Part shown: positions 1-60,654 of the stretch, in pieces | How the letters are laid out: every line of letters begins with the position of its first letter | How positions within the stretch are numbered: the stretch's first letter is position 1 | NCBI GenBank assembly: GCA_021793405.1 | Contig: JAJYSV010000020.1 | Span: 1 to 60,654, forward strand | Reading direction: 5' to 3' | DNA length: 60,654 bases | From: Acidobacteriota bacterium | GTDB taxonomy: Bacteria > Acidobacteriota > Terriglobia > Terriglobales > Acidobacteriaceae | Notes under the pieces: generated by a model | Told to the model about the DNA's origin: nothing | The model's database searches: none | What the model saw: the letters and a program-made list of their open reading frames with translations, nothing else | Translations under genes and position numbers: made by a program

Positions 1-102
1 GCTCCTTTTCTCGGCATTCGACTACGCCTGAACAACGCAGTTATGCCATAAAAACAGCGGCCTTTTGCTAATTATTTTTGCCCCCCGCATTTACTCATCG
101 AA

Positions 103-178
103 TAGCACCGTGAGAAATCGCGGCTAGTGTGGGATAGAACGAAGCCCTTGTTACAGTAACCGTGAAAATGCTCTAAAT
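103..178 (-). repeat. Dispersed 3' palindromic repeat, copy D (partial)
   Basis: Read on the minus strand this begins GAGCATTTTCACGGTTACTG and continues to a core resembling GGGCTTCGTTCTATCCCACA. It aligns with copies near 45.0, 47.9, 56.9 and 60.2 kb. It starts about 5 bases after the stop codon of the LytTR regulator, in that gene's orientation. The distal arm is degenerate. Positions 1-102 hold no gene I can support. Confidence 0.6.
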
Positions 179-183
179 CCCTG

Positions 184-1056
184 TCAAAGATTGAACAATT
201 CACGCAGCCGCTTCGTCTGGCCGCGACTCACGGGAATCTCGGTGTGGCGCCGATCGTCCATACGTAACTGATAGCTGGATTTGAACCAGGGCACGACTTC
301 CTGAATGCGATGAATATTCACGACGAAGGAGCGATGGGCGCGCCAGAAGAGTTGTGGGTCCAGTTGTTCGAGCAGATCCTCCAGCGTGCGACAATTCGAG
401 TGACCTTCGATGGAGTGAGTGGCAACGCTGATCGTGCCTTCTTCAATGGAGGCGAAGCAAATGTCCCGCTGCTCCACCAGCAGAAGTCGGCCGCCAACTC
501 GGAGAACAACTTTTGCGGCTGTGCTTTTGACAGGGGCCTGCTGCTGCTCCAGGAGCCGCACCAGAGCATCCAGCCGATCGTCGACTGCATTCGCCGCATG
601 GATCGATTCGCTCGACGCGTCCTTCAATGGAGGCAGCTTCGGCGAAGGACCTGCGGCGCCGGAAGAGGCCGCTGCGGCCTCGGCAAGTCTGCTCCTAACT
701 CTGTCGAGTGTCTGGCGCACCCGTCGCTCATCGAAGGGCTTCAGCAGGTAATCGACCGCATTCACCTCAAACGCGCGAACCGCGTATCGGTCAAATGCCG
801 TGGCGAAGACGATGTTCGGAAGCGGTAATTTCCGGCCCTTTTCGAGCAGCTTTTTGAGCACCGCAAAGCCGTCCAGCCCTGGCATCTGCACGTCGAGAAA
901 GACAACGTCCGGCTGATGCGCGCGCACCAGTTCCACCGCCTCCACGCCATTGCTTCCCTGGGCAACGATTTCTACATCATCGGATTTGCGGAGAAGGTAC
1001 TCCAACTCCTGGCGTGCCAGTTGTTCATCGTCGACGATGACAGCGCGGATCGTCAT
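184..1056 (-). CDS. LytTR-family response regulator
   Basis: Two-component response regulator of the LytR/AlgR class: an N-terminal receiver domain (about residues 4-120) and a C-terminal LytTR DNA-binding domain (about 185-290). The receiver shows the acidic pair in IVDDE, the phospho-acceptor Asp in VVFLDVQMPG (D55 from this start), the conserved T in FATAF and the K in LLKPF. The LytTR half shows FWRAHRSFVVN, typical of the fold. A low-complexity Ala/Ser/Pro linker joins the domains. I start at the ATG at 1056; a GTG four codons upstream (1068) is in frame. No cognate histidine kinase lies in the window, so the partner is unknown. Its stop is followed at once by repeat copy D. Confidence 0.92.
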   Translation of the reverse strand: MTIRAVIVDDEQLARQELEYLLRKSDDVEIVAQGSNGVEAVELVRAHQPDVVFLDVQMPGLDGFAVLKKLLEKGRKLPLPNIVFATAFDRYAVRAFEVNAVDYLLKPFDERRVRQTLDRVRSRLAEAAAASSGAAGPSPKLPPLKDASSESIHAANAVDDRLDALVRLLEQQQAPVKSTAAKVVLRVGGRLLLVEQRDICFASIEEGTISVATHSIEGHSNCRTLEDLLEQLDPQLFWRAHRSFVVNIHRIQEVVPWFKSSYQLRMDDRRHTEIPVSRGQTKRLRELFNL

Positions 1057-1213
1057 GCTTACGACCACTCTACATCAGAGAAAGATATTTCGAGCAATTC
1101 CACTCTGCTTGCAAGGTATCGGATTGTATCGCATCGACGCGCAGCGAAGAGTGCTCATACGCGTAACAGGCTTGCTGGATAAAACGGCGGACAGGCAGGA
1201 AATTGAGCGAAGC

Positions 1214-1747
1214 TCAAACACCGTAGGCGCGGAGGCGCGCCGGAGTGTTATCTTCGCTCAGATCATGTCCGCAGTTCGTGCAGTACAGGTCGGTGATACG
1301 GACGCTTTCATGGCAAACGCCGCAGTTTGGCGCTACCCGATACGCGCATTGCGGACAGTAGTTGAAATTGCTGTCCACGCGGGTTCCACAGCAAGGACAT
1401 TGCGATAGGATCGGCTGCCGCAACAGAAAGTAAATCACCGGACCAATGCCGCCCTGCAGGATGATGCACAGCAGAATCCAGAGCCATTTCCCCATATTTC
1501 GCCGCGGTGCATCCTCGCTGATGTATCCAATCATCAGCACGTACCCGGCAACCAGCGCGCCCCAGCTGGTCCCAAAGTAGATGTGCACCGGTAACGGCGC
1601 GTGCTGGTGATGCGGCTGTGGCATGACGAAGAAGAAAAGGTACTGGATGCCGATGAAGGCCACAAAGGCGAGCACGATGGACCAGCGGGGAATGAGTTTG
1701 AGCTCTTCGCTGACGGAAAACGACGAACTGGAATCGCCACGTGCCAT
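1214..1747 (-). CDS. Membrane protein with C-terminal double zinc ribbon
   Basis: 177 residues. About residues 22-110 contain three hydrophobic segments (SIVLAFVAFIGIQYLFFFVM, a WGALVAGYVLMIGYI stretch and WLWILLCIILQGGIGPVIYF). The C-terminal 60 residues contain four CxxC pairs (CPCC, CPQC, CGVC, CTNC), the pattern of a double zinc ribbon. The middle segment resembles the phospholipase-D-nuclease N-terminal membrane domain found in small integral proteins. Function is not known; such ribbons usually bind protein or nucleic acid. It is preceded by an intergenic gap of 128 bases and looks monocistronic. Confidence 0.75.
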   Translation of the reverse strand: MARGDSSSSFSVSEELKLIPRWSIVLAFVAFIGIQYLFFFVMPQPHHQHAPLPVHIYFGTSWGALVAGYVLMIGYISEDAPRRNMGKWLWILLCIILQGGIGPVIYFLLRQPILSQCPCCGTRVDSNFNYCPQCAYRVAPNCGVCHESVRITDLYCTNCGHDLSEDNTPARLRAYGV

Positions 1748-1875
1748 TTTGACTGAAAGCTACTTTCCCGGCCGGCAAGAAAATCGACGGGCTGCCGGCA
1801 ACCTGGCCAAACAATGAAACCTTAGGACATCTCGCTATGGAAATAAAGAAAATTCTGCAACGCAATTCAACTTTA

Positions 1876-2343
1876 TTACCGAACCATCGAGCCCAAACGG
1901 GAAGCCACCCGATGATCGATCTGGCGAACACCTCCTCGACGTGCATCCGCGCCTGCGCGGGTTCGCATGAAAACCAGAACCAAAGCCATCAGCGTGACTG
2001 GAAACAGACATCCGATCAGATAGGCAAACTGCATTTCGGACTCGCTCTCCAGATGCACGAGACTCCAAACCACCGGCGTCAGTACCAGCAGCAGCAGGGA
2101 GAATCCTAGGATCGTCAACCCGACGCTGTGGCGTAAGCGCTGGCGCCGTTCGACCATTTCCATCGCCCGCTCGCGCACGCAGCGCTGGACGTGACACACC
2201 ATGCCGCGGTCGGCAACGCCTCCGACGGTCAGCAGAGCGGCGGCAAAATCCTGCTCCTGCAATGGGGAGATTTCCTGCACGCCGCTGCGGTCGGCTTCGC
2301 GCTGCGATACTCTCAGGTGGGCATCGGCTTCGATATGTTTCAT
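1876..2343 (-). CDS. Small membrane protein coupled to ECF sigma factor
   Basis: 155 residues from the ATG at 2343, which overlaps the stop codon of the sigma-factor gene as ATGA, so translational coupling is likely. The N-terminal 70 residues are charged and include a possible helical region with Cys (MVCHVQRCVRERAMEMVERR). Two hydrophobic segments follow (VGLTILGFSLLLLVLTPVVW and MQFAYLIGCLFPVTLMALVL). Position and topology suggest an anti-sigma or sigma-modulating membrane protein, but the classical HxxxCxxC zinc anti-sigma motif is absent, so this role is inferred from context only. An upstream in-frame ATG at 2361 would lie inside the sigma gene. Confidence 0.7.
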   Translation of the reverse strand: MKHIEADAHLRVSQREADRSGVQEISPLQEQDFAAALLTVGGVADRGMVCHVQRCVRERAMEMVERRQRLRHSVGLTILGFSLLLLVLTPVVWSLVHLESESEMQFAYLIGCLFPVTLMALVLVFMRTRAGADARRGGVRQIDHRVASRLGSMVR

Positions 2344-3047
2344 GATGGCCGCGCCTCGCAATTTGTCCCGCGATAGGATTCCAGCACTGGCTTCAGGGCC
2401 GCCATTCCGCGATATAGGCGAGACTTGACGGTGGAAAGCGGCGCGCTACTGACCTGGGCAATTTCCTCCAGGGACATTTCTTCATGGAAGCGCAGCACGA
2501 GCACTTCGCGATATAAGGGGTGCAGCGCCAGCAATGCGTGGCCGACGCGGGCGGCTTGCTCTCCCGATTGAAAATGGTCGAACGGCGAAGGTATATCGGC
2601 GGCGATTTCCAGGGGTCGGTCTTTGTCTGGGTCTGTCGCTTCATCCAGGCTGACTGTCGTGCGCTTCCGGGTTTGATCGATCATCAGATTGCGGGCAATC
2701 GCGAACATCCATGTCTCAAACCGGGAGCGCCCGCTGTATTGCGATCCACGCTCCAACACACGCAGCCAAGTTTCCTGAAACAAGTCCTGCGCCAGATCGC
2801 GGCTGCCGGTCAAAAAAAGCAGATAGCGAAACAGCCGGTGTTGGTAGAGCTCAATCAATTGCTCCATCTTTTCCGGATCATGACGGCGTAGCGCGGCCAC
2901 AATTTCGGCATTCGCGGTGAGCGATTGTTCGGTCTGGGTCAGCGAAGCTGTGCGAGTAGCTACCATGGTCTCTTTGCTAGAGACGCCGGTGGGTGTCAGA
3001 AAGACGCGCAAGGAGTTGAAATTTTCTTTGAGCCACATCTTCGCCAT
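2340..3047 (-). CDS. ECF-subfamily RNA polymerase sigma factor
   Basis: About 235 residues with sigma-70 region 2 (roughly 60-130: LYQHRLFRYLLFLTGSRD, DLFQETWLRVLE, FETWMFAIARNLMIDQTRK) and region 4 (about 170-225: LLALHPLYREVLVLRFHEEM, SLEEIAQVSSAPLSTVKSRL). These are hallmarks of extracytoplasmic-function sigma factors. The open frame extends upstream into the divergent rlmB gene. I place the start at the ATG at 3047, which has AAGGA eight bases upstream; an ATG at 3053 and one at 2966 are alternatives. The next gene overlaps by ATGA and encodes a membrane protein, a typical sigma/modulator layout. Target promoters are not identified. Confidence 0.88.
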   Translation of the reverse strand: MAKMWLKENFNSLRVFLTPTGVSSKETMVATRTASLTQTEQSLTANAEIVAALRRHDPEKMEQLIELYQHRLFRYLLFLTGSRDLAQDLFQETWLRVLERGSQYSGRSRFETWMFAIARNLMIDQTRKRTTVSLDEATDPDKDRPLEIAADIPSPFDHFQSGEQAARVGHALLALHPLYREVLVLRFHEEMSLEEIAQVSSAPLSTVKSRLYRGMAALKPVLESYRGTNCEARPS

Positions 3048-3164
3048 TGTCATTATCCTTGCACGATTGGGCGGCTGGATGTTGAAAATTTCATTTTGCG
3101 CCATGCCGACTGGGGCGAAGATGTGGCGAAATGGGCGCTCGCCTAACGGTACACTACAAAAACT

Positions 3165-3968
3165 ATGCAACTGTTGTATGGATTGCATCCGGTGGAGGAG
3201 GCCATTCGCTCGGGCAACCGCCGCTTGGAATCCGTCTCGATCGCTCGGCAGCGCCAGGATGCGCGCCTCAAGAACATCGTTGACATGTGCCACGCCGCAG
3301 GGATACCAGTGCGGCTGGAATCCAGGGAAGGGTTGACACGCCTGGCTCACACCGACGCTCATCAGGGCGTGGTCGCCATGGTGGCCGAACGTGGATATTC
3401 CTCGCTCCAGGAGCTTTCGCAGCCCCGTGGCCCGCACCTGTTTTTATTGGCGCTGGATGGGGTCGAAGACCCTCACAACCTTGGTGCGTTGCTCCGAACA
3501 GCGGACGGCGCGGGGGTGGATGGGGTGATCCTGCCGGAGCGGCGGGCAGCCGGAGTGAATGCCACCGTCGTGAAGACCTCGGCGGGTGCTGCGGAGCATG
3601 TTCGCATTGCGCGCGTCACCAATCTGGTGCGCGCTTTGGAAGAATTGAAACGAGACAACGTCTGGTGCGTTGGGCTGGAGGAACGCGGCACGATGAACTA
3701 TGACGCTTTCGACTACCGCTGCAACTTCGTGCTGGTTCTAGGCGGCGAAGGCGGCGGACTGCATGAGCTTACCCGGCGCACCTGCGATCATCTGCTACGG
3801 ATTCCCATGGCGGGTCAAGTTTCGTCACTGAATGTATCCGTTGCTGGAGCCATCGTGATGTACGAGGCGGCGCGCCAACGACGTGCGGCGTCTGGATTGC
3901 CGGTCACCGACGAGTCCACTTCAGTGGCGTCTCGATCCGGACGACCGCTCAAGGGACTGGGTTCATGA
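3165..3968 (+). CDS. rlmB: 23S rRNA 2'-O-ribose methyltransferase (TrmH/RlmB family)
   Basis: SPOUT-class RNA methyltransferase that uses S-adenosylmethionine. The N-terminal substrate-binding domain begins LYGLHPVEEAIRSG, typical of RlmB, which methylates G2251 in the peptidyl-transferase loop of 23S rRNA. The catalytic domain carries the three SPOUT motifs: LDGVEDPHNLGALLRTADG (motif 1), FVLVLGGEGGGLHELTRR (motif 2) and IPMAGQVSSLNVSVAGAIVM (motif 3, the knotted SAM site). At 267 residues it is of family length. It is divergent from the sigma-factor gene (117-bp gap). Its stop overlaps the start of the next gene as ATGA, so the two are probably co-translated. RlmB is the best guess within the family; the exact target base cannot be read from sequence. 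Confidence 0.88.
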   Translation: MQLLYGLHPVEEAIRSGNRRLESVSIARQRQDARLKNIVDMCHAAGIPVRLESREGLTRLAHTDAHQGVVAMVAERGYSSLQELSQPRGPHLFLLALDGVEDPHNLGALLRTADGAGVDGVILPERRAAGVNATVVKTSAGAAEHVRIARVTNLVRALEELKRDNVWCVGLEERGTMNYDAFDYRCNFVLVLGGEGGGLHELTRRTCDHLLRIPMAGQVSSLNVSVAGAIVMYEAARQRRAASGLPVTDESTSVASRSGRPLKGLGS

Positions 3969-5986
3969 ATTCTCGGTTGTATGTGTCAGGTTTCTTTCTT
4001 TTGTTGTTCGCAGTCGGCAGTGCGCTGGGGCAACAGGCTGTTCCGCCCACTCACAACAAACCCTCCTCCAGCGGTGGCCAGGTCATATTTTCTCGGGGAG
4101 AAGACAGTCCAAATTCCGCGGAAAACGCTACGGGAAATCCTTACACTCAGCAACCTGTGTCTTCGCCAAATGCGCCGCAAAGGGCCGCGCTGGTTAGCGA
4201 CGCCGAGCGTACCGCGCTCACGTACAGTTCGTATAACTTTGAAGTGCATCTGGAGCCGACTCAGCTCTCGATCGCCATTCAAGCACGTCTGAAGGCCAAC
4301 AACAGCAGCGATAAATCTCTGGACCGGATCGCGCTGCAACTTTCCTCCTCGCTCCACTGGTATTCCATTCAGGTGGATGGCAGGCCGGTGAAGTTTCAAA
4401 CCGAGACGGTCGAGAGCGACATCGACCACACGGGTGCGCTCACTGAGGCCGTTGTCACGCTGGCCACGCCGCTCGCGCCAGGAGCCGCGATTGAGATGAA
4501 TGTCATCTACTCAGGCACAATGCCACAGTCGGGGCAGCGGTTGCTGCGCCTGGGTGCGCCGGCCAACATCGCCGCATCCTCCGAATGGGATTCGGTCGGC
4601 ACAGACTTCACCGCGCTTCGCGGCTTCGGCAACGCGATCTGGTTTCCGGTCTCTACGGCTCCGGTGCTGCTCGGCCAGGGATCGGAGATGTTCGATTCCG
4701 TGGGTAAGTGGAAACTGCGCCAATCCGATGCCCATGTTGCCATGCATGTATTGGTCGAATATCTGGATGTGAAACCGAGCGTCGCCATTCTCAATGGCTG
4801 CGTGGTTCAGCCGGACGGCGCGTTGTACGAACAACCTGCTCCTTCGCGAGTCTCGCCATCCCCCGCGAAAGCGCCAGCCCCAAGTAGGCAATCGGCGATG
4901 GCCCAACGCCCTGCTTCTGCCGCGCCGCCCGAAACCATGGCCGGCAATTCTGTCCTGCAGGTCGCCTCCTTTACTCTCCCATCGACCCGGCTCGGCTTCT
5001 CTCCACTCAGCTTGTTTGTGATCCATGCGGGCCACCGGGATATTCCTGGGTTGGACATTTACTCGCGGGTTGGCAATGAAGCGGCTGCCGCGACATATCA
5101 AAACGTGTTCCAGCAGACTCGTCCGCTGGTCGAACAATGGCTGGGTCCGCGTCCCAGGCGTCCGGTGGTGTTGGTCGATCTACCGGACGCCGATGACCTG
5201 CCGTTCGAGGAGCGGAACATACTTTTCCTTCCGCTAAAAACCGGCGCGGCAAACGACAGCGTGGGTCCAGTTATGGCGCACATGCTCGGCCACTCGTATT
5301 TTCAATCGTCGCGCGTTTGGCTAAATGAAGGCGTAGCGCAATTCATGACGCTGCTGTGGATCGAGCAGCGTGCCGGCTTCGCCACGACCATGGCGCAAAT
5401 GGATTCTCGCCGCGCCGCGCTCGCGATCGCCGAAACTTCAGATCCGGGCGTCGATCCCGGGCAGAGCCTGATCGAGCCCTGGAGCGACATTTACTACCGC
5501 GACAAGGCCGCCAATGTCATATGGATGCTGCGCAATATCGTTGGAGATGAGGCCCTGGCCAAAGTGCTTCAAGCCTACGTTCCGGCGAACGACCATGAAC
5601 CCAGTTATTTCCAGGAATTGCTTCAGAAGGTCTCCAGGAAAGATCTGGAATGGTTTTTCGATGACTGGGTATATCGCGACCGCGGATTGCCCGACCTGCA
5701 CGTCGTCAGCGCCTATTCGCGCCCGATCCTGAGCAGGAACGGCACCAGCAAAAGTTATCTCGTCTCGGTCGATGTTCAGAACAACAGCTTTTGTTCCGCG
5801 CAAGTGCCCATCACGGTGGAGTCCGCATCGAGTACTCAGACACGAGAACTGCTCGTCCCATCCCACTCCAGCGCCTCGATGCGTGTTTTGATCGACGGCA
5901 AACCGTCGCAGGCGGTTGTGAACGACGGCAGCGTGCCGGAAGTCCAAACCAGCAGCCACGAGCAGGCCGTTCTTCCTGCTCAGTAG
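3965..5986 (+). CDS. Secreted M1-peptidase-like protein with altered zinc motif
   Basis: 673 residues with a signal peptide (hydrophobic stretch LYVSGFFLLLFAVGSALG, likely cleavage near residue 20). The N-terminal half has the beta-rich YSSYNFEVHLEP region of M1 aminopeptidases. Residues about 280-320 are a Pro/Ala/Ser linker. The C-terminal half holds the gluzincin-like core HMLGH (439-443) followed by WLNEGVAQFM. In active M1 enzymes the motif is HExxH with a second Glu 18 residues on. Here the catalytic Glu is Met and the second Glu (E455) is only 11 residues after the second His. Hydrolytic activity is therefore doubtful; it may be a non-catalytic binding protein, or a family with different catalysis. 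It overlaps rlmB by four bases. Confidence 0.75.
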   Translation: MNSRLYVSGFFLLLFAVGSALGQQAVPPTHNKPSSSGGQVIFSRGEDSPNSAENATGNPYTQQPVSSPNAPQRAALVSDAERTALTYSSYNFEVHLEPTQLSIAIQARLKANNSSDKSLDRIALQLSSSLHWYSIQVDGRPVKFQTETVESDIDHTGALTEAVVTLATPLAPGAAIEMNVIYSGTMPQSGQRLLRLGAPANIAASSEWDSVGTDFTALRGFGNAIWFPVSTAPVLLGQGSEMFDSVGKWKLRQSDAHVAMHVLVEYLDVKPSVAILNGCVVQPDGALYEQPAPSRVSPSPAKAPAPSRQSAMAQRPASAAPPETMAGNSVLQVASFTLPSTRLGFSPLSLFVIHAGHRDIPGLDIYSRVGNEAAAATYQNVFQQTRPLVEQWLGPRPRRPVVLVDLPDADDLPFEERNILFLPLKTGAANDSVGPVMAHMLGHSYFQSSRVWLNEGVAQFMTLLWIEQRAGFATTMAQMDSRRAALAIAETSDPGVDPGQSLIEPWSDIYYRDKAANVIWMLRNIVGDEALAKVLQAYVPANDHEPSYFQELLQKVSRKDLEWFFDDWVYRDRGLPDLHVVSAYSRPILSRNGTSKSYLVSVDVQNNSFCSAQVPITVESASSTQTRELLVPSHSSASMRVLIDGKPSQAVVNDGSVPEVQTSSHEQAVLPAQ

Positions 5987-6054
5987 CCGCACACCATAGA
6001 CCACTCCGCCTCATGCGTGTGGGGTGGTACGCCAGTCAGCAATCTATAAGAGAA

Positions 6055-6594
6055 TCAGGCCGCGCGTGCGCCGATGTTGCGATGCTGCCATTCGTCTGCC
6101 AACCGGCGCGCCACGGCGGGTACGCCGAAGACGGCGCTTGTCAGCAGCGTTGTTGCCAGCACGTCATTCCGATAGAAGGCAAGTCCGGCCGCATAGCAGG
6201 TTGCTAGGCCGCCCACCGTGTGTGGGTAGACAACCGAACCAGCCCAGACTGCAAAATTGCTCGCCAGAAAAAACGATGTGGAAGAGGAGAGCGCTGCACC
6301 CACGACACGGCCAGCATTCGCCCGTTTCCGCAGAAAGGCATAGCCCATCCAGCAAGCGCCCAGATACCAGGCCCAAGTGACCAGATAATCCTGTATGTGG
6401 AATGGATAGCTGTAGGCGAAGACGGTCAAATAGTAATCCGCCGCCGCCAGCGCCAGTACCGGCAGAATGAACAGTTTCGGCGAGCGGCGCGCGCCAAATA
6501 CCAGCAGCGAAGCGCCAACCGCCGTAAAGCCGAACCACGGATGTGGCAGGATGCGGCTGAAAATCGCCATCAAAACGAAGAAATAACTGAACAT
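6055..6594 (-). CDS. DUF6580-like integral membrane protein
   Basis: 179 residues, strongly hydrophobic, about five to six membrane segments. It begins MFSYFFVLMAIFSRILPHPW and includes a GFTAVGASLLVFGAR stretch typical of DUF6580, a family that resembles substrate-binding (S) components of ECF vitamin transporters. A Shine-Dalgarno-like GAGGA lies 5 bases before the ATG. No ECF ATPase or T component lies nearby, so any transport role is inferred. It is convergent with the M1-like gene (gap 68 bases). The 171 bases upstream hold no other gene. Confidence 0.7.
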   Translation of the reverse strand: MFSYFFVLMAIFSRILPHPWFGFTAVGASLLVFGARRSPKLFILPVLALAAADYYLTVFAYSYPFHIQDYLVTWAWYLGACWMGYAFLRKRANAGRVVGAALSSSTSFFLASNFAVWAGSVVYPHTVGGLATCYAAGLAFYRNDVLATTLLTSAVFGVPAVARRLADEWQHRNIGARAA

Positions 6595-6765
6595 TCAGGT
6601 CCTCTTACTACGGAAATGCGGAAAGCCTTGCAGGTTTCCGGTTGGAGATTTCATTGTTTCCGCCTATTGAGATGAGGTCAAGGCAATTTTGACAAGGTCA
6701 ACATAAGTTTTTGCTGGGATAACAAATTCCCGCCCTGTAGACCCTCACCCCAAACTGCCGGCGAG

Positions 6766-9976
<3,211 letters not shown>

Positions 9977-10075
9977 AGTTTCGTCCCAGACTCGCTGGAG
10001 CGCCGCGGATCGGGCGTTTTTCGTCACACCGCGCACCATTGCGTTTCTGCCGCTTCCAACAATGCGTGAAGGAGT

Positions 10076-11401
10076 TCAATTCTGCGGCTCCGCCGTCGCA
10101 GCTTCCTGTTCCATTCCCATCAATTCGTTTTCACTCAGCCGGTTGACTTTGCGCAGCGATGGAAACAACAGCGTCCATATCCCGGTGACCGCAATCGCAC
10201 CGATGCCGCCAACCACCACCGCCGGCACCGCACCCCACCATTGCGCGGTCACGCCGCTTTCAAAGCTTCCAAACTCATTGCTGGCTCCAATGAACAGGGC
10301 ATTCACGGCGCTCACGCGCCCTCGCATTGCCTGCGGAGTGGCGAGCTGCAACATGGAGGCCCGCACAATGACGCTGACCATGTCCGACGCCCCCACGACA
10401 AACAAGGCTGCCAGCGATAGCGCCATGTTGCGCGAAAGCCCGAACACGATCGTCGCCGCGCCAAACAACACCACGGAAAACAACATGCGAACTCCCGCAT
10501 GACGATTCATCGGCCGCCAGGTCATCAGAACGGAGACCATCAGTGCCCCTAGCGCAGGCGCAGCGCGCAAAATTCCCAGGCCGCTCGGACCGGAATGCAG
10601 AATGTTCTCAGCGAAGATTGGCAGCAGGGCGACTGCTCCGCCCAGCAGTACCGCAAACAGATCCAGCGTGGTCACACCCAGAAGCAGCTTTTTGTGCCAC
10701 ATGTAGCGGAACCCCGCGAGCAGCGTGTCGACCGAGATCGCCCGCTGTTCCTGTCGCCCCGGACGGACCGATAGAGAAGCCAACAGAAGCAGAAACACAA
10801 TCAGCGTGGAGAATGTGAATGCATACACGATGGCGCCTCCAGCCATATGAGTGCCGAGTGGTTCCGGCAGCCAGCGCGCTAGCGGCAGAGTGAACAGCAG
10901 ACCGCCCAGCGCGGGGCCGACAAAGTTCGCTAATTGGAAGATCGATGCGCCCCACGAGACGGCGTTGACAAAATTGTCCTTCGGGACCAGATGCGGCAGC
11001 AGGGCCGAACTCGCCGGCCCGCTGAACGCCCTGCCCGTGCCGATCAGGAACAGCACGGCAAACAAAGCAGCGGCATGTTGGGTGCCGGTCCATGACAAGT
11101 AAAACAAAGTTCCGGTGCAAAGGCATTGCAGAGAGTAGCAAACCAGAATCACGTTCCTGCGGTCGTAGCGGTCCGCGGTGTGTCCGCTGATGAGCAAAAA
11201 TAAAACGCCCGGCAGGAACAATGCCAGGCCCGCGTACCCAAGATCGATGGCTCGATGAGTAATGGCGTAAATCTGCCATGCGACTGCCACGGCCTGAGCC
11301 TCCGCGCCAATGATGACCAGCAAACGCGCTAGCTGATAATGGCGAAAGTCGCGGGAGGCAAATGCAGCGGCGGCTCGGGGAGGGTCGTGCGAAATCGGCA
11401 T
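10076..11401 (-). CDS. MFS exporter, EntS-like (MFS_3)
   Basis: About 441 residues with roughly 12 membrane segments. The first transmembrane stretch follows ASRDFRHYQLARLLVIIG, the typical start of the EntS/MFS_3 group (enterobactin exporter and relatives). The family loop motif appears as SGHTADRYDRRNVI between helices 2 and 3. Substrate unknown: no siderophore genes lie nearby, so drug or metabolite export are equally possible. An ATG at 11476 would add 25 residues; I prefer 11401 because the extra stretch is polar and unlike the family, although neither start has a well-spaced ribosome site. Confidence 0.8.
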   Translation of the reverse strand: MPISHDPPRAAAAFASRDFRHYQLARLLVIIGAEAQAVAVAWQIYAITHRAIDLGYAGLALFLPGVLFLLISGHTADRYDRRNVILVCYSLQCLCTGTLFYLSWTGTQHAAALFAVLFLIGTGRAFSGPASSALLPHLVPKDNFVNAVSWGASIFQLANFVGPALGGLLFTLPLARWLPEPLGTHMAGGAIVYAFTFSTLIVFLLLLASLSVRPGRQEQRAISVDTLLAGFRYMWHKKLLLGVTTLDLFAVLLGGAVALLPIFAENILHSGPSGLGILRAAPALGALMVSVLMTWRPMNRHAGVRMLFSVVLFGAATIVFGLSRNMALSLAALFVVGASDMVSVIVRASMLQLATPQAMRGRVSAVNALFIGASNEFGSFESGVTAQWWGAVPAVVVGGIGAIAVTGIWTLLFPSLRKVNRLSENELMGMEQEAATAEPQN

Positions 11402-11679
11402 TCCTTCTATCGTGTCATAGTTTCCTGACGTTATGTCTTCCAAACGATTTGGATCTCGCCGCCGCCCAGGATGCATCGAATTGGACTTCTGACATTGGAC
11501 GCTTCCCGCCGGGCATTAGCTCCGCATATCTGCATGGCGTGATACGCGATTCAGATCGGTCGTGAAGCGATAACGTATCAAAAAAAAAACGGGGAGTTTC
11601 ACGTTTCTTGGGTGAGAACTACGCGGGGATATACTGGTCCGGCGAAGAGTAGCAAAATCAAAAGTTTAAGGAGATTCAA

Positions 11680-12309
11680 GTGGAATTGAGAGAATCACTG
11701 GCAATACTCCCAAATTGCTCGCTCCCGATCAGGGTTACGATGTCAGGCAGAAGATTGTGTGCGGGTGGCGCGGCTGCGGTAGCCGTGTTGGCAGCTTTCA
11801 TTCTGCTCTCTGGGTCGGCGTGTGCCCAATCGGCGCAGACCCAGACCCTGCCAATACCCGGCTACGCGGCGAGAGATATGCCCGGCGTCAAAGCACTGCC
11901 GGATCCGACAATGACCTATAAGGTTGTTTTCGACATCGGCAAGGCAGCCGCAAAACCTGACGACGTCAATCCAGGCCTCACCACTGTCGCCCGGTATGTC
12001 AATACGCTTGCCAAATATGGCGTCCCATCGGACCACCGCGACATCGTAGTTGTGTTCCACCAGGGTGGAACCGAGATCATCCTGAATAACGACGCCTTCA
12101 AGGCGCGCAACAATGGCTTGGCGAACCCGAATATCGCTCTCATCCAAAGCCTGAAGAAGGCGGGCGTAGACTTTCGCGTTTGCGGCCAGGCGGTGTTGGG
12201 AAAGAAGATCGACCCGAAGACCATCCAACCGGAAATTGAGCTCGATCTCTGGGCCCTAACGACGATCATCGATCTCCAGCTCCGCGGCTACGTTCACGTG
12301 AGCCTCTAG
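11680..12309 (+). CDS. Exported DsrE-family protein
   Basis: 209 residues starting at GTG 11680, fixed by a strong TAAGGAG seven bases upstream. Residues about 24-50 form a signal peptide (GRRLCAGGAAAVAVLAAFIL then SGSACAQS, likely cleavage after ACA). The mature part matches the DsrE/DsrF-like fold (COG1416 type): TYKVVFDIGKAAAKP, VARYVNTLAKYGVP, DIVVVFHQGGTEIILN and VDFRVCGQAV, where the Cys occupies the place used for sulfur or thiol chemistry in DsrE proteins. Periplasmic location is implied by the signal. Function unknown: sulfur-carrier or redox roles are guesses from the fold. It is convergent with uxaB, with stops 3 bases apart. Confidence 0.78.
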   Translation: MELRESLAILPNCSLPIRVTMSGRRLCAGGAAAVAVLAAFILLSGSACAQSAQTQTLPIPGYAARDMPGVKALPDPTMTYKVVFDIGKAAAKPDDVNPGLTTVARYVNTLAKYGVPSDHRDIVVVFHQGGTEIILNNDAFKARNNGLANPNIALIQSLKKAGVDFRVCGQAVLGKKIDPKTIQPEIELDLWALTTIIDLQLRGYVHVSL

Positions 12310-12312
12310 GCT

Positions 12313-13857
12313 TTAGTACGAGCTCACTTGCTCCAGGCTGGCTCTCATGCCGAGCTTCAGAATCGATTCCACATAACTGTTTACCGCCGAAGACATGCCA
12401 CGAATTTGTCGCAGGTCCTTGCCCCACCAGTCTTCCCGTCGCAGAACTGCGTCAGTGAGATCCTTTACACCGGCGGTCGACCCATCAAAGTGCCGCCACA
12501 AATCGGCAAACGTCTCCAGAACCCGTAGTTCATCCTGAATGCGGTATTCCTTGCCATCGCGATGTCCGATTAGCGCGCCATCCTGTATGACCGTGCCGCG
12601 ATAAAAAGTGATCAGCGCAGCCAGCCCGAACGTCAGGCGAGCGGGCACCTGCCCCCGGATCGCAATGTACTGCTCGACCGATGGCAGCACGCGCGCCTTG
12701 TACTTCGAAACGGAGTTCAAGGAAATGCTCAACAGTGCATGCCGGATAAATGGATTGCTGAAGCGCTCGAACACTGCCGCGGCGAATGCTTCCAACTCAT
12801 TTTTCGGCAGCGTCAGCGTGGGAATCACTTCATCGTAAATGGCCTGTTTCATAAATCCGCGGATCAACGGATCCTTCATGCATTCGCCCACCCCATCTTT
12901 GCCTGCCAGGTATGCGGCCAACACTGTGGTGGTATGCGCGCCGTTTAAGATGCGCACCTTTCGGTCGCGATAGGGTTTCATGTCATCGGTGAAGATCACA
13001 TTGAAGCCTGCTTCCCGCAGAGGCAGTTCCTCGGGCAGCGCCGTCGGGCCCTCGATAACCCACAGATGGAAAACTTCGGAGGTATTGAACAGCTCGTCGA
13101 TGTAACCAGACTCTTGCCACAAGGTCTGAATCTCGTCGCGCGGAAATCCGGTAACAATGCGATCCACCAGCGTGTTGGTAAATACATTGGCTGTCTCGAT
13201 CCATTCCACGATCTTCGGATCGAGCTTCCAGTTCGCAGCTGTTTCGAGGACCGTTTTTTTCAGCGTGTCGCCATTCCGCTCAATCAACTCACAAGGCAAC
13301 ATCACAAATCCCTTGGTCAGGTCGCCACGGAATGCCTTGTACCGTTCAGCCAGCAACAGCGTCAGCTTCGCCGGAAACGACGTGGGCGGCTGATCGCTCT
13401 GTTTGTCTTCCGCGCGGTAGACAATGCCGGCTTCCGTCGTGTTGGAGACGATATAGCGAAGATCGGCATTGTGCGCGCACTGCAGATACTTGGCGAATTG
13501 CGTGTATGGGTCGATGCCGCGGCTGATCGAGGTGATGATCCTCTTTTCCTCGACTAGCTTGCCGTTCTCCAGCCCGCGTGCCAGGTGAGTATACGCGCCA
13601 CTCTGCTGGTTCAACCTGGTCACCATTTCCGGTGTGATCGATGGCACCACCACCACGCTGCCGCGGAAGAGTCCTTTCCGGTTCATGCCGTCTACCATCC
13701 AGTCCACGAAACCCCGAAGAAAAACTCCTGCGCCGAACTGCAGCACTTTTTCCGGCAAAGGATGGCTGGTGGCTCCCGGCACCAGCTCGGGATGGCTCCG
13801 TAGAAATTCGGCATTCAAGTGCGGCAAGGTCGCAGCCGTCGAGCTTTCCATGTCCAT
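12313..13857 (-). CDS. uxaB: Tagaturonate reductase (altronate oxidoreductase)
   Basis: 514 residues, mannitol-dehydrogenase superfamily. UxaB reduces tagaturonate to altronate with NADH in galacturonate catabolism. Visible features: an N-terminal Rossmann segment (EKVLQFGAGVFLRGFVDWMV), the VSNTTEAG stretch, the family lysine region NGAHTTTVLAAYLAGKDGVG, and CELIERNGDTLKKTV, shared with UxaB rather than mannitol dehydrogenase. Fructuronate reductase (UxuB) is the main alternative. I start at ATG 13857 (or 13851), since the open frame upstream to 13953 uses a GTG and low-similarity sequence. No other hexuronate gene is beside it. Confidence 0.85.
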   Translation of the reverse strand: MDMESSTAATLPHLNAEFLRSHPELVPGATSHPLPEKVLQFGAGVFLRGFVDWMVDGMNRKGLFRGSVVVVPSITPEMVTRLNQQSGAYTHLARGLENGKLVEEKRIITSISRGIDPYTQFAKYLQCAHNADLRYIVSNTTEAGIVYRAEDKQSDQPPTSFPAKLTLLLAERYKAFRGDLTKGFVMLPCELIERNGDTLKKTVLETAANWKLDPKIVEWIETANVFTNTLVDRIVTGFPRDEIQTLWQESGYIDELFNTSEVFHLWVIEGPTALPEELPLREAGFNVIFTDDMKPYRDRKVRILNGAHTTTVLAAYLAGKDGVGECMKDPLIRGFMKQAIYDEVIPTLTLPKNELEAFAAAVFERFSNPFIRHALLSISLNSVSKYKARVLPSVEQYIAIRGQVPARLTFGLAALITFYRGTVIQDGALIGHRDGKEYRIQDELRVLETFADLWRHFDGSTAGVKDLTDAVLRREDWWGKDLRQIRGMSSAVNSYVESILKLGMRASLEQVSSY

Positions 13858-14216
13858 TGCCCCACTTTTCTCCCTCGCGCTCCGCGATTGTGACTCCGTC
13901 GTTTCCTGGCGTACTTCACAAGGGTTTTTTGTATGCGTGCGGCCCGAAAGCACAAGCTCCAGCGTAAATTAGAATAGACGACGCGGCATACACCCAAGAT
14001 TGTCCAGAGAGCTTCTTCCAGTCTGTATCCGCGCTGCGGATTCGGTCCTCAGAGCTTCGCCGAAGTCCTCGTGGATAGTTTGACTCGCTCATAAACGGAG
14101 CGCAGAATTTCAAGCGTAGTGGACAGCAAGCGTCTCGTCGAGAGCCGCGCGCATCTCACTCAGATTAGATGGGCAGCAACCATTGCCCGCGATCCTCTGT
14201 TCGGAAATTGTCGATA
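13858..14216. other. Divergent intergenic region, no gene seen
   Basis: 359 bases between the divergent uxaB and formate-dehydrogenase starts. It should contain promoters for both, but I see no convincing -35/-10 pair, palindromic operator or RNA structure. Short frames here are antisense or low quality. Confidence 0.5.
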
Positions 14217-17200
14217 ATGAACAACAAATCGTTGCATTCCGCTCTCCGCGCCAATCACCCTGATGCATCCTGCACCATCGAAATCGATGGCGTGACCCGT
14301 GCTGCAAGCGCCGGCGAATCCCTCGTGGATGTGCTGAATCGAATCGGCAGGATCATCCCTCAAGTCTGTTATCACCCGCAGCTCGGTCCCATCGAAACCT
14401 GCGATACCTGCATGGTCCAGGTGAATGGAGATCTGGCCCGCGCCTGCGCAACGGCGGTTGCCGCCGGAATGGTCGTGGTCACCAAATCGGAGCACGTGGA
14501 TGTGGCGCAGCGCGAAGCCTTCGATCGCATCCTCGGCAACCACATGCTCTATTGCACGGTGTGCGATAACAACAATGAAAACTGCACCGTGCATAACACG
14601 ACGGCGCTGCTGGATGTGAAACATCAGAAGCGGCCCTATCTACCCAAACCATACCCAATCGACAACAGCAATCCCTTCTATCGCTACGATCCGGATCAAT
14701 GCATTTTGTGCGGGCGCTGCGTGGAAGCCTGCCAGAATGTCCAGGTCAACGAGACCCTGTCCATCGACTGGGAGTCCCAGCATCCCCGCGTTTTGTGGGA
14801 TGGAGGAGAAACCATTGCGGGTTCCAGTTGCGTCTCCTGCGGCCACTGCGTCACAGTATGCCCGTGCAACGCGCTCATGGAAAAGTCGATGATCGGCCAC
14901 GCCGGATACTTTACCGGCCTGCCGCGCCAGGCCCTCGACAACATGATCGATGTGGTCAAAGGCGTCGAGCCTGAAACCGGCTACGGTCCGATTCTCGCCG
15001 TCTCTCAGGTGGAAGCCGCGATGCGCGAACAGCGCGTCCGCCGGACCAAGACGGTTTGCACCTACTGCGGCGTTGGCTGTGCCTTCGATGTTTGGACGAA
15101 GGACCGTCACATCTTGAAAATTGAGCCGGCGGAAGGCCCGGCGAACGGCATCTCCACCTGCGTCAAGGGAAAGTTCGGCTGGGATTACATCAACGCGCAA
15201 GATCGATTGACCAAGCCGCTGATCCGTGATGGTGAAACTTTTCGAGAAGCTAGCTGGCGCGAAGCGCTCGAACTGATCACGAACAAATTGTCCGCCATCA
15301 AGAACGAGCACGGTCCCGATGCCATTGGCTTGATCGCTTCCTCAAAATGCACGAACGAGGAAAGCTATCTGATGCAGAAACTGGCGCGCGCCGTAATCGG
15401 TACCAACAACATTGATAACTGCTCGCGCTATTGCCAGACACCCGCCACCATGGGGCTCTCCCGCACGGTAGGCTATGGCGGCGATAGCGGTTCCATCGCC
15501 GACATTGAGCGCGCCAGCCTGGTCCTGATCATCGGCAGCAACACGGCGGAGAGCCATCCCGTGTTGGCGACCCGGGTGAAGCAATCGCATAAATTACGCG
15601 GTCAGCGTCTGATTGTCTCCGATCTGCGCGAGCATGAAATGGCACGCCGCGCCGACCTTCTCCTCCGCCCGCGGCCTGGAACCGATCTGGTATGGATCTC
15701 CGCGGTTACGAAATACATCCTCGAAAACGGTCTGGCCAAGATGGAATTCATCGACCGCTGGGTGAATGGATTTCAGGAGTATCGCGACAGCCTGGCACAA
15801 TTCACCATGGAGTTTGCCGAGCAGGTGACGGGCATTCCCATCGTCACCTTGCAACAGGTCGCACAGGAGATTGCCCAGGCCAACAGCGTCTGCATTCTCT
15901 GGGCCATGGGCGTCACGCAACACTGCGGCGGCTCTGACACCTCAACCGCAATTTCGAATCTACTGCTGATCACCGGCAACTACATGCGTCCCGGCACCGG
16001 CGCGTATCCACTGCGCGGCCATAACAATGTCCAGGGAGCCAGCGATTTTGGCTCCATGCCGAACATCGTCTCCGGTTATCAAAAGGTGGACGACCCTGAA
16101 GTGATCGAGCGTTTCGAGCGTGGATGGAACGTGAAGCTGCCGACAAACACGGGTCTGGATAATCACCAGATGATCGACGCCATCCACCAGGGAAAATTGA
16201 AAGCCATGTATTTGAAGGGGGAGGATACGATCACCTCCGACGCCAATGAAAATGACGTCAGAGCGGCCCTCGAAAAACTGGAGTTCTTCGTTGTGCAGGA
16301 TGTCATTATGAGCGAGACGGCCCGCTACGCCGATGTGGTGCTGCCGGCCAGTCCGAGCCTCGAAAAAGAAGGGACCTTCACCAATACCGAGCGCCGCATC
16401 CAGAGGCTCTATCAAGTACTCGAGCCACTGGGCGAAAGCAAGCCCGACTGGCGCATCATTCAGGACATCGCAAATGCCTTGGGCGCACATTGGAAGTACA
16501 GCCATCCTTCTGAAGTGATGGACGAAGTCGCATCGTTGACGCCTTTGTTTGCCGGCGTCAACTATCAGCGTCTCGAAGGCTATAAATCTTTGCAATGGCC
16601 CGTGGCAGCCGATGGTTCCGACCAGCCTCTGCTCTTCACAGAAAGATTTCCCTTCCCCGACGGCAAAGCGAAACTCTATCCGCTGGAATGGATCGAACCG
16701 TGCGAACAGGTGAATGAGGAATTCGACCTGCACTTGAATAACGGACGCCTGCTGGAACATTTTGAGGCGGGCAACATGACCTTTCGTTCCAAAGGAATCA
16801 TGGAAGAAACGCCGAACCAGTGGGTGGAAATCTCTCCCGAGCTGGCCGCCGAGCGGGGAATCGAGACGGGAAGATGGGTCCGTCTGCGCTCGCAGTATGG
16901 TCAGGTCAAGGTGCAGGTACTGGTTACCGACCGCGTCCAGGGAAAACAGGTCTACCTTCCGCTGAACTCAAGCGAGCAGCCGGTGAATCGACTGACAGGC
17001 GCCGGCCTTGATCGCGCCACGCATACTCCCGCCTACAAGGAGACCAGTGTGCAAATGATTCCATTGTCCGAGCAAGGAGCCAGTCCGCTGCCCAGAATCA
17101 ATTTCCGCTTCGGACACCCCACTCCGCAGAATGGCGTGGAGGTCGAGCGCAAGTGGAAGCGCAGCGATTATCGCTTGCCCGGCACCGCGGTCGACGACAA

Positions 17201-17231
17201 ATTGGTGCAGATCGCCAACACACAGGTCTAA
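14217..17231 (+). CDS. Formate dehydrogenase catalytic subunit, ForC/YjgC type
   Basis: About 1004 residues. Cofactor ligands in order: [2Fe-2S] Cys51, 62, 65, 77; a NuoG-like His109/Cys113/116/123 cluster; two ferredoxin clusters (CILCGRC 162-168 plus C172; CVSCGHC 205-211 plus C215); a [4Fe-4S] at CTYCGVGC 281-288 plus C315; then the Mo/W-bis-pterin domain. The metal ligand is Cys406 in NCSRYCQTPATMGL, followed by Gln where classical enzymes have His after Cys or Sec. That motif and the DUF1641 gene next door are features of Bacillus YjgC/YrhE (ForC). Such enzymes are described as menaquinone-linked formate dehydrogenases. ATG 14217 is preferred; ATG 14169 is possible. Confidence 0.9.
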   Translation: MNNKSLHSALRANHPDASCTIEIDGVTRAASAGESLVDVLNRIGRIIPQVCYHPQLGPIETCDTCMVQVNGDLARACATAVAAGMVVVTKSEHVDVAQREAFDRILGNHMLYCTVCDNNNENCTVHNTTALLDVKHQKRPYLPKPYPIDNSNPFYRYDPDQCILCGRCVEACQNVQVNETLSIDWESQHPRVLWDGGETIAGSSCVSCGHCVTVCPCNALMEKSMIGHAGYFTGLPRQALDNMIDVVKGVEPETGYGPILAVSQVEAAMREQRVRRTKTVCTYCGVGCAFDVWTKDRHILKIEPAEGPANGISTCVKGKFGWDYINAQDRLTKPLIRDGETFREASWREALELITNKLSAIKNEHGPDAIGLIASSKCTNEESYLMQKLARAVIGTNNIDNCSRYCQTPATMGLSRTVGYGGDSGSIADIERASLVLIIGSNTAESHPVLATRVKQSHKLRGQRLIVSDLREHEMARRADLLLRPRPGTDLVWISAVTKYILENGLAKMEFIDRWVNGFQEYRDSLAQFTMEFAEQVTGIPIVTLQQVAQEIAQANSVCILWAMGVTQHCGGSDTSTAISNLLLITGNYMRPGTGAYPLRGHNNVQGASDFGSMPNIVSGYQKVDDPEVIERFERGWNVKLPTNTGLDNHQMIDAIHQGKLKAMYLKGEDTITSDANENDVRAALEKLEFFVVQDVIMSETARYADVVLPASPSLEKEGTFTNTERRIQRLYQVLEPLGESKPDWRIIQDIANALGAHWKYSHPSEVMDEVASLTPLFAGVNYQRLEGYKSLQWPVAADGSDQPLLFTERFPFPDGKAKLYPLEWIEPCEQVNEEFDLHLNNGRLLEHFEAGNMTFRSKGIMEETPNQWVEISPELAAERGIETGRWVRLRSQYGQVKVQVLVTDRVQGKQVYLPLNSSEQPVNRLTGAGLDRATHTPAYKETSVQMIPLSEQGASPLPRINFRFGHPTPQNGVEVERKWKRSDYRLPGTAVDDKLVQIANTQV

Positions 17232-17246
17232 TACAGGAGGACTGCC

Positions 17247-17819
17247 ATGGCCCAGCCGATTCGCGCGTATACTCCCCAGCGAAATATTCACGAGGAACTG
17301 CGAACCAAAGTGGAGAGCGCCCCCATCGATCACGCAGACGCGCTGCTAGCCGCCTACCAACTGCTGCAGGAGGCGCAGGACCATGGCATACTCGATGTCC
17401 TGCGTGGCGCTATTGGAGCTGGAGATGCCATCGCCGATAAGGCAGCGGAATATGCCAGCTCCCCCGAAGCGATCCGCGCGATGCGCAATTTCCTCGCCTT
17501 GTCGCGTGTCTTCGCCAATCTCGATCCCGCCAAAGTGGATGCAGTCGCCAACGCCATCACGGAGACTCAGTGTCGAGAGGGAGCGCAGGGCTGTGAGCCC
17601 CCTTCGCTGTGGCAAACATTCCAGCGCATGACGGGCCGCAACAGTCGTCGAACCCTGGCCACCATCGCCGCCGTCACAGAGGCTTTCGGGCGAGAGCCGG
17701 AAACCTCTGACGTGGGCCCACTGTTCAGCAGCGGTCCCATGCTTCCCAAATCCGTGCTTCCACTGGTGGCATTGGCGCTGGTCGGGGTCGCCGGCTTCTG
17801 GATTGGCCGCCGCAGCTAG
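17247..17819 (+). CDS. DUF1641 protein, formate dehydrogenase partner (ForE/YjgD type)
   Basis: 190 residues, 15 bases after the dehydrogenase gene with a perfect AGGAGG seven bases before its ATG. DUF1641 region at about 30-110 (YQLLQEAQDHGILDVLRGAI, then RAMRNFLALSRVFANLDPAK). The C-terminus is a single membrane helix (KSVLPLVALALVGVAGFWIG) ending in RRS. In Bacillus the DUF1641 partner tethers the dehydrogenase to the membrane and supports quinone reduction; the terminal helix here fits that role directly. Cys residues at QCREGAQGC are not an obvious metal site. Function is taken from the homologous pair, not shown here. Confidence 0.85.
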   Translation: MAQPIRAYTPQRNIHEELRTKVESAPIDHADALLAAYQLLQEAQDHGILDVLRGAIGAGDAIADKAAEYASSPEAIRAMRNFLALSRVFANLDPAKVDAVANAITETQCREGAQGCEPPSLWQTFQRMTGRNSRRTLATIAAVTEAFGREPETSDVGPLFSSGPMLPKSVLPLVALALVGVAGFWIGRRS

Positions 17820-17926
17820 ATCGCTGCTCGTCTGGTCGCCGCACCAATTTCGCAGCGCGTGGCACCCTCCTGCCTCGCAACGGAATCCTAGTGTCTGGTA
17901 GAAAATTCAGAAAAGGGGCACCGTCC

Positions 17927-18832
17927 ATGGCACGCCCATATTGGTCTGGACAGATTAAAATTTCCCTGGTTTCCTTCGGTGTTTCCTTGTTTCCTGCGAC
18001 AGAAGCGGCCAGCCAAATTGCGTTCCACCAGATTGACCGCAGAACGGGCGAACGAATCCGCCATCAAAACGTCGCGCAGGATCAGGAATCCGTCGATCGC
18101 GCCGACATCGTCAAAGGATATGAAGTTCGCAAAGGCGAATACGTCACCATCGAACCGGAGGAGATTGCGCATCTTCGCATTCCCAGCAAGAAAACTTTGG
18201 AAATCGTGCAGTTCGTCGACGTCGACGAAATCGATCCAGCATTTTTCGAGAAGCCATATTTTGTTGTTCCCCAGAATGATGCCCAGGCGCAGGCATTCGC
18301 CGTCATCCAAAAGGCGCTGCGCGAAACTGGCAAGGCTGGCTTGGGTGAAGCTGCTTTTTCCGGCCGCGAGCACCTGATCGCGCTCATGCCGCCCAGCGAT
18401 CCAAAATTGCGTGGTCTGATGGCCTACACCATGCGCTATCAGGCCGAACTGCGCGACGCCTCCGAATATTTTTCCGACATAAAAGATCGCAGCATCGACA
18501 AAGATCAGCTTGCCCTGGCGAAGGAACTCATCAAGCGCAGCACCGCAAAATTTGTACCCACCAAGTTTGAAGACGACTATGAGGTCGCCCTTCGCGAGCT
18601 GATCGACGCCAAGATGGAACATCAGCCCATCCCCCAGGAAGAAAAAGCGCCGAAGCGCGCCAAAGTCATCAACCTTATGGATGCATTGCGCAAGAGCGTT
18701 GGCCAGGAATCTTCTTCGCGAACCACCCGGACGTCCGCGTCGAAGACTGCTCTCGCAGACAGGAAAGGTAAGTCAAAGTCCGGCGGACTCAAGCTCGTGA
18801 AATCCCACGCCCGGCGAAAGAAGACCGCGTAG
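17927..18832 (+). CDS. ku: Ku protein (bacterial NHEJ)
   Basis: 301 residues. It starts MARPYWSGQIKISLVSFGVS, the typical opening of bacterial Ku, and contains the DNA-ring core (RIRHQNVAQDQESV, KGYEVRKGEYVTIEPEE, FVDVDEIDPAFFEKPYF). Homodimeric Ku binds broken double-strand ends and recruits LigD. The C-terminal 60 residues are Lys/Arg/Ser-rich, as in tails that aid DNA bridging. The ATG at 17927 has AAGGGG upstream; the frame extends to a GTG at 17891. Its stop is 4 bases before ligD, so the two form one operon. Confidence 0.95.
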   Translation: MARPYWSGQIKISLVSFGVSLFPATEAASQIAFHQIDRRTGERIRHQNVAQDQESVDRADIVKGYEVRKGEYVTIEPEEIAHLRIPSKKTLEIVQFVDVDEIDPAFFEKPYFVVPQNDAQAQAFAVIQKALRETGKAGLGEAAFSGREHLIALMPPSDPKLRGLMAYTMRYQAELRDASEYFSDIKDRSIDKDQLALAKELIKRSTAKFVPTKFEDDYEVALRELIDAKMEHQPIPQEEKAPKRAKVINLMDALRKSVGQESSSRTTRTSASKTALADRKGKSKSGGLKLVKSHARRKKTA

Positions 18833-18836
18833 AGCT

Positions 18837-21749
18837 ATGACGCACATTCCACAGAAGAAAAAATCTTCGCGTGCCCGCAGTTCCACTGCGGTCGAGAAAC
18901 AGCTCTCTCGCTATCGAGCAATGCGGAACTTCGACCTGACCGCAGAACCGCGCGGCGACGCCGCCAAAAAATCGAAAGAAAAAGTGAGTGACAAAAATCC
19001 GGAGTTGCCGTTTGTTATCCAGAAGCACGCGGCGACTCGTCTCCATTACGATTTCCGCCTCGGTTGGCGCGGCGTTTTGAAGAGTTGGGCCGTCACCAAG
19101 GGGCCCAGCTATTATCCCGGTGACAAGCGGCTCGCGGTCCAGGTGGAAGACCATCCCATCGAATATGGCGGCTTCGAAGGCATCATTCCCAAGGGCCAAT
19201 ATGGCGGCGGAACGGTCATGCTGTGGGACCACGGAACCTGGGTGCCTCATGGCGATGTGGACGAGGGCCTCGAGAAAGGACGTCTGAAATTCACGCTGAA
19301 AGGCGAAAAGCTGCGCGGCGACTGGGCGCTGATCCGTATGGGTGGCAAGGCGGCGGACGAGAAAAAATCCAATTGGCTCCTGATTAAAGAGCACGATGGC
19401 AACGAGCGCGGTCCCGGCGATCCGCCTGTCACAGAAGAAGAACCGAATAGCGTGGTGACCGGACGCGACCTGGATGCGATTGCAGAGAACCAGGATCATG
19501 TGTGGAGTTCGCACGGCAGCCAGCAACAAAAAGAACAGAAGAAATCAGCATCGCCTGCTTCCCAGAAAAAATCGGCGACCGCCTCGCACAGCAACAACAA
19601 TCCCGTAGCCAAGCGTCGCACGAGTAACACGTCTGCCTTGTCACTCGACAGTGAATTGAAACGTGCGCCGAAAGAATCCCTGCCGGAGTTTGTTCCTCCG
19701 CAGTTGGCGTTGCAGGTGGCGGAGGCGCCCGAAGGTCCCGAGTGGCTCCATGAATTGAAGCTGGATGGCTATCGCATGCAGGGGCGCATCGAAAACTCTG
19801 CAGGAAAGAAAGCTGCCTCGGCGACCTTGACCACTCGCGGCGGTCTCGACTGGACCCATCGCATGCTGGACATCGCCGCTGCGTTGGCGGAACTGCCAGT
19901 GAAAACCGCGCTGCTCGACGGCGAAGTTGTGGTTTTCGACCAGCAGGGAAGAACCAGTTTCGCGGACCTGCAGGCCGCGTTTCAAGAAGGGAAAAAGAAG
20001 CCGCTCACTTACATCATCTTCGATCTGCTCCACCTGAACGGCCATAATCTGCGCGGTCTTCCGTTGGAGCAGAGAAAGGAAATACTCGAGAAAATCCTGG
20101 CCCACATTTCCAACTCCGAAGACGATGCCACCATTCTTCGCTACAGTGAGCATCTCGGAACGCGTGGCGGCGAAGTGTTCGAAAAGGCATGCCAATTGGG
20201 CGCGGAAGGCATTGTTTCCAAAAAAGCATCCGCGCCCTACTCTTCCGGACGAAGCGGTAGCTGGCTCAAAATAAAATGCGTCCGTCAGCAGGAGTTTGTG
20301 ATTGGAGGATTTACGCCGCCGTCGGAAACCGGCGTGGGAATTGGCGCGCTTCTCCTCGGCTACTACCGCGACGGCAACTTGGTGTATGCGGGTCGTACCG
20401 GTACAGGATTCACACAGAAGGGCCGGCTCGAAATACGCAAGATGCTCGAGAAAATTCTTCAGCCACGTTCACCGTTTGAGAACGTGCCCGCCGACGCCGC
20501 TCGAGACGCGCATTGGGTGCAGCCGAAATATGTTTGCGAGGTAAGGTTCGCAACCTGGACTGCCGATAATCTAGTCCGTCAGGCATCTTTCCAGGGCTTG
20601 CGAGAGGACAAGCCTGCCAGGCAGGTAACGCGCGAGTTGCCTGCAGATTTGGATGAGTCCGAGGGTTTGGGCCGGGGAAAAAACACAGAACCAAGTCCGT
20701 CGAACAGTGCGGGCAAGAAACCCAGTGGCGCCCGCGCAGCGGCGAGAAACCGCCACGCAATCACAGCCGGGACGCGCTCGACTGCCTCGAAAACAAATCT
20801 GCGAGAATCAATACCATCCGACGACCCGTTTCCAATTCCGCTGACGCACCCAGACAAGCAGGTCGATTCAGAATCCAAGCTGACCAAGCGGGGGCTCGCC
20901 GATTATTTCTGGGCTGTCCGCGAACACATGCTGCCGCACATTGCCAATCGCCCGCTCAGCATCGTTCGTTGTCCGCAGCGAAGTATCAAGCCCTGCTTCT
21001 TTCAAAAACATGTGGCCGGCAATTTGCCGGATGGAATTGATGGAATCGACGTACGTGGGCGCCGGAGCGGAAAGATTGAAACCTATATCACCATTTCGAC
21101 ACCGCTCGGATTGGCCGGGCTGGCGCAGATGGGGGTGCTCGAAATTCATCCCTGGGGCTCCAGCAATAGCGATATCGAGAAACCGGATCGGCTGGTGTTT
21201 GATCTGGATCCGGATGAGGCCATCCCCTGGAAAACCCTGGCTGAAAGCGCGAAAGAAGTGCGTGCACGACTCGAGCAATGCAAATTGGAAAGCTTCTTGA
21301 AAACAACTGGAGGGAAAGGTCTCCATGTCGTGGCTCCCATCGAACCCGAACATGATTGGCCCGTCGTCAAGGAGTTTGCGCGAGCTTTCGCAATCCAAAT
21401 GGAGGTGGAAAACAAGCGCCTGTATCTGACGAAAATGACCAAGACTGCGCGCGTGGGAAAAATCTTCATTGATTACCTGCGTAACGATCGCGGCGCCACA
21501 TCGATTGCGCCTTTCTCTCCGCGCGCACGCCAAGGCGCACCGGTCGCGGTTCCCATGGATTGGAAAGAACTGGATGCAGCCAAGCCGCCTCGATTTTTGG
21601 TCGCGGAGTTTGCGGAATGGAATACCAGACTCCGACACGATCCATGGAAGGCAATGCTCAAGAAACGTCAATCCATTCCCGCGCATCTGTTGGAACGATT
21701 TACTTCCGGTCAGGCGTCCGGTTCACGTCGTTCGGCGCGGAAGGATTGA
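18837..21749 (+). CDS. ligD: Multifunctional NHEJ DNA ligase D (PE-LIG-POL)
   Basis: 970 residues with three catalytic modules in the Pseudomonas order. The 3'-phosphoesterase domain is about 30-195 (QKHAATRLHYDFRL, SWAVTKGPS, YGGGTVMLWD). A Lys/Ser/Gln-rich linker spans about 225-280. The ATP-dependent ligase domain is about 283-590 with catalytic Lys308 in ELKLDGYRMQ, LLDGEVVVFD and EGIVSKKA. A second linker follows. The archaeo-eukaryotic primase-type polymerase domain is about 680-965, with the metal-binding FDLDPD, TTGGKGLHV and YLRNDRGATSIAPFSPRA. It trims, fills and seals broken ends held by Ku. No domain is missing. The last 50 bases overlap a possible small antisense gene. Confidence 0.96.
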   Translation: MTHIPQKKKSSRARSSTAVEKQLSRYRAMRNFDLTAEPRGDAAKKSKEKVSDKNPELPFVIQKHAATRLHYDFRLGWRGVLKSWAVTKGPSYYPGDKRLAVQVEDHPIEYGGFEGIIPKGQYGGGTVMLWDHGTWVPHGDVDEGLEKGRLKFTLKGEKLRGDWALIRMGGKAADEKKSNWLLIKEHDGNERGPGDPPVTEEEPNSVVTGRDLDAIAENQDHVWSSHGSQQQKEQKKSASPASQKKSATASHSNNNPVAKRRTSNTSALSLDSELKRAPKESLPEFVPPQLALQVAEAPEGPEWLHELKLDGYRMQGRIENSAGKKAASATLTTRGGLDWTHRMLDIAAALAELPVKTALLDGEVVVFDQQGRTSFADLQAAFQEGKKKPLTYIIFDLLHLNGHNLRGLPLEQRKEILEKILAHISNSEDDATILRYSEHLGTRGGEVFEKACQLGAEGIVSKKASAPYSSGRSGSWLKIKCVRQQEFVIGGFTPPSETGVGIGALLLGYYRDGNLVYAGRTGTGFTQKGRLEIRKMLEKILQPRSPFENVPADAARDAHWVQPKYVCEVRFATWTADNLVRQASFQGLREDKPARQVTRELPADLDESEGLGRGKNTEPSPSNSAGKKPSGARAAARNRHAITAGTRSTASKTNLRESIPSDDPFPIPLTHPDKQVDSESKLTKRGLADYFWAVREHMLPHIANRPLSIVRCPQRSIKPCFFQKHVAGNLPDGIDGIDVRGRRSGKIETYITISTPLGLAGLAQMGVLEIHPWGSSNSDIEKPDRLVFDLDPDEAIPWKTLAESAKEVRARLEQCKLESFLKTTGGKGLHVVAPIEPEHDWPVVKEFARAFAIQMEVENKRLYLTKMTKTARVGKIFIDYLRNDRGATSIAPFSPRARQGAPVAVPMDWKELDAAKPPRFLVAEFAEWNTRLRHDPWKAMLKKRQSIPAHLLERFTSGQASGSRRSARKD

Positions 21750-21903
21750 TCTCGCCCTTTTCCGTCTCCGGAGTAGGACTGCGCACCGCAGGATCCGCAG
21801 GGCCGGCGGTTGCTGGATTTTTACCGTCATAGCCTGAGGGCTGTACCGCGTGTTTCTGGTCTTCGCGGCGGTTCTCAACTTTTTCGTTTTCCTGGGTGGT
21901 CAT
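21700..21903 (-). CDS. Possible small hydrophilic protein
   Basis: 67 codons from an ATG with GAGG about 7 bases upstream. The product is highly polar, rich in Glu, Asp, Lys, Pro and Asn, and probably disordered. Its 3' 50 bases overlap the end of ligD on the other strand. I recognise no family. It is listed because the ribosome site and start are credible and the composition is unlike an antisense shadow, but it may not be expressed. Confidence 0.4.
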   Translation of the reverse strand: MTTQENEKVENRREDQKHAVQPSGYDGKNPATAGPADPAVRSPTPETEKGEINPSAPNDVNRTPDRK

Positions 21904-22018
21904 CCTAATCCTCGCTTGGGTGGCGCTTGCGCACTCATACGAAAGCCAGCCCTATGGGGTGGATGCTACCTGGGATTCACGGGTGGCTTGCGGCGGTCGA
22001 CATGAAGGCTGGATTCGA

Positions 22019-23362
22019 CTAGGAATGCCCCAGAAAGATTTGTACGAGCAGCCATCCGTTCAATGCGGCGATGAAGATAGCCGAAACCCATCCAAGAATT
22101 CGGAGCCAGGGTCGATTGACGAATTCACCCATCTTGTCGCGATTGCTGGTGAAGGCCACCAGGGGAAACACGGCAAAGCTTAATTGCATACTCAGAATCA
22201 CCTGGCTCAGCAGCAGCAATCGCGCAGTGCCGGACATCCCCCACAAGGCCGTCACAATCACTGTCGGAACAATCGCGAGCAGTCGTGTCACCAGGCGTCG
22301 CTGCCAGGCGGGGATTTTCAGATTGAGGAAGCCCTCCATCACAACCTGCCCTGCCAGTGTGCCGGTCAGCGTCGAATTTTGTCCGGAGGCTAGCAGTGCA
22401 ATGGCGAACATCGTGCTGGCACCCGCAACCCCCAGTAGCGGCGTCAGCAGTTTATATGCCTCGCCAATTTCTGCCACCTCACTGTGGCCGCTGCGATGAA
22501 AGACCGCGGCCGCCACGATCAGGATGGCCGCATTCACAAACAGCGCCATGGTCAGCGCGGCGGCGGAATCGAGGCTGGCCAACCAGATGGCTTCGCGCTT
22601 GCCTTTCAGCGTGCGCGGATAATCGCGTGTCTGCACGATCGAGGAATGGAGGTACAGGTTGTGCGGCATGACGGTCGCGCCCAGGATTCCAATGGCGATA
22701 TAGAGCATTTCGCTGTTTCTCAGAATCTCGTGCGAAGGAGTGAATAAATTCCAGGCAAGGGAACTCCACTGCGGATGCGAGAAAAAAATCTCAATCGCAA
22801 ACATTACGCCGATGGTGGCGATCAGCACCATGACCACGGCTTCCAGGTAACGAAATCCGCGATTTTGCAGCAGCAGAATCATCAAAACATCCGCGCTGGT
22901 GATCAGGACACCGACAAGGAGCGGAACGCCGAAAAGGAGCTGGAGAGCAATGGCCGAGCCGATCACTTCCGCCAGGTCGCACGCGGCGATAGCGATCTCG
23001 GCAATGACCCAGAGTCCAATGGTGACAGGCCTGCTGTAGTGTTCGCGGCAGGCCTGGGCCAGATCCTGCTCAGTCGCCACGCCGAGCTTAACGGAAAGCC
23101 CCTGCAGCAGGATGGCCAGCAGATTCGAGATCATGATCGCGAACAACAGAGTGTATCCGTAGCGCGAGCCTGCGGCCAGGTCCGTGGCCCAGTTGCCTGG
23201 ATCCATATAGCCGACAGAGATGAGAAAGCCGGGGCCGATAAAGCCCAGCGCGCGACGCCAAAGCTGGGGCGACGTTGAAACGCGCACGCTGGAAAACACG
23301 TCGGGCAGGGACGGCCGTCGCGCCGTAGTTTCCAATTCAACTCGGGATGGGCTTCCGGGCAT
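22019..23362 (-). CDS. mntH: Nramp-family Mn2+/Fe2+ transporter
   Basis: 447 residues, about 11 membrane helices. The metal-binding helix breaks are intact: DPGN (54-57) in TM1 (GYMDPGNWATDL) and MPHN (232-235) in TM6 (GATVMPHNLYLHSS). It imports divalent metal with protons. It lies 75 bases downstream of the mntR-like gene on the same strand, so the pair is likely one metal-responsive operon controlled by the palindromes at 24220-24267. The start follows from MPGSPSRVEL with a weak AGAGG site upstream; residues 1-30 are a soluble tail. Confidence 0.93.
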   Translation of the reverse strand: MPGSPSRVELETTARRPSLPDVFSSVRVSTSPQLWRRALGFIGPGFLISVGYMDPGNWATDLAAGSRYGYTLLFAIMISNLLAILLQGLSVKLGVATEQDLAQACREHYSRPVTIGLWVIAEIAIAACDLAEVIGSAIALQLLFGVPLLVGVLITSADVLMILLLQNRGFRYLEAVVMVLIATIGVMFAIEIFFSHPQWSSLAWNLFTPSHEILRNSEMLYIAIGILGATVMPHNLYLHSSIVQTRDYPRTLKGKREAIWLASLDSAAALTMALFVNAAILIVAAAVFHRSGHSEVAEIGEAYKLLTPLLGVAGASTMFAIALLASGQNSTLTGTLAGQVVMEGFLNLKIPAWQRRLVTRLLAIVPTVIVTALWGMSGTARLLLLSQVILSMQLSFAVFPLVAFTSNRDKMGEFVNRPWLRILGWVSAIFIAALNGWLLVQIFLGHS

Positions 23363-23437
23363 GCGGTGAAGGCAACCTCTTACCGCAGTATGCCACAGTT
23401 TGTTAACGATGGTTAAGTCGAAACGGTTAATTTATGG

Positions 23438-24106
23438 TCACCGTTTTCGTCGCTTCACCCAGACTTTTTCTGCGGCAGGTCTACCCAAAGTGATGGTCCC
23501 GGACGGTGTTTGGATAGTCACGGTCTCGTCGTAGTTTCGCTCGATGACTTTCACCCGCGCATTGGGGCCGATACCCGAATGGTGGAGAAAAGCCAGTAAT
23601 TTGGGATCCCGTTCGTGCAAACAGGAAACCGTGTAATTCACGTCTAGGGTAGCCTCGAATAAGGGGACAAGGCCGCGTTTTTTCAACTGCTCCGGGCTTT
23701 CCGGAAGAATGGAATTGCCGTGGGGGCAGAGACCTTTTTCTCCAAGTCTTTCGATCAGCTTGGCTTCGAAGGCGGGCGACACCGCGTGTTCCAGGCGCTC
23801 CGCTTCATCATGCACGCGATACCAGTCCATGCTAAACATTTCCGACAGCATCCGCTCGATCAGATGATGGCGGCGGGCGGTGTGATACGCGGTTTCCTTT
23901 CCCTTGGGCGTCAGCCGCACGATGCCGTCGCCTTTCACTTCTACATATCCATCGCGCTTCAGGCGCTTCAAGGCCATAGTGACTGCGGGCGGCGAAACAG
24001 AGAGCCAATGGGCCAGCGTGGAAGAGATGACAGTCTGGCCTTCCGACTCTGCTTCGAGAATGGCCTTCAGATAGTCTTCTTTTGAGATTGTGATGATTTC
24101 TTTCAT
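23438..24106 (-). CDS. mntR: DtxR/MntR-family metal-dependent repressor
   Basis: 222 residues from the ATG at 24106 (MKEIITISKEDYLKAILEAE). Winged-helix DNA-binding domain at 1-65 with recognition-helix region SPPAVTMALKRLKRDGYV. The metal-binding/dimerisation domain (about 66-140) contains HTARRHHLIERML, then MDWYRVHDEAERLEHAV with His/Glu ligands. A FeoA/SH3-like C-terminal domain runs about 145-220. In such regulators Mn(II) or Fe(II) promotes operator binding and repression of uptake. Two palindromes just upstream and mntH just downstream argue for manganese control and autoregulation. Longer in-frame starts exist at ATG 24160 and GTG 24205. Iron rather than manganese specificity cannot be excluded. 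Confidence 0.88.
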   Translation of the reverse strand: MKEIITISKEDYLKAILEAESEGQTVISSTLAHWLSVSPPAVTMALKRLKRDGYVEVKGDGIVRLTPKGKETAYHTARRHHLIERMLSEMFSMDWYRVHDEAERLEHAVSPAFEAKLIERLGEKGLCPHGNSILPESPEQLKKRGLVPLFEATLDVNYTVSCLHERDPKLLAFLHHSGIGPNARVKVIERNYDETVTIQTPSGTITLGRPAAEKVWVKRRKR

Positions 24107-24219
24107 TGTGTTTTTCGGCTCCGGAGCAGCGCCTGCCAGTCTATGGTCATGGTATTCCATGGGAGGATCCAGGCGATCTTTTGACGGTAATTTCGAGGCG
24201 CGCACAGCCCGCTAAAATA

Positions 24220-24237
24220 TAGTTGCCTTAGCAACTA
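24220..24237. promoter_or_regulatory. MntR-type operator palindrome 1
   Basis: TAGTTGCCTTAGCAACTA: inverted repeat with arms TAGTTGC/GCAACTA around four bases. It lies upstream of the DtxR-family gene, and with site 2 it overlaps the likely promoter. Operator function is inferred from symmetry, duplication and context. Confidence 0.7.
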
Positions 24238-24249
24238 AAATATGCGAAG

Positions 24250-24267
24250 TAGTTGCCAAGGCAACTA
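24250..24267. promoter_or_regulatory. MntR-type operator palindrome 2
   Basis: TAGTTGCCAAGGCAACTA: perfect inverted repeat with 8-base arms around AA. It is centred 30 bases from palindrome 1, close to three helical turns, so two repressor dimers could sit on one face of the DNA. Confidence 0.75.
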
Positions 24268-24834
24268 TTTTTTTTCAGACGGGATTCTTGTCTCAAGAAA
24301 ATATTACGGATTGGTGGCGCAAAATCAGTTCATCCGGTGTTCTTCGCTTTCCGGAGTGCGATCCATGCACCTGGTCCGGCCTCTCGGGGGAAGAAATCCG
24401 CGTTGGAATGGACGATTCGAGGCCTAGCCTTTCCATCACGCTCCCGAAGGAATAAAATCATGAGTTCAGTTCATTTTCGCGCTTCGGAAAGTCGCCCGGG
24501 CAGCAATTTACGCACGGCCGGGATATTTTCGTGTGACGGTGAACACTGACGCTGAGCAAGACAGCATGAGAAGATGCTGAAAACGAAGAGTGAGACGTGG
24601 ACGAAGTGAGATTCAAAATGGCGGTATCCCCAGACGTTATGCCGGTTCCATCCCGGAGTGTCTCCGGCGGCTCTGCCCGCAATTTTTAGTCGCAAGATTA
24701 GGCGCCGGCTTTTTAGCCGGCGTTTGTTTTTTGAAATTTGAAAAGGGGACAGGCGCGTGCCGGTCCTGAACCGAGTGGAAATTGCCGGGCCGTGCTTGAC
24801 GCGGTCCGCAGAAATAGAGGAGCGAGGATTTCCG
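24268..24834 (+). other. Long non-coding interval: candidate leader or small RNA before ppdK
   Basis: 567 bases without a convincing gene. The frames present are Arg/Ser-rich and start inside the operator or lack ribosome sites. About 24640-24665 can form a GCCGG...CCGGC stem enclosing CGGAG-TGT-CTCCG, and a clear intrinsic terminator follows at 24703-24732. The interval could therefore yield a discrete small RNA, or act as a structured leader. I do not recognise a known riboswitch. Confidence 0.4.
24703..24732 (+). terminator. Intrinsic terminator upstream of ppdK
   Basis: An 8-bp stem (CGCCGGCT/AGCCGGCG) around TTTT, followed by TTTGTTTTTT. It ends about 100 bases before the ppdK start, so it terminates either a short upstream transcript or a fraction of ppdK leader transcripts. 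Confidence 0.75.
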
Positions 24835-27609
24835 ATGAGTGCAACTACCTTAGAGATTTCGACGGGCGCGGATACGGCGGAGCGCAATGGAGCGCCAAAG
24901 TCAAAACAACCCAAGATCCAGTACACCTACTTCTTTGGAGGAGGGTCCGCGGAAGGCAATGGCGGCATGAAGGAAATGCTGGGCGGCAAAGGCGCCGGAT
25001 TGGCCGAGATGACGAACGCCGGGCTGCCCGTACCTCCGGGCTTTACGATCCAGACGGATGCTTGCCGGGAATATATGAAGGGTGGACTGAGTCCGCAGGT
25101 CGATATCCAGATGGACGCGGCGCTGCAGCGGCTGGAAAAGCTGCAAGGGCAGAAGCTGGGTCAGGGTGAAAATCCTCTCCTGGTGTCGGTGCGATCGGGC
25201 GCGAAGTTTTCCATGCCGGGAATGATGGACACCATTCTGAACCTGGGACTGAATGACAAGTCGGTTGAAGCGCTGGCAAAGAACACCAACAATCTCCGCT
25301 TCGCCTACGATTCCTATCGCCGCCTGATCCAGATGTTTGGGAACGTAGTACTGGACATCGAAAAGTCTCATTTTGAAGAGGTATTCGATGGAATCAAGAA
25401 GAAGAAGGGCGTCAAGCTGGACATGGAGCTGAATGCAACGGCGCTCCAGGAGGTCATCGCGGAATACAAGAAGCTGGTCCGTAAGTACACGAAGATGGAT
25501 TTTCCGCAGGATCCGCATACGCAACTGGTCATGTCTCGCGACGCGGTCTTTCGTTCGTGGAACAACAATCGCGCCAAGACCTATCGCCGCATTAATCAGA
25601 TCGATGACATGCTGGGAACCGCCGTCAATGTCCAGGCCATGGTGTTCGGCAACCTGGGAGATACGAGCGGGACGGGAGTCGGCTTCACGCGCAATCCTGC
25701 GACCGGCGAGCATAAATTTTTCGGCGAATTTCTGATGAATGCACAGGGAGAGGATGTCGTTTCCGGCATTCGCACACCGGAGCCGATCAGCGACCTGGAA
25801 CGCCAGATGCCCAAGGTTTACGAGCAGCTGCAAACGCTGACGCGGAAGATGGAAAAGCATTACCGCGACGTGCAGGATTTTGAGTTCACCATTCAGGACG
25901 GCATCCTCTACATGTTGCAGACGCGCAATGCCAAGCGCACGGGACTGGCGGCGGTACACATCGCGATCGATATGGTCGATGAAAAGCTGATCACGGAAGA
26001 AGAAGCCATTTTCCGCGTTGAGCCCAACCAGCTGTACGACTTTCTTGTCCCGCGGCTGGATGAGAAGGGCAAGAAGATTGAAGTTCTGGCGACCGGTCTG
26101 CCCGCTTCGCCGGGTGCGGCGGTGGGCCAGATTGTTTTCAGCGCTGAGGATGCGGTCAAGTTTACGCAGAACGGAAGCATGAAGTCGGTCATCCTGGTCC
26201 GCTCCGAAACGACGCCGGAAGATATCGCAGGTATGGAAGTTGCCGCAGGCATCCTGACGGCGCGCGGCGGCATGACCAGCCATGCGGCCGTGGTGACGCG
26301 CGGCATGGGCAAGTGTTGCGTGGCTGGAGCCGGCGACATTAACGTGAGCGAGAAGAACCAGGAAATGCGCGTCAAAGGCAAGGTGCTGAAGCAGGGCGAC
26401 TGGATTTCGATGGACGGTACGACTGGCCGCGTGATTTTCGGGAAGCTGGGCATTCTGCCCGCTTCGCCGGACGATCCAGTCCTGGTGCGCTTCATGGGTT
26501 GGGTCGATCCGCTGCGCAAGCTGCGGGTTCGCGCCAACGCCGATATTCCGCGCGATGCCAAGCAGGCCATTCAGTTTGGAGCGGAGGGCATTGGCCTGTG
26601 CCGGACCGAGCACATGTTCTTTGCCGAGGATCGGCTGCCCCATATGCAGGCAATGATTCTGGCGAACAATCTGAAGGAACGCCAAGCCGCGCTGAAGAAG
26701 CTGCTGCCCATGCAACGGGCCGACTTCACCGGACTGTTCAAAGCGATGAACGGTCTGCCGGTTACGGTTCGGCTGCTGGATCCGCCGCTCCATGAGTTTC
26801 TGCCCAAGCGGGAAGATCTGCTGGTGGAGATTGCCCGGCTGGAAATCACGAAGCCGCGCTCTCCGAAATTGAAGGAACTGCGCAAGTTGCTGCATCGGGT
26901 GGAAGAGTTGCACGAAACCAATCCCATGCTGGGACTACGCGGCTGCCGTCTTGGAATTGCATTTCCAGAGGTCACCGAGATGCAGGCACGCGCCATTTTC
27001 GAGGCGGCGGTCGGCATCAAGAAACAGGGCAAAGATGTGCATGTGGAAGTGATGGTTCCGCTGATCAGCACCATTGAAGAGATGAAGAACCAGGCGGCGA
27101 TTATCCGCCGGGTGGCGCAGCAGGTATTTACAGAAAAGGGCGCAACGGTGGACTTTCTGGTGGGAACCATGATCGAGTTGCCGCGCGCCGCGCTGGTGGC
27201 CGATCAGATTGCGAAGGAGGCGGAGTTCTTCAGCTTCGGGACCAATGACCTGACGCAAACGACCTTCGGCATCTCTCGCGATGACATCAACCAGTTCCTG
27301 CCGGCGTACATGGAGCAGGGAATCTTCAAGCAGGATCCATTCGCGGTGCTGGATCAGGAGGGGGTGGGCCAGCTGGTGAAGATGGCGACCGCCAAGGGAC
27401 GCGATGCGCGGACAAACCTGAAGGTTGGAATTTGCGGCGAGCATGGGGGCGAACCGGAGTCGGTGAAGTTCTGTCACCGGATCGGTCTAAACTATGTTTC
27501 CTGTTCTCCATTTCGCTTGCTGACGGCACGGCTTGCTGCCGCGCAGGCAGCGGTGGAGGAGAAGCAGTCCAAGAAAGCCGGTTCGCAGGTGACCGGTGAC
27601 ACTCGCTAA
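24835..27609 (+). CDS. ppdK: Pyruvate, phosphate dikinase
   Basis: 924 residues. It interconverts pyruvate, ATP and Pi with phosphoenolpyruvate, AMP and PPi. Features: an N-terminal ATP-grasp region (YFFGGGSAEGNGG, EMLGGKGAGLAEMTNAGLPV, VSVRSGAKFSMPGMMDTILN), the phospho-carrier domain with His483 in ARGGMTSHAAVVTRGMG, and the C-terminal TIM barrel (GAEGIGLCRTEHMFF, RLLDPPLHEFLP, GTNDLTQTTFGISRDD, active-site GICGEHGG). The GGMTSHAAVVTRGMGK form and the long N-terminal domain separate it from PEP synthase. ATG 24835 follows GCGAGGA; the frame extends upstream to a GTG at 24757. The protein has about 40 extra N-terminal residues compared with typical PpdK. Confidence 0.96.
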   Translation: MSATTLEISTGADTAERNGAPKSKQPKIQYTYFFGGGSAEGNGGMKEMLGGKGAGLAEMTNAGLPVPPGFTIQTDACREYMKGGLSPQVDIQMDAALQRLEKLQGQKLGQGENPLLVSVRSGAKFSMPGMMDTILNLGLNDKSVEALAKNTNNLRFAYDSYRRLIQMFGNVVLDIEKSHFEEVFDGIKKKKGVKLDMELNATALQEVIAEYKKLVRKYTKMDFPQDPHTQLVMSRDAVFRSWNNNRAKTYRRINQIDDMLGTAVNVQAMVFGNLGDTSGTGVGFTRNPATGEHKFFGEFLMNAQGEDVVSGIRTPEPISDLERQMPKVYEQLQTLTRKMEKHYRDVQDFEFTIQDGILYMLQTRNAKRTGLAAVHIAIDMVDEKLITEEEAIFRVEPNQLYDFLVPRLDEKGKKIEVLATGLPASPGAAVGQIVFSAEDAVKFTQNGSMKSVILVRSETTPEDIAGMEVAAGILTARGGMTSHAAVVTRGMGKCCVAGAGDINVSEKNQEMRVKGKVLKQGDWISMDGTTGRVIFGKLGILPASPDDPVLVRFMGWVDPLRKLRVRANADIPRDAKQAIQFGAEGIGLCRTEHMFFAEDRLPHMQAMILANNLKERQAALKKLLPMQRADFTGLFKAMNGLPVTVRLLDPPLHEFLPKREDLLVEIARLEITKPRSPKLKELRKLLHRVEELHETNPMLGLRGCRLGIAFPEVTEMQARAIFEAAVGIKKQGKDVHVEVMVPLISTIEEMKNQAAIIRRVAQQVFTEKGATVDFLVGTMIELPRAALVADQIAKEAEFFSFGTNDLTQTTFGISRDDINQFLPAYMEQGIFKQDPFAVLDQEGVGQLVKMATAKGRDARTNLKVGICGEHGGEPESVKFCHRIGLNYVSCSPFRLLTARLAAAQAAVEEKQSKKAGSQVTGDTR

Positions 27610-27656
27610 CGCAGGTTCTTAACAGTTTGCACCAATGCTGTCGATTGTGAATTTTT

Positions 27657-27704
27657 CCGCATGGGGCCTTTCTGGAAGGAAAGGCTGCATGCGGATTGTT
27701 TTTT
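27657..27704 (+). terminator. Intrinsic terminator after ppdK
   Basis: A long hairpin: CCGCATG pairs with CATGCGG and inside it GCCTTTC pairs with GAAAGGC, followed by ATTGTTTTTT. It begins 47 bases after the ppdK stop codon. Confidence 0.8.
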
Positions 27705-27729
27705 GTGCGAAGGGAACGTTCGGACGAAT

Positions 27730-27759
27730 CCCATGTCTCAGAAGCGAGACATTGATGGG
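27730..27759. repeat. Intergenic hairpin repeat, family 3, copy 1
   Basis: Palindromic segment with the core GTCTCAGAAGCGAGAC flanked by CCCAT/ATTGATGGG. The same core occurs at 33185-33210. It lies between the ppdK terminator and the left end of the insertion sequence. Confidence 0.6.
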
Positions 27760-27775
27760 ATAAGGACGAAGGCTT
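27759..27775. repeat. 17-bp inverted repeat flanking the IS, left arm
   Basis: GATAAGGACGAAGGCTT is exactly reverse-complementary to 29094-29110. The arms lie outside the IS subterminal repeats on both sides. Confidence 0.6.
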
Positions 27776-27837
27776 CAGCGATGATCGAGTAGTTTGTGGT
27801 TGAGGACCATGAGCTGCTGGATCAGGAGAAGCCTTCA

Positions 27838-28917
27838 ATGAAAATTATAGGATGTGATTTTCATCCGAGTTGGCAGCAGGTGGCGGTTTTCGATGCGGAG
27901 ACCGGTGAGATAGCCGAGCTGAAGCTGATGAACGGTGATGGAGAGGCAGAGCGGTTCTATCGGGGGCTGGAAGCGCCGGCGCTGATTGGGATGGAGGCGT
28001 GCGGGAACAGCCAGTGGTTGATCGAGTTGCTGGAACGGCTGGGCCATCTTGTTTGGGTAGGAGATGCGGCTCAGATTCGAGCCAGCTATGTGCGTCGGCA
28101 GAAGACCGACCGGCGCGATGCAGGCCACATACTTCGGTTGCTGATGGAAGATCGGTTTCCGCGATTATGGACGCCGACGGCCGAGCAGCGGGATCTTCGC
28201 CAGTTGCTGATTCATCGGCACAAGCTGGTGGAGATTCGCACGCGGGTGAAGAACGGGCTGCAGCATCTGGCGCTGAACCGTGGGGTGCAGAAGCAGAGTC
28301 GTCTGTGGAGCGTTCGGGGGAGGGCTTGTTTGGAAAAACTACCCCTGGAAGGCTGGACGGCGCGGCGGCGCGAAGACTTGCTGCAGTTGCTGGCGGAACT
28401 GGACCGGCAGATCGGCGAACTGGACAAAGCGGTGGGCGATGCGGCGGAGCAGCACGCGCAGGCGCGACTGCTGATGACGCAGCCGGGAGTGGGGCCGATT
28501 ACCTCGCTGGCCTTTGTGTTGACCATCGGGGATGTGAACCGGTTCAAGCACAGCGGTCAGGTGGCCAGTTATTTGGGGCTGATTCCACGCGAGCATAGCT
28601 CGGGCGGCAAGCAGCGGCTGGGCTCGATCAGCAAGCAGGGCAACCGGTTCCTGCGCCAGTTACTGGTCGAGGCAGCACAGACAGTAAACCGGTTGGATGA
28701 AGGATTTCGCAGGCAGTATCAGGCCCGCTGCCACCACAAGCCGAAAGGCGTGGCCAAGGTGGCTGCGGCCAGAAGATTAACTGTGCGACTCTACTGGATG
28801 CTCAGGCAGAACGTTGGCTATCCAGAGATCGTCCATATCGAGAGCAGCTCGCGGGTGCCCCTGACCGGCAGATGCCAGGTCGCGACGTTGAATGAGCGCT
28901 CTCGCATCCAGCAATAG
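27838..28917 (+). CDS. IS110-family DEDD transposase
   Basis: 359 residues. An N-terminal RuvC-like DEDD domain (D7 in GCDFH, E53 in GMEACG, D91 and D94 in KTDRRDA) and a C-terminal transposase-20 domain (LMTQPGVGPITSLAFVLTIG, then SGQVASYLGLIPREHSSGGK). The candidate serine nucleophile is S265 in SISKQGNRFLRQ. IS110 recombinases are now known to be guided by a bridge RNA made from the element's non-coding end. The frame is intact, so the element may be active. ATG 27838 follows a weak AGGAG; an in-frame start at 27796 would lie in the inverted repeat. Confidence 0.93.
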   Translation: MKIIGCDFHPSWQQVAVFDAETGEIAELKLMNGDGEAERFYRGLEAPALIGMEACGNSQWLIELLERLGHLVWVGDAAQIRASYVRRQKTDRRDAGHILRLLMEDRFPRLWTPTAEQRDLRQLLIHRHKLVEIRTRVKNGLQHLALNRGVQKQSRLWSVRGRACLEKLPLEGWTARRREDLLQLLAELDRQIGELDKAVGDAAEQHAQARLLMTQPGVGPITSLAFVLTIGDVNRFKHSGQVASYLGLIPREHSSGGKQRLGSISKQGNRFLRQLLVEAAQTVNRLDEGFRRQYQARCHHKPKGVAKVAAARRLTVRLYWMLRQNVGYPEIVHIESSSRVPLTGRCQVATLNERSRIQQ

Positions 28918-29026
28918 GCTGGATGTTCGCATAGAAGCATCATGGCCTGTGGTTAACGGCCGGATCGATGGTTGGTGGGGCAATTTGTCCACCGAAGGGT
29001 GATGCATCGTGAATCTACCGGAGCTC
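28918..29026 (+). ncRNA. Candidate bridge RNA region of the IS1111-type element
   Basis: Non-coding segment between the transposase stop and the right inverted repeat. It contains potential hairpins: GGCC-TGTGGTTAAC-GGCC at about 28944-28962, and GGTGG ... CCACC at about 28974-28993. In IS1111-group elements the bridge RNA is encoded 3' of the recombinase. I infer its presence from position and foldability; guide loops were not matched to target and donor DNA. Confidence 0.4.
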
Positions 29027-29093
29027 TGGTCCTCAACCTCTCTGGCTGATCAAGCGGTGCTCCCGCACCGCCCAGGTGATTTGCGCCTTGACA

Positions 29094-29110
29094 AAGCCTT
29101 CGTCCTTATC
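29094..29110. repeat. 17-bp inverted repeat flanking the IS, right arm
   Basis: AAGCCTTCGTCCTTATC, the exact reverse complement of 27759-27775. On the minus strand the surrounding 29040-29130 reads as a peptide containing GFVKAQITWAVREHRL, faintly like the C-terminus of FAD-dependent glycerol-3-phosphate dehydrogenase. Confidence 0.5.
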
Positions 29111-29145
29111 GAGGGGCACCCAGATTTTCTTTGCCCGTGGTTTCG

Positions 29146-29179
29146 CCCCACTCAAGCCCAAAGGATGGCTTGAATGGGG
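29146..29179. repeat. Intergenic hairpin repeat, family 2, copy 1
   Basis: CCCCACTCAAGCC ... GGCTTGAATGGGG forms a 12-13 bp stem with one mismatch. A second copy is at 33346-33376. It lies just after the xylB stop. Confidence 0.6.
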
Positions 29180-29190
29180 CACGCCGGACA

Positions 29191-30684
29191 TCAGCTGCGC
29201 AGGGTGGCGAGAGCGGGGTAGAGTTTGCGATAGGTTTGGTAGCCGTGCTCGTACACTTCGCGGGCGACGAGATCGGGCTGAATCGTTTCCGCCACGCGAA
29301 TGGAAGATTCGCAGGCGGTGTCGACATCGGGCCATGCGCCTGCTCCCACGCCGGCGAGCAGCGCCGCTCCGTAGGCCCCGCCTTCTTCGGCTACGAGGAG
29401 TTCCACTGGGCGGCCGTAGATGTCGGATTGAATCTGGCGCCAGAGGGGGCCGCGCGCGCCGCCGCCGCCGAGGCGCACACCGCGCACAGGAATGCCAAGC
29501 TCCGCAAATAAGGTGAAGGTGTCGCGCAGACTGTAGGCCACGCCTTCGAGGACGGCGCGGACGAGATGCGGTTGACGATGGGATGCGGTGAGCCCGACGA
29601 ATGCTGCGCGAACTTCTGGATCGAGGTGTGGGGTGCGCTCGCCAAAAAGATAGGGCGCCCAGAAGACACCGGCGCTGCCAGCGGGCGCATCGGCGGCGAC
29701 GGTCATCAATTGTTCGTAGGACGCCGGTTCGCCCTGAACGCCCGCGCTGACGACGTCGCGAAACCAACGGAGGGAAAGCCCCGCGGCCTGGGTGACGCCC
29801 ATGACGTGCCAGCGACCGGCAACGGCGTGGCAGAAGGTATGGAGACGGCCGAGGGAATCGCGCACCGGCTGGTCGGTCGCGGCGAAGACGACGCCGGAGG
29901 TGCCGATGGTGGCGCTGACGGAGCCGGGCTTGAGGATGCCCATGCCAACCGCGCCTGCTCCTTGATCGCCCGCGCCGGCGACGATGGGCGTGCCTGCTAC
30001 GAGGCCGGTTGCGGCGGCAGCGGACTGACTGAGGGTGGCACAGATGTCGGCGGACTCGAACAATTGCGGCAGCCACTGCAGCGGAACACCGGAGGCTTCG
30101 GCCATGGGCTGCGACCAGCGGCGGTGGGTGACGTCGAGCAACAAGGTGCCGGATGCCTCCTGCACATCCATGGCGTAGACGCCGCTCAAACGAAGGCGAA
30201 CATAATCCTTGGGGCAGAGGATGTGGGCGATGCGCGCGAAGACCTGCGGCTCATGCTCACGGACCCAGAGGATTTTAGTGAGGGTGAAGTTGGGCAGTGC
30301 GGGGTTGCAGGTCAGCTCGATGACGCGCTCGCGGCCGAGCGTGGCGTGGAGCCAGTCGCACTGCGGCGCGCTGCGCGTGTCGCACCAGATGAGCGAGGGG
30401 CGAAGAACTTTTCCTTCGGTGTCGAGGAGAACAGCACCATGCATTTGACCGGTGAGGCCGATGGCGGCGATACCACCGGGCTTGCACGCGGCGGCGGCCA
30501 GCACGGCGCGAATCGATTGCTGCGCCGCGCGCCACCAGTCTTCCGGGTCCTGTTCTGCCCAGCCGGGAAACGCGGATTGAAACGGCGCGTGGTCGGCGGC
30601 GTGGGACGCGACTACTTTGCCAGCTTCATTGATCAGCACGGCGCGCGTTCCGCCGGTGCCAACGTCGATTCCTAAAAAGAGCAT
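29191..30684 (-). CDS. xylB: Xylulokinase
   Basis: 497 residues, FGGY carbohydrate kinase; phosphorylates D-xylulose to xylulose 5-phosphate. Evidence: the N-terminal phosphate loop MLFLGIDVGTGGTRAVLINE, the substrate-binding GLTGQMHGAVLLD with the MHG of xylulokinases, the second ATPase signature GDQGAGAVGMGI plus TIGTSGVVFA, and the C-terminal LGGGGARGPLWRQIQSDIYG. ATG 30684 has an AAGGGGG site about 6 bases upstream, which fixes the start. It is divergent from the APC permease (188-bp gap). No xylose isomerase is in the window. Confidence 0.92.
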   Translation of the reverse strand: MLFLGIDVGTGGTRAVLINEAGKVVASHAADHAPFQSAFPGWAEQDPEDWWRAAQQSIRAVLAAAACKPGGIAAIGLTGQMHGAVLLDTEGKVLRPSLIWCDTRSAPQCDWLHATLGRERVIELTCNPALPNFTLTKILWVREHEPQVFARIAHILCPKDYVRLRLSGVYAMDVQEASGTLLLDVTHRRWSQPMAEASGVPLQWLPQLFESADICATLSQSAAAATGLVAGTPIVAGAGDQGAGAVGMGILKPGSVSATIGTSGVVFAATDQPVRDSLGRLHTFCHAVAGRWHVMGVTQAAGLSLRWFRDVVSAGVQGEPASYEQLMTVAADAPAGSAGVFWAPYLFGERTPHLDPEVRAAFVGLTASHRQPHLVRAVLEGVAYSLRDTFTLFAELGIPVRGVRLGGGGARGPLWRQIQSDIYGRPVELLVAEEGGAYGAALLAGVGAGAWPDVDTACESSIRVAETIQPDLVAREVYEHGYQTYRKLYPALATLRS

Positions 30685-30872
30685 GAAATTCCCCCTTGAG
30701 AAGTTTCGGGTAGTTTGGAGGAATTTGCAAAGTTCATCGAAGCATCCGATACAATTCCGCAAAGTGGCGAATCGTTTTGTGGGGTCGTTGAGGCTGTGCA
30801 TGAATCCATGGGCACGATGAACAGGAAACCGATCGAGATGCCGGAGTATAGAGTTCACGAGTTTGCGGGCCT

Positions 30873-32375
30873 ATGACCCTGAAGCCGTCCGCGGACGAGG
30901 AAGAGCAATCCGGATCGCAACATTTCACGCGCGGTCTGGGCCTGTTCGACTCGACGATGATCGTGGTGGGGATCATGGTTGGGTCCGGCATTTTCATTGT
31001 GCCGGCGGAGATGGCGCGGCTGATCGCCAGCCCAGGATGGCTGCTGGTGGCGTGGGTGGTGACTGGCGTGTTGACCGTGACTGCCGGGCTGACGTACGGA
31101 GAACTGGCGGCGATGATGCCGGAGGCTGGCGGAATGTATGTGTACCTGCGGGAAGCATTTTCGCCGCTGATCGGATTTCTCTATGGCTGGACGCTGTGGA
31201 CGGTGATTCAGACGGGTACGATCGCCGCCGTCGCGATTGCGTTTGCGCGGTTTGCTGGCGTGCTGATGCCTGCGATTGCTGAAAATCATTACCTGGTTGC
31301 GCCGCAGCATATTGTGGGGAGCTACTCTGTTTCACTGTCGACCACGCAGCTGGTGGCGATTGCGATCATCGTTCTGCTGACGTTTGCCAACACTCTGGGA
31401 CTGAACTACGGTCGCATTCTGCAAAACATTTTCACCGTGGCAAAGATTGGAGCGCTGCTTGCGCTGGTGGTGCTGGGCTGCACGATTGGGATTCATCACG
31501 CGGCGCTGGCGGAAAATTTTCATCATTTCTGGGCCGTGCGCACTCCCATTCCGTTTGCCAGGGGAATGGATGCTTCGACTACGCTTGGATTGTTCCTGGC
31601 CATCTGCATCTCGCAGTCCGGGTCGCTGTTTTCCGCCGATGCATGGCATGACATTACCTTTGTCGCGGCGGAAGTGAAGCGGCCGTCTCGCAATTTGCCG
31701 CTGGCGCTGGGCATCGGGACTTCGTCTGTGATCGCGCTGTATTTACTGGCGAATGTAGCGTATCTGCTGACGCTGCCCTTGATCGCGATTCAACACGCGC
31801 CGGCGGACCGCGTGGCAACCGCCTCGTTGCAGAGCATCTTTCCCTACGCAGGCGCGGCGATGATGGCCATTGCGATCATGATCTCGACCTTCGGCACGGT
31901 GAATGCGATGACGCTGGCGGGTGCGCGGGTATTTTACGCCATGGCGCATGACGGGCTTTTTTTTCAGCGGGCAGGGAAGTTGAATCGCGCACACGTGCCG
32001 GGATGGGGATTGGCGATTCAGGGCATATGGACGGTCTTGCTTGTATTGCCGCGCACCTGGAATCCGCTGACCGGACAATATGGCAATCTGTACAGCAATT
32101 TGTTGGACTATGTAATTTCCGCTGCGTTGATTTTTTATATTTTGACGATTGCGGGCGTGATTCGACTGCGCAAGATGCGTCCGGATGCGCCGCGGCCATA
32201 TCGGGTATGGGGATATCCGTGGCTGCCCTGCATTTATATCGCGGGTGGCAGCGTGATTCTGGTGGTGCTTTTTGCGTATCGTCCCGCGACGACATGGCCA
32301 GGACTGGCGATTGTGGCGACAGGCATACCGATTTACATGGCGATGCGCTGGCGGAACAAAATTCGAGCGGGCTGA
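30873..32375 (+). CDS. APC-superfamily amino acid permease
   Basis: 500 residues, about 12 membrane segments. It begins with a short polar tail, then GLGLFDSTMIVVGIMVGSGI with the GSGIF signature of the APC fold's first unwound helix, and later AGLTYGELAAMMPEAGGMYV, conserved in basic and neutral amino acid exchangers (LAT/YfnA-like). Substrate cannot be assigned. It is convergent with trmJ, with only 7 bases between stops. Confidence 0.88.
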   Translation: MTLKPSADEEEQSGSQHFTRGLGLFDSTMIVVGIMVGSGIFIVPAEMARLIASPGWLLVAWVVTGVLTVTAGLTYGELAAMMPEAGGMYVYLREAFSPLIGFLYGWTLWTVIQTGTIAAVAIAFARFAGVLMPAIAENHYLVAPQHIVGSYSVSLSTTQLVAIAIIVLLTFANTLGLNYGRILQNIFTVAKIGALLALVVLGCTIGIHHAALAENFHHFWAVRTPIPFARGMDASTTLGLFLAICISQSGSLFSADAWHDITFVAAEVKRPSRNLPLALGIGTSSVIALYLLANVAYLLTLPLIAIQHAPADRVATASLQSIFPYAGAAMMAIAIMISTFGTVNAMTLAGARVFYAMAHDGLFFQRAGKLNRAHVPGWGLAIQGIWTVLLVLPRTWNPLTGQYGNLYSNLLDYVISAALIFYILTIAGVIRLRKMRPDAPRPYRVWGYPWLPCIYIAGGSVILVVLFAYRPATTWPGLAIVATGIPIYMAMRWRNKIRAG

Positions 32376-32382
32376 TGCAGGC

Positions 32383-33129
32383 TCAATTTTTTGCTCGCAA
32401 TTTCCAGAGAATCTGGCGCAGGATGCCGAGCCAGGTCGAGGCGTCTTCCGAAGAGAGATGCATGCGCCGCACCATGCGGCGGATGCTGGCCTGCTTCGAG
32501 TCGGGAGATTCGGCGCCGATGTATTCGCTGGCTTGCAAGGTGTCGAGCAGAGTAGTGGATACGCGCTCGACTTCCGCCGAAGGCGCAAGGGTAGGCGCGG
32601 TGGATGGGATCGCGCTGGCTGTTTCACGGGTCAATTCGTACAGACACACCGCGACAGCCTGGCCGAGGTTCATGGAGGGTTGGGCTTCGCTGGTTGGGAT
32701 GTGCATGAGCCAATGGCAGTGGCTGAGGTCTTCGTTCGATAGGCCGAACTTCTCCGAGCCAAATAAAAGTGCGACGCGATTCGGAGCGCTGGCCGGGGCG
32801 CTCAGTTCTTGCAGGATGAGCGGTGCTCCATCTTTCAAAGATTGGAGAGGATGCTGGAGTTGGCGATGTCCGACGGCGGTGGTGCCAATGACCAGCGTGC
32901 AATCGGCGACGGCCTCGGCGACGGATGGGAATTCTTCCGCAGTGGCCAGCAGAGCGGATGCGCCGACGGCCGAGCGCGCCTCACGAAACGCGGTGTCGAA
33001 GGGATGGACGAGCCGGAGACGCTGAAAGCCGAAGTTGGCCATGGCGCGTGCCGCCGCGCCAATATTGAGCGGATTGCGTGTGGCTACCAGGACAATACAG
33101 AGACGGTCAGATTCCATGGTGCTGGGCAT
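32383..33129 (-). CDS. trmJ: tRNA (Cm32/Um32) 2'-O-methyltransferase, TrmJ family
   Basis: 248 residues, SPOUT superfamily. Motif 1 CIVLVATRNPLNIGAAARAM, motif 2 VALLFGSEKFGLSNEDL, motif 3 IPTSEAQPSMNLGQAVAVCL. NPxNIGAAARAM is the hallmark of TrmJ-like enzymes, which methylate residue 32 of the tRNA anticodon loop. The C-terminal helical extension (about 170-248) is of family length. ATG 33129 or 33117 are both possible starts. Confidence 0.88.
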   Translation of the reverse strand: MPSTMESDRLCIVLVATRNPLNIGAAARAMANFGFQRLRLVHPFDTAFREARSAVGASALLATAEEFPSVAEAVADCTLVIGTTAVGHRQLQHPLQSLKDGAPLILQELSAPASAPNRVALLFGSEKFGLSNEDLSHCHWLMHIPTSEAQPSMNLGQAVAVCLYELTRETASAIPSTAPTLAPSAEVERVSTTLLDTLQASEYIGAESPDSKQASIRRMVRRMHLSSEDASTWLGILRQILWKLRAKN

Positions 33130-33184
33130 ACCTAGTGATTCTAGTATTGTGATCGTGTGATTTCGTATGTGGGGACTGGAGAAT

Positions 33185-33210
33185 CCCAGGTCTCAGAAGC
33201 GAGACCTGGG
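33185..33210. repeat. Intergenic hairpin repeat, family 3, copy 2
   Basis: A perfect hairpin, CCCAGGTCTC / GAGACCTGGG around AGAAGC, followed by GGCACCCA. Same core as 27730-27759. Confidence 0.65.
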
Positions 33211-33345
33211 GCACCCACAGTTAGGTACACAACAAACGATCAGAGACCTAGCGAGTCGGAAATGCATTGCGGTCAACCTCAGCATTCGGTGTTGAACGAC
33301 AACCGCAGGTCCCTCCACTTTGGTCGGGATGACAATACCTTCAAT

Positions 33346-33376
33346 CCCACTCAAGCCATGAGGAAGCTTGAATGGG
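33346..33376. repeat. Intergenic hairpin repeat, family 2, copy 2
   Basis: CCCACTCAAGC ... GCTTGAATGGG, matching 29146-29179. Families 3 and 2 follow each other here in the same order as around the IS. The remainder of 33130-33400 shows no gene. Confidence 0.6.
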
Positions 33377-33400
33377 CCACAGGCCGGTCCGCGCCGCCAC

Positions 33401-35443
33401 TCAACGGCGGTGAAATGTGAGCACGGTGACGCTGGCGTGGGGGAAGGAGTAGGAGATGTTTCCCGATGGGATCTGAATGGTGCTGTCGACTGGGACGACT
33501 CGATTCGGGTCCACCTCGTCGTTGCCGACGCCGATGCTGCTCGCGGTCAGGGTCTGCGCGGTGGCTGTGGGCGCGGCGCGGAATTGTTGCAGGTCAATTT
33601 CTGAGGGAATGTCCTGTTGCAGATTTCTGTTGACGCAAAATAGTGTGAGGGTTTTTCCCGCAGGGTCGAGAGCGGCAACAACGTCGAGATAGGGAACATC
33701 CTGAATCTCCGGGAAGCGGGTGATTCCCTGGTGCACGGAATAGCTGCCCGCCTGGGTGTCGACGGCAATTGGCTGGGTGGCGCCGGTAGTCGAGTACATG
33801 CGAAATGCGTAGTAGGCGGGCGATGCGTAGACCTGGCTGCGCTTTTTCCAGATGCCGCCGAATTCCATCAGCCCGGTCATATCGGAGATGGGAACGATGT
33901 CGGCGTCGCGCATCAACATATTGAGAAAGCCAGCGGCGGCGATGGCGCCGCCCATGTTGCGGAAGCCGGGGGCATCCGGGTGGTCGCGGTTGTTGTAGAG
34001 CCATTCCGTGAAGGCGATGTGAGCTTGCTTGTCGAATGCGGGTGTTTGGTTGATCTGGGCCTGCATGGTGCGTAGGGTACGACCGAGTTGGGTCGATAGC
34101 GCAAACGTGGCCTGCGCGAGGAAGTCGGTTGTGGGGTTGGGTAAAGCGGCGTTGGTGCCGACGACGAAGTGGGTCGAGAGGAAGTTGAATGTACCCGCTG
34201 GGTTGGTGAGTTGCGCGGCGTTCCATTGCTGGTAGTGATCGGGGTCCGCGCCGGTGGCAATCAAGGCCGCGGCGGGGTCCACTTTTTTGATGGCCTGGCT
34301 AAAGGCTAAAGTTCTGCCTGGGATTTGCTCCAGTGTGGGCCAGCCAAGATTCCAGTTGCCCCACAATTCATTGCCCAGCTCCCAATGCAGACCGCCGTTG
34401 CCGTGGTTGAAATGGTCATCGACATACTGGACCCAGTCGGCTGCCTCCTGGGGAGTTCCGCTTCCCAGGTTCAACGCGATTTGCGGCTGAGCGCCGATCA
34501 GTTTGCAGAAGCGCAGAAATTCATCCGTGCCGAAGGTGTTGTACTCGGGAATTCCCCATGCGGTGTTGAGCATGCTGACGCGTTTGTCGGCGGGACCGAT
34601 GCCATCTCTCCAGTGGTAGCCGGAGGTGAAATTGCCGCCGAAGCGCAGCAGAGGTGTGTGCATGGCTTTGGCCAGGGCGACCTCATCCGGATCGAGGCCG
34701 TCGATGGCGTCGGAGGGGAACAGGGAAAGCTGGTCGAGTTCGACACGCTCATTTCCATTGAGCTCGACAACGAAGTCTGCCAGGTCGAGACGGTGCAGAC
34801 TGCCGGGCGCAAGCGTGAGAGAGAAATTGTATTGGGTCCAGACCGCGGCGTCGGCGGGGATGGCGGCGGAGGCAAGCACGTCGTTCGAGTCTCGGCGACG
34901 AATCTGGATCGTGAGTCCGGTAGTGCCGCTCAAGTGTTTGGCGTAGAGGCTGCCGCGATAGAGAAGGGTCCGATGGACGGGGAGATAGATTTTTTGCTGG
35001 ATGCCGGTGGGCTGACCGGGCACGCCGATGACCTCCAGCGAGCGCCAAGAGTTGGGCGCGTTTCCATAATGCGGCTCGTAGCGCATTCCCTGATGCGGAT
35101 CGAGAGGCTCCCAGGGCAGCGGCAGGGCGAGATTGGCAGCTTCAACAAGAGAGGGTTCCGCGCTGAGCATGGCGGCGGTCTTCAATGGACTCCACAATCC
35201 AGTTTCCAGGCTCGGGTTAGCGAGGATCTGCGCCCACAATCCGTTGTAGGTGGAATTTCCGATGGGCTCGAGAAATGTGCCGAAGATTGTCCGCGGAATT
35301 TTGTAGCTCGCAGGTTCGTTCGCGCGCACGACAATGCGAGCGGTCGGCGGGATTGGAGTTGTGACGACGATCTGGGCACGGGCGGCGATGGGTGGTGTGC
35401 AGGAGAGAAGGCAGAGGACAAGGAATCGGCGCGCGGAGAGCAT
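33401..35443 (-). CDS. Secreted alpha-L-arabinofuranosidase (GH51-like)
   Basis: 680 residues with a signal peptide (MLSARRFLVLCLLSCTPPIA, cleavage near ARAQ). Residues about 60-230 include a carbohydrate-binding-like beta domain. The catalytic (beta/alpha)8 part contains acid/base Glu359 in HWELGNELWGNW and nucleophile Glu480 in IAFTEWLYNN, as expected for GH51 retaining arabinofuranosidases. The C-terminus is a beta domain. It removes arabinose side chains from xylan or arabinan. It is 119 bases downstream of wcaF on the same strand and could be on the tail of that operon, or independent. Confidence 0.85.
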   Translation of the reverse strand: MLSARRFLVLCLLSCTPPIAARAQIVVTTPIPPTARIVVRANEPASYKIPRTIFGTFLEPIGNSTYNGLWAQILANPSLETGLWSPLKTAAMLSAEPSLVEAANLALPLPWEPLDPHQGMRYEPHYGNAPNSWRSLEVIGVPGQPTGIQQKIYLPVHRTLLYRGSLYAKHLSGTTGLTIQIRRRDSNDVLASAAIPADAAVWTQYNFSLTLAPGSLHRLDLADFVVELNGNERVELDQLSLFPSDAIDGLDPDEVALAKAMHTPLLRFGGNFTSGYHWRDGIGPADKRVSMLNTAWGIPEYNTFGTDEFLRFCKLIGAQPQIALNLGSGTPQEAADWVQYVDDHFNHGNGGLHWELGNELWGNWNLGWPTLEQIPGRTLAFSQAIKKVDPAAALIATGADPDHYQQWNAAQLTNPAGTFNFLSTHFVVGTNAALPNPTTDFLAQATFALSTQLGRTLRTMQAQINQTPAFDKQAHIAFTEWLYNNRDHPDAPGFRNMGGAIAAAGFLNMLMRDADIVPISDMTGLMEFGGIWKKRSQVYASPAYYAFRMYSTTGATQPIAVDTQAGSYSVHQGITRFPEIQDVPYLDVVAALDPAGKTLTLFCVNRNLQQDIPSEIDLQQFRAAPTATAQTLTASSIGVGNDEVDPNRVVPVDSTIQIPSGNISYSFPHASVTVLTFHRR

Positions 35444-35562
35444 GGCTGATGATATAACCGGTTGCGATCCAGGGAGGAGTGAGGTATGCGCATGGACCAC
35501 TCTGCCATCACCCTCTGGATTCTTCCCACAAGATCAGAATGACTCAGCTCTTTGATTGGGGT

Positions 35563-36156
35563 CTAGGCGAAGGGCTGCCTATCGTTCACTTTGCGGGCAG
35601 GGACGCCGGCGTAGATGGTCCAGGGTTCTAAATCTTTGGTGGCCACGGAGGCGAGACCGAGGATGGCGCCGTCGCCGAGATTGACCCCCGGAGAGACGCA
35701 GGCGCGTGCCGCGACCCAGGCGTAGCGGCCGAGGCGCATGGGAAAGGAGATCACGGGGAATTTCGGGTCGTTGTAATCGTGCGTTGCGCCGCAAAGATAG
35801 GCACCTTGCGACACGATGGCGTGGGACATGAGAACCATGGGCGCGGGATTGTAGAGTTCGGCTGTGTCGGCCACCATGACCGTGTCTTCACAGAGCAGGT
35901 TCCACGGCGCCCAGATGCGGGACGCGGGATAGAAGCGGCAGCGCGGGCCCAGTTTGGCGCCGAAGCAGCGCAGCAACCATGCGCGCCAAATAAATGCGAT
36001 GCGTGGAGATGGACGATAGAGAACGATCCAGACGATGCTCCACAGTTGGCGTTGCAGACGGTTGGCGAAAGAGTATTGCGGCGATGTGTAGGGATCTTGC
36101 GCGTCCATTCGATCGGAGGCAGGAGCGAACGAGTTGGTGGGAGGGATGGGATCCAT
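35563..36156 (-). CDS. wcaF: WcaF-like hexapeptide acetyltransferase
   Basis: 197 residues, left-handed beta-helix (LbH) O-acetyltransferase of the colanic-acid WcaF group. Residues about 20-60 hold the characteristic N-terminal SFANRLQRQLWSIVWIVLYR. Hexapeptide turns run about 85-185 (PGVNLGDGAILGLASVATKD), and the active-site His is in CGATHDYND. It probably O-acetylates a sugar of the exopolysaccharide unit. It is 12 bases after the preceding glycosyltransferase gene on the same strand. Confidence 0.85.
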   Translation of the reverse strand: MDPIPPTNSFAPASDRMDAQDPYTSPQYSFANRLQRQLWSIVWIVLYRPSPRIAFIWRAWLLRCFGAKLGPRCRFYPASRIWAPWNLLCEDTVMVADTAELYNPAPMVLMSHAIVSQGAYLCGATHDYNDPKFPVISFPMRLGRYAWVAARACVSPGVNLGDGAILGLASVATKDLEPWTIYAGVPARKVNDRQPFA

Positions 36157-36168
36157 GGGCCATGGCCG

Positions 36169-37314
36169 TTACTGCATGCGTTGAAAGAATCGTACTAGCT
36201 CGGCGACATTTTGATCCAGATTATAGCGAGCCTCAAAACAGGCCCGCGCCCTCAGCTGCATCTGCTGGCGCTGATCCACGGAAAGAGCCAGCCACTGCCG
36301 CAGCAAATCTGTTGTTCCTTCCAGAGTGTCCGGCGCGACCAAGCCAGCGCCGTCGGAGTGGATTTCCGGCCAGATATTGACCTGATCGGAGATCAATACG
36401 GGACGGCTACAGCCCAATGCCTCGGCGACGGCAATGCCAAAATTTTCCTGATGCGAGGGCAGGATAAATGCTTCGCTGGCATGGAACGCTCCCCACTTGG
36501 CATCGCCGATGATGAGGCCGGGCCAGTGCACGCGGTTGGACAGGTGGGCGGCTGCAATGCGCGCCTCCAGGCCGGTGCGCATTCCGGCGTCGGGACCGGC
36601 CATGACAAGATCGACGTCTGGAGCATTCGAGGCAATGGCGATGAAGGCGTCGATGAGCAGGTCGCAGCCCTTTTTCGGATGGATACGCCCGAGGTAGAGG
36701 AAGAACCGTCTTCCTCGCGCGGCGGGGCAGGCGGCATAGAATGCCTCGATCTGCTGCTGCGAGTCGCCGGTTGGCATTTCGGCGCCATAGGGCACGACGG
36801 CTGCATTCCACGGAGGCATGGGAAAGCTTTGGGGTGCGAGGCGTTGTTCGGTATCGCAGGTGAAAAGAATCGAATTGGCATCGCGCAGCACGCGCTGTTC
36901 GGCCAGGTTCCAGTAGATCCACTTCTTGACGTGCTTCAAGGGATAGCGGCGCTTGAACCACGGGTCCAGCATTCCGTGGGGGAAGAGGACATACGGTTTT
37001 CGTCCGTGGATGGCGCGCCAAGTTCCATAACTTTGGTACTGCCAGATACCGTGGATCACGACGCCGTCGAAACGATCGACATTGGCGCGCAACCACGGAA
37101 CCCAGAGGCTGGAATACCCGTAGGTGCCGCCGCCCTGGCCGAGCGCGTGGACAGGAAACTCGATCTCGCGCAGAAATGGCTCAGACTCACGATCGAGGCA
37201 CGCGACTTCACCTTCCCAACCGAGGCGCGGACCGGCGGCCACGATGCAGCGCACCAGTTGGGCGGGCCCACCGTATTCCGGGTGGAGAGAACGGATCACA
37301 TGCAGAATATGCAT
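36169..37314 (-). CDS. Glycosyltransferase family 4 (exopolysaccharide)
   Basis: 381 residues, GT-B fold. It begins MHILHVIRSLHPEYGGPAQL, a typical GT4 N-terminus, and ends with the nucleotide-sugar site (FFLYLGRIHPKKGCDLLIDA, then FILPSHQENFGIAVAEALGC with the E-x7-E motif). Donor and acceptor sugars cannot be told. The ATG at 37314 has AAGGA about 9 bases upstream; the open frame extends 30 codons further. It is 31 bases after the previous glycosyltransferase gene, in the wzc-wza operon. Confidence 0.9.
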   Translation of the reverse strand: MHILHVIRSLHPEYGGPAQLVRCIVAAGPRLGWEGEVACLDRESEPFLREIEFPVHALGQGGGTYGYSSLWVPWLRANVDRFDGVVIHGIWQYQSYGTWRAIHGRKPYVLFPHGMLDPWFKRRYPLKHVKKWIYWNLAEQRVLRDANSILFTCDTEQRLAPQSFPMPPWNAAVVPYGAEMPTGDSQQQIEAFYAACPAARGRRFFLYLGRIHPKKGCDLLIDAFIAIASNAPDVDLVMAGPDAGMRTGLEARIAAAHLSNRVHWPGLIIGDAKWGAFHASEAFILPSHQENFGIAVAEALGCSRPVLISDQVNIWPEIHSDGAGLVAPDTLEGTTDLLRQWLALSVDQRQQMQLRARACFEARYNLDQNVAELVRFFQRMQ

Positions 37315-37345
37315 CCGGGCTGTCCTTTCGTGCTGGGCGGGATGG

Positions 37346-38593
37346 TCATTCGATGGGAGAGGGTGGTTGTTTTGATGATTTTCTGTGTTGAGCGGCTGCG
37401 GCAAACGCCTGCATCAGTCCGCGGACGTTGGCGTCGAAACTAAATGCCTGGATACGTTCCAGACTGCGCTCGCCCATGGTACGGAAAGCGGCTGGATCGG
37501 CGAGAACGCGTTCCAGCGCGTCGGCCAGCGCGGAGACGTTTTGCGCCGGGAACACGTAGCCGTTGTCGCCATCGACGACCAGATCCGGCTGACAGCCTAC
37601 TTGATCCGACACGAGGATGGCGCGGGCGGCGTTCATGGCTTCATTGACGACCAGGCCCCAGGGTTCGTGGATGGACGGCAGAACGAAGATATCGCAGAGA
37701 TCATAATAGCGGGGCAGCTCCGACTGATTGCGGAAGCCGAGCAGGCGGATGCCTTCGCGGTCTGCCGGAGTTGCGGATTGCAGGTGCGCTTCGATCCGCG
37801 GGCGCTCCTCGCCATCGCCGACCATGAGCAGATAGGGTAGCGGGCGAGATGAAGTTGCGGAGCGATATCGCGCGACGAGTTCGAGATAGGCGTCCACCAG
37901 ATCGATGCACCGTTTCCTCGGCAACAGTTTGGATGCAAACAGGAGGATGGGCCGGTTGGCCTCGATCTGAAGCTCCTGACGAAGTTGTTCACGGGTGGTA
38001 GAGGCTGCGCGGCAACGCTCCTGAAAGAATGCATTATCGACCGCATAGGGGATGGGAAAGACCGGAATATCCTGGCCGAGATGATGGCGCCAGTATTCGG
38101 TGTTGCGCTGGCCGACGCTGAGAACGCCGTAGGTGAATCGGCGGAGGACGCGAAAGAAAATGTCTTTCAAGGCGAGCTTCAGCGGACCGCGGGGATGGTC
38201 AATGAGCGTGGAGTCGGTTCGCAGCAGAACGGGAATGCCCAGCACACGCGCGGCCGCCATCGCGATCCAGGAATTCAACGTGGCGTAGCCATGGATCCAC
38301 AGGACATCGAAATGCCCGCGCCGTAGATGACGAAAGATGCCATGATTCAGCGGACGGAAGAAAGAGATGTCGTTGCTGTCGAGAAGGCGGGGCAGAAACT
38401 GGTGGCGATATCCGCCGAGCAGCGGCACATCCCATGCGACGGGAACGCCGAAACCGCGATCGCGATAGCTGCGCAGAGAGAAGTCTGAAGTGTAGAAGAC
38501 GGTGAGGTCGAGTTGCGGCTGCTGCGCCAAAAGACGCAGCAGAGGAGACTGATACTGAATCGGATGACTCAGAAGATAGGCGACTCGCAGCAT
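37346..38593 (-). CDS. Glycosyltransferase family 4 (exopolysaccharide)
   Basis: 415 residues, GT-B fold. N-terminus MLRVAYLLSHPIQYQSPLLR; C-terminal donor domain with LLFASKLLPRKRCIDLVDAY and FVLPSIHEPWGLVVNEAMNA (E-x7-E). The HPIQYQ start resembles transferases of surface-polysaccharide loci. It lies 78 bases downstream of wza on the same strand. Sugar specificity unknown. Confidence 0.9.
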   Translation of the reverse strand: MLRVAYLLSHPIQYQSPLLRLLAQQPQLDLTVFYTSDFSLRSYRDRGFGVPVAWDVPLLGGYRHQFLPRLLDSNDISFFRPLNHGIFRHLRRGHFDVLWIHGYATLNSWIAMAAARVLGIPVLLRTDSTLIDHPRGPLKLALKDIFFRVLRRFTYGVLSVGQRNTEYWRHHLGQDIPVFPIPYAVDNAFFQERCRAASTTREQLRQELQIEANRPILLFASKLLPRKRCIDLVDAYLELVARYRSATSSRPLPYLLMVGDGEERPRIEAHLQSATPADREGIRLLGFRNQSELPRYYDLCDIFVLPSIHEPWGLVVNEAMNAARAILVSDQVGCQPDLVVDGDNGYVFPAQNVSALADALERVLADPAAFRTMGERSLERIQAFSFDANVRGLMQAFAAAAQHRKSSKQPPSPIE

Positions 38594-38671
38594 AGCTTTC
38601 CGCAGATGTTCCCGCCATTGAGGGGCAACACGAAACGCGCATGGGCATGAAAGGCGGTTCCATCCATCAGC

Positions 38672-39706
38672 TCAAGGAAGTAATGGAATCAGGTACAGCA
38701 ATCCGATTGCAATCCCAATCCCGCCACCTTTGATCGCGGCCTTCATCGCATTCGTTGGAACCATGATGATGTCATCGTTTTGCAGGACCGGATCGGGTGC
38801 TTTTCCTTTCATGACCTTGCTAAGGTTGACACGAATTTCGCGACGGGTTGCGCCGGTGGTCCGAATGATGCGGGTGTCACCGGCTGCCGCCTGATACCCT
38901 GTTCCGCCAGCCAACGTAATGGCTTGTATCAACGTCAACGGAGTGTCCGGAGTAACTGGATACGCGCCCGAATGCAACACCGCTCCAACCATATACACCA
39001 CTCCTGTGCGGGGCACGATGACGCGGTCGCCTGGATAGAGCGGAATATTCTGATTGACGGCGTTGGCCGGGTTGGAGTTGAGCACTACCAAGAGCGGCTG
39101 ATCGACGCCCTTGCGGAGGATGGAAATGCTGTGGCTGGCATCTGGTTTGAGACCGCCGGCGGATGACAGCGCATCCAGCAGGCTCATCGGGGCATAGGCT
39201 GGGATGGCCTTGGGGGAATTGACTTCACCCATGACGCCGATGATGTCCACCATCGAATCCGCGACGGAGATGAGGACATCGGGGTTGAGAATCATTTGGC
39301 CGTCAATCAGCTTTTGCGCCACCTTCTGCTGCGCCTGCTCGACAGTCATGCCGGCGAGGTGGACCGCTCCAATGAGCGGCAGATCGGCCACGCCATTGCC
39401 GGCAATGCGGGCATTGAGTTTGTAGTCCGGCACGCCGTAGACGCTGATACTGATCAGATCGCCCGGATGCAGGACGATTGCGGTTCCGGGCAGAACCTCG
39501 GTGGGCGCTCGCTCGACCAGACCCTTGTTCTCCGGGTTGGGGCTATCGGCCTTGGTGGGAGCTGGACCGCTGTATTGCGCATACGTGACCGCCGCATGGG
39601 AGAGCATCGCCAGGACGAGAAATAGCGCGAAACTGCCGTAAAGCGCGGATGTCATGCGGGACCGAAAGATTCGCGGAAACATTTTCTTGGATCGCGGGGC
39701 GAACAT
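38672..39706 (-). CDS. wza: Polysaccharide export protein (Wza/OMA family, SLBB domains)
   Basis: 344 residues with a signal region (YGSFALFLVLAMLSHAAVTYA) and no lipobox Cys, so it is not an obvious lipoprotein. A Poly_export domain at about 80-160 (LHPGDLISISVYGVPDYKLN, NGVADLPLIGAVHLAG) is followed by SLBB repeats (VDIIGVMGEVNSPKAIPAYA, VVYMVGAVLHSGAYPVTPDT). It forms the periplasm-to-outer-membrane conduit of Wzx/Wzy-type export. The ATG overlaps the wzc stop (TGATG) with GGAGG eight bases upstream, so it is translationally coupled to wzc. Confidence 0.92.
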   Translation of the reverse strand: MFAPRSKKMFPRIFRSRMTSALYGSFALFLVLAMLSHAAVTYAQYSGPAPTKADSPNPENKGLVERAPTEVLPGTAIVLHPGDLISISVYGVPDYKLNARIAGNGVADLPLIGAVHLAGMTVEQAQQKVAQKLIDGQMILNPDVLISVADSMVDIIGVMGEVNSPKAIPAYAPMSLLDALSSAGGLKPDASHSISILRKGVDQPLLVVLNSNPANAVNQNIPLYPGDRVIVPRTGVVYMVGAVLHSGAYPVTPDTPLTLIQAITLAGGTGYQAAAGDTRIIRTTGATRREIRVNLSKVMKGKAPDPVLQNDDIIMVPTNAMKAAIKGGGIGIAIGLLYLIPLLP

Positions 39707-41976
39707 CAGGAATCCTCCCGGCGCCAGAAGAAGGGCCATTTTCGCTTGCCCATGCCGTTGGCGGGCGGGCGACCGTTGGAGTAGGAATAGCGCTGATATC
39801 CGTAATATCCGTAATAGCGCTGAGAGGCGGCATCGACGGCGTTGATGACCGTGCCGCCGAGGCGGGTTCCGGCGCGCAGCATAAGATCGCGCGCGCGGCG
39901 CACGGAATGCTTGCTGGCGCGGCCATAGCGAACCACCAGCAATACCGCATCGGCGAAGGGCGCGAGAATCAACCCGTCGGTGATGGTCAGGATGGGGGGC
40001 GAATCGATGACGATGTGGGTGAACCTTTGCTTGGCTTCCTCGAGCATGCTGATCATCCGATTGGACGAGATCAATTCCGTTGGGAATGGCGGGACGGGGC
40101 CGCTGGGAAGCAGGAAAAGGTTGGGAGCCTCGGGAACGGTCTGGAGCGATTCGTCCAGTGTCGTTGTTCCTGACAGCAGGGTGGAGAGCCCGACACGGCC
40201 AGTGATGCCAAAGCGGCTGTGAATCGTGGGCCGGCGAAGGTCGGCGTCGATCAACAGAACGGTGGCATCGCGGAACGCGAGGACTGCGGCGAGGTTGCTG
40301 GCGATGGTGCTCTTACCTTCCGCGGGAGTGGAACTGGTGATGAGAATGGTCTGGGGCGGTTGACCCACGCCGGAAAGCAAGAGAGAGGTACGAAGCGATC
40401 GGAAGGCCTCGGCAAACTGTGAATTGGGCTCGCCAAGAACGTCGACATTTCTTTGGGCCGTGGAGCGAGTGTCTTCCGTGAGACCGCGCGGAAGAATTTT
40501 CCGGGCACGCGGGATTACGGCAAGCGACGGCAACTCCGAGATGGTTTCAATATCGTGGACGCTGCGCAGACTGGTGTCCAGACTGTCGAAGAAGAATGCC
40601 AGGGCGACGCCGCCGAACAAGCCAAACATCAGGCCGATCAACGCCCGGGAACTGCGGCGCATGCCACTTGGGAGTAGAGGTTTGCGAGCAAAATCGACGA
40701 CATCGATTTCGCTGGATTCCAGGCCAGCCTCGATGCCGGCTTCGCGCAGCCGCCGCAGCAAGTCGTCGTAGAGAGTGCGGTTGGAGTCGAATTCGCGCTG
40801 CAGGAGCACGAACTGGATCATGTCATCGCGTTTCTGATAATCCTTGGCTTCCTCTTGCTGCAACACCTGAAGAGTCATGTCCTCATTCACAGTGGCGGCG
40901 CGAAAGGCGTTGTTCGACTGGGCCAGCACGCGGGTCTGCTCCTTGTCGATGGCCTTCTGGTTTTGCAGCATTTCCGCTTTGAGCTGTTTGACGGCGGGAT
41001 AATTGGGTCCAAATTGAGAGATGAGTTGCGCGTACTGAGCTTCCAGCGTGGCCTGACCGTTGCGCAGGGTCGCCAGCAAGCTTCCTGAACCGGAACCGAG
41101 CACGGAAGGGCTGCCGTCGAGCAGATCCGGACTCATCGACGTCAACATGCGATAGCGGGCTTCCGACACGATGCGAGCGATTTTTGCATCGGCCGCTGCC
41201 TTCGACAGGTCGTCGAGCGTGTCCAGGTTCAAGTTATGCGCCTGATCGCCGAAGCCGAGCACCCCCAGCTTTCTTTGCAGTTCCGCGAGTTTTTCCTGCT
41301 CGTTTTCTACCTGCTGTTTCAAGTCATCCAGTTGCGTGGACAGCCATTGAGAAACGCGCTGCGTCGCGGCGTAGCGGGTCTGAAAGCTGCGTTCGATGTA
41401 GTCGTTGATCAGAGTGTTGACGACGCGAGCGGACAGTTCCGGCGATAGGCTGGTGAAATTGATCGCGATCAACTCCGTCTTGGGAACCCGGCCGATGGAC
41501 AGGCCGCCGCGCAGGAAGCCGATCATCCAGTCCTGGACCGCGGGATCGTTGGGATCGACATGGGTCACGGTGGCTTTGGGGCCGAGGAACACCGGATTGT
41601 CTTCGAGCTTCAGCTCTTTCGCAACTTTGAGCAGAAGCGAGTCGCTCTCCAAGATGGCAGCTTCGGTTTCCAGGCGCGTTCCAAGATCCTGCGGCCCGGA
41701 AGATCCATTTCCTATGCGGTACTCGTTAGAGGAGCCCGGTCGTACCTGGATGGTTCCTCCGGCGATGTAGGTTTTCGGGGTGGTGACGGCGCGAATGACG
41801 CCAAAAACAGTACCGATGAAGACGCAGGCCAGGACGATCCACTTCCGCTTGCGCAGAGTGAGAAGGTTTTCCGCCAACGCGTTTCCTTCCTCGTTGGTGA
41901 CCCAGCCGCCGCCGGTCTGGAAGGATCGAGGCTTAAACTCTTCTTGACGAGCTGCGTTGTCTTCGATTGGACTCAT
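39706..41976 (-). CDS. wzc: Polysaccharide co-polymerase / BY-type tyrosine autokinase
   Basis: 756 residues. A Wzz domain with TM1 near residues 45-65 (KWIVLACVFIGTVFGVIRAV), a long periplasmic coiled region (about 200-430, QLDDLKQQVENEQEKLAELQ), then TM2 (ALIGLMFGLFGGVALAFFFD). The cytoplasmic kinase has Walker A SSTPAEGKSTIASNL, Walker A' LLIDADLRRP and a Walker B-like FTHIVIDSPP. The C-terminal tail is a Tyr cluster, QRYYGYYGYQRYSYSNG, the autophosphorylation site that controls chain length. It is first gene of the operon wzc-wza-GT4-GT4-wcaF. Confidence 0.94.
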   Translation of the reverse strand: MSPIEDNAARQEEFKPRSFQTGGGWVTNEEGNALAENLLTLRKRKWIVLACVFIGTVFGVIRAVTTPKTYIAGGTIQVRPGSSNEYRIGNGSSGPQDLGTRLETEAAILESDSLLLKVAKELKLEDNPVFLGPKATVTHVDPNDPAVQDWMIGFLRGGLSIGRVPKTELIAINFTSLSPELSARVVNTLINDYIERSFQTRYAATQRVSQWLSTQLDDLKQQVENEQEKLAELQRKLGVLGFGDQAHNLNLDTLDDLSKAAADAKIARIVSEARYRMLTSMSPDLLDGSPSVLGSGSGSLLATLRNGQATLEAQYAQLISQFGPNYPAVKQLKAEMLQNQKAIDKEQTRVLAQSNNAFRAATVNEDMTLQVLQQEEAKDYQKRDDMIQFVLLQREFDSNRTLYDDLLRRLREAGIEAGLESSEIDVVDFARKPLLPSGMRRSSRALIGLMFGLFGGVALAFFFDSLDTSLRSVHDIETISELPSLAVIPRARKILPRGLTEDTRSTAQRNVDVLGEPNSQFAEAFRSLRTSLLLSGVGQPPQTILITSSTPAEGKSTIASNLAAVLAFRDATVLLIDADLRRPTIHSRFGITGRVGLSTLLSGTTTLDESLQTVPEAPNLFLLPSGPVPPFPTELISSNRMISMLEEAKQRFTHIVIDSPPILTITDGLILAPFADAVLLVVRYGRASKHSVRRARDLMLRAGTRLGGTVINAVDAASQRYYGYYGYQRYSYSNGRPPANGMGKRKWPFFWRREDS

Positions 41977-42557
41977 GCGAGGAAGGACCGCTCATTCATT
42001 CTTGCGCCAGGTTGCTGCATGGAGATGGATCTGGAACCTCTATGTTGGGGCGTGCTTCGCGAAAAATTGAGGCGGCGGTTCCGCCCGATAGTTGTGTGGG
42101 ATACGGCCATGATCGCCGCGCTCATGATCTTCCGGTCACCCCACGTACTCGGCTTGCCGTTATGACTACGCTCCGCCGCCCTCTCAGAAATGCAATGCCG
42201 GCATGGATGGAACTCGGTGCCGACGGATATGGAGCGGATTCTGTGCAAGCGTTTTGGCAATGCGTACCCTGAGGATAGGTGGAAGCGATGTCGCACGTCA
42301 ATTCCCCAGGAGGGCGCGCAAAAAATGAAACTTTGTAGGAAAAGGATACAAGATATCCAGGATAAAGGTAGAGCAACTGTTCCATGGGTTCTTGCGGAAA
42401 AGCAGGAAAAATCGAGGCCCTCGCGGATTGGCTGACTGCCGCTGGCTGCAGGGGCGGGTTGTGCGTGGTTCACCTGCGCCGGAAGCTGTGAGCCGGCCGC
42501 TGGTATGATCGTGCAGTATTGGGCCAAGAAAGGCTGTTGCGGGGTGAGAGCCAAAGA
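41977..42557. other. Divergent promoter region of the exopolysaccharide locus
   Basis: 581 bases between the divergent wzc and ugd-uxs starts. It must carry both promoters. I see no gene (the antisense frame here is Arg/His/Ser-rich) and no strong palindrome; TATGAT at about 42503 is a possible -10 for ugd-uxs without a good -35. Confidence 0.45.
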
Positions 42558-45023
42558 ATGGATTTGAGTCGTCCCATTGTCGTCGTGGGCTCCGGATATG
42601 TCGGCCTGGTAGCCGCGCTGTGTTTTGCGGAGATGGGATACCGCGTGCTGTGTGTCGACAGCGATCCGGTGAAAATGGCAGCGCTGCAGGCAGGTCGGGC
42701 GACGATTCACGAACAGTTTTTACCGGAATTGCTGGCCCGCCACGGGAACCGCAATGTGATCTTCACCACCGAGCTGGGAGCGGCAGCCCGGCAGGCCGAG
42801 CTTATTTTTATTGCTGTGGGCACGCCGCAGGCGCGGGGCGGCAAGGCGAACCTCTCTTACATTGAGTCCGCTGTGAGGGAAATCGCCAAGAATATCGACC
42901 ATTACACGGTCATCGTAGAAAAGAGCACGGTCCCGGTGTACACGAATGAGTGGATTGGGGACTTGATTGGGCGCTGCGGAGTTTCGCGCGATACATTCGA
43001 CGTGGTATCCAATCCGGAATTTCTGCGTGAAGGCAGCGCGGCGACGGATTTTCTCCATCCCGACCGGATCGTGATCGGATGCAACAATGATCGCTCGGCC
43101 TCACTGGTCGAAGAAGTGTACCGGCCGCTCACCACGGGCGCGTACTACGAGAAGCCCGACAGAATTCCCGGACAACGCTTTCCCGCCAAGCCGCCCGTGC
43201 TGTTGCGAACCTCTCCGCAAAGCGCGGAGTTGATCAAGCACGCGTCGAATGCGTTTCTGGCGATGAAGGTTTCCTTTATCAACGCGATTGCCAATCTTTG
43301 CGAAATTGTGGGCGCCAATATCACTGAGGTGGCCCCCGGCATCGGCATGGACCAGCGGATCGGGACGCAGTTTCTGCATCCTGGCATTGGCTATGGAGGT
43401 TCCTGTTTTCCCAAGGACCTGACCGCGTTTCGTTCGATGGCGACGGAGTATGGGATCGATTTCAGCCTTCTAGGGGCCATCGAACGGATCAATGAGTTGC
43501 AGCCGTTGCGATTTCTGGAGAAAGTGCGGGGAGCGTTAAGGGGAATCGAGGGCAAGCATTTCGCTGTGCTGGGATTGGCGTACAAAGGCGGGACCGACGA
43601 CGTGCGTGAATCACCCGCGATGCGCATGGTGCAGTTGATTCTGGCGGAGGGAGGCACGATCGCGGCCTACGATCCGGCAGCCATGGAACGAGCGCGGGAG
43701 GTGCAGCGGCCAAGCGCCACAATGCGCTACGTGACGAGCGAACTGGACGCGGCAAGAGACGCCGATGCGCTGCTGGTGCTGACCGACTGGCCGCAGTTTG
43801 TTTCGCTGGATCTGGAGGTTTTGTCGAGAACGCTGCGCGAGCCGCTCTTGATCGATGGCCGGAACCTGTTCTCACCCGAGGATGTTGTCCGGCAGGGATT
43901 GAGGTATCTGAGCATCGGACGTCCTGGAGCGGCGGCCACGGACGGCGAGGGGCAGGCAGAGCGGCCGGAACCAGCGCCAGCGGATGCCGGGATTGGGTTC
44001 GTGGAGCGAGGCGGCCGGAAGGAGGGCAAAGCAGCGCCGTATCTGGTTGCGGCTGCGCCGCGCCGGAAGAAGAAGATGCGCGTGCTGCTGACGGGCGCCG
44101 CCGGTTTTCTTGGCTCCCATCTGACGGATCGATTGCTGGCGGACGGCCATCATGTGGTGGGCGTCGATAATCTGTGTACCGGGCATTTTCACAATCTGGC
44201 GCATTTGAACAACGATCCGCGCTTTGAACTGATCGAGCACGACATCTGTGAGTTCTTCGATCCCGGCCCGGTCGATTACATCTTCAATTTCGCGTGTCCG
44301 GCCAGCCCGCCCCAGTACATGCGGCTTGGCATTGAGACACTGCGCGTCGGGTCGCAAGGGACGATCAACATCCTGGAGCTGGCGCACAAGTATGGGGCGA
44401 AAGTTCTACATGCGTCCACTTCCGAGTGCTACGGAACGCCGGAAATCCATCCGCAGCCGGAAACGTATTGGGGCCATGTGAATCCGGTGGGTCCGCGGTC
44501 GGTGTACGACGAGGCCAAGCGGTTCGGCGAGGCGGCGGTGATGGCATATCGCGCGCATTTCAATGTCGATGGGCGGCTGGTCCGGATCTTCAATACCTAT
44601 GGACCTCGCATGCATCCCGACGATGGGCGCGTGATTTCGAATTTCGCGATGCAGGCGCTGCGCGGAGAGGATGTGACTGTCTACGGAGATGGCTCGCACA
44701 CGCGCAGCTTCTGCTACGTGACCGACCTGATCGAAGGGATCATACGACTCTCACGCATTGAGGAAGCGCTGCCGGTGAATCTTGGCAATCCGGCGGAGAA
44801 CACGGTACTCGACTGCGCTCGACGCATCATCGCGCTGACGGGGTCGGCCAGCAGGATTCGGTTCGAATTGCTGCCGCAAGACGATCCTCCGCGCCGCCGC
44901 CCGGACATTACGAAAGCGCGGCAATTGCTGGGGTGGGAGCCGAATGTTTCGCTCGACCTGGGGTTGAGCGAGACGATCGATTACTTCCGGACGTTGCCGG
45001 CAAACATGATCGTTGCTGGATGA
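42558..45023 (+). CDS. Fused UDP-glucose 6-dehydrogenase / UDP-glucuronate decarboxylase
   Basis: 821 residues, two complete enzymes in one frame. Residues 1-430 are UDP-glucose dehydrogenase: [37 protein letters not shown], catalytic Cys283 in [10 protein letters not shown]. About 440-505 is a Pro/Ala/Gly/Arg linker ending RRKKK. From Met507 to the end is a UXS-type short-chain dehydrogenase: [24 protein letters not shown], catalytic Y650xxxK654 in SVYDEAKR, then [14 protein letters not shown]. The product would convert UDP-glucose via UDP-glucuronate to UDP-xylose. No stop separates the halves. Internal initiation at ATG 44076 (GGAAGAAG upstream) could also make free UXS. ATG 42558 is preferred over TTG 42519. 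Confidence 0.92.
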
Positions 45024-45083
45024 AGCATTTTTGCGGTTAGCCTGATTCGGGCATGGCTCTATGCCACCCTGGCTGCGCCTGAG
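45024..45083 (+). repeat. Dispersed 3' palindromic repeat, copy E (diverged)
   Basis: Starts at the base after the ugd-uxs stop: AGCATTTTTGCGGTTAGCCT, then GGGCATGGCTCTATGCCACC. It aligns with the left two-thirds of copy A. Same orientation as the upstream gene. Confidence 0.55.
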
Positions 45084-45172
45084 TCTGAAGTTCATTCAAC
45101 AATTCGATTCGTGGAAGTGATTCGAACAGCAGCGCTCAGGGGCTAAAGCCCATCTGTTTTGCGCCATTTACG

Positions 45173-45365
45173 GCCCGACTGAAGTCGTGCCCTGATACAA
45201 GACCGAGAATCATTCCGACTGAAGTCGTGCCCTGATATAAGACCGAGAATCATTCCGACTGAAGTCGTGCCCTGATACAAGACCGACAATCATTCCGACT
45301 GAAGTCGTGCTCTGATACAAGACCGAGAATCATTCCGACTGAAGCGTGCCCCGATACAAGGCCAA
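45173..45365 (+). repeat. 40-bp tandem repeat, about 4.8 copies
   Basis: Unit GAAGTCGTGCCCTGATACAA plus GACCGAGAATCATTCCGACT. Copies begin at 45181, 45221, 45261, 45301 and 45341, with a partial lead-in from 45173. Period is exactly 40; substitutions are few (TATAA, GACAA, GCTCT) and the last copy lacks one base. Contiguous, with no spacers. It lies in a 770-base gene-free interval (45024-45793) that also holds the hairpin CTCCTCAC...GTGGGGAG near 45402-45421 and otherwise nothing I can identify. Confidence 0.9.
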
Positions 45366-45793
45366 GCGAGCACAAGACATTTCAATCCGTTCATACAATT
45401 CTCCTCACTATCGTGGGGAGGGCTAATCGATTTGTCCCCACGGGATCGACGGTAGCGTCTCAGGCGATCGTGAGTCTGAGCAATAGGGGACAGATATGGC
45501 GGGTAGTTGAAATACGGAGACAACAAGGGTGGTGCAGTTCGCACCGTGAACAAGATGGGGCTTTCTCGAGGGCGGAAGCCGAATGTGGCCAATGTGAGCA
45601 AAATTGACCAGTTTCCTATTTTCGGTTCAAGCGATACTCTAGAGTATGTCGGGGAGCCGACACTGATGCCCAAAGGGCGTCTTGACTCCAGCCAATGAAA
45701 GTTTTGACTGAAGCGGAGGATTCCCTCCTGGACTCATTTTGAAGCGTCGACGAATTCGTGGCAGGCTCCAATGTTTCTGCGCGAGGAGGAGCC

Positions 45794-46570
45794 ATGGCAA
45801 TAGTTGAGTCCGAAAGCAGAGCCTTTGACGCAGCCGCATTTCTTGCGAGCGCGGGTCTGGGACGAAGAATTGTCCGGCTGAAGCCGGGGCAGGAATTCTT
45901 TGCCCAAGGCAGTCCCGCCGACTCCATTTTCTTTCTTCAAATTGGCAGCGCGAAGCTTTCCGTTGTGTCGGCCAACGGGAAGGAAGCCACGATTACGCTG
46001 CTTTCCGCTGGAGACTTTATTGGAGAAGAGGCGATTGCCGCCGTGGGTGGGCTGCGGCTGGCGGCGGCCAGGGCCATGACGGCCTGTACCGCGCTCAAAA
46101 TCGAGCGGGAGGAAATGATCCGCGTGATGCACGAGGAGCATACGTTCTCCGATCTGTTCGTGAAGTTTCTGCTGGCGCGGAGTATGCGAACCCAGGCCGA
46201 TCTCGTCGATCAGTTGTTCAATTCCAGCGAAAAGCGTCTGGCGAGAATTCTTCTGTTGATGGCGGAATTCGGCAAACCGGGTGAACCGCAAGTGCTGATT
46301 CCGCCGATCACGCAGGAAGCTCTGGCGGAGATGATCGGCACCACTCGATCCCGCGTCAGCTTCTTCATGAACCGATTTCGCAAGCTCGGGTTTATCGAGT
46401 ACAACGGCCGCATCCAGGTGCATAAGTCGTTGCTCAACGTGATTCTGCACGACGGCTTTTTCGAGCAGAATGCCGTCAGCGCTCCGCTGCTGACTCCGCC
46501 AGACGGTCGAGCGAAGCGGTCCCGAGGCAAAACCGCGAGGGTGGGCAAAATTGCACAGACCGCCGATTAG
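45794..46570 (+). CDS. Crp/Fnr-family transcriptional regulator
   Basis: 258 residues. Cyclic-nucleotide-binding-like domain at about 20-135 (IVRLKPGQEFFAQGSPADSI, LSAGDFIGEEAIAAVGG) and a C-terminal winged helix (about 160-225: ITQEALAEMIGTTRSRVSFF, then MNRFRKLGFIEYNG). No Fnr-type Cys cluster is seen, so it is not an obvious oxygen sensor; the ligand is unknown. The sequence after 235 is basic. ATG 45794 has AGGAGG five bases upstream and is clearly the start. Regulators ending in RFRKLGFIEYNG are frequent in Acidobacteriota, but targets are unknown. Confidence 0.9.
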   Translation: MAIVESESRAFDAAAFLASAGLGRRIVRLKPGQEFFAQGSPADSIFFLQIGSAKLSVVSANGKEATITLLSAGDFIGEEAIAAVGGLRLAAARAMTACTALKIEREEMIRVMHEEHTFSDLFVKFLLARSMRTQADLVDQLFNSSEKRLARILLLMAEFGKPGEPQVLIPPITQEALAEMIGTTRSRVSFFMNRFRKLGFIEYNGRIQVHKSLLNVILHDGFFEQNAVSAPLLTPPDGRAKRSRGKTARVGKIAQTAD

Positions 46571-46597
46571 GGCGGTGACATACTTCCACCAGGCCGC

Positions 46598-46765
46598 ATC
46601 TTGCTCACTGCCATCCTTACACAATCTGGGTATACAGTCCGGGCGGCGGAGGATGGCTTATCCGCTCTAACTGCGATTCGGCGCGAGGTTCCGGATCTGA
46701 TCCTCTCCGATCTCTACATGCCGGGGAAGTGTGCGAGTTCCTATGCGCGCGGAAACGCTGGATGA
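46598..46765 (+). pseudogene. Response-regulator receiver fragment
   Basis: The frame reads ILLTAILTQSGYTVRAAEDG, then LSALTAIRREVPDLILSDLY and MPG before drifting to a stop. This is the middle of a CheY-like receiver with the phospho-acceptor Asp in SDLYMPG. The N-terminal acidic pair is missing. After MPG a different frame continues with CEFL, resembling the usual GxEFL region, which implies a small indel. No start codon. It sits between the Crp/Fnr gene and an intact response regulator; the rest of 46571-46974 holds nothing else I can assign. Confidence 0.7.
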
Positions 46766-46974
46766 GCAGAATTGACCAGACTTGAAAATCCCCCTATGAA
46801 AGCCTTGAAGCTTAAGCGTGTTGGTGGGCGACGGCGAAGACGAGTCGTTCTGAAGAAACCGGCGGCGCTTTGGCTCGCACGCGATTCCTCGACCCTGTGG
46901 ATACTTTGTTTCACTGAGGATGGCGAGTATCGCAACCCGTAACGATGAACTTGTGAGGAGAGAAGGCGTAGCTT

Positions 46975-47865
46975 ATGGAAGGACTTGCGATGATGGCCGA
47001 CGAATCGAGTTCCGTTGCCGAACGGAACGGATTGCCGACCAGGCCGAAGGTTTTGCTGGTGGACGATACCGAAGCCGTGCGCGTGACCCTGCAGATGGTC
47101 CTGGAACATAACGACTTTGAAGTGGTCGCGGCCACCAATGTGAACGATGCCCTGCGCCTGATCGCTTCTCAGAGATTCGACGTGTTGCTGAGCGACCTGC
47201 ACATGCCCGGGGCAGGGGATGGGCTGACTGTGGTGAGCGCCATGCGCCACTCCCACCCCAGCGCGGTGACGGTGATCTTCAGCGGCTATCCCGAGATGAA
47301 GGAAGCCGCGGCGGCGATCCTGATGCAGGCGGATGAAATTCTGGTCAAGCCTTTGGATCCAAAGTCGCTGGTGGAAACAATCCGTGAGCGGTTGAAGCGA
47401 GGGGTGAAGTCAGTGCGATCTGTAGAAAACGTGGCGAATATCCTTGAACGGGAGACGCAAGCGACAATTGACGAATGGTTTTTGCGAGTCGAGTTGGAAC
47501 CGACAGTCATCTCTGTCCCATTGGACTACGAAGAGCGTAGCGGTCACCTGCCGCAGATGTTTCGCGATCTGGTGTCTCGACTTCGCTACCCGCTTCCATT
47601 GGGCACGCGCGCGCTGGTGTCTCCGTCTGCGGCCAAGCATGGATTGGCGCGACGGAGGCAAGGATACAGCGCCGCCATGATTGTGGAGGAGTCGCGCATG
47701 CTGCAGGTCAGCATCTTCCAGACACTGCAAAACAACCTGCACAAGGTGGACTTCAGCCTGCTGCTGGTGGATGTGATGGCGATTGCCGACGAGGTGGACT
47801 CGCAACTGGCGCAAACCATGGCGAGCTATGTGGCCGAATCGCAGATCGACGCGTTGCCGGTATAG
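46975..47865 (+). CDS. Response regulator with C-terminal RsbRD_N-like domain
   Basis: 296 residues. Receiver domain about 24-140: KVLLVDDTEAVRVTLQMVLE, phospho-acceptor Asp74 in LLSDLHMPGAGDG, IFSGYP and ILVKPLDPKSL. Residues about 150-290 resemble the RsbRD N-terminal / sensor domain (ERETQATIDEWFLRVELEP, QMFRDLVSRLRYPLP, RRRQGYSAAMIVEESRMLQV), which in stressosome-type proteins senses or relays signals. No DNA-binding domain, so the output is probably protein-protein. Start at ATG 46975, or 46990 which has GGAAGGA 6 bases upstream. Its kinase is not in the window. Confidence 0.82.
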   Translation: MEGLAMMADESSSVAERNGLPTRPKVLLVDDTEAVRVTLQMVLEHNDFEVVAATNVNDALRLIASQRFDVLLSDLHMPGAGDGLTVVSAMRHSHPSAVTVIFSGYPEMKEAAAAILMQADEILVKPLDPKSLVETIRERLKRGVKSVRSVENVANILERETQATIDEWFLRVELEPTVISVPLDYEERSGHLPQMFRDLVSRLRYPLPLGTRALVSPSAAKHGLARRRQGYSAAMIVEESRMLQVSIFQTLQNNLHKVDFSLLLVDVMAIADEVDSQLAQTMASYVAESQIDALPV

Positions 47866-47867
47866 AA

Positions 47868-47960
47868 CATTTTCACTGTCACTGTGACGCGGGCATCGCT
47901 CTATCCCACCCTATCTTCGCTAGGATGGGGCATCCAGAGGTTACGCTATCAGTGAAAATG
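47868..47960 (+). repeat. Dispersed 3' palindromic repeat, copy A (full length)
   Basis: 93 bases bounded by a perfect 11-bp inverted repeat, CATTTTCACTG and CAGTGAAAATG. The core is GGGCATCGCTCTATCCCACC followed by CTATCTTCGCTAGGATGGGG, a nearly self-complementary hairpin. It begins 2 bases after the stop codon of the response-regulator gene. Confidence 0.8.
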
Positions 47961-48026
47961 CTCGAGGCATGAGTCGGCGGGCATTCATTCCAATATGGCC
48001 TGAATACAGCGCGCGGATCGACCGAT

Positions 48027-49571
48027 TCAGGATTTCGTCGCCGCGGGCGCGTTGCGGCGCACCCGCAGATTGTCGATGGCGTAGTCGATGTACCGCGGCT
48101 CAAAATGCGGCGTTTGCCCCATGAACCGGCAGGTCGCCATCACCTGATCGACGATGAATTTCGGCTGGTATGCGGCGAGATCCAGTCCCCGTTCCTTTCC
48201 GACCCTGGCCACGATAAAGTTAAATATTTTGTCGGTAAGCGGCAAGCCCTGGCGTTCACACTCCCTCTCGAATATTTGCCGGTAAAGTTCGGGAGTGGGC
48301 GCTCCAACCTCGATTTTGTAGGGAAGGCGGCGCAGGAATGCGGGATCCATCAGGTCTTCGGGCTCCATGTTCGTGGAGAAGATAACCAGTTCCTCGAATG
48401 GGATGGTGAAGGTCTTGCCCGTGTGCAGCTTCAGGTAGTCCCGCCGGCTCTCCAGCGGCACGATCCACCGGTTGAGCAGGTTGGCCGGGCTTACCAACTG
48501 GCGGCCGAAATCATCGATGACGAAACATCCGCCCAATGCCTTCATATGCAGAGGCGCCTCGTAGCACTTTGCTATGGCGTCATATCTCAGGTCGAGCATC
48601 TCCAGCGTCAGTTCGCCGCCGGTAACGACAAAGGGCCGCCGGCAGGGGACCCAGCGGGCGTCGCTTTCCTCGCTGCGGATGAAGGAGAGGGTTTCCTCCT
48701 GCATCGGAGCGGCGGAACGCGGCAGGTTGTGAACGCTCGGGTCGTGGACGCGGATGATCTGACCGTCGACCATCACCGCGTAGGGAACGTAGATGACGTC
48801 GTGAAACACGTTGGCGAAACTGAGCGCCACCGAGGTTTTGCCGTTGCCGGGCGGACCGTAAAGAAGCATGGCGCGGCCGGAGTTCAATGCCGGTCCGCTT
48901 TGTTCGATCATGCTGTCGGAGAAGCTCAGGCTGCCGAAGGACTTCCGGATGCGCTCGAAGGTGACCAGCTCATTGGTCACCTTCTGAAGGTTCACCTGAT
49001 TGGAGAATTCCTCAATGGTGACGGGAGCGGGCCCGACATATCGCGACTGCTCGAGGGCGTCCGCCGCATAGCGCCGGCCTTGGTCGGTGAACGCGTAGCT
49101 CATGTCGACCAGGCTCTCGGACTGGCGCGTTCCCAGGGCGCGGAGCAGTTGACGGTCGATGGCCATCTGCACCAGGTCGAGCACAATGTGATATGGCAGC
49201 TTGATGGCGTCGACGAACTGACCGATGGACTCCAGGTGGCCGGAGTAGATGAGCTTCATCAACAGGTCCAGCAGATCGGTCTCGCCGATTTTGGTGGCCG
49301 CCACATTCGCGGGCTCTGCAGGCATGCGATGAAGGAAGGCATCCAGCGCCTTTTGCCCGATCGCGCCGATCGCGACCAGATGGTCGCCCAGGCGACCGCC
49401 GCGGTCAGCTTGAATTTCGAGTGCCTTTGTGACCTGCGCAACTGTGACCAGCTTGGCCTGAATCAGCAGGTCACCTAATCGGATTCGTGCTTCGATGGCT
49501 TCCCTCCTGGGCGGCAGCGCGATCGCTCCGGGATCTAGCAGGTTGATCTTAAACCTGGTACACACTCGCAT
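48027..49571 (-). CDS. AAA+ ATPase with N-terminal MshEN-like domain
   Basis: 514 residues. About 30-82 look like the MshEN/GspE N-terminal module (RLGDLLIQAKLVTVAQVTKA, RLGDHLVAIGAIGQKALDAF), a fold that in other proteins binds c-di-GMP or nucleotide. About 90-180 is helical. An AAA+ module follows: Walker A LLYGPPGNGKTS (237-248), Walker B GGCFVIDDFG (347-356), sensor-like VIFSTNMEP and the arginine-rich FLRRLPYKI. It ends with a helical lid. It is not a pilus motor, as Asp/His boxes are absent. Probably a regulatory or remodelling ATPase; partner unknown. ATG 49571 lacks a strong ribosome site. Confidence 0.8.
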   Translation of the reverse strand: MRVCTRFKINLLDPGAIALPPRREAIEARIRLGDLLIQAKLVTVAQVTKALEIQADRGGRLGDHLVAIGAIGQKALDAFLHRMPAEPANVAATKIGETDLLDLLMKLIYSGHLESIGQFVDAIKLPYHIVLDLVQMAIDRQLLRALGTRQSESLVDMSYAFTDQGRRYAADALEQSRYVGPAPVTIEEFSNQVNLQKVTNELVTFERIRKSFGSLSFSDSMIEQSGPALNSGRAMLLYGPPGNGKTSVALSFANVFHDVIYVPYAVMVDGQIIRVHDPSVHNLPRSAAPMQEETLSFIRSEESDARWVPCRRPFVVTGGELTLEMLDLRYDAIAKCYEAPLHMKALGGCFVIDDFGRQLVSPANLLNRWIVPLESRRDYLKLHTGKTFTIPFEELVIFSTNMEPEDLMDPAFLRRLPYKIEVGAPTPELYRQIFERECERQGLPLTDKIFNFIVARVGKERGLDLAAYQPKFIVDQVMATCRFMGQTPHFEPRYIDYAIDNLRVRRNAPAATKS

Positions 49572-49741
49572 TCACCACGAAAATGTGTGGTGCTCCGCAG
49601 GCTCGACCCAATACGGCGCGGAGGAGCTATTTGTGTCAATCCATCCGGACGACGCGCGATTTGCGAGGAACGAAACGCGCCTTGCCCGCCGATATGGCGA
49701 CACCGGATTTCGCCGCCTGGTATTTCGCGATGCATTCCAGC

Positions 49742-51745
49742 CTACCACTTGCGCAGCGTGCGTGTCAGTTTCGGATACCACGTGATTTGAATGTTCGTCG
49801 TCACGTCGGACTGGCCGCCGGGCTTGTAGACGGGAGCATTCCAGCGTTCGTACTGGAGCCACGCGTTCAACTCGACTTGAGGCTTGAGGCGCTTGACGAC
49901 GGTGACGGTGAAGTCGTTTTGGGTGGTGCCGCCTTCGACCCTGGGGCCGCCAGTGGCAAATGTGTTGCCGGGGATGAAATCCTTGGCAGCCTTGGCGTTT
50001 CTGTAGGACAGCTGCACCATCTCGCTGGGGGAAAGATGGTAGGTGAGCCAAGCCTGGCCACCTTTGGCTTCACGCCCGATCCAGTCGCCGAAGATGTTTC
50101 CCTTGTTGGTGTAGCCCTGCCGCTGAATCACCTCGATGTACATGAAGCTGCCGTTATAGCTATTCGAGACAGGGACGTCAGAGTAGACGCCCTCCGCGCG
50201 CAGGTCGAACTTGGGTGCTCCTGGGATGCGCGCCAGATAGAGACCGGAGCGGATGGCGGCGCGGCGCGGCGCGCTGACGGGGGTGACATCGTCGTGCGAT
50301 TCCGCGTCGGTGTAGAGCGTCAGTAATTTACTGGCGTAAGGCAGGCGCAAGGTAAAGTCAAAGGTGCTGAAGCGGGCGCCGGGGTCGTTGCGGGAGTATT
50401 TGGTCGCTACAGAAACATTCTGGAAACTGGTGAAGCTGTTCCAGAAGCTGCCCAACGTGATGGGGACATGGCCCTTGCCGCCCCAGATGACGGTGCGCGA
50501 AAAGCCAAACTCGAAGCTGGGGGTGGGGTTGAAGGCGAACTTTTCCATGTGGACCCAGGGATCGTTGGGATCGGTGTGGCCTTTCAGGCTGCCGACCAGA
50601 AATTCGTATCGGACCGGCCCAAGCACGTAGGAGAGGAACGGAATGTGCAACGGCTCGACGCGGTTGATGCGGAAGGAATAGATATCTTCCGCGTTGTTGC
50701 TCCAGTCGAACGCTCCGCCGGTTGCGGGGCCATCCCATACATCGCTTTTTCCAAACGAGATGTCATGGTTGAGGACGGTGGCGGAGAGGTTCGCTTCGAT
50801 GAGCCGAAAATAATTCTGGGTGGCGATGGGTCCGGCGGGAATGGTGTCCTGGGGAACGTCGGGAACCAAGTCGAGATTAGCCAGGGTCTGGGCAAGAGCG
50901 GGGGAGTAGCCGGCGGCGCTGGGCGCGTGCTGATATTCGCCGCGGACATAGAGCGCAAACGGACCCGAGGTCGCGCGGGCGCTGAAACCGGAGTAGTTGT
51001 TGAATCCCTGTTCATAGGGGCGGCCATAGTTGTTGATGATGGTTTGGCCGAGATGGAAGCTGTCGTTCAGGGGCGTTCCGCCGATGGGCATGGCGCGCTC
51101 ATAGAGCGACTCCAGGGTGGCGTTGGTTGTCCAATAGCTTGTCGCCGGCACATCGGATTCCAGTTCCGCCAGGACCGCGTCGTATATCTCCAGCGCTTGT
51201 TCGTTATTGCGCTCCGAGTGAATTCTCTCCTGCTCGGCATACAACATGCGCAGCACGCTCATCCGGGTCCAGGGGCGCATATCGACGAATGCGCTGTCCA
51301 GGTAGCCGAGGGAATAGAGTCGCAAGAGCGCGTTATAGATCCAGCTGTCGACAGGAATGTAGGTCGAGCCAAGATTGGAGGCCAGTTCCGACGCGGGCAC
51401 AACCCGGTACGGAGGGAAGGCTTCGTCCATGGAATAGGAGCCGTTGGATGGAACTGGAGGGGTATAGGAGTTTGGCGAAGCGGCGTTGGGCTTGGCCGGT
51501 GGCGGCTGACGATAGGCGGGCATACTCTGGTCCTGCTGTGGACCGAGCGCTACCGGAGAATCCATGGGCTGCCAGGACAGGTTGGCTAAGAACGCCGAGG
51601 CCGGGCTAAAGGCTATCTGTCGCGGTGCCGGGTTCGAGATTTGCTCCTGGGCTTCCGCCTGCCGGGGTTGCAGCGCGGTGAATCCAATGGCTACTCCTGT
51701 ACAGAGCAATCCTGCCAAAACTTTCTGAATGCTACGATTCTTCAC
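49742..51745 (-). CDS. Capsule-assembly Wzi-like outer-membrane protein
   Basis: About 667 residues from GTG 51745 (VKNRSIQKVLAGLLCTGVAI), chosen because GATGAGG lies 5 bases upstream and a signal peptide starts there (cleavage near QAEAQ). A Pro/Gln-rich stretch at about 45-100 precedes the Capsule_assembly_Wzi-type region: VPVDSWIYNALLRLYSLGYL-like spacing, then alternating beta strands (LGQTIINNYGRPYEQGFNNY, FALYVRGEYQHAP, DISFGKSDVWDGP) and the terminal aromatic residue W. This pattern fits an 18-strand barrel. Wzi helps attach capsular polysaccharide to the surface, so it may serve the polymer made by the locus at 35.5-45 kb. Confidence 0.8.
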   Translation of the reverse strand: MKNRSIQKVLAGLLCTGVAIGFTALQPRQAEAQEQISNPAPRQIAFSPASAFLANLSWQPMDSPVALGPQQDQSMPAYRQPPPAKPNAASPNSYTPPVPSNGSYSMDEAFPPYRVVPASELASNLGSTYIPVDSWIYNALLRLYSLGYLDSAFVDMRPWTRMSVLRMLYAEQERIHSERNNEQALEIYDAVLAELESDVPATSYWTTNATLESLYERAMPIGGTPLNDSFHLGQTIINNYGRPYEQGFNNYSGFSARATSGPFALYVRGEYQHAPSAAGYSPALAQTLANLDLVPDVPQDTIPAGPIATQNYFRLIEANLSATVLNHDISFGKSDVWDGPATGGAFDWSNNAEDIYSFRINRVEPLHIPFLSYVLGPVRYEFLVGSLKGHTDPNDPWVHMEKFAFNPTPSFEFGFSRTVIWGGKGHVPITLGSFWNSFTSFQNVSVATKYSRNDPGARFSTFDFTLRLPYASKLLTLYTDAESHDDVTPVSAPRRAAIRSGLYLARIPGAPKFDLRAEGVYSDVPVSNSYNGSFMYIEVIQRQGYTNKGNIFGDWIGREAKGGQAWLTYHLSPSEMVQLSYRNAKAAKDFIPGNTFATGGPRVEGGTTQNDFTVTVVKRLKPQVELNAWLQYERWNAPVYKPGGQSDVTTNIQITWYPKLTRTLRKW

Positions 51746-52305
51746 TCGCACCTCATCGAACGATTTTTGGGCTCCCGCCCGGTGAAATGTCCCGTCGGCC
51801 GGAGTCTGCCAAAGGTTGAACGCACACTTCAGAGTAAGATGACTTTCGCGCTGCATGCGTTGATTTTTGGCATCATCGTTCTTTCGCCAATGTATCAACT
51901 ATTTCCCATCGATGTCAGGGAGTACGGGTCGGCAGAGGACGGAGCGGCGGTCGGGATCTGTCTACGCGAATGCCGGGGAGCGGGTCTGGCCGCTCGCGGA
52001 GGCTTGTTCGGGGGCGTTCGCGGCCCATGAGGGGAGGGCGCATAACCTGGCGAAATAGTCTCGATAGAAAATTTAAATTCGACCTTTTCCTTGTGTCCGG
52101 TCGAAGTAGACATTAGACTTTTCCATTAGCCCTCTGAATTTCCTTGCTTCGCTTGACGCAACATTCGAATGCGACTGGCTACAGCCGTTCTGTTCGATTC
52201 TGTGGAGATTTTTGGCTTTCGTTTCGCGAAGCGGCCATGTTTTTCACCAACTTTTCGCGAGTCAGGTTACGTGACGCCATTCTTGAAAGACGGTGGTACA
52301 TAAGT
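51746..52305. other. Divergent intergenic region wzi-like / amt
   Basis: 560 bases. Upstream extensions of both neighbours read through parts of it, but without ribosome sites or domain similarity. I see no sigma-54 promoter (no TGGCAC-N5-TTGC) before amt, which would have been expected for nitrogen control in Proteobacteria, and no structured RNA. Confidence 0.4.
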
Positions 52306-53748
52306 ATGCGATGGATTTTGGCGCGCACTTTCTTTGTGTTTGCGCTGGTTGCGGGATGTGGGACAAGCGCGTGGGCGGTGGTCGCCGCAAGTACGGGCAG
52401 CGGCGTGCAGCCGACGCCGCAGGAGATGCAGCAACATCTGCTGCAACTGGACCAGGCGGTGCGCAATGCGCAGCTTTCCGCGGACAACGCCTGGATGCTG
52501 GTGTGCGCGGCGCTGGTATTGCTGATGACGATTCCCGGGCTGGCGCTGTTCTATGGCGGGCTGGTGCGCAAAAAGAACGTCCTGAGCACGATGATGCACA
52601 GCTTTGCGATGACGGGCATCATTACAGTGGTATGGGCCGTGGTCGGCTTCAGCTTGTGTTTCAGTTCGGGAACGAGTTTTATCGGCGGACTGGATCATGC
52701 GTTTTTGCGGGGGGTCGGGTCGGCGCCCGACCCCGCCTATGCGGCCACGATTCCGCTGGCCACGTTTATGATCTACCAGCTGATGTTTGCCATCATTACG
52801 CCGGCGCTGATCTCCGGGGCATTTGCGGAGCGGATGAAGTTCAGCGCAATGGCGCTGTTCACCTTGCTGTGGTCCTTGTTTGTGTACGCGCCCATGGCGC
52901 ACATGGTATGGGGCAAAGACGGACTGCTGAATGCGTCGCTGGCGGGAGGCGTCCGCACGTTGGATTTTGCCGGTGGCACGGTGGTCCACATTACCTCCGG
53001 AGTGTCGGCGCTGGTGTGCGCGATCTATCTGGGGAAGCGGTTGCACTATCCCAAGGAGCGCATGCCGCCGCATAGCGTGGTACTGAGCTTCATCGGCGCG
53101 GGGTTGCTGTGGGTGGGCTGGTTTGGATTCAATGCGGGCAGCGCGTTGTCAGCGGGCACGCTGGCCACCAGCGCCTTTGTGGCCACTCAATTTGGCGCGG
53201 CGGCGGCGGGCCTGGGCTGGTGCCTGGCGGAATGGCTGCGCAATGGCAAGCCCAGCGCTCTGGGAGCGATTTCGGGCGCGGTGGCGGGGCTGGTCGCCAT
53301 TACTCCGGCGGCAGGGTTTGTCGGGCCCATGTCGGCGCTCGCTATCGGGTTCCTGGCCGGACTGTTCTGCTATTTCATGGTTGCCAAGGTGAAGCAATGG
53401 TTTGGCTATGACGATTCGCTGGATGCCTTTGGCGTGCATGGAGCGGGCGGCACTCTAGGCGCGATTCTGACCGGAGTGTTCGCTTCGCGGGCCATCAATC
53501 CTATCTTTCAGGATGGGCGGGGCCATGCGCTGCCGGTAGGCTGGATGGACGGCAACTGGATGCAGGTGCCGCATCAACTGCTGGGAGTGGCGATTGCATG
53601 GACGATTTCCATAGTAGGCACGCTGGTGTTGCTGAAGGTGGTGGATATGCTGGTGGGGCTGCGCGTCAGTTCCGCAGAGGAGCACGAAGGACTGGACCTG
53701 AGCCAGCATGGTGAAGAGGGCTACGATTGGGAAATTGCAGCTTCCTAA
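52306..53748 (+). CDS. amt: Ammonium transporter (Amt family)
   Basis: 480 residues with a signal-like N-terminus (MRWILARTFFVFALVAGCGT). The core has 11 helices: MLVCAALVLLMTIPGLALFY followed by GGLVRKKN, DFAGGTVVHITSGVSALVCA and FGVHGAGGTLGAILTGVFA, all Amt signatures. It imports ammonium, and PII can block the pore. The genes for GlnK (82 bases on) and GlnD follow, so it is the first gene of a nitrogen operon. ATG 52306 is chosen since the signal peptide starts there; an ATG at 52237 is in frame. Confidence 0.94.
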   Translation: MRWILARTFFVFALVAGCGTSAWAVVAASTGSGVQPTPQEMQQHLLQLDQAVRNAQLSADNAWMLVCAALVLLMTIPGLALFYGGLVRKKNVLSTMMHSFAMTGIITVVWAVVGFSLCFSSGTSFIGGLDHAFLRGVGSAPDPAYAATIPLATFMIYQLMFAIITPALISGAFAERMKFSAMALFTLLWSLFVYAPMAHMVWGKDGLLNASLAGGVRTLDFAGGTVVHITSGVSALVCAIYLGKRLHYPKERMPPHSVVLSFIGAGLLWVGWFGFNAGSALSAGTLATSAFVATQFGAAAAGLGWCLAEWLRNGKPSALGAISGAVAGLVAITPAAGFVGPMSALAIGFLAGLFCYFMVAKVKQWFGYDDSLDAFGVHGAGGTLGAILTGVFASRAINPIFQDGRGHALPVGWMDGNWMQVPHQLLGVAIAWTISIVGTLVLLKVVDMLVGLRVSSAEEHEGLDLSQHGEEGYDWEIAAS

Positions 53749-53830
53749 TCTTGCTCTGGTATCTTGGCGTTGAGCGAAGACGGACTGGAAGGCAGACGTT
53801 CTTTGTTCCAGGAAGACGAGGAAGCGAGAT

Positions 53831-54169
53831 ATGCAGAAGATTGAAGCAGTGATTCAGCCATCGAAGCTGGACGCGGTCAAGGACGCGCTGATTGAAATCG
53901 GGGTGGAGGGCATCACGATTCTTGAGGCGCGCGGCCATGGGCGTCAGAAGGGCCATACCGAGTTTTACCGCGGCCGGGAATATGCGGTGGACGTTCTGCC
54001 GAAGATCAAACTGGAGATAGTGGTTGCCGATGCGATGGCGGAACGCGCCGTGCAGGCAATCCTGACCGCCGCGCGCACAGGCAAGATCGGAGATGGCAAG
54101 ATCTTTCTTTCGCGGGTGGAGGACGCCATTCGCATTCGCAACGATGAACGTGGAGAGTCCGCCTTGTAG
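53831..54169 (+). CDS. glnK: Nitrogen regulatory PII protein (GlnK/GlnB)
   Basis: 112 residues, full PII length. Start MQKIEAVIQPSKLDAVKDAL; T-loop with uridylylation Tyr51 in GREYAVDVLPK; B- and C-loops TGKIGDGKIFL and RIRNDERGESAL. It senses 2-oxoglutarate and ATP/ADP and regulates Amt. With amt upstream and glnD downstream, GlnK is the natural name. The retained Tyr51 fits modification by the adjacent GlnD. Confidence 0.95.
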   Translation: MQKIEAVIQPSKLDAVKDALIEIGVEGITILEARGHGRQKGHTEFYRGREYAVDVLPKIKLEIVVADAMAERAVQAILTAARTGKIGDGKIFLSRVEDAIRIRNDERGESAL

Positions 54170-54216
54170 ACTGTATTGGTAAGGAGCCTTTCATCCCGAT
54201 ACACGGTTCATCCTCG

Positions 54217-56868
54217 ATGACGGCACTGCGTCTGGAGTACCAACGCAACTCTGACCAGATGCGGGAATCCTTTGCGGAATCGCAGAATGGCTCCGCGCTG
54301 GTGCAGCGCCGGGCTGAACTGGTGGACGACCTGATCGAGCGCCTGTGGCTGGAGCACGTTGCCGCCGAGGAGTATGGACCGCAGGGATTGACCCTGGCAG
54401 CCATTGGCGGATATGGAAGATGCCAGCTGTTTCCCTACTCGGACATCGATCTGCTGTTCATCGCGAACGACGCGGGGGTGGAGGGACGCTACAAGGTTGC
54501 GATACGGCGACTTTGTCAGGACCTGTGGGACATTGGCTTACGGGTGAGCGCCACCACGCGCGCGGTGGAAGAGTGCGAACGGATCAGCGAAGAAAATCCT
54601 GAATTTACACTGTCGCTGCTCGACAGACGCTATATCGCGGGAGATTTCGCGCTGTTCGAGGATCTGGATCTGGAGCGGATTCCGTCGCTGATCGAGCGCC
54701 GGCGTTCCCAATTGCTGGCCGCGATTGCGCGTCTGGCGCATGCCCGCCAGGCAAAATTTCAACGAACGCTGTTTCATCTGGAACCCAACGTGAAAGATGG
54801 CGTGGGCGGATTGCGCGATTTTCACATCTGCACATGGTTGGGTCAGGTGTTGCCAGAGAGCGCGCGGCATTCGTCGAATCGTTATGAAAACGAACTGCTG
54901 GTCGAGCGCCAGGATGATTCCGCTCTGGCGCATCAATTTCTGATCACGGTTCGCACCTTTCTGCATTACCGAAGCCAGCGCGATGACAACATGCTCTACT
55001 GGCAGGCGCAGGACGAGGCAGCGGCGCGGCGACTGGGACTTTCGATCATGCAGTCCAAGCTGGCAGAAAAGCGTCCCCCGGATACGGCGGGCTGGATGCG
55101 GCAATATTTTCGTCACGCGCGGTCGATCGATTGGCTCACCCGCCAAATGCTGGACGAAATTCCGAGCGGCCGCCTTTCCTTGATCGATCACGTTCGCCAA
55201 TGGCGCAGCCGGACCGTAGTGGACGGGTGCCCGGTGTCCGACGGCAGAATCTCACTGAAGACGGCCGCGGAATATGCCGATCCCGATCGCATGCTGACTC
55301 TGTTTCAGATGCTGGCGGAGCAGCGGCTGCAACTGAGCCGGGAAGCGGAAGGGCATTTGAGCGAATCGCTGGCGGTGCTGGCGGAGCGACTGCCTGCCGG
55401 GGCCACGCTTTGGGAAAGAGTACGTCGGATCCTTCTCGGGCCGGAAGTTGCCAATGCGCTGCGCGCCATGCATGCGCTGGGGATTCTCGAGCTGATTCTT
55501 CCGGAGTTCCATGGGGTCGACGCGCTGGTGGTTCGGGATGCCTATCACCGCTATACGGTGGATGAGCACACGTTTTTGATTCTTGAAAATCTGCATTCCT
55601 TGGCGCAGCCGGCCTACGAGTGGGAAGAGCGTTTTTACGCGATCCTGCAGGAGGTGGAAGAGCCCGAACTGCTGTATCTTGCCGCGCTGTTGCACGACAC
55701 CGGCAAAGCGCGCGGGGAAGGCAACCATACTCTCCATAGCATGGGGATTGCCGCCGCGGTCTGCGAGCGCTGGCATCTGACGGCGAACCAGCGTGAAACG
55801 GTGTTGCGCCTGATCCGGCAGCACCTGGAAATGTCTCTGACGCTGCGGAAGGACATTTTCGATGCGGAAACGGTGCGGACTTTCGCGGAGATGGTAGGCA
55901 CGCCCAACAACCTGCGGCTGCTGACGCTGTTGACGTATGCCGATGTCCGGTCGGTCAATCCGGAGGCGCTTACACCGTGGAAGGCGGAGAATTTGTGGCG
56001 GCTCTACATGGCGACATCGAATTATCTGGACCGCAATGTGGATGAGGACCGCATCGAGGCGGATGCCGACACGGTGGCGATTCAGGAAGTGATTGCGCTG
56101 TCTCCGAACGATGCGGCGGAAATTCATCTCTTCCTGGCCGGTCTGCCGCAACGATATTTGCGCACGCGGTCGGCGCAAGAGATCCTGACGCACTGGCAAC
56201 TTGCTCGTCAGCTGGAAGCATCGTCGTCGGAAGTTCTGCTGACGCATGCCGGGGCATCGTGGGAATGTACGCTGATTACGCGCGACCGTCCGTTCCTGTT
56301 TGCCGATATGGCGGGTGCGTTGACGGCGTGGGGGATGGATATCATCAAGGCGGACGCGTTCTCGAATGCGGCTGGGATCGTAATCGACAGCTTCCGCTTT
56401 CTCGACCGCTATGACACCCTGGCCCTGAATCCAGCCGAGACGACGCGGTTCCAGAAGAGCCTGACCGATGTTGCCAGTGGAGCCGTAGCGGTGGCGCGAT
56501 TGCTGGCGTCCCGGGCGCATTCGGCGCGCGTCCAGAACAACAAGATGCAGGTGGAAACACGGCTGTCCGTCGACAATACCTCTTCGACTCACAGCACGAT
56601 CCTGCAGGTGATTACGCAGGACACGCCCGGACTGCTGCGGCGCCTGAGCCTGGTGTTGGCGGAGATGCAATGCAATATTTCCGTGGCGCTGATCGATACC
56701 GAGGGCGAAGTTGCGATCGACGTCTTCTACCTGACGAAAAACGCGCATGGGCAGGGAATCGGTTCCTCCGGTGCCGAGGCGGAAAATGCGAAGCTCGATC
56801 CCGAGTTTCTGGAGCGTTTGCAGCAGGCGCTGACGGAGACGTTGCAGACGACGGGCGTACCACACTGA
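54217..56868 (+). CDS. glnD: [Protein-PII] uridylyltransferase / uridylyl-removing enzyme
   Basis: 883 residues, usual length. Nucleotidyltransferase domain with GGYGRCQLFPYSDIDLLF (metal Asp76 and Asp78); the central PII-uridylyltransferase domain with VKDGVGGLRDFH; the HD hydrolase domain with AALLHDTGKARG; and two C-terminal ACT domains (TLITRDRPFLFADMAGAL; LQVITQDTPGLLRRLSLVLA) that sense glutamine. It adds UMP to PII when glutamine is low and removes it when high. It begins 47 bases after glnK in the same direction. All catalytic motifs are present. Confidence 0.95.
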   Translation: MTALRLEYQRNSDQMRESFAESQNGSALVQRRAELVDDLIERLWLEHVAAEEYGPQGLTLAAIGGYGRCQLFPYSDIDLLFIANDAGVEGRYKVAIRRLCQDLWDIGLRVSATTRAVEECERISEENPEFTLSLLDRRYIAGDFALFEDLDLERIPSLIERRRSQLLAAIARLAHARQAKFQRTLFHLEPNVKDGVGGLRDFHICTWLGQVLPESARHSSNRYENELLVERQDDSALAHQFLITVRTFLHYRSQRDDNMLYWQAQDEAAARRLGLSIMQSKLAEKRPPDTAGWMRQYFRHARSIDWLTRQMLDEIPSGRLSLIDHVRQWRSRTVVDGCPVSDGRISLKTAAEYADPDRMLTLFQMLAEQRLQLSREAEGHLSESLAVLAERLPAGATLWERVRRILLGPEVANALRAMHALGILELILPEFHGVDALVVRDAYHRYTVDEHTFLILENLHSLAQPAYEWEERFYAILQEVEEPELLYLAALLHDTGKARGEGNHTLHSMGIAAAVCERWHLTANQRETVLRLIRQHLEMSLTLRKDIFDAETVRTFAEMVGTPNNLRLLTLLTYADVRSVNPEALTPWKAENLWRLYMATSNYLDRNVDEDRIEADADTVAIQEVIALSPNDAAEIHLFLAGLPQRYLRTRSAQEILTHWQLARQLEASSSEVLLTHAGASWECTLITRDRPFLFADMAGALTAWGMDIIKADAFSNAAGIVIDSFRFLDRYDTLALNPAETTRFQKSLTDVASGAVAVARLLASRAHSARVQNNKMQVETRLSVDNTSSTHSTILQVITQDTPGLLRRLSLVLAEMQCNISVALIDTEGEVAIDVFYLTKNAHGQGIGSSGAEAENAKLDPEFLERLQQALTETLQTTGVPH

Positions 56869-56896
56869 GGCGACCCGTGCCAGTGGGAGAACTTGG

Positions 56897-56998
56897 GCCT
56901 TTTCTCGGTTACTGTGATGTGGGCATCGTTCTATCCCCACCCTAACTGCGCTAGGATGGGCGCCCATAACATCCCACCATCTGTGAAATGCTCTAAGT
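56897..56998 (+). repeat. Dispersed 3' palindromic repeat, copy B
   Basis: TTTCTCGGTTACTGTGATGT, then GGGCATCGTTCTATCCCCAC and a CTAGGATGGGC core, ending CTGTGAAATGCTCTA. It starts about 30 bases after the glnD stop in the same orientation. The rest of 56869-57212 shows no gene. Confidence 0.7.
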
Positions 56999-57212
56999 TG
57001 GCCTTTTTCTCGCAGACACCCACCGGATTCCGCCCGTGCGCACCCCGGAGGTACACTGATGAGGTTGTTAGCGGCTGAGGTTCCCCTTGCATATTCGCGG
57101 GTGAGCTTTGCGAGCGCTCGCATGGTTCGACAGAATGCATCCTGAACCGGAGAGTTCGGCGTCGCGAACGATTCAATCCCTGGAGCAAGACGCGATCTCG
57201 CCGGGGGATGGA

Positions 57213-59168
57213 ATGTCATTGATGGAAACCAAGGTCCCCTATCGCCGGTTGCGTATCCTGTGCTTGTGTGCGCTGCTATTCTGCTGCTCCGGTTTGCCGC
57301 TGGCGGCGCGCGCCCGCAGCAAGCCGCAGCGGCCCGTAAGCAAGCAGGGAAAGCCGGTGGTGCAGCAGGTGGAGCCGCCCAACTGGTGGAGCAATTTGCC
57401 GAACCCTATGATTCTGCTCTACGGAAAAAATCTGACCGGTGTGCGCATCAGCAGCAGCATGGCGGGAATTTCCGTACGGCGAACCAAAATTTCCCAGAAC
57501 GGACATTGGGCTTTCGTGTGGCTGGACACTTCTCAGGCTCCGCCGCAGAAATTCGATCTGGTTGTCCGCACCGCAAGCGGGCAAACGCTAGCGCCGTATG
57601 AATTGGATAAGCGCCATGCGCCGACCGATGGGTTTCATGGGTTCACGTCGTCGGACGCGATGTATCTGATCATGCCGGATCGATTCTCGGACGGAGATGT
57701 ATCGAACGACCAACTGCCGAAGGCCCCGGGGACCTTCAATCGAAGCAATCCGAACGCCTACCATGGCGGTGATCTGCGCGGAATTGAAAATCATCTGGAC
57801 TATATCCAGAAGCTGGGCGTGACGACGGTCTGGATCACACCGTTGTATGCCCAGGATCCCGCTTCGCAGGATTACGACGGATACGAGCCGGTCGATATGT
57901 ATCAAGTCAATCCGCACTTCGGCACGCTGGCGGATTATGAGGCTCTTGCGGCTGCGGTGCATAGCCAGGGCATGAAGTTGGTGCTGGATATTGTCGCCAA
58001 CCATGTGGGGCCAACGAGTCCGTGGGTGGCCGATCCGCCCACACCGGATTGGTTTCACGGCACGCTCGCGAATCATCTGGAAGCGAGCGAAGATTTCGGT
58101 TCGATCACCGATCCTCATGCGGCTCCGGCGGCGTCCACGGCGGCGGTGGACGGATGGTTTCGCAATGTGCTGCCCGATCTGAACCAGTCGAATCCGCTGG
58201 TCAAGCAATATCTGATTCAAAACGCGATCTGGTGGATTGAGTCGGGCGCGCTGGACGGCTTGCGCCTGGATACGTTTCCCGATGTCGATCGCTCTTTCTG
58301 GCAGGACTTTCATACTGAGCTGCAGGCGTTGTATCCAAACTTGACGACCGTGGGCGAAGTCTACAGCCTCGCTCCCACCGTGGTTTCTTATTTCGCCGGC
58401 GGAGTGAAGCGAGCGGGCATTGACAGCGGCGTGTACTCTCTGTTTGACTTTCCCTCGTACTTTGCGTTGCGCGCGACGCTGGCTGGCACATCTCGGGCAG
58501 GCGGCGGGTCGATGAACACGCTGAAAAGCATCCAGCAGCAGGACTGGCTCTATCCGCATCCCGACCGACTGACGATATTTCTTGGCAATCAGGACACGGC
58601 GCGGTTTATCTCAGAACCGGGAGCAACAGCGGCGCGGATGCGGATTGCATTTGGATTGGTGGCCACCATGCGTGGAATGCCGCAAATTTATTCAGGCGAC
58701 GAAATTGCCATGCCGGGCGGCAACAGTCCGGATAATCGGCGCGATTTTCCGGGAGGATTTCCGGGCGATACGAACAATGCATTTCTAGCGACAGGACGCA
58801 CTCCGGCGCAGGAAGCCATGCATGCATGGGTGGAAGGGCTGCTGGATCTGCGAGCCCATCATGACGCATTGCAGACCGGGGCGCAGCAAGATCTGCTGGT
58901 CGATGATACTGGCTTCGTATTTGCGCGCACGGCCGCCGCGACGCCGGGGAAGACCGCGCCTGCGAACGAGGAGGAGGGAAGCGTACTGGTGCTGATGAAT
59001 AAATCCGATAGCTCTCGAACATTTCACCTGGATTTTTCGGGCACCGCGCTCGATGGAGTGAGTTCTCTTATTCCTTTGTGGAATACGCAAGGGCAGGTGG
59101 GGGTTGACCAGAATCATTGTGATGTTATTGTGGGCCCTGAGCAATTGGTCGTTTTCGGAGCCCAGTGA
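57213..59168 (+). CDS. Secreted GH13 alpha-amylase-family enzyme (cyclomaltodextrinase-like)
   Basis: 651 residues with an N-terminal signal (RRLRILCLCALLFCCSGLPL). A Cyclo-malt_N-like beta domain at about 45-120 (PPNWWSNLPNPMILLYGKNL). The GH13 barrel carries conserved regions: DIVANHVG, GLRLDTFPDV with nucleophile Asp353, VGEVYS with acid/base Glu382, and FLGNQDTARF with Asp461. An N-terminal domain of this kind plus MPDRFSDGD points to cyclomaltodextrinase, neopullulanase or maltogenic activity on starch-derived glucans. ATG 57213 precedes the signal peptide; the frame extends upstream to a TTG. The next gene, a PfkB kinase, is 9 bases on. Confidence 0.9.
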   Translation: MSLMETKVPYRRLRILCLCALLFCCSGLPLAARARSKPQRPVSKQGKPVVQQVEPPNWWSNLPNPMILLYGKNLTGVRISSSMAGISVRRTKISQNGHWAFVWLDTSQAPPQKFDLVVRTASGQTLAPYELDKRHAPTDGFHGFTSSDAMYLIMPDRFSDGDVSNDQLPKAPGTFNRSNPNAYHGGDLRGIENHLDYIQKLGVTTVWITPLYAQDPASQDYDGYEPVDMYQVNPHFGTLADYEALAAAVHSQGMKLVLDIVANHVGPTSPWVADPPTPDWFHGTLANHLEASEDFGSITDPHAAPAASTAAVDGWFRNVLPDLNQSNPLVKQYLIQNAIWWIESGALDGLRLDTFPDVDRSFWQDFHTELQALYPNLTTVGEVYSLAPTVVSYFAGGVKRAGIDSGVYSLFDFPSYFALRATLAGTSRAGGGSMNTLKSIQQQDWLYPHPDRLTIFLGNQDTARFISEPGATAARMRIAFGLVATMRGMPQIYSGDEIAMPGGNSPDNRRDFPGGFPGDTNNAFLATGRTPAQEAMHAWVEGLLDLRAHHDALQTGAQQDLLVDDTGFVFARTAAATPGKTAPANEEEGSVLVLMNKSDSSRTFHLDFSGTALDGVSSLIPLWNTQGQVGVDQNHCDVIVGPEQLVVFGAQ

Positions 59169-59177
59169 GAAGGCGCG

Positions 59178-60152
59178 ATGTCGATGATGCAAGTGAAAAA
59201 TATGGGAAAGCCTCGGTGCATAGCGGCAATTGGAGAACTTCTTTGGGATATGCTTCCGGCAGGTCCACAATTGGGCGGCGCGCCCGCGAACTTTGCCGCG
59301 ATGCTGGCGCAACTGTCCGTCAGCGCTGCCGGCACGCCAGCGGATACAGTCTTCCTGGTAAGTCGCGCGGGTAACGATCCGCTTGGGTTGCAGGCGCGGG
59401 ATCAAGTGAGCGCGCGCTGCGTGCGGACGGATCATATTTCTCTGGACCCAATCCATCCCACGGGAACCGTCGCGGTAGTGCTGGATGCGCAAACCGGACC
59501 CAGCTATGTGATTCACCGAGACGTGGCGTGGGAATACGTGCCGGAAATGCCGCAACTGGCCGCGCTGGCGCCGATCCTGGACGCGATCTGTTTTGGAACG
59601 CTGGCGCAGCGGGCACCCGTGACGCGAGCCACACTGCGCCGTCTGGTTGCGGCCACCCGTGCGGATTGCCTGCGTGTGTTCGATATCAATCGGCGGGCGC
59701 CGGATTGGACTGCGGATGCCGTGCTGTGGGGTTGCGCGCACGCGACCATACTGAAGATGAATCAGGAAGAAGTTCCACACATTGCCGAGGCGGTTGAAGC
59801 GCCCGCGGATGATAGAAAGCCTCTTCAGGTGGCGCGTTTCCTGCTGGATCAATTCCCGATCGAGATGGTTGCAATTACCCGAGGTCCGGAAGGGAGTCTT
59901 CTGGTGACGCGAGAGGCGGTTCACGATCATCCCGGAATGCCTGTGACTGTGGCGGACACAATCGGCGCAGGCGATTGCTTCACTGCTGCGCTCACCTACT
60001 ATGCTTTGCGGGGTTGTCCGCTGCCGGCGTTGGCGGAGGCGGCGAACCGCTGGGGAGCCTGGGCGGCAACGCAACGGGGCGGGATGAACTCTCTGGATGA
60101 AATGACTCGACGCAATGTCGAGGACGCCATAGAGAACGCAACCCGAGCATAA
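59178..60152 (+). CDS. PfkB-family carbohydrate kinase (fructokinase-like)
   Basis: 324 residues, ribokinase fold. It begins CIAAIGELLWDMLPAGPQLG followed by GAPANFAAMLAQL, as in fructokinases. It contains VSRAGNDPLGLQ and ends with the catalytic DTIGAGDCFTAALTYY (Asp base, anion hole GAGD). The product is probably fructose 6-phosphate; other sugar substrates are possible. It is co-directional with the GH13 gene 9 bases upstream, suggesting one transcript for glucan and sucrose-type sugars. ATG 59184 with AGAAGG 8 bases upstream is as good a start as 59178. Confidence 0.88.
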   Translation: MSMMQVKNMGKPRCIAAIGELLWDMLPAGPQLGGAPANFAAMLAQLSVSAAGTPADTVFLVSRAGNDPLGLQARDQVSARCVRTDHISLDPIHPTGTVAVVLDAQTGPSYVIHRDVAWEYVPEMPQLAALAPILDAICFGTLAQRAPVTRATLRRLVAATRADCLRVFDINRRAPDWTADAVLWGCAHATILKMNQEEVPHIAEAVEAPADDRKPLQVARFLLDQFPIEMVAITRGPEGSLLVTREAVHDHPGMPVTVADTIGAGDCFTAALTYYALRGCPLPALAEAANRWGAWAATQRGGMNSLDEMTRRNVEDAIENATRA

Positions 60153-60227
60153 GAATTTTTGAGGCAGAGAGTTTGTTGCATGATCCGGTCGATATTGTTG
60201 GAGATGCGGGGCCCGCGCGCGGAATCA

Positions 60228-60272
60228 GGTATTTTCACTGTTCCTGTGATGCGTTCTCTCCCACCTAGCTGT
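60228..60272 (+). repeat. Dispersed 3' palindromic repeat, copy C (partial)
   Basis: TATTTTCACTGTTCCTGTGATGC, then TTCTCTCCCACCTAGCT: the left end and part of the core of copy A. It lies 76 bases after the pfkB-like stop, in the same orientation. The remaining gene-free stretch to 60484 shows nothing else I can identify. Confidence 0.55.
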
Positions 60273-60484
60273 TTGGTCCCGGAGTTTGGTGGGTTGGATT
60301 CAGGCTGAAGCGTTGGGGTTCTTTTTGCCGTTGTTGTTGCTTTTGCCGTTGTTCGAGGACAGGGCCAGCATAATCGTGATCCGTCGGGAGCTGCCTCTGA
60401 CTAGCTGGACGGCGAAAATGGCCGCGCAGGATGGAATGAAGGGAAGGGAAGAGTCTGCGGAGTCTGCGACGGGCGAGCAGGGGG

Positions 60485-60520
60485 AAACAGAAAAGCCACC
60501 CGTTGAAAGGTGGCTTTCTT
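60485..60520 (-). terminator. Intrinsic terminator of the rRNA operon
   Basis: Read on the minus strand: AAAGCCACC and GGTGGCTTT pair around a TTTCAACG loop, followed by TCTGTTT. It lies 10 bases downstream of the 5S rRNA. Confidence 0.8.
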
Positions 60521-60530
60521 TAGAAAATAA

Positions 60531-60646
60531 TGCCGGCGATCACCTAATCTCCCACACTCAAAAATGCAGTACCATCGGCCCAGCGAGACTTTACTTCCGT
60601 GTTCGGGATGGGAACGGGTGTTGCCCTCGCAGTATAGTCACCGGCA
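60531..60646 (-). rRNA. rrf: 5S ribosomal RNA
   Basis: 116 nt. The ends pair (TGCCGG at the 5' side with CCGGCA at the 3' side). The interior shows the conserved CCCGTTCCCATCCCGAACAC, GAAGTAAAGTCTCG and GGTACTGC... GGGAGATTAGG blocks. As the last gene of a minus-strand operon, 23S and 16S should lie to the right, outside the window. Confidence 0.95.
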
Positions 60647-60654
60647 AACTGAGA

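Follow-up and report, generated by a model that had tools for sequence, protein, structure and literature searches.

Palindromic repeats in the window

The window, i.e., the whole stretch of 60,654 nucleotides that was analysed, contained two full and three partial copies of a single palindromic repeat, here called the element. Its consensus was approximately 103 bp long, which is too short for a transposase gene, and ran from TA and RAGCATTTTCAC through a left arm, a hairpin and a right arm to GTGAAAATGCTY and TA, with terminal repeats of 14 bp. The core hairpin was CCCACCCTAGC-TTC-GCTAGGATGGG, followed by the tail GCACCC. The best full copy lay on the plus strand at 47863–47965. The first-pass annotation had placed it at 47868–47960, with 11-bp terminal repeats and an inner hairpin; the hairpin was recovered, but the true extent was greater and the ends measured 14 bp in the consensus. 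The left terminal repeat was at 47863–47876, and the copy had been thought to follow a stop codon, whereas its own TAG (47863–47865) is the stop codon of the gene at 46975–47865. The right terminal repeat was at 47952–47965 on the minus strand, with TA changed to GA, while the inner REP-like hairpin and its GCACCC-type tail (CCCACCCTATCTTCGCTAGGATGGGGCATCC) occupied 47905–47935 on the plus strand and matched the core pattern with 2 mismatches. The second full copy (56893–56995, plus strand) was found 24 bases past the stop codon of the gene at 54217–56868.

These copies were delimited with a sequence-only profile, built from 12 copies of the element in this genome. All five places named in the first-pass annotation matched it, the matches at 47863–47964 (E = 3.7e-28) and 56895–56994 (E = 6.7e-24) being true by construction, as both copies went into the profile and the other three did not. 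On the minus strand, a partial copy at 119–175 covered profile positions 1–57 only (E = 1.2e-10). The partial copy at 45023–45082 on the plus strand comprised the first ~60 positions (match 45024–45082, positions 4–62, E = 1.9e-7); it began at the TGA stop codon of the gene at 42558–45023 and ran into a second repeat family. A weak partial copy was present at 60229–60270 on the plus strand (profile positions 5–54, E = 5.3e-5). The gene at 42558–45023 was a single reading frame fusing UDP-glucose/GDP-mannose dehydrogenase with NAD-dependent epimerase. Elsewhere in the window, adjacent Ku and LigD genes formed a non-homologous end-joining pair (17927–21749), and an IS110-family transposase gene was located at 27796–28917.

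Across the genome (4.6 Mb, 137 contigs), 42 distinct places matched the profile at E < 0.005, counted after opposite-strand matches had been merged; two of these, both on C63, may represent a single copy in two halves. The end motif TARAGCATTTTCAC produced 30 genome matches at up to one mismatch, against none for a reversed control pattern; some of the 30 were the two ends of one copy and a few looked unrelated. Each of the 10 genomes searched within the genus (uncultured Acidobacteriota, this genome included) contained matches to the element, as did 28 of 100 genomes at E ≤ 0.001; in other genera, the core was the main part covered among the matches listed. Scanning named genomes for an exact pattern brought up two assemblies of uncultured Acidobacteria. 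All survey genomes were at draft level unless called complete, and gene calls were approximate, having been made with a purpose-written script. The possibility that the core was an abundant free motif was rejected, given that its 10 matches in this genome were all profile places also; four family genomes had 0–10 matches to the core pattern. Some copies had a second hairpin within the loop of the core hairpin (L205:9925–10039; L133 at ~19760; L194 at ~19945; L135 at ~9834; L210 at ~3822–3947), and in L204 the core was replaced by another REP stem. A subfamily B combined the same IS630-type ends with a different palindromic core (L122:5334–5449; also L139, L140, L141 and L142). It provided five usable copies for orientation, of which two had enough skew and one agreed.

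The element is an IS630-type MITE. Its end motif TARAGCATTTTCAC was found exactly in the right ends of IS copies at four contig ends of this genome, while IS630 left ends were looser (TAGAGCA, then divergent). Related genomes contained IS copies of approximately 1.0 kb (G006:C195, G008:C383, G006:C25) in which the right end was like that of the element and the left end was looser, and two proteins of such IS elements, from same-genus genomes, exceeded the NCBI cut-off for IS630, making them a DDE-type autonomous partner. Because IS630 copies are interrupted by breaks in the draft assembly (contig ends C26, C28, C48, C76, C13 and C120), the genome itself yielded no intact IS with these ends. 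The sole DDE_3 gene found there, on C136, was rejected as a partner since its ends differ. The arms of the element resembled IS ends by eye and the core, as far as seen, was not derived from an IS.

Insertion at TA and within stop codons

The element was mostly flanked by Y-TA-R. Of 10 comparisons with candidate empty sites, two resolved a clean TA to the exact base, which the other eight did not. The first compared L213 in G009 with L229, a different contig from that assembly; the aligned parts measured 49 and 133 bases, with 98% identity, the empty site was TTTGT[TA]G, and a TAG stop codon had become TAA. The second concerned L231 in G005 and L198 in G007, where the empty site was CGAC[TA]GCGG (78% and 97%). 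Its anatomy and these two empty sites showed that the element inserts at TA, mostly YTAR, and that each side of it is then bordered by TA. At 47863, the left side read TATAG and the right side was without TA.

Both ends of the element begin with TAR; therefore, whichever way round the element lands in the TA of a TAA or TAG stop codon, a stop remains. Of 60 full copies that were clear of contig ends, 28 had a terminal TAR serving as stop codon for an adjacent gene, to within 1–2 bases (11 at the element's 5' end and 17 at its 3' end), and the fit was base-exact in 23 of 58 full copies with two called neighbours. Noncoding YTAR sites lay in stop codons at a rate of 0.14–0.19, such that the element showed an approximately threefold excess (p = 1e-8); some element sites were common to several genomes, and pooled p-values are overstated for this reason. 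Among convergent gene pairs alone, a terminal stop was found in 10/19 cases, against an expectation of 0.31 (p = 0.08), and much of the stop codon excess is therefore accounted for by the target sequence together with intolerance of insertion elsewhere. No full copy (0/60) lay inside a called gene. Placement exclusively after stop codons, as first proposed, proved to be a tendency but not a rule: of 100 copies with two called neighbours, six lay between divergent genes, compared with 29% of intergenic DNA.

The copy at 47863 supplied the stop codon of the gene at 46975–47865, whose orthologues in the seven relatives examined all ended two codons later; hence, the insertion cost the gene its final two codons. 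In 20/24 stop-overlapping copies (9/10 at the 5' end, 11/14 at the 3' end), the flank was the Y or R that a former TAR stop would have left, a test that is weak because the copy at 47863 passes it despite the gene having been shortened by two codons. Among IS630 copies, one end contained the stop codon of a neighbouring gene in 5/17.

Orientation relative to genes and to GC skew

Within the window, all five copies followed a stop codon and pointed with the preceding gene, as the first-pass annotation had reported. However, the general rule drawn from this held in the window only. Orientation was analysed for 118 copies at E < 1e-4 from four genomes (this genome, G005, G007 and G009), and in 110 of these a gene ended towards the element; relative to the nearest such gene, 57 pointed the same way and 53 the opposite way, and the remaining eight copies had no such gene. 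Gene-linked orientation was rejected on this ratio. Random orientation relative to genes was the outcome that had been named in advance as contrary to the initial reading, and the argument from gene orientation for a 3'-linked target fails with it; what survives of that target is the TA, mostly YTAR, that TAA and TAG stop codons supply.

Orientation tracked GC skew instead. The strand of the element matched the sign of regional skew in 100/118 copies, and in 87/93 where the absolute skew was at least 0.03. When skew was calculated within 2 kb, agreement was 107/118, with 95/98 at ≥ 0.03 and 83/83 at ≥ 0.05; within 8 kb, at ≥ 0.03, it was 30/30 in this genome, 24/24 in G007, 18/19 in G009 and 19/20 in G005. 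One of the two copies that disagreed within 8 kb was L213, which provided the cleanest empty site. Where gene strand and regional skew were in conflict, the element followed skew in 35/38 cases. Agreement with third-position skew was 78/84 using plus-strand genes only and 80/84 using minus-strand genes only, and with the skew of noncoding DNA it was 66/75. Within the window itself, skew stayed around zero or below for the first ~20 kb and was positive after that; the minus-strand copy at 119–175 lay in the first part (local skew -0.011, too weak to count), and the four plus-strand copies lay in the second. On contig C126, a minus copy occurred in local skew of -0.074 and a plus copy in +0.077. 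The strand switch in the window, which need not be an origin, fell at ~20000–22500, where skew rose from about zero or below to strongly positive; dnaA was absent among the 10 proteins scanned near this switch.

Replication direction was read from skew plus a few marker genes. Recognisable ribosomal-protein, tuf and rpoC genes lay on the G-rich strand, which supports the G-rich strand being leading; this identity rests on few marker genes because coding DNA overall showed no bias to the G-rich strand (0.45–0.54). The 5S rRNA at 60531–60645 was on the minus strand, which is not the G-rich strand here. The orientation of the element is fixed relative to the DNA strand rather than to the gene, the direction probably being that in which the chromosome is copied. 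In complete relatives, where the strand of the hairpins was read, a simple two-replichore picture was not clear-cut. G041 had 20 plus and 2 minus hairpins below 1.53 Mb, 12 minus and 2 plus at 4.6–5.2 Mb, and a mixture between; G056 had 12 plus and no minus hairpins at 3.2–3.9 Mb, with more than two strand switches round the chromosome; and G026 had no such hairpins. These strand blocks could reflect inversions, or a cause other than replication.

The orientation bias was present early, and its growth with age was not clear. Copies whose nearest paralogue was at least 0.88 identical agreed with skew in 7/8 cases; those at 0.80–0.88 agreed in 25/25 by third-position skew and 19/25 by total skew, and those at 0.70–0.80 in 20/24. 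Ordered by identity to the consensus, at an absolute skew of at least 0.03, agreement was 29/30, 29/32 and 29/31 from the best to the most decayed copies. Copies with the core but without the ends agreed in 8/10. Conservation of the core over the ends was seen in decayed copies, and it is not claimed here because detection favours the core.

Other repeats were examined for the same polarity. IS630 copies of several types (19 copies, 12 informative) agreed with skew within 2 kb in 7 cases and were opposed in 5; at 1, 5 and 8 kb the ratios were 8:6, 6:8 and 5:9. Inheritance of polarity from IS630 transposition was therefore unsupported, in a small sample whose outcome depended on the span over which skew was taken. 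In an all-against-all test of intergenic repeats, in which the larger class was scored as concordant, the long palindrome GAGTCATTCTGAGCG was unpolar (6/11, 5/10, 9/18), while the GTCTC hairpin (11/11, 15/15, 6/6) and the second repeat (11/11, 6/6) were polar. A further intergenic repeat scored 12/15, four small families 3/4, 3/5, 1/2 and 2/3, and clusters dominated by the element, with other repeats mixed in, 25/32, 24/25, 17/19 and 22/28.

In the regions analysed, hairpins ending in TGGGGCACCC outside the element were polar in 24/24 cases (31 found), exact TGGGGCACCC tails inside the element in 48/49 (58 found), and TGGGGCACCC without a detected hairpin in 15/17 (20 found), compared with 227/431 for shuffled decamers. 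The GTCTC family was polar in 17/17 cases under a strict pattern (21 found); its stand-alone copy in the window, CCCAGGTCTC..GAGACCTGGGGCACCC with the tail GGGGCACCC, lay at 33185–33216 on the plus strand, in the same sense as the element. The second polar repeat, GGGGCTAAAGCCC..GGCACGACTGAAGTCGTGCC, occupied 45125–45335 on the plus strand, including extra tandem units. Using the unit at 45125–45215, 28 were found, three being tandem units in the window, and polarity, seen in four genomes, was 25/25 within 8 kb and 23/24 within 2 kb. Y1 transposase genes adjoined the GTCTC hairpin (at L160) as well as the second repeat (at L158); the L158 protein passed the NCBI cut-off for REP-associated transposases and the L160 protein fell below it (72 versus 80 bits). 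The element had no match at the six Y1 loci, and no Y1 gene was found beside its own hairpin. Thus, stop codon landing tracks the IS630 frame and polarity the REP-like module.

Origin of the polarity and relation to known systems

The favoured reading, which we consider fairly likely, is that the element is a non-coding MITE with IS630/Tc1-mariner ends and a REP-like hairpin, that it lands in TA and stop codons, and that its skew-linked polarity comes from the REP module by way of a Y1 transposase. IS630-type transposition would set the insertion site at TA, mostly YTAR; insertions in stop codons would be nearly harmless and persist, while those in coding or promoter DNA would be lost. Whatever the gene, the strand reading CCCA-stem-TGGGGCACCC correlated with the locally G-rich strand, taken as leading. 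The plus strand of the hairpin would then match the lagging-strand template in sequence, and it is on this template that Y1 transposases of the IS200/IS605 group act (PMC5371812, PMC6006769). Polarity would then belong to the REP module, rather than to IS630 transposition, with a REP-associated Y1 transposase acting strand-specifically on the lagging-strand template, either through insertion there or through removal of wrongly oriented copies. More tentatively, and with somewhat less confidence than would make it probable, REP-type hairpins in this Acidobacteriota genus may enter or survive in one fork-relative orientation only, a rule that would override the otherwise random orientation in which a cut-and-paste IS630 MITE, having captured a hairpin, would lie.

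Alternatively, a Y1 transposase might mobilise the entire element, and not just its core, in single-stranded form, in which case the IS630-like ends would mark a site beside YTA. Near-complete polarity is as in IS200/IS605 elements, 23 copies stopped at the hairpin tail (profile end 73–76), and the empty site fits duplication of TA and insertion beside TA alike; yet both ends are inverted repeats common to DDE-type IS630 elements, and stand-alone REP hairpins avoid stop codons, none of 21 GTCTC hairpins overlapping a called one, so that this appears quite unlikely. A polar host DNA signal, comparable to KOPS or Chi, with selection against wrong-way copies, would account for the polarity of several unrelated hairpin families. 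It is nonetheless unlikely, as nothing convincing linked the core to the genome's skewed octamers, the element being without an outstanding one; moreover, the bias was already present in close paralogues (7/8 at ≥ 0.88), and two unrelated sequences were polar.

Wrong-way hairpins might instead be lost through replication errors, since in that orientation the more stable strand would lie in the lagging-strand template. The plus strand folded less stably in 40/59 copies with DNA parameters and 44/59 with RNA parameters, which is the expected sign, but the mean DNA difference between strands was 1.4 kcal/mol, small for a bias of ~97%, and the long palindromic repeat was unpolar; we regard this explanation as very unlikely. 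A 3' UTR RNA element, acting as terminator or mRNA stabiliser and kept in sense orientation, had been suggested in the first-pass annotation. Its placement behind genes is as such a role would predict, as is the strong folding seen in three (z = -3.9, -6.6 and -9.1) of the four copies tested, the fourth giving z = -2.2. However, orientation relative to genes was random, and sites resembling intrinsic terminators (a GC hairpin with a T run) numbered zero in 44900–57100, where shuffled sequences averaged 11.0. The element was accordingly rejected as a terminator, nothing found requires a role at the RNA level, and the RNA explanation as a whole is highly improbable.

RUP, NEMIS/Correia, ERIC and others are MITEs of IS630/Tc1-mariner type. 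These MITE names are listed in PMC3733652. The element resembles bacterial IS630/Tc1-mariner MITEs in being short, non-coding and gene-adjacent, with inverted terminal repeats and a TA target; unlike them, it has a REP-like hairpin, stop-forming ends (28/60) and an orientation set by GC skew. For ISY100, of the IS630 family, nearly all insertions occur at TA, which is duplicated, according to PMC2170065, and a title within that paper's reference list gives the preference of IS630 as CTAG. Landing in stop codons would be a way for a MITE to sit flush against genes with little harm.

As for REPs with RAYT, the element shares with these an intergenic imperfect hairpin, many copies, a constant tail and a position mostly behind genes, and hairpins related to its own adjoin Y1 genes. 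According to Di Nocera et al., REPs lie mainly downstream of genes and the termini of GTAG REPs often provide a TAG stop codon (PMC3733652). The tag of the element is GCACCC/GGGTGC, as opposed to the GTAG or CGTC of described REP superfamilies; the core is therefore called REP-like and kept out of those classes. Its hairpin further differs in lying inside IS630 ends, in having no Y1 gene of its own among the six Y1 loci, and in pointing one way relative to GC skew. Within the open-access literature, which mostly excludes subscription papers, no report was found of REP strand polarity or of an IS630 MITE enclosing a REP; the nearest hint, in PMC3116915, is that REP tandem arrays of P. fluorescens SBW25 are oppositely oriented on the two halves of the chromosome.

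If REP-type hairpins do enter or survive in one fork-relative orientation only, they would be a fossil record of replication direction, and the action of Y1 (RAYT) transposases on the lagging-strand template could be read from genomes. Gomez et al. (2014) reportedly described insertion sequences with replication-linked orientation. The orientation of IS608, ISDra2 and Tn7 (via TnsE) follows replication direction, as stated in PMC5371812. These are whole mobile elements, whereas in the present case polarity is found in a non-coding MITE and is lacking in its IS630 relatives; near-complete polarity beside unpolar IS630 relatives makes Y1 action on single-stranded DNA at the fork testable from closed genomes.
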